Shown: positions 1 to 22,552 of the stretch, piece after piece
Position numbering within the stretch: position 1 is the stretch's first letter
Layout: every line of letters starts with the position of its first letter
DNA from: a virus
Reading direction: 5' to 3' (one strand)
Virus record (IMG/VR): IMGVR_UViG_3300001683_001896
Coordinates: 1 to 22,552 of that record
Length of the DNA: 22,552 bases
The notes under the pieces: model-generated
Databases searched by the model: none
Seen by the model: the letters and a program-made list of their open reading frames with translations, nothing else
Told to the model about the DNA's origin: nothing
Made by a program: the position numbers and the translations under genes

Positions 1-650
1 ACTCTGAAGTGGTAGGGATCTGGCGACGCGCCGCTGGACCCTCCGGCCTCATTGACGATCAAACCCTTGTGGATAGTAGTTGAACCAGAAACGTAAGCGT
101 TATCCGCGACCCAGAGATCATTCCCGACTGTGACTGAGCCAGCTGCTGTTAACGGTCCGGCTACCGTGGCTGAACCAGAAACGTAAGCATTATCTGAGAC
201 CCAGAGGTCGTTTCCAATCGCGGCTGAGCCGTCTATAGTGGATGATCCTGAAACGTAAAAATTGTCCGCCACCCAGAGGTCGTCTCCGATCCTGGCTGAC
301 TGTGATACAAACAGGGAACCAGAGACCAATAGAGAGCCTGTGACAGATTCATCGACCTCGGTGATCATCCGCTCTGCGAAGAGCGTTCCGGATACTATAA
401 CATCACCACCAAAGAGTGATACGTTCGATCTTGCCTTGCCCAACCCAACCAAAGATGACTTGGTGCCTGAGACGAATAGGAACACATCAGTTCCCACATC
501 GGACAGCATGCTTGAATCACCGACGCTTCCAATGAAGTCGGACGCATTGGAGGAGCTGTAGATGATTATGGAGGGCTCCCCGCCTACTGAGCCAGAACCA
601 ATTATCTTGGTTGTACGAACCTGATTTGATTGAAAATCTTTGATTGACAT
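1..650 (-). CDS. Tail fibre-like repeat protein, C-terminus cut by window edge
   Basis: The frame is open from ATG at 648-650 to the left edge (216 codons) with no stop, so only the N-terminal part is seen. The product begins MSIKDFQSNQVRTTKIIGSG and is rich in Gly, Ser, Val, Thr and Asp. From about residue 115 on it carries three copies of a unit of the form [IV]GxDLWVxDNxYVSGSxTI, spaced 24 and 30 residues. Such short hydrophobic/Gly-Ser repeats are typical of beta-helical or beta-solenoid phage tail fibres and virion surface proteins. No enzymatic motif is visible. The start follows the TAA of the upstream gene by one base, so it is translated from the same message as the two small genes at 652-1349. 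Tail fibre or other virion decoration is inference from repeat style and context; the host-binding end would lie outside the window. Confidence 0.6.
   Translation of the reverse strand, partial: MSIKDFQSNQVRTTKIIGSGSVGGEPSIIIYSSSNASDFIGSVGDSSMLSDVGTDVFLFVSGTKSSLVGLGKARSNVSLFGGDVIVSGTLFAERMITEVDESVTGSLLVSGSLFVSQSARIGDDLWVADNFYVSGSSTIDGSAAIGNDLWVSDNAYVSGSATVAGPLTAAGSVTVGNDLWVADNAYVSGSTTIHKGLIVNEAGGSSGASPDPYHFR
83..300 (-). repeat. Three degenerate in-frame DNA repeats inside the fibre-like gene
   Basis: The plus-strand core GAAACGTAA recurs at 88, 178 and 250, each followed by a similar block containing GACCCAGAG or CACCCAGAG. Spacing is 90 and 72 bases, both multiples of three, so the repeats change the protein by whole units of 30 and 24 residues. 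This is the DNA side of the LWVxDNxYVSGS protein repeat. Confidence 0.7.
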
Positions 651-651
651 G

Positions 652-1008
652 TTATCCCGCGTATATCGAATTAGCGACCATCAGCACACTCCACTTATAC
701 GTTGATGCAGATTCCACTGGAGCTGCTAGACTGCCCGTCATCTTCATTGTCTTGTTCACATTAATTGTATTGTCCTGGCTTATCGACCCAGAGATCAATG
801 AGCTCACAAAGGATGATCCTGCTCGTTGACTGGTTCCTTGAAAGAGTTGCATAGGGTTGTTGTTGATATCCCCCCTCCCTGCAACCCACGGATAGACATC
901 ATTCTGAATAGCTCTTGTTCCGGGGTCAGTACTATCGACCTTGATCGCTGTATCTCCGGTTGAGGGTGTTATATTCTGCACGTCAATTACAAAGTTTTGC
1001 AATCTCAT
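652..1008 (-). CDS. Small probable virion protein, unknown family
   Basis: 118-residue product, starting MRLQNFVIDVQNITPSTGDT. It is not recognised. It is Ser/Thr/Asn-rich with short predicted beta segments and no charged catalytic signature, signal peptide or clear membrane helix. Its ATG overlaps the TAA of the upstream 113-residue gene (TAATG) and its own TAA is one base before the fibre-like gene, so the three are translationally coupled. The composition and the neighbouring fibre-like repeat protein suggest a tail, fibre-connector or decoration protein, but that is inference from context only. Confidence 0.6.
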   Translation of the reverse strand: MRLQNFVIDVQNITPSTGDTAIKVDSTDPGTRAIQNDVYPWVAGRGDINNNPMQLFQGTSQRAGSSFVSSLISGSISQDNTINVNKTMKMTGSLAAPVESASTYKWSVLMVANSIYAG

Positions 1009-1349
1009 TATCCCACCTTTATTGCTAACACATCAACCTGGCCAGTGAAGTTAGCGCTAGCAAGGATCTTGACAGATGCTGATGTGAGAGTTGATCCGTC
1101 TGCCATGAATGAGATGTGTGTGCTACTCGTGCCAGTAGAACGAGGCATCGCCACCACTGTGTAGCTGGAATCGGTAAATGCAACATCAAATACGAGCGTC
1201 TTCTCCGACTCATCACTATAGGTGAGCGTGCCCAGCTCAATTGCTAGATTTTCATCTCCGAGATAAGAGTACCGCTTAGGTCCCCTGATAAATGGATATC
1301 GCTTGACGTATCTATTTCTATCGATTATTTTTGCGCGAAGCTTTGCCAT
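1008..1349 (-). CDS. Small probable virion protein, unknown family
   Basis: 113-residue product. The N-terminus is strongly basic (MAKLRAKIIDRNRYVKRYPF, ending near residue 30), followed by a beta-rich region ending in a short hydrophobic segment (VDVLAIKVG). The start is supported by a strong ribosome binding site, GGAGG about 7 bases upstream of ATG 1347-1349. It is the first gene of a three-gene coupled unit leading into the fibre-like protein. A competing 71-residue frame inside the gene is a shadow. No family is recognised; virion role is inferred from position. Confidence 0.6.
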   Translation of the reverse strand: MAKLRAKIIDRNRYVKRYPFIRGPKRYSYLGDENLAIELGTLTYSDESEKTLVFDVAFTDSSYTVVAMPRSTGTSSTHISFMADGSTLTSASVKILASANFTGQVDVLAIKVG

Positions 1350-1379
1350 ACAATACCTCCGCTCTTAAATATCTTCGTG

Positions 1380-2669
1380 TTACAAGACCTTACTAGCGTA
1401 TGTTGCAATTGATGAACGCACGCCTCGCTTGAGATGCACATGGGCAGCCAGCTTGCTCGATTTGAACTTTTCCACAACGATGGCCAGTCCATTGGATCGT
1501 TTATCAAGATAAGCAGTGTCTATCTGATCTGTGTCCCCCATGAGCACAATTTTGGAGTTCTCACCTAGACGAGTGATGATGGTCTTCAGCTCATGAATGG
1601 TAGCATTTTGTGCCTCATCGACGATCACATAGGAGTCATTGAAAGATCGCCCTCTGATGTAGGTCAGTGGAGCGATCTCGATCTGCCCCTTATCTATCAT
1701 CAATTCGAAATAGACCTTATCCTTGAAGTGGTGTCTAAAGTTATCCAACAGCGGGGACATCCACGGATCCATCTTATCCCGGATATCGCCTGGAAGATAG
1801 CCCAAATCCCTTCCCACCGGTTGAATGCTGCGGGTCACGACAATTCGCTCATATACCTGTGCGTGCAGAGCCTCAATACCAGACATCAACGCTAAAAAAG
1901 TCTTGCCTGAACCCGCCAGACCTGTTAGGGTCACTAGGGGGATGTCCTGCTCTCTCAGCGCGTGTAAAGCAAATCGTTGCTCCTTATTTCGAGGTTTGAC
2001 CTCTGATATGACCCCATGGGGATCCTTATCAAATAGTTCAATTTTACCTGATTTATAGGTGCCCAGTGCAGACTTGTTCGGTGTTCCCTTACACACAACG
2101 TAGGTGTTCTCGTGAAGATTTTCTTTCGTGTCTAGGGTTCCCTGCTCAAACAAAGTGTCGATCTCATTATCGCTTATCTCTAGACAGTGTGCGCCAGTAA
2201 ATGATACAGCGTCCAAGGCGATATAATCTCGATAGTAATCCTCTGCCTCTAGACCTAGAGCGTCACACTTGACCCTAAGGTTTATGTCTTTGGTGATAAC
2301 TTTGACTGTTTGGTCCGGATTATTTTTTTGACATTCAAGAGCTGCTGCAATAACCACATTATCGCCACGCTTTGGATCCAAGTGATTTTCAAGATCCAAG
2401 GGTTGTATTTTAATCAGCACTTTAATTGTTTGGTCTTGATTTTTTAGATAAACCCCTTCTTGCAAACTGCCCAGGGATCTTAATTCATCTAGATATCGAT
2501 TAACATAACGAGCCGATTCACCCAGTAGGCCCGGCTTCTCCTTGAATCGATCAAGCTCATCCAGCACAATAAGCGGTAGAATGACATCATTTCCAGGAAA
2601 AGAGTGCACAGATTCTTTATCATAGAGCAGTACTGATGTGTCTAAGACTAGATATTTTCTTTTATTCAT
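1380..2669 (-). CDS. phoH: PhoH-family ATPase with N-terminal PIN domain (PhoH2/YlaK type)
   Basis: 429 residues, close to the usual length of bacterial PIN-PhoH proteins. The N-terminal PIN nuclease-like domain (about 1-150) has the expected acidic positions: D10 in VLDTS, the DELD cluster at 37-40, D103 and D128. The C-terminal PhoH ATPase has Walker A GLAGSGKT at 250-257 and Walker B VIVDEAQN at 348-355, followed by the MGDTDQID sensor region at 377-384. The family is known for ATP-driven RNA unwinding coupled to the PIN RNase in bacteria; its phage role is unsettled, and PhoH genes are common in marine phages. It sits between the virion genes and the FtsZ-like gene and is divergent from the small sigma-like gene at 2726, with 56 bases between their starts. 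No key residue appears to be missing. Confidence 0.93.
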   Translation of the reverse strand: MNKRKYLVLDTSVLLYDKESVHSFPGNDVILPLIVLDELDRFKEKPGLLGESARYVNRYLDELRSLGSLQEGVYLKNQDQTIKVLIKIQPLDLENHLDPKRGDNVVIAAALECQKNNPDQTVKVITKDINLRVKCDALGLEAEDYYRDYIALDAVSFTGAHCLEISDNEIDTLFEQGTLDTKENLHENTYVVCKGTPNKSALGTYKSGKIELFDKDPHGVISEVKPRNKEQRFALHALREQDIPLVTLTGLAGSGKTFLALMSGIEALHAQVYERIVVTRSIQPVGRDLGYLPGDIRDKMDPWMSPLLDNFRHHFKDKVYFELMIDKGQIEIAPLTYIRGRSFNDSYVIVDEAQNATIHELKTIITRLGENSKIVLMGDTDQIDTAYLDKRSNGLAIVVEKFKSSKLAAHVHLKRGVRSSIATYASKVL

Positions 2670-2725
2670 TGTAAACTTCTAGATTTTTCATTAGATTATT
2701 ATGAAGCAAGGGAAGATAATTCGAT

Positions 2726-2998
2726 GTGTGTGGTTTGAAAGAAAAAACGTGTTATCAAATAATTTTCGAAACTGATCAGGCTTGTGATGTTGATACCTGT
2801 CGACATTTCTTAGGTTCAGAAAGAGATTTGAACTGTTCAATAATTGCGGCGAAATCCGGCCCAAAGACTCTGCAAGAGATCGGTGATTACTATGGAATCT
2901 CTCGAATGAGAGTTTGTCAAATAGAGAAGTCAATCCTAAAAAAATTACGGATTGATAATGAAGGAATAAAATTATTCGACTCCCTAGCCGGCGAGTAG
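2726..2998 (+). CDS. Small sigma-70 region 4-like helix-turn-helix protein
   Basis: 90 residues on the plus strand, against the trend of the neighbours. Residues 48-75 (TLQEIGDYYGISRMRVCQIE and the following KSILKKLR) match the sigma-70 region 4.2 pattern LxEIGxxxGVSRxRVxQIExxALxKLR, which recognises the -35 promoter element. Region 2 is absent, so it could be a stand-alone region 4, a transcription activator or a sigma-appropriator. The frame is closed by a stop at 2717, so the start must be GTG 2726 (or TTG 2735). An ATG at 2724 lies in another frame and stops at once. AAGGGAAG about 8-11 bases upstream is a plausible ribosome binding site. The 3' end overlaps the convergent FtsZ-like gene by 15 bases. 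An antisense open frame at 2691-3002 is a shadow. Fold assignment is fairly sure; function is inference. Confidence 0.72.
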   Translation: MCGLKEKTCYQIIFETDQACDVDTCRHFLGSERDLNCSIIAAKSGPKTLQEIGDYYGISRMRVCQIEKSILKKLRIDNEGIKLFDSLAGE

Positions 2999-4060
2999 GC
3001 ATAGAACTATTAAGCCAGGAATTCTCTCTTTTACATACACACCTGAAAAAAGTGCCTCTGTTCGACCTCCGACATAACTGAATGCAGCCTCTAAATTTTT
3101 ACTAACTCTGGGATCCTCTGCCATAGTTGATGTCACAATGAGAAGTAAAGCACCCCTTTGACTTCTAGTACTAGGTGGTGGACACGGAGAAGCATTAATA
3201 CACCCCTGAAGGACGGCAACACCCAGATCAGTCCGATCGGTGTCCCTTATTACGGTACTCCCCAAGACGATTCGATCAGGTGTACTTAGACATTTCTCTA
3301 AATCTTTAGAATCAAATGCCTGGATATCCGTGTGGGTTGCGGCCAATTTCAATACCTGAGACAGCATCTTAGCAAAATTAGTATTGGCAACCGGATAGAG
3401 GTTCAGCATGCCAACCTTGTTTCTAAGAAGCTGTAACTGCCTTTCATTATCGATCACAATATGTGGATGATTAGATACATCCTCTAAGAGAGCTTGATAA
3501 TTTCGCTCTATAGTGGTATTGAGTAATTCCTGCGCGCTTGGCCTAGAAATAATGTATACTACCTTGCCGGAAGCTCCCACAGCTTTAAGGTGGCGTGTGA
3601 GGGCATCATGAAGGACCGAACATGCGCTACCCGTGCCACCGCCGCCTCCGGCGAGAACGAAGAGCCAGTCAGTCGCGCCGATTCTGGCTCGAACTGCATC
3701 CTCCACTAGGGCACTGTTTTCGCCAAGAATTTTCTTACCGAGATCCACATCCTTTCCGACGCCGTCGGCACCGGGTACTAAGAGGAAATTAGGTGGATCA
3801 ACTCCGTCCGGTTGGTCTTTGATTGTCGTGTTCACTAGCAGTGTCTTGGCAAAGCCCAGGTCTAGAAAGGCTTTGGCCATCTTTCCCCCTCCACCGCCGA
3901 CGCCTATGAAAGCACATTTTATTGCGCTCTCTGCTGTATTCTCAGGCAGAGCCTGTTCATCCGGGACGTCGTCAGTCTCAGAGTACGATCCCGCAAAATC
4001 AAATTCATCATCCAGAGATTCTGGATTTATATAGAGATCATCCTTATTTTCTTCACTCAT
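2984..4060 (-). CDS. FtsZ/tubulin-superfamily GTPase with acidic N-terminal extension
   Basis: 358 residues. About 45 acidic residues (MSEENKDDLYINPESLDDEF onward) precede a tubulin/FtsZ GTPase core. Seen in order: glycine loop IGVGGGGGK (52-60), the tubulin signature GGGGGTGSA (138-146), IVIDNERQL around 201-209, and a stretch AFDSKDL at 248-254. The last lines up with the FtsZ T7 loop NxDFADV, keeping both acidic residues (D250, D253) but replacing the Asn. The family polymerises with GTP into filaments; jumbo phages use tubulins such as PhuZ to position the phage nucleus or move capsids. This one looks closer to FtsZ than to PhuZ, but that needs a tree. It lies downstream of the tmRNA in the same direction and its 3' end overlaps the plus-strand sigma-like gene. 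Start: ATG at 4058-4060, with GAGGAG a few bases upstream. Confidence 0.82.
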   Translation of the reverse strand: MSEENKDDLYINPESLDDEFDFAGSYSETDDVPDEQALPENTAESAIKCAFIGVGGGGGKMAKAFLDLGFAKTLLVNTTIKDQPDGVDPPNFLLVPGADGVGKDVDLGKKILGENSALVEDAVRARIGATDWLFVLAGGGGGTGSACSVLHDALTRHLKAVGASGKVVYIISRPSAQELLNTTIERNYQALLEDVSNHPHIVIDNERQLQLLRNKVGMLNLYPVANTNFAKMLSQVLKLAATHTDIQAFDSKDLEKCLSTPDRIVLGSTVIRDTDRTDLGVAVLQGCINASPCPPPSTRSQRGALLLIVTSTMAEDPRVSKNLEAAFSYVGGRTEALFSGVYVKERIPGLIVLCLLAG

Positions 4061-4098
4061 AGTTACTCCTCACATCTATAAATATATTGCTGGTGAGT

Positions 4099-4504
4099 TG
4101 GTGGAGGCGCCGGGAGTCGAACCCGGGTCCAAAGCACACTTAATATTGTGTCATTCACAAGGTTAGTCAATCTTTTTTTAGAGCAGAAAAGGAAGACCAA
4201 AAACTGTTTCATCCCCGCTACCAGAGCTTTCTTTTTAGCCAGAAGAAAGAAACTGGTTTTTGCTAATTTTGGGTAATAAGGCAATTAGCAACCCCAGATG
4301 CTTAATTTACGTAAGCAACAGCCTCCGAGGCCTCGTCCAAGAGTTGTACGGGCACGTAGCCAGTACGATCCTTCAACGAGAACCACGGAGTCGCCAAAGA
4401 TACATCGTTGGCAATCATTTTTTTAAGCGTTTTTACAGAGACCATCGCTTCCCTCTGCCTTGCACACAATATCTCACATGCCCTGTCGAAGCCATTTCGC
4501 CCCC
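4099..4504 (-). ncRNA. ssrA: One-piece tmRNA (SsrA)
   Basis: Transfer-messenger RNA that rescues stalled ribosomes. Read on the minus strand, the 5' end GGGGGCG (4504-4498) pairs over 7 bp, with one G-U, with CGCCTCC before the encoded CCA end at 4099. The T-arm GGGTTCGACTCCCGG-like segment sits near 4107-4128. The 5' D-like segment GGCTTCGACAGGG is present. A long P2 helix joins ATATTGTGTG with ACACAATAT near the 3' side. Pseudoknot 1 is clear (CAGAG/CTCTG and AAGCG/CGCTT), followed by an A-rich run and the resume context ATGATTGCCAACGAT. After the tag, pseudoknot 2 (GGG/CCC with TTGCTAATT/AATTAGCAA) and pseudoknot 3 (CCAG/CTGG with CTTTCTT/AAGAAAG) are visible. The 5' end is only 4 bases after the stop of the histone-like gene, so it is probably cut from a longer message. 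Partner SmpB is not in the window. Confidence 0.95.
4302..4412 (-). other. tmRNA tag-peptide reading frame, 36 codons
   Basis: The resume codon is read as GCC at 4412-4410, giving a tag that begins ANDVSLATPW and ends EASEAVAYVN before TAA at 4304-4302. AND is the classic tag start. The stop lies in a 6-bp hairpin TGCTTA/TAAGCA, the usual helix 5 position. At 36 residues it is longer than ordinary tags, and it lacks the usual small hydrophobic end (LAA, VAA). The alternative frames stop early or do not start with AND. Confidence 0.65.
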
Positions 4505-4508
4505 GATA

Positions 4509-4703
4509 TTAAGTCTTGCGAGCCTTGTCTGATTCAATAGTTATCTTGACTAATTCTGACGACTTAGTCTTGAGCAGCCTCAAGCCTCTTCGTGCACGAA
4601 CCCCTGCCGAGGCATTTCCGTTGGCATTCTTTTGCACGTCTAAATCTAAAGACTCAATCAGTACCTTAATTTCATTCCACTGGTCTAATGTTGATGACGA
4701 CAT
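4509..4703 (-). CDS. Histone H1-like Hc1-family DNA-binding protein
   Basis: 64 residues. The pattern LIESLDLDVQKNANGNASAG (15-34) followed by VRARRGLRLLKTKSSELVK resembles the chlamydial/bacteroidete Hc1 family (SLxxDLxKAxxGNKAAAxRVRxxxxxLEKxxKxYRKES), with the conserved GN and the Arg-rich helix. Hc1 proteins condense DNA. In a phage it could organise replicating or packaged DNA, but that is inference. The start is firmly placed by AGGAGG just upstream of ATG 4701-4703. The stop TAA is 4 bases from the 5' end of the tmRNA. Very short length means the family match rests on pattern only. Confidence 0.6.
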   Translation of the reverse strand: MSSSTLDQWNEIKVLIESLDLDVQKNANGNASAGVRARRGLRLLKTKSSELVKITIESDKARKT

Positions 4704-4714
4704 AAATTTTCCTC

Positions 4715-4954
4715 CTAAACTAAGATTGTCGTTGTGTTAGTTACGTTCTCTTTCTCAAGAGAGGTATCAATAATTTCTGTGATTTTTTTCATTGCGTCGA
4801 TGTTCTCTAATTCTAGAGAAAGCAACTTGATGAGTGTGTGTAGTTGACTTTGATTCACACCAAAATTTAGAATCTCATGTATAATTTCCCTACACTGGGC
4901 AGATTCCAATATAATTTTATCCTCTCTACACGCTGTAAACTTTTTGATTCCCAT
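4715..4954 (-). CDS. Hypothetical small helical protein
   Basis: 79 residues, MGIKKFTACREDKIILESAQ onward. It is predicted to be mostly alpha-helical, with a Leu-rich segment around residues 40-60 and a Thr-rich tail. No known motif is seen. Its ATG overlaps the TAA of the upstream zinc-ribbon-like gene (TAATG), so the two are translationally coupled. The family is unknown; real-gene status rests on coupling and on filling the space between two supported genes. Confidence 0.55.
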   Translation of the reverse strand: MGIKKFTACREDKIILESAQCREIIHEILNFGVNQSQLHTLIKLLSLELENIDAMKKITEIIDTSLEKENVTNTTTILV

Positions 4955-5481
4955 TACGTTTCTGTCCTTATAATGTATGATTCCACTCTAAGGCGGTCAC
5001 TCGCTAAAAATTTGACTAGCTTTCCTTGAATTATTCCGTCTATTTCCTCACGTGTGAGGATGATATGATCATTCCAATTCTTATTTTCTAGAATAAATTG
5101 TGCATGTTCAAAATCTGCAATATCTTTCTGGTAAGTCAATAAAAGATCGTATAAGTCATTAGGCAGCGCAAACTTGAAGTCATCTACAGTCATCTGAGTT
5201 ACTACTTCATCTCGTCCTGTGACAATTTCCGATTTGCAGATATCAATGACCTTGTGCACAGCACCACAATTATTGCACGAGGCAAACTTGGGAATTATGG
5301 TATCACTTTCCTCATCAAGAATAGAGAAGACAACAAATTGATGAAATGTAGGATCTTCTGAATTCCGATACTGCGGAAGGATGCAGTGACACTGTATCAG
5401 ATGTTTGGTGCCTGACTTCAAAGCGTTCGTCTTGCTAGCGTGTACCCAGAACCCTATCAATGAGCCGATCTGTCTGCTCAT
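4954..5481 (-). CDS. Conserved-looking phage protein with CxC...CxxC zinc-ribbon pattern
   Basis: 175 residues when started at ATG 5481. A GTG at 5526 would add 15 residues but would deepen the overlap with the preceding gene from 47 to 92 bases. Cysteines C31-H-C33 and C69-N-N-C72 form a likely zinc site, bracketing the segment ILPQYRNSEDPTFHQFVVF. The C-terminal half is acidic and helical. No enzyme motif is visible. The function is unknown. The overlap with the 91-residue gene and the TAATG junction with the next gene place it in a tightly packed block leading to the histone-like gene and tmRNA. Confidence 0.65.
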   Translation of the reverse strand: MSRQIGSLIGFWVHASKTNALKSGTKHLIQCHCILPQYRNSEDPTFHQFVVFSILDEESDTIIPKFASCNNCGAVHKVIDICKSEIVTGRDEVVTQMTVDDFKFALPNDLYDLLLTYQKDIADFEHAQFILENKNWNDHIILTREEIDGIIQGKLVKFLASDRLRVESYIIRTET

Positions 5482-5710
5482 GTAAGATTTCTTGTACTTT
5501 TGTGGATAGATTAATTGCCGCTTCACGATCTAAGCGCTTCGTCGCGACGAGCTCAGATAAGAATAACTCTGAAAACTTTTGGTTCAAAATATCTCTGGTG
5601 TCTAAGATATTTCTACCAATTTGTGCCTGTGACGTTACGCCTGGGGTTTCTATTTTTAGGGTCTTAGACATCACTTTAGTGGCCTTTTTCTTAACATTTA
5701 TCTTACTCAT
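5435..5710 (-). CDS. Hypothetical small basic protein
   Basis: 91 residues with a Lys-rich N-terminus (MSKINVKKKATKVMSKTLKI) and a helical C-terminal half (LSTKVQEILHEQTDRLIDRV). GAGGA upstream of ATG 5708-5710 supports the start. It is the first gene after a 49-base gap from the chaperonin-like gene, and its 3' end overlaps the next gene by at least 47 bases in a different frame. No family is recognised. It may be DNA- or partner-binding given its charge, but nothing in the sequence shows this. Confidence 0.55.
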   Translation of the reverse strand: MSKINVKKKATKVMSKTLKIETPGVTSQAQIGRNILDTRDILNQKFSELFLSELVATKRLDREAAINLSTKVQEILHEQTDRLIDRVLGTR

Positions 5711-5759
5711 AATTATCCTCTGCTACTAAAGATAGTATTAAAGTGTAAATAGTAAAAAA

Positions 5760-6965
5760 TTAGAGGCTTAGAATAATATTGCCAATATTCCCCATGACAG
5801 TTCGGCACGACTCCGCAGCTCGAATTCCCACGAGCTCAGCAGTATAAGACACATGGGGCTTGAAATTGCCGTTTCTGTCAGCAACTGATTCAATCAAAGA
5901 CGTATTACAAATACCGGATCTGGCCACCCCAATACATGCCTTCTGGGCTATTTTACATCGATCTCTAATTACACCCATTAGGTTAGCGAGTCTTTTCGGC
6001 ACTTTTATTTCCACATGTTGTGATGCACCTGCTTCGTTTTGGAATGATGCACCCTGACGTGAGAAAAGAACATACTCGTGTTTGGTAAAATCGTCTAACA
6101 CAGTATTTTTTAGAGTCTCCCCCGAGCCCGGCGACACACACTTGATGTTCATCTTTCGACAGGCATCTAGGGCATCTGATTCTGATGCTGATTGTTTAGA
6201 AGGAGTTACTTCCCACTCTCTAACAGTGAATGGAATTGCTCTTAATGTTCCAGTGCGCCAATTTTTCTCGAGTGTTGTTACAACATCTGGCCCAAAACCT
6301 CTAGCGCATATGATAGAACTACACTTTTCTGAGGCTATCTCCTGGAGAAGATGGTCTACTTCTCCCACTGCCTCTATGATTCCGTCAACTGCGATAATTA
6401 CTGGATTGTCTAGACGCTGTATTCGGCCGGAGCTATCAAATAGTGGGTGTATCTCACCTAGAATCTCTTTAGTCGTGTATGCCTGAACAACAAAGTCATT
6501 GACGTGTGTGAAGCTAAAATTCAAACTAGCTGACATACCGCCGGCATAAATTATTTGGGACATTAATCTGTGAATGAGACCCTTCCCTAAAAAATAGTGC
6601 AGTGTATCATCGATACTTCCTGGGTCTGCTCTGTTCATCAGAGTATTTCTCGTTACTAGCGTTTTGTCAATCTTGTGTTTATGCGCAAGTAGATATGCAC
6701 AGATGATCCCTGCGCCTACCTGCTTATTCTCTGCAGATAGGATTGCGTTAATAATGATGTTTCGTATGGTGAGATCTAAAGAATCTTTCTGCGACCACTC
6801 AGATAACACGCGTATCAAATCTGCGGGCCTGGCTGTGGTTACTCGAGTGCCGTAGTTTAGAATAAGCGCGTCAGTATGTAATTTGAAGAGCATAGAGGAT
6901 AGCTCTTTAAGCAGGTATGCGTACCTCGCTCTTATGATATTTTCACTAACAACGGTAGTGTGCAC
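5760..6965 (-). CDS. Divergent, shortened GroEL/Cpn60-like protein without the ATPase motif
   Basis: 401 residues from GTG 6965, which begins 4 bases after the upstream stop. A longer frame back to 7130 is rejected because its first 55 codons overlap the membrane-protein gene in another frame. Residues 187-310 follow the GroEL apical domain in order: NPVIIAVDGIIEAV, LLQEIASEKCSSIICA, DVVTTLEKN-RTGTLRAIPF, then LDACRKMNIKCVSPGSGETL and LDDFTKHEYVLFSRQGA, matching GroEL PFILLADKKI through VVINKDTT. GVARSG (346-351) and the final RAAESCRTVMGNIGNIILS resemble the return to the equatorial domain. Where GroEL has GDGTTT, this has QVGAGII (82-88), so ATP hydrolysis is probably lost, and the chain is about 145 residues shorter than GroEL. 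It is the last gene of the PrkA-module block. Homology is fairly convincing by order of motifs; function is unknown. Confidence 0.55.
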   Translation of the reverse strand: MHTTVVSENIIRARYAYLLKELSSMLFKLHTDALILNYGTRVTTARPADLIRVLSEWSQKDSLDLTIRNIIINAILSAENKQVGAGIICAYLLAHKHKIDKTLVTRNTLMNRADPGSIDDTLHYFLGKGLIHRLMSQIIYAGGMSASLNFSFTHVNDFVVQAYTTKEILGEIHPLFDSSGRIQRLDNPVIIAVDGIIEAVGEVDHLLQEIASEKCSSIICARGFGPDVVTTLEKNWRTGTLRAIPFTVREWEVTPSKQSASESDALDACRKMNIKCVSPGSGETLKNTVLDDFTKHEYVLFSRQGASFQNEAGASQHVEIKVPKRLANLMGVIRDRCKIAQKACIGVARSGICNTSLIESVADRNGNFKPHVSYTAELVGIRAAESCRTVMGNIGNIILSL

Positions 6966-6969
6966 AGAC

Positions 6970-7239
6970 TTAGTGGAATGTTTTTGGCTTGCCTGGTTTC
7001 TTAAAGATCTCACTGAACGCCTGGGCCAAATCTTCTGAAGCTGTTCCCACCTCTTTGAACAGAGCCTGTTTAGCTTCCTCTTCCTGTGCTTTCTTCTGTA
7101 TACGAATAATTGATCTGCACACAGCACCAAGGACAGCGATCACACAAAGAGTAATACCGATCGCTGTACTATCATGCCCATAAAGTAGTGCGCCGCATAC
7201 TAGGGATAATTCTGGAAACCCAAATTCGACGCGTTCCAT
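6970..7239 (-). CDS. Small single-pass membrane protein in the PrkA block
   Basis: 89 residues. One hydrophobic helix spans about residues 25-46 (STAIGITLCVIAVLGAVC), preceded by a moderately hydrophobic segment at 8-20, and followed by a charged helical tail (RIQKKAQEEEAKQALFKEVG) of possible coiled-coil character. The ATG overlaps the stop of PrkA (TAATG) and the stop is 4 bases before the chaperonin-like start, so it is embedded in the operon. The likely topology is a membrane anchor with a cytoplasmic C-terminal tail. It could tether the kinase module to the membrane; that is a guess from position. No family is recognised. Confidence 0.68.
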   Translation of the reverse strand: MERVEFGFPELSLVCGALLYGHDSTAIGITLCVIAVLGAVCRSIIRIQKKAQEEEAKQALFKEVGTASEDLAQAFSEIFKKPGKPKTFH

Positions 7240-9173
7240 TAGCTATCCCGCCATAGATTATTAGAGGCGTATGCGAGGATCTCCTCTGCGCTCTCGCCTG
7301 TGTATCCATAGTCATCGATCATTGTCTGTATCATATCGCTATACTTCTTCTGTTGCTCATCATCTCTAGTCTTAGACTTAGTTATAATTCTCGCCATGGA
7401 CTTTACAGAGGTGATCAAGTAAGACTCGATAGCTTCCTTGAGAGGCTCATAGCTGGTGTAATTGACTTTCTCACCGCGACGCATCTTGGCGAACATATAG
7501 GCAGTCACATCGCTCCTGAAGCCGTCCTTAGCAGAACCAGTTATCCCTATCTGCTCCTCAACGGATCTAAGAAACTTTTCATCTGGCTCCCTTTCCTCTT
7601 TGGTCAACTTGTCTTTTAGCTTCTGATGAGTCGTGTAGGCTTCCGCATTGTCCAGATACGTGTCGAAAAGTGATTGTGCCTGTTCTTCATAGGCACTTAC
7701 AAATGCCTTTGCCACTTCATTCTCTAGAATGTTCAAGTACTCTTCTCGTACAATTTTTTGGATGATCTCTAAACAGTGCTGCTTAAACTCCTCGTCGGCG
7801 ATCTGGTCCTTTATCATCCGGGTCAGTGATTCAATGACAGAGATAGGAGTTATCATGTTTTTGTCTGAGTTAGACAGGGCTCCATCTAGAGCCTTGGCGA
7901 TGAATCGTGTGGATATCCCTGACATACCCTCTCTACTAGTCTCTTCCCGTAGATCCTCTATGTCGATCCTCTTTACTCTTCCCTTTTCAATGATATCCTC
8001 TCCATTGTAGATCTTCATCTTGGTGATGAGATCACACTTGCCGGAGGGCTTAAGGCGAGACATGATTGAGAACATCGAAGCTACTCTAAGCGTGTGAGGT
8101 GCGATGTGAGACGTGAAATCAGATTGTCCCAATAATTTTTCATAAATTTTGACTTCCTGATCTAGCTCTAAACAGTAGGGCACGTTGATCTTCACCACCC
8201 GGTCCAAAATGGCCTCGTTGGTGTGTTCACTTTGGAAACGATTCCACTCTGACTCATTACAGTGCGCAATAATAACTCCATCAAAGTAGAGCATGTCAGA
8301 TTTACCAGGGGAGGGGATCCTCTTTTCCTGTGTAGCAGTAATAATGGTATGCAAGAACTCTATCTCATTCTTGAAAATTTCTACTAGCTCAACAATTCCA
8401 CGATTGCCAACATTAAATGCACCATTGAGAGACAGCGCTCTCGGATCGTCCTCTGCATAACGATCTAGCTTGGAAATATCTACACTTCCAATGAGCACGG
8501 ATGTATCTTGACTATTTGCGTCCATCGGTGGAACTGATGCGATCCCCCTTCGTCCACGCTGGGAAAAGCTAGATTCCTCAACGGGATAATCTTCATACTT
8601 TCCGTCCAGCTCATTCATCAACCGATATTGAACAACGGGTGATATGTCGCCCTCAATGGAGACACCTAATTTCTTAGAAAATTTGTCCCTGAGCGATCTG
8701 GGTACCAACTGTAGGGGCTCACCTCTTTGGGGATCCTTGGCTAAGTGATAATAGGTCTGACCGCTTAGAACACACTTGATGTGTTCTGTGAGTGCAGACT
8801 TGCCGGCACCGACCGGGCCCATTAGAAGCAAAACCTGTTTACTCTCTTCTCCCTTGTGCGCAGCCGATTTTAGGTACTGAACGAGCTTAGAGACTACTCT
8901 CTCCATGCCAAAGAACTCATCCTTGAAGTAATCATAGATCTTCATGGACTCATTGCTGAAGATCTTCTTTTTTCTGGGGTCTGAGTCTGGCATTGTACTC
9001 ACACCGTACTTGATTACACTCTCATAAAGTCGCTTGTGAGCCGGCTTAACAATATCCGGATGCTTCTTCACATGCTCAATGTAGTCCATGAAAGTCCCAG
9101 AGAATCTCTTTTGAGAAGCGCCGACCTTTCTTTGGGCCTGAATATCCTTTAAGAATTCGTCACTAATACTCAT
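7239..9173 (-). CDS. prkA: PrkA/YeaG-family AAA+ serine protein kinase
   Basis: 644 residues, full length for the family. An N-terminal AAA+ ATPase has Walker A GPVGAGKS (119-126), a typical SFSQRGRRG segment (202-210), the family stretch NRGIVELVEIFKNEIEFLH (257-275), and DGVIIAHCNESEW (298-310) with DRVVKINVPYCL (324-335). A helical C-terminal PrkA domain follows. PrkA/YeaG are known as stress and sporulation kinases working with YeaH/YhbH and SpoVR/YcgB; an ATP-dependent protease activity has also been reported for Bacillus PrkA. Its neighbours upstream are exactly these partners. The gap from SpoVR is 39 bases, the only notable gap in the module, and the stop overlaps the start of the membrane-protein gene. 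No truncation or missing core motif is seen. Substrate in the infected cell is unknown. Confidence 0.96.
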   Translation of the reverse strand: MSISDEFLKDIQAQRKVGASQKRFSGTFMDYIEHVKKHPDIVKPAHKRLYESVIKYGVSTMPDSDPRKKKIFSNESMKIYDYFKDEFFGMERVVSKLVQYLKSAAHKGEESKQVLLLMGPVGAGKSALTEHIKCVLSGQTYYHLAKDPQRGEPLQLVPRSLRDKFSKKLGVSIEGDISPVVQYRLMNELDGKYEDYPVEESSFSQRGRRGIASVPPMDANSQDTSVLIGSVDISKLDRYAEDDPRALSLNGAFNVGNRGIVELVEIFKNEIEFLHTIITATQEKRIPSPGKSDMLYFDGVIIAHCNESEWNRFQSEHTNEAILDRVVKINVPYCLELDQEVKIYEKLLGQSDFTSHIAPHTLRVASMFSIMSRLKPSGKCDLITKMKIYNGEDIIEKGRVKRIDIEDLREETSREGMSGISTRFIAKALDGALSNSDKNMITPISVIESLTRMIKDQIADEEFKQHCLEIIQKIVREEYLNILENEVAKAFVSAYEEQAQSLFDTYLDNAEAYTTHQKLKDKLTKEEREPDEKFLRSVEEQIGITGSAKDGFRSDVTAYMFAKMRRGEKVNYTSYEPLKEAIESYLITSVKSMARIITKSKTRDDEQQKKYSDMIQTMIDDYGYTGESAEEILAYASNNLWRDS

Positions 9174-9212
9174 GCGTATATTCTACTCCAAATTGTGGGG
9201 ATGTGTACCAAG

Positions 9213-10520
9213 CTAGACCTCCCAAAGTTCTTCTTCAATGATTGTAAATAATTTCGACTCTTTGTTCCACAAAGTGCTCACGTGTCCCACCACTGCCTCG
9301 GCATGATTTAACTCTAGATCTCGACCATCATGCTCGTGACGTAGTACTAACAAATCATCCTCTACTTCATCAATATAAATAACCGGGATAGAATTTGTTC
9401 CAACGTTTTTTAGGAGATCCAGCTTAACAGATTCCCATCCGTCCTCATCTGAGATCTCATCAATCGTCACACCCTCTTTCTTACCCTTATCAGAGTATGT
9501 GAATAAGCCTAGTTCTTCGCATAAGTCACGTGTAAGATATTGTCTAAGAAATGAGACATCATGGCTAGCTTCCCTCGCGATGAAGCACTCCTCAATTCCC
9601 TTTGTCTCCTCAATGTGTTGAAATAGTTTGAATCCTAGATAGTAGGGATTCAGGCCGCCCACATGAGGTCGCACAACTTGATTGTGTGTTTTTAGGAAGG
9701 GCAGGTGCCATTCTTCTGGTAGATTCAACTCATGAAGTAATGTATAGTGCCAATAGCAAGCCCAGCCTTCATTCATGATCTTGGTTTGAATCTGGGGCAT
9801 AAAATATTTGGACTCGTCTCTCACGATTTCAATAATATCCCGTTTCCAACTAGGCATGTCTACTGAGTACTCTGTGATGAATCCTAGGATATCGTAATCC
9901 GGTTCTAGAGGTAACCTAGAAATATCAAAATTCACGTATTCCTCTTTTGTATCATTCTTGATGAGTTTACTATATTTTTTAACTAGCTCACTCTTAGATA
10001 ACCTCTTTTGACCGTATCTATGAGTTTGAAATTGAAGTGCGTGTGCAGCATCCAGCATTTCATCCACCTCATCAATACCGATGGTGGGATCTTCGACATA
10101 TTTTTGGATCCTCTTCTTCGCACTACGCATGCTTCCAACCACAGCGCCTGGTCGAGTGTCTTTGAACATTCGATTATTTCTAAAAAAGTCAGAATGGCCT
10201 ACGCAATGGGCCATGATCAAGATCTGTAAATAGACGGGATTCTCTCGCATGAGATAGGCAATTGCAGGATCAGAATTGATTATCAACTCGTAGGGGAGAC
10301 CCTCTGCACCAGCATTGTACATTGCGTGTGTGCGTTCGAATGCCTTTCCATAGGACCAGTGTCCGTAGTGGGTAGGCATGCCATGATATGATGTGTGTCC
10401 AATCATTGAGAAATAATCGCACATTTCATAGTTGATTGGGAACCAAGTCAATCCCTTTTTGGATGCGAGCTCACATATCCTATCATCCCACTCTTCCAAA
10501 AGTTCGAATGTCCAATCCAT
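9213..10520 (-). CDS. spoVR: SpoVR/YcgB family protein
   Basis: 435 residues from ATG 10520, chosen because it overlaps the YeaH stop (TAATG). A longer frame to 10580 lies inside YeaH. Family blocks are clear: YEMCDYFSMIGHTSYHGMPT then HYGHWSYGKAFERT (31-64), YELIINSDPAIAYLMREN (77-94), AHCVGHSDFFRNNRMF (104-119) and MNEGWACYWHYTLL (249-262), with many conserved His, Glu and Trp. B. subtilis SpoVR acts in spore cortex formation and E. coli YcgB is a stationary-phase protein; the biochemical activity is not settled, though the His/Glu-rich blocks suggest metal binding. Slightly shorter than the bacterial proteins (about 470-510) but with all core blocks. Second protein of the PrkA module. Confidence 0.95.
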   Translation of the reverse strand: MDWTFELLEEWDDRICELASKKGLTWFPINYEMCDYFSMIGHTSYHGMPTHYGHWSYGKAFERTHAMYNAGAEGLPYELIINSDPAIAYLMRENPVYLQILIMAHCVGHSDFFRNNRMFKDTRPGAVVGSMRSAKKRIQKYVEDPTIGIDEVDEMLDAAHALQFQTHRYGQKRLSKSELVKKYSKLIKNDTKEEYVNFDISRLPLEPDYDILGFITEYSVDMPSWKRDIIEIVRDESKYFMPQIQTKIMNEGWACYWHYTLLHELNLPEEWHLPFLKTHNQVVRPHVGGLNPYYLGFKLFQHIEETKGIEECFIAREASHDVSFLRQYLTRDLCEELGLFTYSDKGKKEGVTIDEISDEDGWESVKLDLLKNVGTNSIPVIYIDEVEDDLLVLRHEHDGRDLELNHAEAVVGHVSTLWNKESKLFTIIEEELWEV

Positions 10521-11707
10521 TAGTAGTTGTCTCCTAGAGCGGTGACCTTTCCGCCGAATAATTTTGTGAAGGCCAGCCAAATGTCTGACTTATCATTAAT
10601 GGATACACACTTCATCTTTCGATTAGCGAGGCGTTGATACACATTAGATAATTTGGCCTCCTCAAACCAGCCCTCCTGTGTATCCTTGGGCTCAATCTCA
10701 CAATAACCAAATAACTGTGAAAAATCCCGAATCTGCTCTGCTAGAGTTAATGTCCGGCCGGTATCATCAGGCCAATTATCACCGTCAGAGCACTGAAAGC
10801 AGTAGATATTCCAGCTCTGTGGATGATATCGAGAATTCACTATATCACACACTAGTGAGAGGCCTGATGATACTATTGTGCCTCCCGAGTTGCCCCTAGT
10901 AAAGAACTGTTCCTCATTAACCTCACTGGCGGACATATCATGGGATACAAAGACGATCTCAGTGTGCTCATACTTTGATCTGATGAAGTGGTATAGCAGA
11001 AAATAGAAGGCCCTCGCCAAGAATTTCTTGTTCCTGGTCATCGACCCAGAGATATCCATTACGAAAAAAATCACCGCGCTGGAACTCGGTTTCATTGACT
11101 TCTTATAGTGTCTATAGACTAAGTCATGTTCATGGAATGGAAAGGTCTCTTCATCATCAATTTTCTCGTGCCGATCGGTTGCCTTTTTTCTCTTTATCCT
11201 CTCTATCGCTGTCTTCTTTTTATCTAAACGAGGTTTGATCCCCGTTGCTCGATAGCCTTTCCTCTTATTCTTCTCTGACACGATTTTTTTAAGTGTCTTC
11301 TTTTCCATGTCCGGAAGTTCCAGGTCATCAAAGAGATAATGAGCTAGCTCTTCTAGCGTTATCTCAACCTCATAATATTCCTCTCCCGGATCGGACCCCG
11401 GCTTGTGTCCTTGATTTGACTTTTGTCCCTGCCCTTTTCCTATTTTCTGGCCACGCTGGATATCAGCCCCGGGTGCTGATCCCGCCTGCTTGTTGGTCTT
11501 GTTGTCTCCGTATACGAATCTATATTCTTTGATGCCCCGGACAGGTATCTTGATCTTCTTTTTGCCAGATTGGCCGATGATCGACTCATCGGCGACGATG
11601 TGATGAACGCCCTCCTTGATAGCACGTTCAATCTTCTTTTTGTGTCGCCGCCGATCTGATGCCGACCGATCAGCAACAGACTTATGCTCACGAAAGATGG
11701 AGGACAT
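10520..11707 (-). CDS. yeaH: DUF444/YeaH (YhbH) von Willebrand factor A-like protein
   Basis: 395 residues. The start MSSIFREHKSVADRSASDRR and the following RHKKKIERAIKEG match the conserved YeaH/YhbH N-terminus, which is followed by a Gly/Gln-rich linker (80-108). The C-terminal half is a VWA-like domain with the MIDAS metal site DISGSM (218-223), T277 in GGT, and SDGDN (307-311). YeaH partners PrkA/YeaG in Escherichia coli and YhbH partners PrkA in Bacillus. The MIDAS is intact, so divalent-metal-dependent protein binding is expected. The ATG abuts the TAG of the Nudix gene with no gap and the stop overlaps SpoVR, so all are made from one message. Length is near the usual 390-430. Confidence 0.96.
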   Translation of the reverse strand: MSSIFREHKSVADRSASDRRRHKKKIERAIKEGVHHIVADESIIGQSGKKKIKIPVRGIKEYRFVYGDNKTNKQAGSAPGADIQRGQKIGKGQGQKSNQGHKPGSDPGEEYYEVEITLEELAHYLFDDLELPDMEKKTLKKIVSEKNKRKGYRATGIKPRLDKKKTAIERIKRKKATDRHEKIDDEETFPFHEHDLVYRHYKKSMKPSSSAVIFFVMDISGSMTRNKKFLARAFYFLLYHFIRSKYEHTEIVFVSHDMSASEVNEEQFFTRGNSGGTIVSSGLSLVCDIVNSRYHPQSWNIYCFQCSDGDNWPDDTGRTLTLAEQIRDFSQLFGYCEIEPKDTQEGWFEEAKLSNVYQRLANRKMKCVSINDKSDIWLAFTKLFGGKVTALGDNY

Positions 11708-12127
11708 CTAGTGGACCCTCGTCATTTGTCTCACCCAACTAATAGTCGGCCGAAGATATGGATGTAGTTTATGCTCAGCTTGATCCATGGTAAGCCATTT
11801 AGCAGCGTGGTGCTCGTACTCTCCGGTCTCTGGATTGCGTTGTATGGACGGTTCTTGCGTCGTGACCGCTATATACAGCGTCACGTTTCTGGCTGCAGTT
11901 GTCTGCAGACCCCATCTGAAATCTAAATCACTGATCCCGGCCTCCTCCTCAGTCTCTCTCATCGCGGCTACGAGGCTAGTTTCAAAGGGCTCAACCCCTC
12001 CCTTAGGTAGATCATAACTGCCATAGACACGAAGGCCTAAGACTAGATAGTCTCCATCATGCTCTTTGAGGACTATAATACCGGCTCGTCTCTTCATAGT
12101 TTGGCTCTTAGAGGCGCCTTGAGGCAT
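11708..12127 (-). CDS. Nudix hydrolase (small diadenosine-polyphosphate/NTP pyrophosphatase type)
   Basis: 139 residues. The Nudix box GX5EX7REUXEEXGU is complete at 43-65 (GGVEPFETSLVAAMRETEEE then AGI), with the metal-binding REXXEE glutamates. The preceding GSYDLPKGG is typical of small Ap4A-hydrolase-like Nudix proteins, as is EHHAAKWLT near 104-112. Substrate (Ap4A, NDP-sugar, RNA cap-like or oxidised nucleotide) cannot be read from sequence. The start is supported by GAGGAG a few bases upstream of ATG 12125-12127. It is the first gene of the tightly joined Nudix-YeaH-SpoVR-PrkA block, which may link alarmone or nucleotide signals to the kinase module (inference). Confidence 0.92.
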   Translation of the reverse strand: MPQGASKSQTMKRRAGIIVLKEHDGDYLVLGLRVYGSYDLPKGGVEPFETSLVAAMRETEEEAGISDLDFRWGLQTTAARNVTLYIAVTTQEPSIQRNPETGEYEHHAAKWLTMDQAEHKLHPYLRPTISWVRQMTRVH

Positions 12128-12156
12128 TGTATATCTCCTCTCAAATAATAACTAGG

Positions 12157-13773
12157 TCATCGAAAACATTCGTGAAAGTCGCTGGGAAACAGTTGTTTGT
12201 TGTTCGCATAAAAGCGCTCCCAGTCCGAATCTAGAATATATGTGACCGCTGAATCTGTGTCTGATCTTACCGATCTGCCCATTGCCTGTATTACCGTCTT
12301 GGAAGTCTGGAATGGGTACCACCACTTCCACTTATGCATCCTCTTTTTGACCAGCTTATCGCCCAAATATGGATAGGGTACTTTGCAGATCACTTGAAAT
12401 CTACTAGCATCACCCTCCAAGTCGATACCCTCAGTCATAGACGGGGATATCAGCACAGTGGGTGAAGTACCTGTCATATGTTTTCTAATGATCTGATCTC
12501 TATTATCCGGGGAGGCGAGGAGTAATCTCCGAGATTTGATATTTTTTTTGAGATAATTTGCAATCTTATAGGAGTGGGTGTGAATTATCCCCTTCTCCTT
12601 TTTGTGTGCTTCTAATATCTTGCGAACAGCGTTTGCCAAGATAGGGAGGCTATGATCAATTTCCCTGGCCGTCATTTTTCCAATCGGCACGAACAGAGTA
12701 GGTCTATTCTCAATCGGAAAGGGTGAGGGGATGGAGATCGCAGCAGCGTTGCTCTTATTGACACCCACCATCTCTAGAAATCTGTCTGTCTGGATCAAGG
12801 TGGCAGACATGAACAGCACGTGATATCCCATCCGGAAGAGGTACTGATTAGCGAATTGGGATATGTCGATGGGTTTGAATGATAATTTTCTAAGATCTCT
12901 AACATCACTCTGGAGAGATTCGAAGACCCAATTCTCTTTAGTGTGCAGCCTAAGGAAATCCTTGAGGCGCTGATGGTGTCCTTCCATCATTCGAAGCTGT
13001 CGAGAGAGAGAGATAAACTTATCCAACTTTGTTTTGAGTTGGGTGTACTTCTCCATCATATGATTTACATGTGCTAGGTGTGAGGTAAGCTTTGGAAAAT
13101 ATACAGTCTGAATCCAATCTAGCGCCTGATGGTGAGTCCCTATCTCAGGCATATCGAGTTTGAGCACACTCTTGGCGAATCGTTCTGTCACTGCGATCTC
13201 GATAAATTTAGAGAGTTCAGTCTCGACATTGTGTGCCTCATCGATCACCAGGAGCTTTCTAGGCTTGATCTTCCCGTTGTAGTTGCTCTCTGTCAACAGG
13301 TAGGGAAAATTAGTGACTGACATGGGAGCGTCCATGAAAGACTGTTTAGCACTTCGGTAGACACAATTGAAGGTACAGGTATTCCAAAATTTGGTACCTT
13401 TCTCCTCCAATTTAAGTTCAGTCAGACTGTCAGAACACTTATTGAATCGTTTATATTGGCACTGGTAATTACTGGCGCTCTTGATGGATCTCATTCCCAA
13501 ATTGGCGAAGTCCCGCTCATATTGGTCCTGTAATAACTTTTGGGTGGTGGTGAAGATCGCGCCGTTTTCGTAACCATCATGCACCTGATTATCTGCTGAC
13601 AGGGCCCTCGCGATCGTCACTGCAATCGCGCTCTTTCCCACTCCGGTTCCTGCCTCTAGGGCGAAGAATCTCTTTCCCTGGGAGAATGCCTCGAGGATCT
13701 GATCAATTGCTGCTGTCTGTTCCTTTCTTGGCGTCTGGAGCGGGAAGAATTTTTGCCATTGTTGCTTAGACAC
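12157..13773 (-). CDS. DinG/XPD-type superfamily 2 helicase with iron-sulphur cluster
   Basis: 538 residues. Walker A AGTGVGKS (41-48), DEAH box (178-181) in LLVIDEAHN, and motif VI QAMGRSVRS (496-504) define a helicase of the DinG/XPD group. Four cysteines between motifs I and II, C105, C113, C133 and C137, fit the 4Fe-4S cluster used for 5'-3' unwinding. MSATLI near 325 and SPSMTEGIDLEGD in the second RecA half are also typical. Start is GTG 13773 with AGGGG upstream; an ATG two bases upstream lies in another frame. It follows ClpP by 9 bases and precedes the Nudix gene by 29. Likely role: unwinding during replication, recombination or removal of R-loops. Confidence 0.92.
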   Translation of the reverse strand: MSKQQWQKFFPLQTPRKEQTAAIDQILEAFSQGKRFFALEAGTGVGKSAIAVTIARALSADNQVHDGYENGAIFTTTQKLLQDQYERDFANLGMRSIKSASNYQCQYKRFNKCSDSLTELKLEEKGTKFWNTCTFNCVYRSAKQSFMDAPMSVTNFPYLLTESNYNGKIKPRKLLVIDEAHNVETELSKFIEIAVTERFAKSVLKLDMPEIGTHHQALDWIQTVYFPKLTSHLAHVNHMMEKYTQLKTKLDKFISLSRQLRMMEGHHQRLKDFLRLHTKENWVFESLQSDVRDLRKLSFKPIDISQFANQYLFRMGYHVLFMSATLIQTDRFLEMVGVNKSNAAAISIPSPFPIENRPTLFVPIGKMTAREIDHSLPILANAVRKILEAHKKEKGIIHTHSYKIANYLKKNIKSRRLLLASPDNRDQIIRKHMTGTSPTVLISPSMTEGIDLEGDASRFQVICKVPYPYLGDKLVKKRMHKWKWWYPFQTSKTVIQAMGRSVRSDTDSAVTYILDSDWERFYANNKQLFPSDFHECFR

Positions 13774-13782
13774 ATGTCCCCT

Positions 13783-14433
13783 TCATTTGGAAATTATATC
13801 CACTAGGCCTAACTCTAGACACTTGTCACTGTCTAACCAGAACTCGTGTCCCAAGAGTTCATCCAGTGTCTCCTCATTCATCTTAGTGTTCTCAAGATAT
13901 ATCTGTCGTATTTTCTCTGTGAGGACTTTTTGATTCTCGACCTCATCCATGAAATCGTCTAGCTTGCCCGCCCACTCTAACTGTTGTTGGTGCAACAGCA
14001 TGAAGCTGTTCTTGCTAATTGATCTCCTCTTTCCTGCAATAGAGATCATCGTTGCAGCGCTAGCTGCAGAACCATCAACGTAAGTGTGAACTGCGGTCTT
14101 ACAGTTCTTGACGGTGTCATATATCGCCAGTCCGGCAAAAAGAGATCCACCTGGACTGTGTATGTGTAGGTGGATCGGTACCGGCTTACAATCAAGTCTG
14201 CTACTCAGATACTGCATTTCTATGTCTAGACGTCTCAACAGTCGATTAAGCTCGAGTGCCTCGTGATGATCCACGTGGCAGTAGAAAAATATTCTATTCT
14301 CTTCTACTTCAATGCCTCTGGGTACCCGATCTGAAGATTGCTGGGGGATCAGCGAGTCATCTATTTGTAAATCGCTTCCAGACCCGGGCGAGGGTGGAAA
14401 ATTGTCATCATTTAATCTGTATCGCTGTCTCAT
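13783..14433 (-). CDS. clpP: ClpP-like serine protease with N-terminal extension
   Basis: 216 residues. A polar, proline-rich extension of about 40 residues precedes a ClpP fold. SPGGSLFAGLAIYD (93-106) is the usual SPGGs block, the nucleophile S125 lies in GSAAS, and the general base H148 in MLLHQQ. At the position of the catalytic Asp (before FW/FM) this protein appears to have E197 (GHEFWLDSDK), a possible substitution. In cells ClpP degrades proteins fed by ClpX/ClpA; phage ClpP-like proteins may also act as prohead proteases. The context here (helicase, unknown gene, tmRNA elsewhere) does not decide between them. The ATG overlaps the upstream stop (ATGA), implying translational coupling. 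Confidence 0.88.
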   Translation of the reverse strand: MRQRYRLNDDNFPPSPGSGSDLQIDDSLIPQQSSDRVPRGIEVEENRIFFYCHVDHHEALELNRLLRRLDIEMQYLSSRLDCKPVPIHLHIHSPGGSLFAGLAIYDTVKNCKTAVHTYVDGSAASAATMISIAGKRRSISKNSFMLLHQQQLEWAGKLDDFMDEVENQKVLTEKIRQIYLENTKMNEETLDELLGHEFWLDSDKCLELGLVDIISK

Positions 14434-14873
14434 AAGGGTATTTCTCCAAAGAGTGTCGCAACGGTATGGTAGGATGATTTGTCTATCATCTCATTAGACA
14501 GTGTCCTGACATTAGCTATTAGCATCTTTACAGGGATCTTCACTACTGTCACGTTATTATTGATATCCAGGTCTACGATCTCCAATGTACTCTCCTTTCT
14601 CACGTAATCAGACAATTTCTGTTTATCGATTGTGAAGTCTTTAGTTATGTCCAAGTAGAAGTCCCTATTTGTAGGATTAAATTCCCACGTAGGACCTGTT
14701 GTTAGTATTAGTTCAACTTCATCAAAGATTTCTAGACACTGGTCAAAAAAATCTTGCTCATCAATCGATACAGGGGTCAATTTCTCTAGAGTCAAATCTA
14801 ACGAAAGAACATCAGTAGCCATGAAAATATTTTGTTTGATCTTCTGCACAATGTTCGAATCATTCTCTATCAT
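14430..14873 (-). CDS. Hypothetical protein upstream of ClpP
   Basis: 147 residues, acidic, mixed alpha/beta, with no motif recognised. AGGAAAAGTC before ATG 14871-14873 supports the start. The TGA overlaps the ClpP ATG (ATGA), so the two proteins are made in step. It is the first gene of the long minus-strand block running down to 5760, and it is divergent from the exported protease at 14928, with 54 bases between them that must hold promoters for both directions. An adaptor for ClpP is possible from coupling alone; there is no sequence evidence for it. Confidence 0.6.
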   Translation of the reverse strand: MIENDSNIVQKIKQNIFMATDVLSLDLTLEKLTPVSIDEQDFFDQCLEIFDEVELILTTGPTWEFNPTNRDFYLDITKDFTIDKQKLSDYVRKESTLEIVDLDINNNVTVVKIPVKMLIANVRTLSNEMIDKSSYHTVATLFGEIPL

Positions 14874-14927
14874 GACTTTTCCTAGACTTTAAAAATCGCA
14901 TACCTAGAATAAGGATAATAGTTTGCA

Positions 14928-15743
14928 ATGAGAAATACAAAGATCCGCAAAATACCGCTGATAATGAGCCTAGCAAGTGCCGTACTTTTATCCCTGAGCT
15001 GTATGACAGTTCCAAAGAATATTTCTAAAAATTGGGTACCCTCTGTCAAGCCCAGAACATCTGCCCCTGTAGATGCTTTTGCGTTGGTAGCTGTTAAATA
15101 CACATCGTATCCCACTGACTGTGAGAGCACAGAAGAGGATTTTAATTGTAAAGAATTACTTTCTGAGCTGCCAGAGATCATTTCATTTGGCACAGGATCT
15201 GGCATATTAGTAGATTCTGAAATAGGGGCTGTTGTTATAACAGCTGCACATGTGTGTGAAAATGACACACCCAGTTCATTCGAACATGATGACATATCCA
15301 TAACGATCTCCTCTATAGTAAAAATTACTTTAGAAGTACCCACTAAGGGCAATTATGAGGCGTCCATTATAAAAATGGATAAAGAGAAGGACTTGTGCCT
15401 GCTTAAGCCTTCGAAGGTCTTTACTCACCCAGTACCTCTCTCTAAGCACAGTCCTAAGCTTGGAGATATTGTCTACTCCATATCTGCTCCTTATGGGATC
15501 GTCGGATCGGACTTGGCGTTAATTTTTAGAGGTTTTTATTCCGGAAAGGACACTCTCGACGATGACAGGGAAGTTAGATTTTATACAGTCCCAGCGCGCC
15601 CCGGATCTAGTGGAGGTCCCATTTTCAATAAAAATTGGGAACTAATCGGGATCATTCATACTGCGTTCTCAACGATAGAAAATGTGGGGATAGGAGCAGG
15701 GTTGGAAGATGTCAGGACATTCCTGTATCCATCCAGTGAGTGA
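14928..15743 (+). CDS. Exported trypsin-like (S1) serine protease, possible lipoprotein
   Basis: 271 residues on the plus strand. The N-terminus has a basic start (MRNTKIRK), a hydrophobic core (residues 9-24) and C25 in LLSLSC, which resembles a weak lipobox, so secretion is likely and lipid anchoring possible. The chymotrypsin-fold triad is visible: H108 in ITAAHVC, D155 in KDLCLLK and S228 in GSSGGPIF, as in Trypsin_2/HtrA-like peptidases. No PDZ domain follows. A phage-encoded exported protease could act in the periplasm or outer membrane, for lysis, exclusion of other phages or processing of envelope proteins; all inference. The start is supported by AAGGA about 12 bases upstream. The 3' end meets the convergent gene at 15746 with a 2-base gap. 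Confidence 0.85.
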   Translation: MRNTKIRKIPLIMSLASAVLLSLSCMTVPKNISKNWVPSVKPRTSAPVDAFALVAVKYTSYPTDCESTEEDFNCKELLSELPEIISFGTGSGILVDSEIGAVVITAAHVCENDTPSSFEHDDISITISSIVKITLEVPTKGNYEASIIKMDKEKDLCLLKPSKVFTHPVPLSKHSPKLGDIVYSISAPYGIVGSDLALIFRGFYSGKDTLDDDREVRFYTVPARPGSSGGPIFNKNWELIGIIHTAFSTIENVGIGAGLEDVRTFLYPSSE

Positions 15744-15745
15744 GA

Positions 15746-16060
15746 TTAACTCCGAGAATTCTTGAACATCCCCTTGGCCAGTAAGGCTTTTTTCTCTTTG
15801 GCCGGCGGATTCGGATCAATCTCATCGACCCATCCGGACTGAAAATTTCCTAGCAAGAGATCAATCATAACGACATGCGGCCTCTCACAATCGATATGAA
15901 AGTATCGAACCTCACCGAGTGATCGTTTACTATCGGATAGTCTAGTGTACACCAGTTGATCACCGTGTTTGAAGGAATTGAATTCTGCTGGAAATTTTTG
16001 GTGAAATTTCTCGGTGGTTGTCAGCTCTTTCTGCTTCTTTTTTCGCTTCTTCTTGACCAT
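15746..16060 (-). CDS. Hypothetical protein with very basic N-terminus
   Basis: 104 residues. The first ten residues are almost all Lys/Arg (MVKKKRKKKQK), followed by a mixed domain (FKHGDQLVYTRLSDSKRSLG and VVMIDLLLGNFQSGWVDEID) that could be a small beta-barrel. A KKEKKALLAKG-like basic stretch lies near the C-terminus. Nucleic-acid binding is plausible from charge. It starts 2 bases after the stop of the next upstream gene, so the two are co-translated. No family is recognised. Confidence 0.6.
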   Translation of the reverse strand: MVKKKRKKKQKELTTTEKFHQKFPAEFNSFKHGDQLVYTRLSDSKRSLGEVRYFHIDCERPHVVMIDLLLGNFQSGWVDEIDPNPPAKEKKALLAKGMFKNSRS

Positions 16061-16062
16061 GC

Positions 16063-16341
16063 TTAACCGGTTCTGTGTTTATCAACCACCATTCTAGCGT
16101 GGTGCTGGGCTTCCTCATAGTCAGTAAATTGACGTGTGTGGCCTAGCTTTTTTCCCTTGAAAAAGATTGTGAGCGTATAATTCTCATCGACATTGGGTGA
16201 GATCTCAACAGAGTAGCCAGGTAGATTATCCCATGTAATCGGACTGTCATCTAACGTGAATAGATTTCTAGAACCTAGGCCACCGATTCTGCCAGCCTGT
16301 TCCCGGATGAATTCTCTAAGTAACTGATAGTTTGCGCGCAT
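16063..16341 (-). CDS. Hypothetical protein with variant N-terminal QLxREFIRE motif
   Basis: 92 residues from ATG 16341, preceded by GAGG at 7 bases. A longer frame from 16395 is less likely. The N-terminus MRANYQLLREFIREQAG is a diverged form of the motif found at the start of four other proteins in this window (M-K/R-I-T-x-x-Q-L-R-R-I-I-R-E). The remainder (TLTIFFKGKKLGHTRQFTDY and EEAQHHARMVVDKHR) is a small alpha/beta unit with a basic end. The function is unknown. If the motif is a targeting or propeptide signal, this protein would share the destination of the others. Confidence 0.62.
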   Translation of the reverse strand: MRANYQLLREFIREQAGRIGGLGSRNLFTLDDSPITWDNLPGYSVEISPNVDENYTLTIFFKGKKLGHTRQFTDYEEAQHHARMVVDKHRTG

Positions 16342-16391
16342 AATGTCCTCATCACCTTTGTATAAATAGTGGGTAGAAGACAATAGAGATC

Positions 16392-16598
16392 TCAATCTTT
16401 TTTATTATATTTTTTTATTTTGGTTTTTTTGATCACATTTTGCCATGCCTCAAATGTTCGATCAGGCTTCGGGCTTAAATTTATGGGTTTATACAGTTGC
16501 TTTTCTAGATGCTCAGGATTTTGATCCGGCTTATCCGCTGGCGTGTCACTCACTAAGAGTAGACTTATTGTTGTGAAGATTATGTGTAAGAGATTCAT
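16392..16598 (-). CDS. Small exported protein
   Basis: 68 residues from ATG 16598; a TTG six codons upstream is the alternative start. Residues 1-17 (MNLLHIIFTTISLLLVS) look like a signal peptide or N-terminal membrane anchor, with a possible cleavage before DTPADKP. The mature part is polar, Pro- and Lys-rich, ending KKTKIKKYNKKD. No clear ribosome binding site is seen, so the start is uncertain. Unknown family; it belongs with the several envelope-directed products encoded nearby. Confidence 0.5.
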   Translation of the reverse strand: MNLLHIIFTTISLLLVSDTPADKPDQNPEHLEKQLYKPINLSPKPDRTFEAWQNVIKKTKIKKYNKKD

Positions 16599-16691
16599 TT
16601 TATTCTGCGCTTTCAACGGGCTGTTCTTTAACCCATCCTTATCAATTACCTATGTACCTCAGTATAAAGATAAACAAAAGTACTGTTTTTT

Positions 16692-16994
16692 TTAAGAAAG
16701 ATTGTCTAATTTAGATCCTGATGTACTGATGATCATGCCGCCTTTGATAAGCCGAAGATCACTCTTGACAAGTTTTCTTCCAAATTCTGTCGGCGACTCC
16801 ATACTGTGAAACACAGTATCCAAGTAGACTCGTAACCAATCTTCCTGCTGAAGTGCATACTGAAAAAAGTTCGAGGCCATGGTGATGGACTCTCTATCAC
16901 TTTCCTCGATATCAGATGAGAGATACAGTTTGACAGATCCGTCATCCTCAAAAAAGAGAGCGCCTGTGGGTTTTTGTTGATCATCCTTCGACAT
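16692..16994 (-). CDS. Hypothetical acidic protein
   Basis: 100 residues, MSKDDQQKPTGALFFEDDGS onward. A first part rich in Asp/Glu/Ser with beta character (VKLYLSSDIEESDRE) is followed by an amphipathic helix (FFQYALQQEDWLRVYLDTVF) and a short basic C-terminus. No motif is recognised. A second open frame within the gene on the same strand (16733-16984) is a shadow. It is divergent from the J-domain gene at 17146, the two being separated by 151 bases that contain two perfect palindromes. Confidence 0.6.
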   Translation of the reverse strand: MSKDDQQKPTGALFFEDDGSVKLYLSSDIEESDRESITMASNFFQYALQQEDWLRVYLDTVFHSMESPTEFGRKLVKSDLRLIKGGMIISTSGSKLDNLS

Positions 16995-17031
16995 AATCTC
17001 TCTCTGATTGGACGATGCTTAATTTAGCACA

Positions 17032-17043
17032 GGCCGTACGGCC
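17032..17043. promoter_or_regulatory. Perfect 12-bp palindrome in divergent intergenic region
   Basis: GGCCGTACGGCC is an exact palindrome located 37 bases upstream of the minus-strand gene starting at 16994. It could be a dimeric regulator site or a restriction/modification target; only its symmetry and location are seen. Confidence 0.4.
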
Positions 17044-17065
17044 CGTAAAACAGCACCTTCCGCAT

Positions 17066-17079
17066 GAATCAGCTGATTC
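17066..17079. promoter_or_regulatory. Perfect 14-bp palindrome in divergent intergenic region
   Basis: GAATCAGCTGATTC is an exact palindrome 66 bases upstream of the J-domain gene (17146) and 71 bases upstream of the divergent gene at 16994. Together with the palindrome at 17032 it makes this the best operator candidate in the window. A promoter for the plus strand may lie in the A/T-rich stretch after 17105, but no -35/-10 pair stands out. Confidence 0.45.
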
Positions 17080-17145
17080 TTTCATTTTCATTCCTAACAG
17101 AAACATAGTTAATGAATGATAAAAATAAACTCCAGGTAGCTGGTC

Positions 17146-17709
17146 ATGCCAACGTCACGTGCATTCAAGATAATAACCCACCTATCAGAAGCTGCTTCCT
17201 TAGAAGAAGAACTCTTTATTGAAAAAGACACAGAATATACTACGATGTTTAAACGAGATTTTTCGGATGAAGAGCAGTATATTCGAAAAATGGGAATCCT
17301 AGATAATCAACCTAAGCCCGACACAAGTACTAGTTCATCAAATATTAAAGAGACTCTTTTAAAGTCGCTTTATAAAAAGCTAGCACATAAAACGCACCCA
17401 GACATATATCCGGACAGTGTTGACGTATTTAGAAAAATTCAGGAAGCATATGAAAAAAAGGATGGTCCGGGTCTACTCACTGCTTCGTTGAATCATGGAA
17501 TAGAAATAGAAGTAGAAGCCGACGATATCAAAGATATGATGTCAGATATTAGTAGACGCCGGGCACAAATAGAAAATAGAAAAAATACCTACTGCTGGGT
17601 GTGGGGTGAATCTGATAAAAGCCGGCAGACAAAAAAATATATTAGAGCCGCTTTACAAATAGACGAAGATAAATTTCAAGAGTGGCTGTCACTAAAGAAG
17701 CCGGCCTGA
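17146..17709 (+). CDS. J-domain protein (DnaJ-like co-chaperone)
   Basis: 187 residues on the plus strand. Residues 69-105 hold the J-domain core: helix II-like KETLLKSLYKKLAHKTHPD with the diagnostic HPD at 84-86, then VDVFRKIQEAYEKKD as helix III. It lacks Gly/Phe-rich and zinc-finger regions, so it is a class III-type J protein. A polar N-terminal part (1-68) and a helical C-terminal domain ending AALQIDEDKFQEWLSLKKPA flank the J core. J proteins stimulate Hsp70 (DnaK); a phage one would recruit host DnaK to a phage target. GGT a few bases upstream of the ATG is a weak ribosome binding site. It is transcribed alone, opposite to its neighbours, and meets the metallopeptidase gene tail to tail. 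Confidence 0.75.
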   Translation: MPTSRAFKIITHLSEAASLEEELFIEKDTEYTTMFKRDFSDEEQYIRKMGILDNQPKPDTSTSSSNIKETLLKSLYKKLAHKTHPDIYPDSVDVFRKIQEAYEKKDGPGLLTASLNHGIEIEVEADDIKDMMSDISRRRAQIENRKNTYCWVWGESDKSRQTKKYIRAALQIDEDKFQEWLSLKKPA

Positions 17710-17735
17710 CGCTCCCCTCATGAAACCCAGCTAGA

Positions 17736-18233
17736 TCACTTAACATGATCGATTAAGTGCAGCATCAAATGATCATCATCTTTCGGAAGTGACCCATATC
17801 TTGCTTGATACTCTTCCTGGTGTAGCGCGGCTGCAGAATTGATGCCCCTCTGCTGCAAAATATTATAGCCCAACCAGTCTGCTTCTCGTTCTATCTTTTC
17901 GTCGGAATGGCCCTGTCTCGCCCCTTTGAGGTGGCCGGCCAACTTGTGCCCGAGCTCATGGGCCTGCATCACGTAGAGGTGGTCCGCAGTGAACCAGTCC
18001 TGGTCTAAGGTATCTCCGTCAACCACCATGAGTCTATCATTGGCTAGAAATCCGTGTCCCTTCTGATCAAACAGGGGAACAATATCAGGGTAGCGTGGAT
18101 TCTCTGGATATATCACCATGACTGTCATAGTGGGATCTAGATCGTTGGTAAAGACATGTACATCTTTCTCATCTGAATCACTGATGACACTCTCTTGAAT
18201 AATTCTTCTGATCTGTCTGCGTGAGACTCTCAT
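17736..18233 (-). CDS. HExxH zinc metallopeptidase with N-terminal QIRRIIQE motif
   Basis: 165 residues. The N-terminus MRVSRRQIRRIIQESV carries the recurrent motif of this window. Residues 92-96 HELGH with AGH at 99-101 and the downstream EREADWLGY (115-123) form a gluzincin-like active site: two His from HExxH and a Glu from the ExxAD helix. This is reminiscent of M48/M78-type peptidases. The segment HVFTNDLDPTMTVMVIYPEN before it is beta-rich. A prohead-maturation or virion-carried protease is conceivable given the motif, but that is inference; a host-directed protease is the alternative. Start ATG 18233 is 2 bases after a stop in the upstream frame. The last codons form a 7-bp inverted repeat (17737-17759) without a T-run. 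Confidence 0.78.
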   Translation of the reverse strand: MRVSRRQIRRIIQESVISDSDEKDVHVFTNDLDPTMTVMVIYPENPRYPDIVPLFDQKGHGFLANDRLMVVDGDTLDQDWFTADHLYVMQAHELGHKLAGHLKGARQGHSDEKIEREADWLGYNILQQRGINSAAALHQEEYQARYGSLPKDDDHLMLHLIDHVK

Positions 18234-18235
18234 GT

Positions 18236-18580
18236 TTATCTCTCACTAGCCTCGTGCTTGTGTTCCTGCACCTTCTTGGCTTCCACCAATCCGGCCGGCA
18301 CGTTTGATATCGTCTTGCGACCGAAGCGGATGTCGTAGTGGGAGATGGCGCCGTCCCTCTCCAGGCTGTGCCATGTCACCTCTCCGATCCGATCTCCTCG
18401 AACCCCGAAGGATTCCTGTAGAGCTGAAGACTTCAGCTTGGCGTGAGTCAGTCACGTGTGACCCACCACGAACTTCTGTTCGGGCTCGATATCAGCCGGC
18501 TCCATGAGGCTGCCAAACGGTGCAGCCTTCCCGACCTCTTCTCGGATTATCCTTCTGAGTTTTCTCTTTATTACACTCAT
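18236..18580 (-). pseudogene. Motif-bearing gene interrupted by an in-frame TGA (or read through)
   Basis: From ATG 18580 the frame gives MSVIKRKLRRIIREEVGKAA and ends at TGA 18454-18452 after FVVGHT. In the same frame after TGA it stays open for 71 more codons, beginning LTHAKLKSSALQESFGVRGD and containing GEVTWHSLERDGAISHYDIR and KTISNVPAGLVEAKK, to TAA at 18238-18236. This sequence looks like a real small domain rather than noise. Three explanations fit: a nonsense mutation, a sequencing or assembly error, or programmed TGA readthrough (the codon is followed by C, a leaky context). A start at ATG 18595 with GAAGG upstream is also possible. The 42-residue front part is in frame with the upstream gene and forms its C-terminus as read. 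Confidence 0.55.
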
Positions 18581-19093
18581 TTGGGACCTATTCATATGAC
18601 CTTCTGAGACAGTATCACCGGCACCTTCGATGCCTCGGTCATCAAAATTCTTCTTGACCCACTTCTCCAGAGCCGCCGTCATATCCGGTAGCGGTGCATC
18701 GCGAGGCAGGCTGTTCAGCTTGTCGATTGCGAACTCGTCAAACTTGTCCTCGAGGTCGTTATCCAGCATCCTTTGGTATTCAGGATCGATTTGTATCATG
18801 TCCAGGACAACGTCGTCCTTCACCACCGCCGAACTAGGAGTCCCTTTGGCCGTCTTGTAGAGGTCGCTCAATTTTTTGATTCCAGCGACAGGCTTGCCCA
18901 CAACCGGGATGAATTTGACCGCTTCCCAGCCCACTTTCTTGGCAATAGCTTTCATTTTTTCTTTTTTGGCTGCCTTACCCTCGACGCCTTGGACTGCCTC
19001 GATGGCATCCAACACAGCGCCGACGGTGGGAGGAGCAGCCTCGTTGAGCGACGCTTGGATGATCCTTCTGAGCTGGTGTTCGGTGATCCTCAT
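18452..19093 (-). CDS. Motif-bearing protein fused in frame to a second motif
   Basis: 213 residues as read. N-terminal motif MRITEHQLRRIIQASLNEAA, then a helical region TVGAVLDAIEAVQGVEGKAA, a hydrophobic segment VKFIPVVGKPVAGIKKLSDL (60-79) and the acidic stretch MLDNDLEDKFDEFAIDKLNS before a helical end (ALEKWVKKNFDDRG). No enzyme signature is seen. At residues 172-186 a second copy of the motif occurs (MSVIKRKLRRIIREE) in the same frame, with Met at 167 and 172 and GAAGG upstream of the first, so the original C-terminus was probably near residue 160-166 and the rest belongs to the next gene. Whether a fused protein is made, or the second gene is started internally, cannot be told. Confidence 0.7.
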   Translation of the reverse strand: MRITEHQLRRIIQASLNEAAPPTVGAVLDAIEAVQGVEGKAAKKEKMKAIAKKVGWEAVKFIPVVGKPVAGIKKLSDLYKTAKGTPSSAVVKDDVVLDMIQIDPEYQRMLDNDLEDKFDEFAIDKLNSLPRDAPLPDMTAALEKWVKKNFDDRGIEGAGDTVSEGHMNRSQMSVIKRKLRRIIREEVGKAAPFGSLMEPADIEPEQKFVVGHT

Positions 19094-19189
19094 CCTATAA
19101 CAACTTTTTATATCACGGGTTAAATCTGCAAACTATTCTCGGCAAACATGTGAATAACTATGATGTCTGGGATGTGTTGTATACTACAA

Positions 19190-19208
19190 AGGGGAGCGAA
19201 GCTCCCCT
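19190..19208 (-). terminator. GC-rich hairpin after the cold-shock gene, weak intrinsic terminator
   Basis: AGGGGAG and CTCCCCT pair around a short TTCG-type loop. In the minus direction it is followed by only TTTG, so termination would be modest. It lies about 50 bases past the cold-shock stop, just beyond the repeat hairpin at 19220, and before the next minus-strand gene at 19093. Confidence 0.5.
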
Positions 19209-19219
19209 CAGTAAAAGAT

Positions 19220-19250
19220 GAGGCACCTATGATCCCGTGCCTCCCTGCGG
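19220..19250. repeat. Intergenic hairpin element, copy 1
   Basis: GAGGCAC...GTGCCTC makes a 7-bp stem with a 10-base loop and is followed by CCTGCGG on the plus strand. It begins 8 bases after the stop of the cold-shock gene in the direction of transcription. Same element as at 19496 and 19770. Confidence 0.75.
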
Positions 19251-19258
19251 AATGTTTA

Positions 19259-19459
19259 TTAAGGGATCCGCACTTCGTGAATATTCACAGCGCAAGGCCC
19301 TTTCCTGCCTTCGCCAATCTTGTACTGGACTCGATCGCCCTCAGTGGCAGTTGAGGCCTGCAATTCGGAAGCATGAAAGAAGAGATCCTCTCCTTCATCT
19401 TGAATAATAAACCCGAAACGCTTGTCCGCATTAAAAAACTTAACTTTACCTTCACTCAT
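19259..19459 (-). CDS. CspA-family cold-shock protein
   Basis: 66 residues from ATG 19459, the family's usual length; a longer frame to 19516 runs back into the hairpin repeat and is rejected. The OB-fold RNA-binding motifs are clear: KVKFFNADKRFGFI with RNP1 at about 12-19 and DLFFHAS (RNP2, 25-31). GEGRKGPCAVNI matches the C-terminal strand that normally reads GxxGPxAxNV. Such proteins bind single-stranded RNA and DNA and prevent RNA structure. In phage it may aid translation of phage messages in cold water (inference). It lies between two copies of the hairpin element. Confidence 0.93.
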   Translation of the reverse strand: MSEGKVKFFNADKRFGFIIQDEGEDLFFHASELQASTATEGDRVQYKIGEGRKGPCAVNIHEVRIP

Positions 19460-19495
19460 TATTTTCTTCTTCTCTACTGGTTTTATATGAAAAAT

Positions 19496-19530
19496 GAGAC
19501 ATCTGTATAACCCCATGCCTCCCTGCGGGA
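19496..19530. repeat. Intergenic hairpin element, copy 2 (diverged stem)
   Basis: GAGACAT...ATGCCTC pairs with one A-C mismatch around CTGTATAACCCC, followed by CCTGCGGG. It begins 8 bases after the stop of the 67-residue gene (19539) and lies 37 bases before the cold-shock start. Loop and flank match copy 3 closely. Confidence 0.72.
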
Positions 19531-19538
19531 TGTAATGC

Positions 19539-19742
19539 CTACTTCTTTTGGACGAACGCGTAAAGCTTCTCAGCTTCAGTAATCACGTCTTCAGTCGTGT
19601 AAGGCCGGACAGCTGTACGCTGCCCCTCTGGCCTAAGACACTCGTTGTCGAACTGGCGCTCGACCTTGCTCTCTACGATCCCAATCGCCATTCCCAGCAA
19701 ATCGGTGCGGAGTTCATATCCGCTCTTCTGTAAATCACTCAT
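19539..19742 (-). CDS. Small conserved-type phage protein
   Basis: 67 residues: MSDLQKSGYELRTDLLGMAI then GIVESKVERQF, and an end reading TTEDVITEAEKLYAFVQKK. The arrangement SGYELRxxLLGxAxGI...TTEDVIxEAEKLYxFVxKK is one I recall from small proteins of marine T4-like phages of unknown function; this is from memory, not a search. GGAG close upstream of ATG 19742 supports the start. It is helical, without a signal peptide or catalytic motif. It is flanked by copies 2 and 3 of the hairpin element. Confidence 0.72.
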   Translation of the reverse strand: MSDLQKSGYELRTDLLGMAIGIVESKVERQFDNECLRPEGQRTAVRPYTTEDVITEAEKLYAFVQKK

Positions 19743-19769
19743 GTTTTTCTCCTGTGTGTGAATGAGTAT

Positions 19770-19803
19770 GAGGCACCTGTATATCCCCGTGCCTCCCTGC
19801 GGG
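19770..19803. repeat. Intergenic hairpin element, copy 3
   Basis: GAGGCAC...GTGCCTC, a 7-bp stem with a 12-base loop, then CCTGCGGG. CTCCC TGC GGGAG gives an alternative 5-bp hairpin overlapping the first stem. It begins about 9 bases after the stop of the 71-residue gene (19813) and ends 28 bases before the start of the 67-residue gene. Confidence 0.75.
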
Positions 19804-19812
19804 AGCGCTCAG

Positions 19813-20028
19813 TTAGCCGACGACTGAGTCAAGATTCTCGTTCAAGAAGTTCTGGAGAGATCCAGCTTCCTTGACAGTCAGGGTGACGCTAGCGGTACCC
19901 ATGCTATACTGGTCAGTATCACCGTTCGTGGCAATGGTGACGATGTTGGAGCCAGCCTTCTTGGCTGTCTCGTTGCGGCTGATGCCGAATGTAAAACGCT
20001 TAGTGGACTTAGTCTTGGTGTAGCTCAT
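19813..20028 (-). CDS. Small beta-rich phage protein
   Basis: 71 residues, MSYTKTKSTKRFTFGISRNE onward. After a basic N-terminus comes a run of beta segments (SNIVTIATNGDTDQYSMGTA, SVTLTVKEA) and a terminal helix SLQNFLNENLDSVV. The function is unknown. The order KRFTFG..ETA...SNxVxIxT...xLTVKEAxxLQNFLNE looks like a compact domain, not noise. A strong AAGGAGAAAA stands just upstream of ATG 20028. Its upstream region (20029-20155) probably holds the promoter for this small-gene cluster, but I cannot place a convincing -35/-10 pair. Confidence 0.68.
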   Translation of the reverse strand: MSYTKTKSTKRFTFGISRNETAKKAGSNIVTIATNGDTDQYSMGTASVTLTVKEAGSLQNFLNENLDSVVG

Positions 20029-20155
20029 TTTTCTCCTTTAGTGAAATGAATTGGCTATCCTTTCCCACAGTTTTTTGTAGGAACTATTAAGTCTAGCTAC
20101 GACTGATGGAGTGTATAAGCTATTATGAGTTTTTTTAGCTGTCAGAGAAAGATGA

Positions 20156-20806
20156 TTATCTTAGCAGATTTTCCATCCACCCGGATAACATTTCGCCGTT
20201 CGTGCCTTCTGAAAAGTTCACTACAATCATCTCCTCATCTAACAACCATGCTATGGGCAGTGTGACTCCTCCGCCATTGATAGCTCGAGGAAGACTGCTA
20301 GCCGAATCAGACAGCACTCTGAACGGAACAGAACCATACGTCTGAAGCATATACCCTTCAAATGCAGCAAGGGTTTCTGAGGTGGGCGGCTGTTCGGCAA
20401 TATTCTCAAATAAGGTGTAGTATACTGCCCCGCCCCGGTCCTTCCAGTCTGGGGCTACCATTGCTAGATAGTCAAATTCAACAATACACGCTCCACACCA
20501 TTCAGTCGCTGATACGACAAGGATTGCTTTGCTACCACAGTGGCTTTTGATATTGACAGCTTCCCAATCTACATTTGGGTACTGTACAGCCGGGAACGTA
20601 TCGCCTATGTTGAATCCTACAGAATTGTCTCTGTTAGGACAATTTGGCGCGCTGTCGATAACTGTATCTGTTTGGTCATCGTCAGTGAATTCGGTAGCAT
20701 CAGTGATTCCACTATTTATCGGTGGTGAAGTTGTTCTTCTTTCCGGTCCGCATGCCATTATGAACGTGGCCACGGCGAGGCAACTTATCTGTCTAGTAGT
20801 ACTCAT
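20156..20806 (-). CDS. Thioredoxin-fold lipoprotein (TlpA/ResA-like)
   Basis: 216 residues. The lipoprotein signal peptide MSTTRQISCLAVATFIMAC has its lipobox at IMAC (16-19) and C19 as the acylated residue. A low-complexity acidic/Thr linker (20-62) follows, then a thioredoxin fold: ILVVSATEWCGACIVEFDYL (95-114), with the CGAC redox pair C104/C107, and a cis-Pro-type TLPIAWLLDEE segment near 180. Cys56 and Cys90 are extra. Typical members reduce or form disulphides in the periplasm, for example in cytochrome maturation. It starts 2 bases after the stop of another lipoprotein gene. A phage-encoded periplasmic thiol protein is unusual and suggests a diderm host. Confidence 0.88.
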   Translation of the reverse strand: MSTTRQISCLAVATFIMACGPERRTTSPPINSGITDATEFTDDDQTDTVIDSAPNCPNRDNSVGFNIGDTFPAVQYPNVDWEAVNIKSHCGSKAILVVSATEWCGACIVEFDYLAMVAPDWKDRGGAVYYTLFENIAEQPPTSETLAAFEGYMLQTYGSVPFRVLSDSASSLPRAINGGGVTLPIAWLLDEEMIVVNFSEGTNGEMLSGWMENLLR

Positions 20807-20808
20807 CC

Positions 20809-21225
20809 TTATTTCTCCACTTTCTCCACAGCGAGTCGACTGAACATCATGTGTGTCTCCTCATCATCGACCTTCAGCTCATCGATCTTGAGCTTCTCAA
20901 TTGACATCTGCTCATCCGGATGGAGGCTGTTATAGTTCTGGACGTACATCAGGGATAACATTCTCGCTGCAATCACGTTTACCTCTGAGCTATCACCAAG
21001 CCAGACGACCATGAGTAGATCATCAACACCCAAGCAGTTTGAGTGCCGCATCATGATGGCTGAAATTGGGAACGCCATGGGAGATATCTCGTAGTGCTCC
21101 ACGGGCTGTTTGCACCCAACGTAGACAGCCTGAGCAGAGATCCCCCTAGCTAGGGAAGTGTGACTGTAGCAACCTGTTAGAATCGATAATCCGCAAAGAG
21201 CTGAGATGAACCAGCTCTTCGCCAT
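20809..21225 (-). CDS. Small lipoprotein of unknown function
   Basis: 138 residues from ATG 21225, one base after the TAA of the upstream motif gene. A longer frame reaching 21771 is a shadow in which the front 180 residues overlap that gene. The signal peptide MAKSWFISALCGLSILTGC ends in the canonical lipobox LTGC (16-19). The mature part has C38 and C64, a hydrophobic strand DDLLMVVWLGDS and a charged tail (DEQMSIEKLKIDELKVDDEE). No family is recognised. It forms an operon with the motif protein and the thioredoxin-like lipoprotein. It may alter the envelope or block superinfection (inference). Confidence 0.7.
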   Translation of the reverse strand: MAKSWFISALCGLSILTGCYSHTSLARGISAQAVYVGCKQPVEHYEISPMAFPISAIMMRHSNCLGVDDLLMVVWLGDSSEVNVIAARMLSLMYVQNYNSLHPDEQMSIEKLKIDELKVDDEETHMMFSRLAVEKVEK

Positions 21226-21226
21226 G

Positions 21227-21907
21227 TTATTTTTTCTCACGTGCCACTTTGAGCACGCCGTCGTAGACGTAATCGGCAACGATCTCCTTGAAGACATACT
21301 TCTGTGGGCGGATCGAGCTGTAATGGTAGTCAGCCGGCTCTTTCTCCGGCAGTGATTCGTAGACGGCTCTGATGTCCTCGTCTCCCCACTCGACGATGCC
21401 AGCGGCCAGATCCGTGGCTGCGTCTTGGCCGAGTGCTTCGAGGTACGATTCGGCCGAGTCGTATTGGCCCTCCCAGTCGCGGGAGCTCCGTCGGGCATCG
21501 TGGAGCATGTCACGGGCCCAGTCCTCCCCGACGCCCTCGGCCTGCTCTCGTGCCTTCTCCAGAGCCCGATCATACGCCTCCTGCTCGTCCTGGATCCGCT
21601 CCTCCTGCTCCTGCTCCCAGTCGTCCCAGTCGTAGTGGTCCAACTTGTCCTCTTCGTAGCCCTCATCCGGCTCGGGCTCCTCCTCGACGATGCCGGCAGC
21701 CAGCAGCGTCTCGCCGGCTGTGAGGACCACCTCTCCCGTCTCCGGATTGACGACGTCGGTCTCGACCTCATCGTCCGGATCGAGCTCGTCCAGGAAGAGC
21801 ATCATGTCCTCTTGAGTTTCGAAATCAGGCACTGTGTATCCGGGTGTGTACTCAACGAGGAGTGACTCCCGAATGATCTTTCTTAGTTGCTTCTTAGTAA
21901 TCTTCAT
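21227..21907 (-). CDS. Very acidic motif-bearing protein, unknown function
   Basis: 226 residues. N-terminal motif MKITKKQLRKIIRESLL, then a strongly acidic body, for example EEEPEPDEGYEEDKLDHYDW and DDWEQEQEERIQDEQEAYD, with predicted long charged helices, and a C-terminal VFKEIVADYVYDGVLKVARE. Local GC content is higher than in the flanks, which gives long shadow frames on both strands. The mix of a basic amphipathic N-terminal helix with a charged body is like phage scaffold or internal proteins; that is inference. It is first in an operon with the two lipoproteins. Confidence 0.7.
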   Translation of the reverse strand: MKITKKQLRKIIRESLLVEYTPGYTVPDFETQEDMMLFLDELDPDDEVETDVVNPETGEVVLTAGETLLAAGIVEEEPEPDEGYEEDKLDHYDWDDWEQEQEERIQDEQEAYDRALEKAREQAEGVGEDWARDMLHDARRSSRDWEGQYDSAESYLEALGQDAATDLAAGIVEWGDEDIRAVYESLPEKEPADYHYSSIRPQKYVFKEIVADYVYDGVLKVAREKK

Positions 21908-21950
21908 TGTCTAGATCTCCCTATTCTTTTCGATCCCTCTCGGGCCTTCG

Positions 21951-22298
21951 TCACCCATCGAACATGTTCGAGGAGCCCCACCCGGCACCTGGGAGCATAC
22001 TTTTCGCATATTCAGCCCTGTACTCGCCGTAACCCTTTACGTAAGCAGCCTCGTAGTCCTCGTTCCCACGCCACTTGATCTCCCACGGCATGCCACTGAG
22101 ACCTTGGCTGTAGCCAAACCTTTCCCAAGGCAAGTCTGTCACTGGAATTCCCAAAGATTTTGCTAGCTCCATGGCCTGTTCCGTGCGTCCCGCTAGCATC
22201 AGCTTCAAGAATTTTTCATCGATATCTTCATCTTGGGCTGCTTCGGCCTCTACTTGTTCCCGAATGATTCTTCTTAGCTGGTAAGAGGTGATCTTCAT
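21951..22298 (-). CDS. Small motif-bearing protein, unknown function
   Basis: 115 residues. N-terminal motif MKITSYQLRRIIREQVEAEA followed by an acidic helical stretch, then a second part with YSQGLSGMPWEIKWRGNEDY and EAAYVKGYGEYRAEYAKSML, rich in Gly, Tyr and Trp. No catalytic motif is visible. ATG 22298 overlaps the TGA of the upstream partial gene (ATGA). Together with 21227 it makes two motif genes in a row, and with 17736 and 18452 four clear cases in 5 kb. Confidence 0.7.
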   Translation of the reverse strand: MKITSYQLRRIIREQVEAEAAQDEDIDEKFLKLMLAGRTEQAMELAKSLGIPVTDLPWERFGYSQGLSGMPWEIKWRGNEDYEAAYVKGYGEYRAEYAKSMLPGAGWGSSNMFDG

Positions 22299-22552
22299 CC
22301 GATCCTTCTCCCATACCTGATGGATCCGCCGCGGGATAGAGCTGCTACTTCCTTGCCTTCTCCATCGTAACGATCAAACCCATCCTTCATGGCATATAAT
22401 GAATATTTCCCATCAACCGAAACTATTCGAACTTCCCAGGGTAGCGTGTCTCCCAGCCGCTCGCTGCCATCTCCAAACACCATATTCACAGCAGCATCTT
22501 CAGCTGTCTGCATATCTCGAAAAAATTCCGGCTCAAGCTCCGTGCCAGTCGG
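22295..22552 (-). CDS. Partial hypothetical protein, N-terminus outside window
   Basis: The frame is open from the right edge (22552) to TGA at 22297-22295, 85 codons. An internal ATG at 22513 is not necessarily the start, because the frame remains open upstream (PTGTELEPEFFRD before it). The visible C-terminal part includes VNMVFGDGSERLGDTLPWEV and a basic end GGSIRYGRRIG. No family is recognised. Given its overlap with the motif gene at 22298, it may itself begin with the recurrent motif, which is outside the window. Confidence 0.6.
   Translation of the reverse strand, partial: PTGTELEPEFFRDMQTAEDAAVNMVFGDGSERLGDTLPWEVRIVSVDGKYSLYAMKDGFDRYDGEGKEVAALSRGGSIRYGRRIG

Follow-up and report, generated by a model that had tools for sequence, protein, structure and literature searches.

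Here we have shown that a 401-residue phage protein encoded downstream of a PrkA gene has the fold of GroEL (group I chaperonins) with a reduced equatorial part, and its sequence indicates that it derives from a GroEL-type protein in which ATP binding and hydrolysis were lost. We lean towards the view that this protein, here named deg, is a pseudo-chaperonin with a dead ATPase that serves as a subunit dedicated to scaffolding or to binding a partner, being neither a generic client binder nor strictly an adaptor of PrkA.

Gene Order Around deg

The analyzed window is the entire IMG/VR record IMGVR_UViG_3300001683_001896 (22,552 bases), a phage fragment whose minus strand reads YeaH/DUF444, SpoVR, PrkA, tm89 and deg, followed by d91, zn190, d79 and d64; the names deg, tm89, d91, zn190, d79 and d64 were coined in the present analysis. 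Pfam identified YeaH/DUF444 (10520..11707, E 3.6e-113), SpoVR (9213..10580, E 3.7e-121) and PrkA (7239..9173; AAA_PrkA E 2.6e-138, PrkA C-terminal domain E 3e-81), all on the minus strand, and since SpoVR overlaps YeaH by 61 bases, its true start may lie inside the TTG open reading frame. The product of 11708..12127 (minus) is presumably a Nudix-like protein, a name given from its sequence features and not from a library match. The stop codon of PrkA overlaps the start of tm89 (6970..7239, minus) in the sequence TAATG, and deg (5760..6965, minus) begins with a GTG codon at 6965, a few bases past the tm89 stop, confirming the placement of two PrkA-coupled ORFs at 5760-7239 in the initial annotation. 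The 89-residue tm89, described there as a single-pass membrane protein, indeed contains one strongly hydrophobic stretch as judged by hydropathy only (best 19-residue window 27-45, mean 2.34), and its C-terminal half is charged.

Downstream of deg, the weakly conserved d91 (5435..5710, minus; 91 residues) mostly sits between deg and zn190 in related loci, zn190 (4954..5526, minus) is a Cys/His protein with an uncertain start, and d79 (4715..4954, minus; 79 residues) belongs to the same conserved block, of which the Hc1 histone-H1-like d64 (4509..4703, minus; 64 residues; Pfam E 2.2e-07) is the final gene. Between this block and a tubulin-like gene, a tmRNA is encoded at 4099-4504 (minus; RF00023, 134.5 bits), which is also present in the related loci L001, L002, L031 and L038 and absent from L041, L152 and L165. 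The tubulin/FtsZ-like GTPase itself (2984-4060, minus; Pfam Tubulin E 3.6e-5, PHROG PhuZ E 1.4e-3) has relatives in 16 of 93 loci. Elsewhere in the window, a ClpP-like or head maturation protease (13783-14433, minus; PHROG 94, E 6.4e-42) adjoins a DinG-like helicase.

The deg Family Has the GroEL Fold

As a single sequence, deg of the window gave one weak match, PHROG 5725 'chaperonin groEL' (E 0.024). It had no match in Pfam, including at the Cpn60_TCP1 cut-off, no PDB match by phmmer and no viral relative, among INPHARED phages or otherwise; INPHARED also lacked relatives of deg from locus L083, of zn190 and of d79. Relatives of deg were reached only via PrkA: viral contigs were searched for PrkA, the best 80 of 178 confirmed relatives were taken, and iterated profiles over these loci gave deg homologs as well as full-length ORFs carrying the GDGTTT motif. 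About 100 distinct deg sequences were collected, and the 51 relatives that were aligned are intact ORFs of 376-489 residues with 13-41% identity to deg of the window. A profile built from 53 distinct members without GDGTTT recovered all but one of the 12 GDGTTT ORFs, with E values between 1e-18 and 1e-34; the exception is a 119-residue end fragment. A reverse search with a GroEL profile found 42 of 58 deg members at E < 1e-3, deg of the window not among them. Pfam Cpn60_TCP1 matched one of the 51 aligned members (E 0.002). The profile of the 51-member alignment (A1) matched GroEL in PDB at E 5.8e-43, which rules out chance similarity, and hhalign of deg against E. coli GroEL combined with 10 viral GroELs gave E 6.9e-18.

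The AF2 model of deg of the window (pLDDT 91.1, pTM 0.84) matches GroEL/Hsp60 across residues 1-401. In Foldseek the top PDB rows were all GroEL/Hsp60 (E 1e-19), and in VIA the GroEL/Hsp60 rows reached Z 18-22, with Z 21.8 and an rmsd of 4.2 over 389 residues for 8g7l; the apical part alone gave an rmsd of 2.3 over 139 residues against 1srv. Among predicted viral structures (BFVD), nine rows had E <= 0.001, all of them chaperonins. The proposal that the product follows the order of GroEL is therefore borne out by profile, hhalign and model alike, the structure prediction suggested as a check having returned a chaperonin fold. By alignment, with approximate limits, deg comprises a remnant equatorial part (1-107), an intermediate part (about 108-160), an apical domain (161-320), a second intermediate part (324-352) and a C-terminal equatorial remnant (353-401). 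An assembly error at the short apical end of deg in the window was considered and rejected, since the proteins of loci L001 and L002, compared by eye, are short there too.

The ATP Site and Parts of the Equatorial Domain Are Lost

Residues were counted by mapping the 51 deg members onto E. coli GroEL with hhalign. The replacement of GDGTTT by QVGAGII, noticed earlier from the window alone, turned out to reflect a loss of ATPase residues throughout the family: QVGAGII occupies the position of AGDGTTT in GroEL, with D87 aligned to A85 of deg, and the catalytic residues P33 and D87 were found in none of the 51 members, T89, T90 and D398 in one each, and T91 and G415 in three each, while N479-A481 had no counterpart. 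D52 is retained in 29/51 members, which leaves room for some nucleotide-related remnant in deg. The equatorial part is shortened, as had been proposed: deg of locus L074 is without GroEL stretches 425-449, 456-466, 474-482 and 484-492, the longer members have partly lost the region of approximately GroEL 425-492, and deg of the window is additionally without GroEL 110-131 and 339-373, its C-terminal end aligning differently by sequence and by structure. As a paired control, the full-length GroELs of the 12 largest deg-bearing records were inspected, and all 12 retain the catalytic residues that were checked (G32, P33, D52, D87, G88, T89-T91, D398, G414, G415 and D495), with N or D at N479 and A at A480 in 11 of 12. 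These proteins also carry hydrophobic residues at the groove, and a further set of 10 distinct viral GroELs gave the same picture.

Over 46 loci the mean distance was 2.63 for deg as compared to 0.34 for PrkA, and such fast divergence also fits relaxed constraint. Together with the lost catalytic residues, it might be taken to mean that deg is a functionless GroEL copy in decay. However, the 51 diverged relatives are all intact ORFs, the position of the gene is conserved and the groove helices show a conservation specific to the family, and we consider decay highly improbable.

The Apical Groove Is Rewritten

The apical domain was initially proposed to bind substrates, a claim that the groove residues do not support in that form. 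Among the GroEL residues that we take to line the groove for clients and GroES, Y203 and L234 occur in none of the 51 deg members and Y199 and V263 in one each; L259 (12/51) and V264 (20/51) are partially retained, and L237 (42/51) and F204 (47/51) mostly so. The position of L234 is occupied by H, N, D or E in 49/51 members. A role as generic client binder was consequently dropped, since most residues for non-native clients are replaced across the 51 members. Still, the two groove helices are the most conserved region of the deg family, with mean entropies of 2.06 and 2.14 bits as compared to 3.03 bits for the N-terminal equatorial part (equatorial parts approximately 3.0). In deg of the window they lie at residues 188-214 and 222-240 and read PVIIAVDGIIEAVGEVDHLLQEIASEK and RGFGPDVVTTLEKNWRTGT; the motifs of the apical groove are IDGxIExVSEI..LL and ARGFxxDVxxTLxxN. 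Since the groove has changed its chemistry while its helices remain the best conserved part, a specific partner seems to fit better than generic clients.

Thus, deg descends from a GroEL-type ancestor and has lost the ATP site as well as most of the hydrophobic groove for clients and co-chaperonin. We envisage that it works independently of ATP, as a scaffold or binding protein whose apical groove would grip one specific phage partner and not unfolded chains. Candidate partners would be, in the first place, zn190, d79 and d91, which are encoded together with deg, followed by the phage GroEL or one of the clients of GroEL, for instance the T4-type capsid protein.

zn190 Is the Constant Neighbor of deg

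A scan anchored on zn190, and thus independent of PrkA, gave 226 confirmed relatives, of which 80 were kept and 76 represented new loci. In all 76, deg precedes zn190 in the same orientation; the two locus sets overlap, as 28 of these 76 loci hold a deg already present in the PrkA set. Across 32 aligned zn190 relatives, the residues H, C, C, H, C, C and H are invariant. The zn190 model is confident (pLDDT 90.7) and matched no PDB structure at E <= 0.001 and no VIA row at Z >= 5, and its sequence had no PDB relative better than E 0.49. The highest of the weak VIA rows (Z 2.9) belongs to a mitochondrial Hsp70 co-chaperone and was not taken as evidence. Four MAG contigs also carry zn190 and deg, with deg upstream in all four, and may represent binned phage. 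When 200 genomes from the phylum of one of these MAGs were searched with the deg profile (E <= 1e-45), only that MAG itself matched, on a contig of 305,838 bases where a gp23-type gene is found too.

The PrkA Cassette Is a Frequent but Replaceable Neighbor

Of the best 80 among the 178 PrkA loci, 57 have deg following PrkA in the same orientation, so that the survey proposed with the initial annotation did reveal deg beside viral PrkA. The other 23 loci were without an adjacent deg, seven of them with less than 3 kb of downstream DNA, and a search of the whole records located deg elsewhere in two (G030 and G031), distant from PrkA. In the zn190-anchored set, PrkA was present in 49/76 loci and missing in 27, of which 20 have 3.5 kb or more of DNA upstream. 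Moreover, among 22 whole records searched, 5 contained PrkA and 17 did not, including records of 340 and 324 kb. Thus, deg and PrkA are often adjacent on the same strand but do not constantly co-occur, and the view of deg as an extension of the PrkA operon stands as a description of many loci and fails as a rule, homologs without a PrkA link being found alongside a link that is old and widespread.

These data bear on the possibility that deg is an adaptor or scaffold of PrkA, positioned or anchored by tm89 and delivering substrates to PrkA. Such a role would agree with the invariable order of the genes (deg follows PrkA in the same orientation in 57/57 loci with both within 10 kb), with the TAATG coupling of PrkA and tm89, and with the distribution of the tm89 family, which separates PrkA from deg in 40 of the 57 PrkA-deg loci and, among the loci examined, occurs only there; a scan with tm89 alone found no relatives. 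It would also agree with the presence of PrkA-linked members across most of the deg tree and of the PrkA cassette before deg in two distinct upstream settings. However, the loci and whole records in which deg occurs without PrkA, as well as the two large records in which they are far apart, speak against it, and we consider an adaptor role quite unlikely. The partial distance correlation points the same way, being 0.07 for deg-PrkA and 0.49 for PrkA-YeaH over 46 loci, with deg distances nearly saturated. Since the value for deg-zn190 was also 0.07, neither neighbor is singled out as the partner.

In a quickly built tree with 97 rows of deg and 11 of GroEL, from which no direction of change was inferred, the GroEL rows fell on one side of a branch with an SH-aLRT of 100. 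PrkA-linked deg (71 of 93 labeled rows) occurred in most parts of this tree, indicating that the link is old, and the PrkA label needs five to six changes, with most PrkA-free rows in one clade. A conditional functional link between deg and PrkA may therefore still exist.

The upstream region was classified in 133 loci, duplicates counted. The order Nudix-(PrkA cassette)-deg was found in 59 loci and Nudix directly before deg in 3; a coiled-coil tail-anchored protein preceded deg in 17 loci and occurred together with the PrkA cassette in 6; neither upstream group was seen in 41 loci with PrkA and 7 without. In PrkA-free loci (L117, L128, L131, L139, L152, L154, L157 and others), the protein preceding deg is often coiled-coil with a hydrophobic C-terminus, again of membrane type and unrelated to tm89. 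Comparison of these with L115, L121, L122, L130, L144 and L145 shows the YeaH-SpoVR-PrkA cassette in two upstream settings, as if it had been gained or lost at one site. The varied settings indicate that the cassette is an optional block, and on the best reading it is a frequent yet replaceable upstream neighbor of deg. A 361-kb record (L012) contains PrkA, SpoVR and YeaH, with gp23, GroEL and deg not found, suggesting that the cassette crosses phage types. The enzymatic role of PrkA is itself disputed, protease activity being reported for the B. subtilis protein and not observed for that of B. anthracis (PMC13001217).

Large deg-Bearing Records Encode GroEL and a gp23-Type Capsid Protein

Among the deg-bearing records, full-length Cpn60 was found in all 12 with a length of 170 kb or more and in 0/40 of those of at most 137 kb, an absence tentatively put down to distance within the genome; as the virus records are related, the co-presence of GroEL and deg counts few independent events. 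Among 14 large records, a terminase was detected in all (one weak) and a gp23-type capsid protein in 13, both being present in each of these 12 large records with deg, a count that leaves aside the window as a 22.5-kb fragment. One 211-kb record (L059) contains GroEL and gp23, with no deg found. The records of L030 and L062 contain all or most of deg, GroEL, zn190, d79, d91, tm89 and PrkA. No match to the Cpn10 family was obtained in nine large records with PF00166, which might miss gp31-like proteins.

From this co-occurrence it could be speculated that deg joins the phage GroEL as a non-catalytic subunit, through its retained N-terminal, stem-loop and C-terminal strands, and tunes or specializes the ring, for instance for folding of the T4-type capsid protein. 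In the model, the predicted strands 3-6, 35-38, 41-44 and 397-400 match, by alignment, the positions of what we take to be the inter-subunit strands of GroEL, and GroEL and the gp23-type capsid protein accompany deg in all 12 large records. The unmatched Cpn10 family (9/9) would further suit this role, though its absence is a weak point given what PF00166 may overlook. On the other hand, the deg sequence is far diverged from GroEL, the inter-ring region is mostly deleted, and the 211-kb record has GroEL and gp23 with no deg found; we therefore regard a subunit role as unlikely. In T4, folding of gp23 is reported to require GroEL together with a dedicated phage co-chaperonin, gp31 (PMC3012670), which makes the combination of GroEL and deg worth considering. 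A bolder and distinctly improbable version is that an uncultured clade of T4-type jumbo phages keeps two chaperonins, the active GroEL and an ATPase-dead paralog with its client groove converted into a specific docking site. The dead paralog would join or cap the active ring as a built-in specificity subunit replacing a GroES-type lid, and the two would fold a protein of the phage, for example its gp23-type capsid protein. If true, one GroEL-fold protein would serve as the co-chaperonin of another. Our preferred reading remains that of a dedicated partner-binding or scaffold protein.

Comparison With Known Systems

Compared to E. coli GroEL and other GroEL/Hsp60 proteins, deg shares the three-domain fold over the full model and is homologous by profile. 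Unlike them, it has no GDGTTT, P33 or D398, has deleted stretches of its equatorial part and has changed the chemistry of its groove. Chaperonin genes in marine viruses are already known (PMC5332604), and the chaperonins of jumbo phages, such as phiEL gp146 and the GroEL of AR9, resemble deg in fold, AR9 and other phage GroELs being among the BFVD matches of the deg model. Those matches have at least 511 residues as compared to 401 in deg, and phiEL gp146 is reported to hydrolyze ATP and to form double rings (PMC7185714), in contrast to what the deg sequence suggests. In a survey of 224 jumbo phages, HSP60 is described together with tubulin for one group and HSP10 for others, the names PrkA and GroEL being unmentioned in its accessible part (PMC7824862). 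In the literature searched, which left most subscription journals outside, no ATPase-dead phage GroEL family was found.

T4 gp31 and GroES have an entirely different fold from deg and could be analogous in role only, as a phage-encoded partner in the folding of a T4-type capsid protein. The closest parallel in kind is offered by BBS6, BBS10 and BBS12, which are described as having the chaperonin domain order and an altered ATP hydrolysis motif and as serving as assembly partners (PMC5534436). These proteins are eukaryotic, derive from group II chaperonins and have gained insertions, whereas the deg family has lost equatorial segments, so the likeness is one of kind and not of relatedness. In conclusion, catalytically dead chaperonins are known in eukaryotes, and deg would represent a phage family of such a kind, which may bear on capsid folding in T4-type jumbo phages encoding their own GroEL. 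The presence of deg next to an active GroEL in large genomes provides a natural experiment on what the GroEL fold can do without ATP and without its hydrophobic groove.

Follow-up and report, generated by a model that had tools for sequence, protein, structure and literature searches.

Gene content and trio proteins

The window, the whole stretch of DNA analysed here, comprises positions 1–22,552 (22,552 nt) of IMG/VR virus record IMGVR_UViG_3300001683_001896. From 7239 to 12127, on the minus strand, it contains genes for a Nudix hydrolase, YhbH/YeaH (DUF444), SpoVR and PrkA in this order (Table 1), the last three being referred to below as the trio. The Nudix gene abuts YhbH exactly (TAGATG), YhbH and SpoVR overlap in TAATG, and SpoVR is separated from PrkA by a gap of 39 bases. 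SpoVR is taken to start at ATG 10520, overlapping the YhbH stop, the mechanical ORF extending to TTG 10580. The operon runs on past 7239 through a further TAATG overlap into a small TM-type gene, and then into a chaperonin-like gene. The four genes in one direction, their junctions and their intact core motifs had been recognized in a preliminary description of this DNA, and are borne out here.

Table 1. Features of the window, with coordinates and supporting evidence
Feature	Position	Strand	Evidence or note
PhoH2 (PIN + PhoH)	1380..2669	-	PF02562, PF13638; 49/81 loci
FtsZ/tubulin-like GTPase	2984..4060	-	TIGR00065 E 1.4e-8; PF00091 E 3.6e-5 (below cut-off); 16 loci
Phage tmRNA gene	4099..4504	-	Rfam RF00023 134.5 bits, E 6.6e-53
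u79, small conserved protein	4715..4954	-	45/81 loci
u190, conserved protein	4954..5526	-	3' of trio in 55/81 loci
Degenerate GroEL-like (pseudo-chaperonin) protein by motif loss, ~400 aa, start uncertain	5760..~6965	-	Family profile, model
Small TM-type protein, 89 aa	6970..7239	-	ORF position; TAATG with PrkA stop
PrkA/YeaG-family AAA+ protein, 644 aa, trio gene 3	7239..9173	-	PF08298 461 bits, PF06798 273 bits
SpoVR/YcgB-family protein, 435 aa, trio gene 2	9213..10520	-	PF04293 405 bits
YhbH/YeaH (DUF444) vWA-type protein, 395 aa, trio gene 1	10520..11707	-	PF04285 379 bits
Nudix hydrolase, 139 aa, facultative companion	11708..12127	-	PF00293 55 bits
DinG-like helicase, upstream	12157..13773	-	phrog_2488 374 bits; 34/81 loci
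ClpP-fold protease	13783..14433	-	phrog_94 E 6e-42; NF045542 112.5 bits vs cut-off 120

Both Pfam matches of the window PrkA lie above the cut-off of 25, and those of YhbH and SpoVR above a cut-off of 27 each. PrkA carries the Walker A motif GPVGAGKS, which is kept in all 81 viral copies, as well as an invariant D324-R325 pair within the sequence NEAILDR, and has a solved relative (9xip, E 2e-91). Such a D-R pair is also typical of MoxR-like AAA+ proteins; the Pfam matches of the window include no MoxR AAA model, PF08298 being found instead. YhbH possesses the MIDAS motif DISGSM, with DxSxS kept in 75/75 viral copies, and SpoVR has conserved HxxxH, NEGWA and HW motifs, the first of which is kept in 77/77 viral copies. 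PDB sequence searches with SpoVR and with YhbH yielded no relative. The three window proteins fall under the cut-offs of the corresponding NCBIfam equivalogs, namely YeaG (PRK15455; 399 bits against 576), YcgB (PRK11767; 285 against 679) and TIGR02877 (YhbH; 397 against 468). The median dN/dS is 0.036 for PrkA over 30 viral pairs and ranges from 0.036 to 0.045 across the trio, values which indicate strong purifying selection and which, together with the intact motifs, point to functional proteins.

Distribution, phage nature and descent

Close relatives of the window PrkA were found on at least 178 viral contigs, the best 80 of which, at 67–81% identity, form together with the window the 81 loci counted here; the search query was PrkA. 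The unit YhbH>SpoVR>PrkA recurs in constant order in 76–79 of these 81 contigs, a three-gene run far above chance, and is constant even though the flanks of the marine and freshwater groups are wholly different. Thus, the complete set described in the preliminary description is confirmed, together with its recurring linkage. In the trees suggested there as a check, the PrkA, SpoVR and YhbH copies of the viruses each fall into a single clade (SH-aLRT 100, 100 and 99). The trio genes in this phage group share one history, joint capture on a single occasion being the simplest reading. The nearest bacterial copies, at 53–58% identity to the viral copies, come from Clostridia, Myxococcota, Bdellovibrionota and Flammeovirga, and include both spore-formers and non-spore-formers, so that the common function is something other than sporulation as such.

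The viral record and relatives with the same neighbourhood support the proposed phage origin. Among large carriers, a T4-type capsid protein (Gp23-type MCP) is present in 10/11 and the terminase TerL in 11/11; relatives of the window with both are contigs of up to 298 kb, and one of them, the 284-kb contig L063, combines a window-like neighbourhood with T4-type capsid and terminase. Judged by MCP and TerL in these relatives, the carriers are T4-superfamily jumbo phages, the window being a 22.5-kb fragment on which neither gene is shown. All four contigs of at least 250 kb found via the marine capsid gene contain the trio unit; PrkA was seen in 0/14 freshwater capsid-bearing fragments of 62–200 kb, either because it is truly absent or because the fragments are too small. 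Among 50,697 phage records, neither Megablast with the entire window nor tblastn with the chaperonin-like protein found a match, indicating that there is no cultured close relative.

That the contig is bacterial chromosome miscalled as viral, or that the genes are recent functionless passengers, is highly improbable. Cases that would fit such an artefact do exist: some gamma/alpha-type IMG/VR contigs gave no terminase match, and Enterobacter phage LAU1 has yeaGH solely at the extreme beginning of its record, probably as captured host flank. Both were set aside as evidence of phage-borne trios, the former set because a terminase match was missing from 6 of 13 tested contigs and weak in a further 2. 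Against the artefact stand the T4-type MCP and TerL on relatives of up to 298 kb, the single viral clade and its distance from the nearest bacteria, a dN/dS of about 0.04, and the fact that the contig behind the lone 71% 'bacterial' match, 305,838 b in length, itself encodes a phage terminase. Upon examination, neither a bacterial contig nor unlinked acquisition of the three genes was found.

Viral carriage of the set had been called unusual, which is too strong. The Thermus phages phiYS40, TMA, MN1 and Lalka8 carry a trio arranged, as here, YhbH>SpoVR>PrkA, at about 30–33% identity and in a separate position in the PrkA tree; several 600-kb phages likewise carry it, and both sets of phages acquired it independently. 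In addition, the 344-kb Ralstonia jumbo phage RsoM2USA encodes SpoVR (ORF28) and PrkA (ORF30) with best matches directly to proteobacteria (56% to Vibrio SpoVR), the published account classing SpoVR under replication and describing no module (PMC8504454). Moreover, a study of oxygen-minimum-zone viromes reported spoVR among their abundant genes, as a 'sporulation' gene (PMC8940887).

Neighbouring genes and the SpoVR fold

The Nudix gene, whose box in the window reads GGVEPFETSLVAAMRETEEEAGI, lies directly upstream of YhbH in only 26/71 loci. Thus, the leading position of the Nudix gene, noted for the window in the preliminary description, is not general, and nothing links the enzyme to Ap4A or alarmones, as had been suggested there. 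A family of ORFs similar in size to the small TM-type gene directly follows PrkA in 30 loci.

A chaperonin-like gene lies within the trio locus in 37 of 42 well-flanked loci. The marine group has a pseudo-chaperonin downstream of the trio, and the freshwater group a full GroEL on the opposite side; within the marine group, this linkage partly reflects shared ancestry and is not independent. The 456-aa ORF of the window has no Pfam match of its own, its homology being visible only via a family profile (E 9e-42 against PDB chaperonins); the predicted model matches GroEL in Foldseek (E 1.4e-19). It is homologous to GroEL/Hsp60 over the intermediate and apical regions, with a reduced C-terminal equatorial part, and differs from GroEL in having lost all ATPase motifs (GPKG, GDGTTT and GGG are missing in 28/28 copies). 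By this motif loss, the marine protein is degenerate and predicted to be ATPase-dead.

The tmRNA gene is syntenic in about 20 marine relatives; in the window, its tag frame is unusual, with 36 codons, and a search of viral contigs for tmRNAs with this long tag or with the window's 5' end found none. Pfam and PHROG searches with u190 gave no match above threshold, and the best matches of the ClpP-fold protease are phage head-maturation proteases. HtrA-like, CspA-like, thioredoxin-like and PhoH2 genes also occur near the trio.

In SpoVR, H105xxxH109 and E251 are invariant among 39 aligned proteins. The predicted model (pLDDT 92.6) is mostly helical, and VIA-align places mostly gluzincins (M1, M2, M3, M32) in its top rows, with Z up to 11.6; Foldseek against the PDB returned nothing at E<0.001, gluzincins surfacing only with VIA. 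The motif reads HCVGH, HVYGH or similar, the catalytic Glu of HExxH being absent in all pattern-matched copies. SpoVR may thus adopt a gluzincin-like fold in which candidate metal ligands are retained but the catalytic Glu is missing, making it a candidate pseudo-gluzincin.

Possible functions of the phage trio

PrkA, YeaH/YhbH and SpoVR are widespread in bacteria, although their molecular job is unsettled. The bacterial PrkA-YhbH-SpoVR (YeaG-YeaH-YcgB) module consists of the same three linked families with the same motifs; bacterial loci sampled here mostly have the order PrkA>YhbH>SpoVR rather than the phage order, and the phage trio differs further in its chaperonin-type and tmRNA neighbours and in falling under the NCBIfam equivalog cut-offs. 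We tentatively favour a protein-remodelling machine over a starvation programme. In the proposed scheme, PrkA would be an ATP-driven AAA+ ring and YhbH a vWA (MIDAS) adaptor recruiting it, while SpoVR would bind metal and, probably without proteolytic activity, act as the subunit that holds clients or partners. Jointly, the three would remodel proteins of the infected cell in the manner of MoxR-vWA pairs, with the degenerate GroEL-like protein as a partner and the phage tmRNA nearby. That such an AAA+/vWA machine works late in infection for phage proteostasis and the construction of very large virions is a tentative proposal, to which we give close to, though short of, an even chance; the gene anatomy itself is all but certain.

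The constancy of the unit amid differing flanks, the intact motifs and low dN/dS, the single viral clades, the D-R pair of PrkA and several further observations argue for the remodelling reading. The chaperonin-like gene occurs in two different arrangements, marine and freshwater. Lalka8 has the order portal, minor head protein, vWA, SpoVR, PrkA, two small ORFs and TerL, which places its trio inside the portal-terminase block (no chaperonin is annotated in the stretch read). An AAA+ gene and a MIDAS-bearing vWA gene (DUF444 DxSxS) lie in one run with SpoVR alone between them, and viral MoxR-vWA pairs, which similarly join an AAA+ ATPase to a vWA co-factor in jumbo phages and the Acidianus two-tailed virus, have been linked to virion assembly, as a proposal (PMC7824862); the phage trio differs from them in its PF08298 AAA protein with its own C-terminal domain and in the third subunit SpoVR. 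Furthermore, kinase activity of Bacillus anthracis PrkA was undetected and protease activity negligible, a scaffold or competitor role being proposed instead (PMC13001217); the kinase label is doubtful. Counting against an assembly role are the distance of about 65–110 kb between the trio unit and the capsid and terminase genes in T4-type relatives, where it lies outside the head cluster, and the ties of the bacterial trio to starvation, stress and sporulation. In ten relatives, hardly any copies of the T4-type late promoter TATAAATA occur near the capsid/terminase block and no other shared motif is prominent, so that no late promoter was recognizable. A candidate capsid-targeting tag of other ORFs is absent from the trio proteins.

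The same genes may instead act on host physiology as they do in bacteria, braking metabolism or running a stress programme so that slow or starved hosts stay supportive of a long infection. This view, taken in the preliminary description and also behind the 'sporulation AMG' reading in viromes, is a real possibility, if on balance a doubtful one. YeaG and YeaH jointly quiesce metabolism in nitrogen-starved Escherichia coli (PMC10954441), deletion of B. anthracis PrkA harms sporulation and the stress response (PMC13001217), among the sporulation-type genes of oxygen-minimum-zone viral populations spoVR ranks first in abundance (PMC8940887), and the HtrA-like, CspA-like, thioredoxin-like and PhoH2 neighbours would suit such a role. 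However, no host stress regulator accompanies the trio unit, sporulation is not common to the nearest bacterial carriers, and the linkage to chaperonins and to the Lalka8 portal and terminase is left unexplained. Chaperonins, tmRNA, ClpP/HtrA-type proteases and the Lalka8 portal and terminase point at least equally to protein handling or virion assembly.

Large phages often carry counter-defence or takeover functions, and the AAA+/vWA machine could dismantle or redirect some complex of the host, for instance one that acts in defence or a factor associated with ribosomes. This is improbable: PrkA matches the defence AAA protein DolB weakly (E 1.6e-5), but PADLOC models match neither SpoVR nor YhbH, the defence library search gave no convincing match, and the unit is apparently kept across a large lineage, as in the four contigs of at least 250 kb, unlike fast-turnover counter-defence genes.

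Returning to the remodelling machine, a more specific and rather unlikely version would make the trio and the ATPase-dead chaperonin one phage machine (AAA+/vWA/pseudo-metallopeptidase plus pseudo-chaperonin) needed for giant-virion building or quality control. On this version, the three proteins that in bacteria carry the 'stress and sporulation' label would prove to be a general protein-remodelling engine domesticated by phages several times. More broadly, that phages keep exactly PrkA, YhbH and SpoVR under strong selection beside a stripped-down chaperonin argues that these three form one machine. The carriers are a large uncultured jumbo-phage group in which the trio is intact and constant in gene order, and such phages offer a compact system for finding the trio's job. 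Viral spoVR, previously read as a sporulation gene, probably has to be reinterpreted, since in this PrkA-queried group it is a subunit of the trio encoded by jumbo phages, and spore-formers are not the sole bacteria with its closest copies.

The PrkA, SpoVR and YhbH unit and its conservation in phages

The window, a complete IMG/VR virus record of 22,552 bases, carries the trio of YhbH/DUF444, SpoVR and PrkA genes preceded by a Nudix gene, and all four products match Pfam families above cut-off (Table). The junctions agree with the preliminary description: Nudix and YhbH abut as TAGATG, YhbH and SpoVR are joined by TAATG, and 39 bases separate SpoVR from PrkA. Past PrkA, another TAATG links the operon to a small membrane-type ORF, after which comes a chaperonin-like gene. 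None of the three trio proteins qualifies as a YeaG, YcgB or YhbH equivalog, since their scores fall under the curated NCBIfam cut-offs; judged in this way, they belong to the families without being orthologues.

Table. Features of the window
Feature	Positions	Strand	Remarks
Small sigma-70 region 4 protein	2726-2998	+	opposite strand, just before PhoH2
FtsZ/tubulin-like GTPase	2984-4060	-	GGGGGTGSA motif; adjoins tmRNA
Phage tmRNA	4099-4504	-	Rfam, 134.5 bits
Degenerate GroEL-like ORF	5760 to about 6965	-	family profile and predicted structure
PrkA	7239-9173	-	Pfam, 461+273 bits
SpoVR	9213-10520	-	Pfam, 405 bits
YhbH/DUF444	10520-11707	-	Pfam, 379 bits
Nudix hydrolase	11708-12127	-	Pfam, 55 bits
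ClpP-fold protease	13783-14433	-
HtrA-like protease	14928-15743	+
Weak DnaJ-like protein	17146-17709	+
MKITKRQLRRIIREE-type peptide ORF	17736-18233	-	M78/ImmA-like metallopeptidase
MKITKRQLRRIIREE-type peptide ORF	18452-19093	-	looser match to pattern
CspA-like protein	19259-19516	-
Thioredoxin/AhpC-like protein	20156-20806	-
MKITKRQLRRIIREE-type peptide ORF	21227-21907	-
MKITKRQLRRIIREE-type peptide ORF	21951-22298	-

Relatives were collected by scanning the window PrkA against IMG/VR and keeping the best 80 of at least 178 (67-81% PrkA identity over the best segment). When 11 of the largest relative contigs (132-361 kb) were searched whole for capsid and terminase, a terminase was present on all 11 and a T4-type Gp23 capsid protein on 10, so that the phage origin previously thought probable is now established. 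The contig lacking T4-type Gp23 (L013 / G001, 361,490 bases) has its own, different terminase and portal protein; therefore, at least two phage lineages share one trio clade. Its PrkA is 74% identical to that of the window, which implies that the trio has probably been transferred between unrelated phages. Another contig, NHDW01000006.1 (305,838 bases; PrkA 71%), is a member of the GTDB bin named Methylococcaceae bacterium TMED69, yet it has a phage terminase and shares the neighbourhood of the jumbo loci; it is a jumbo phage contig that was placed in a bacterial bin. The nearest cultured relatives of the capsid protein are those of Flavobacterium phage immuto and Microcystis phage Mel-JY01 (~43%), and a DNA search of phage records found no cultured phage near the window.

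PrkA, being the search query, occurs in all 81 loci (window plus relatives), SpoVR in 79 and YhbH in 77, in the order YhbH-SpoVR-PrkA without exception and with median gaps of -4 and 22 bases. The flanks form two quite different sets, labelled here 'marine' and 'freshwater' as neighbourhood types, not checked habitats. In the marine type, DinG helicase, cytidylyltransferase and Nudix genes lie upstream, and a TM protein, the chaperonin-like gene, the conserved families u190 and u79, tmRNA, FtsZ-like, PhoH2 and fibre genes lie downstream, whereas the freshwater trio has other neighbours. That the unit survives such rearrangement speaks more strongly than any other observation for joint action of the three genes. 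A leading Nudix gene, as initially described, is common but not obligatory, lying directly 5' of YhbH in 26 of 71 loci. Of the contigs reached via the marine capsid gene, all four that measure at least 250 kb have PrkA; it was absent from all 14 freshwater-type fragments (62-200 kb). Walker A is intact in 81/81 PrkA copies, DxSxS in 75/75 YhbH copies and HxxxH in 77/77 SpoVR copies, and median dN/dS is 0.036-0.045 (NG86, pairs at 85-98.5% identity; rough values, as dS is high in many pairs); the function of the trio has thus been kept.

Evolutionary history

In quick trees of PrkA (113 rows), SpoVR (66) and YhbH (83), with viral rows thinned to one third and bacterial rows picked by similarity to the window PrkA, the jumbo-phage copies group together with SH-aLRT support of 100, 100 and 99, respectively, a single clade of the kind that the preliminary description proposed to look for. 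In the PrkA and YhbH trees, a single bacterial group comprising Clostridia, Myxococcota/Deltaproteobacteria, Bdellovibrionota and Flammeovirga stands as sister to them, and the nearest SpoVR is the Flammeovirga copy of that set. On the simplest reading, the trio would have been captured jointly, once. The PrkA tree places the copies of Thermus phages, of a set of ~635-kb phages and of a single 595-kb phage outside this group, which would make them additional, independent captures by phages. In the bacterial loci sampled, the prevailing order is PrkA-YhbH-SpoVR; the jumbo-phage order, YhbH-SpoVR-PrkA, is also that of Thermus phages and of a few Bacillota.

The trio families already exist in PHROGs without function (22605, 35217, 19072), and the Thermus phage phiYS40 has genes annotated as serine kinase and SpoVR. 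The Ralstonia jumbo phage RsoM2USA carries both PrkA and SpoVR (PMC8504454), and viral spoVR from the Pacific oxygen-minimum zone was interpreted as sporulation (PMC8940887). In the open-licence PMC papers searched, no account was found of the trio recurring as a module in phages, of its descent as one clade, or of a pseudo-chaperonin beside it, which is no proof of novelty.

Possible functions of the trio

A chaperonin-type gene is present in 37 of the 42 loci having at least 8 kb on each side. The degenerate GroEL-like ORF of the window was recognized by its family profile (28 copies aligned; 9e-42 against PDB chaperonins) and its predicted structure (Foldseek E 1.4e-19 against GroEL). The ATPase motifs GPKG, GDGTTT and GGG are kept in none of the 28 copies, so the ATP-driven action of GroEL would not be expected of this protein. 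Marine genomes also have a full-length GroEL (530-543 aa) far from the trio; in freshwater genomes, the only full-length GroEL detected sits near it. Because T4-type capsid proteins need GroEL, this neighbourhood is suggestive of virion assembly.

The anatomy, conservation and phylogeny of the trio are matters of observation; as for its purpose, the reading we favour, though with slightly less than even confidence, is protein remodelling for phage proteostasis and virion building. PrkA would form an AAA+ ring, the vWA protein YhbH would be its adaptor, and both together with SpoVR would remodel client proteins, the clients and the timing being putative. We count in its favour the linkage to a chaperonin-type gene, which takes two arrangements; the gene run of Thermus phage Lalka8, in which portal, minor head, vWA, SpoVR, PrkA and TerL occur in that order; a bacterial PrkA in which kinase activity was not detected and protease activity was negligible (PMC13001217); and the precedent of viral MoxR-vWA pairs (PMC7824862). 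Against it counts that, in T4-type relatives, the unit lies some 65-110 kb away from the capsid genes. A metabolic brake, for which Escherichia coli YeaG/YeaH provide a precedent (PMC10954441), is a serious competitor to which we give about one chance in three, while counter-defence or takeover appears improbable. Thus, the stress module first proposed is real, conserved in phages and wider than thought, but its most likely purpose differs from the holding of starved hosts.

SpoVR has invariant residues including H54, W55, H105, H109 and E251 (39-row alignment). Its model is confident (pLDDT 92.6, pTM 0.90) and gave no significant Foldseek match. At the head of the VIA matches stood the putative lipoprotein 3o0y (Z 11.6, rmsd 3.3, 174 residues) and the gluzincin metallopeptidases M32 carboxypeptidase 3dwc (Z 9.8, 3.7, 169), aminopeptidase N 5z65 (Z 9.7, 3.7, 159) and PZ peptidase 3aho (Z 9.3, 4.1, 176), but helical models can attain such Z values from a common arrangement alone. 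A gluzincin-like fold is therefore a lead that falls short of proof. The sequence agrees with it, in that a pair of histidines separated by one helix turn and the glutamate in NEGWA resemble HExxH...NEGFA. The catalytic glutamate of HExxH is replaced in every SpoVR copy matched, and we infer that SpoVR may be a metal-binding pseudo-enzyme.

Other genes around the trio

Sixty ORFs start with a common N-terminal peptide, of the type MKITKRQLRRIIREE, and their bodies belong to 41 families without relation to one another (expectation from shuffles, 0.1). The peptide is carried by the window and 30 of the 81 jumbo loci, and none was found in bacterial loci (0.92 Mb) or other viral loci (1.26 Mb). 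It ends in I-x-E, as does the capsid-targeting sequence of T4 that gp21 cleaves; by this analogy, the peptide may be a label of proteins that are packed into the head and then enter the host by ejection.

The tmRNA tags of about 20 syntenic relatives are ordinary (12-14 residues, ANDNVEYNYALAA and similar). The window frame runs for 36 codons from the resume site, ANDVSLATPWFSLKDRTGYVPVQLLDEASEAVAYVN, without an ALAA degron, and no second tmRNA with such a long tag was found in the viral contigs searched. The adjoining FtsZ/tubulin-like GTPase occurs in the T4-type jumbo lineage. The HtrA-, ClpP-, CspA-, thioredoxin/AhpC- and DnaJ-like genes lie within about 13 kb and form a protein-handling, stress-type neighbourhood. 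The family of the small sigma-70 region 4 protein (87 aa, antisense) occupies the same place in 43 relatives.
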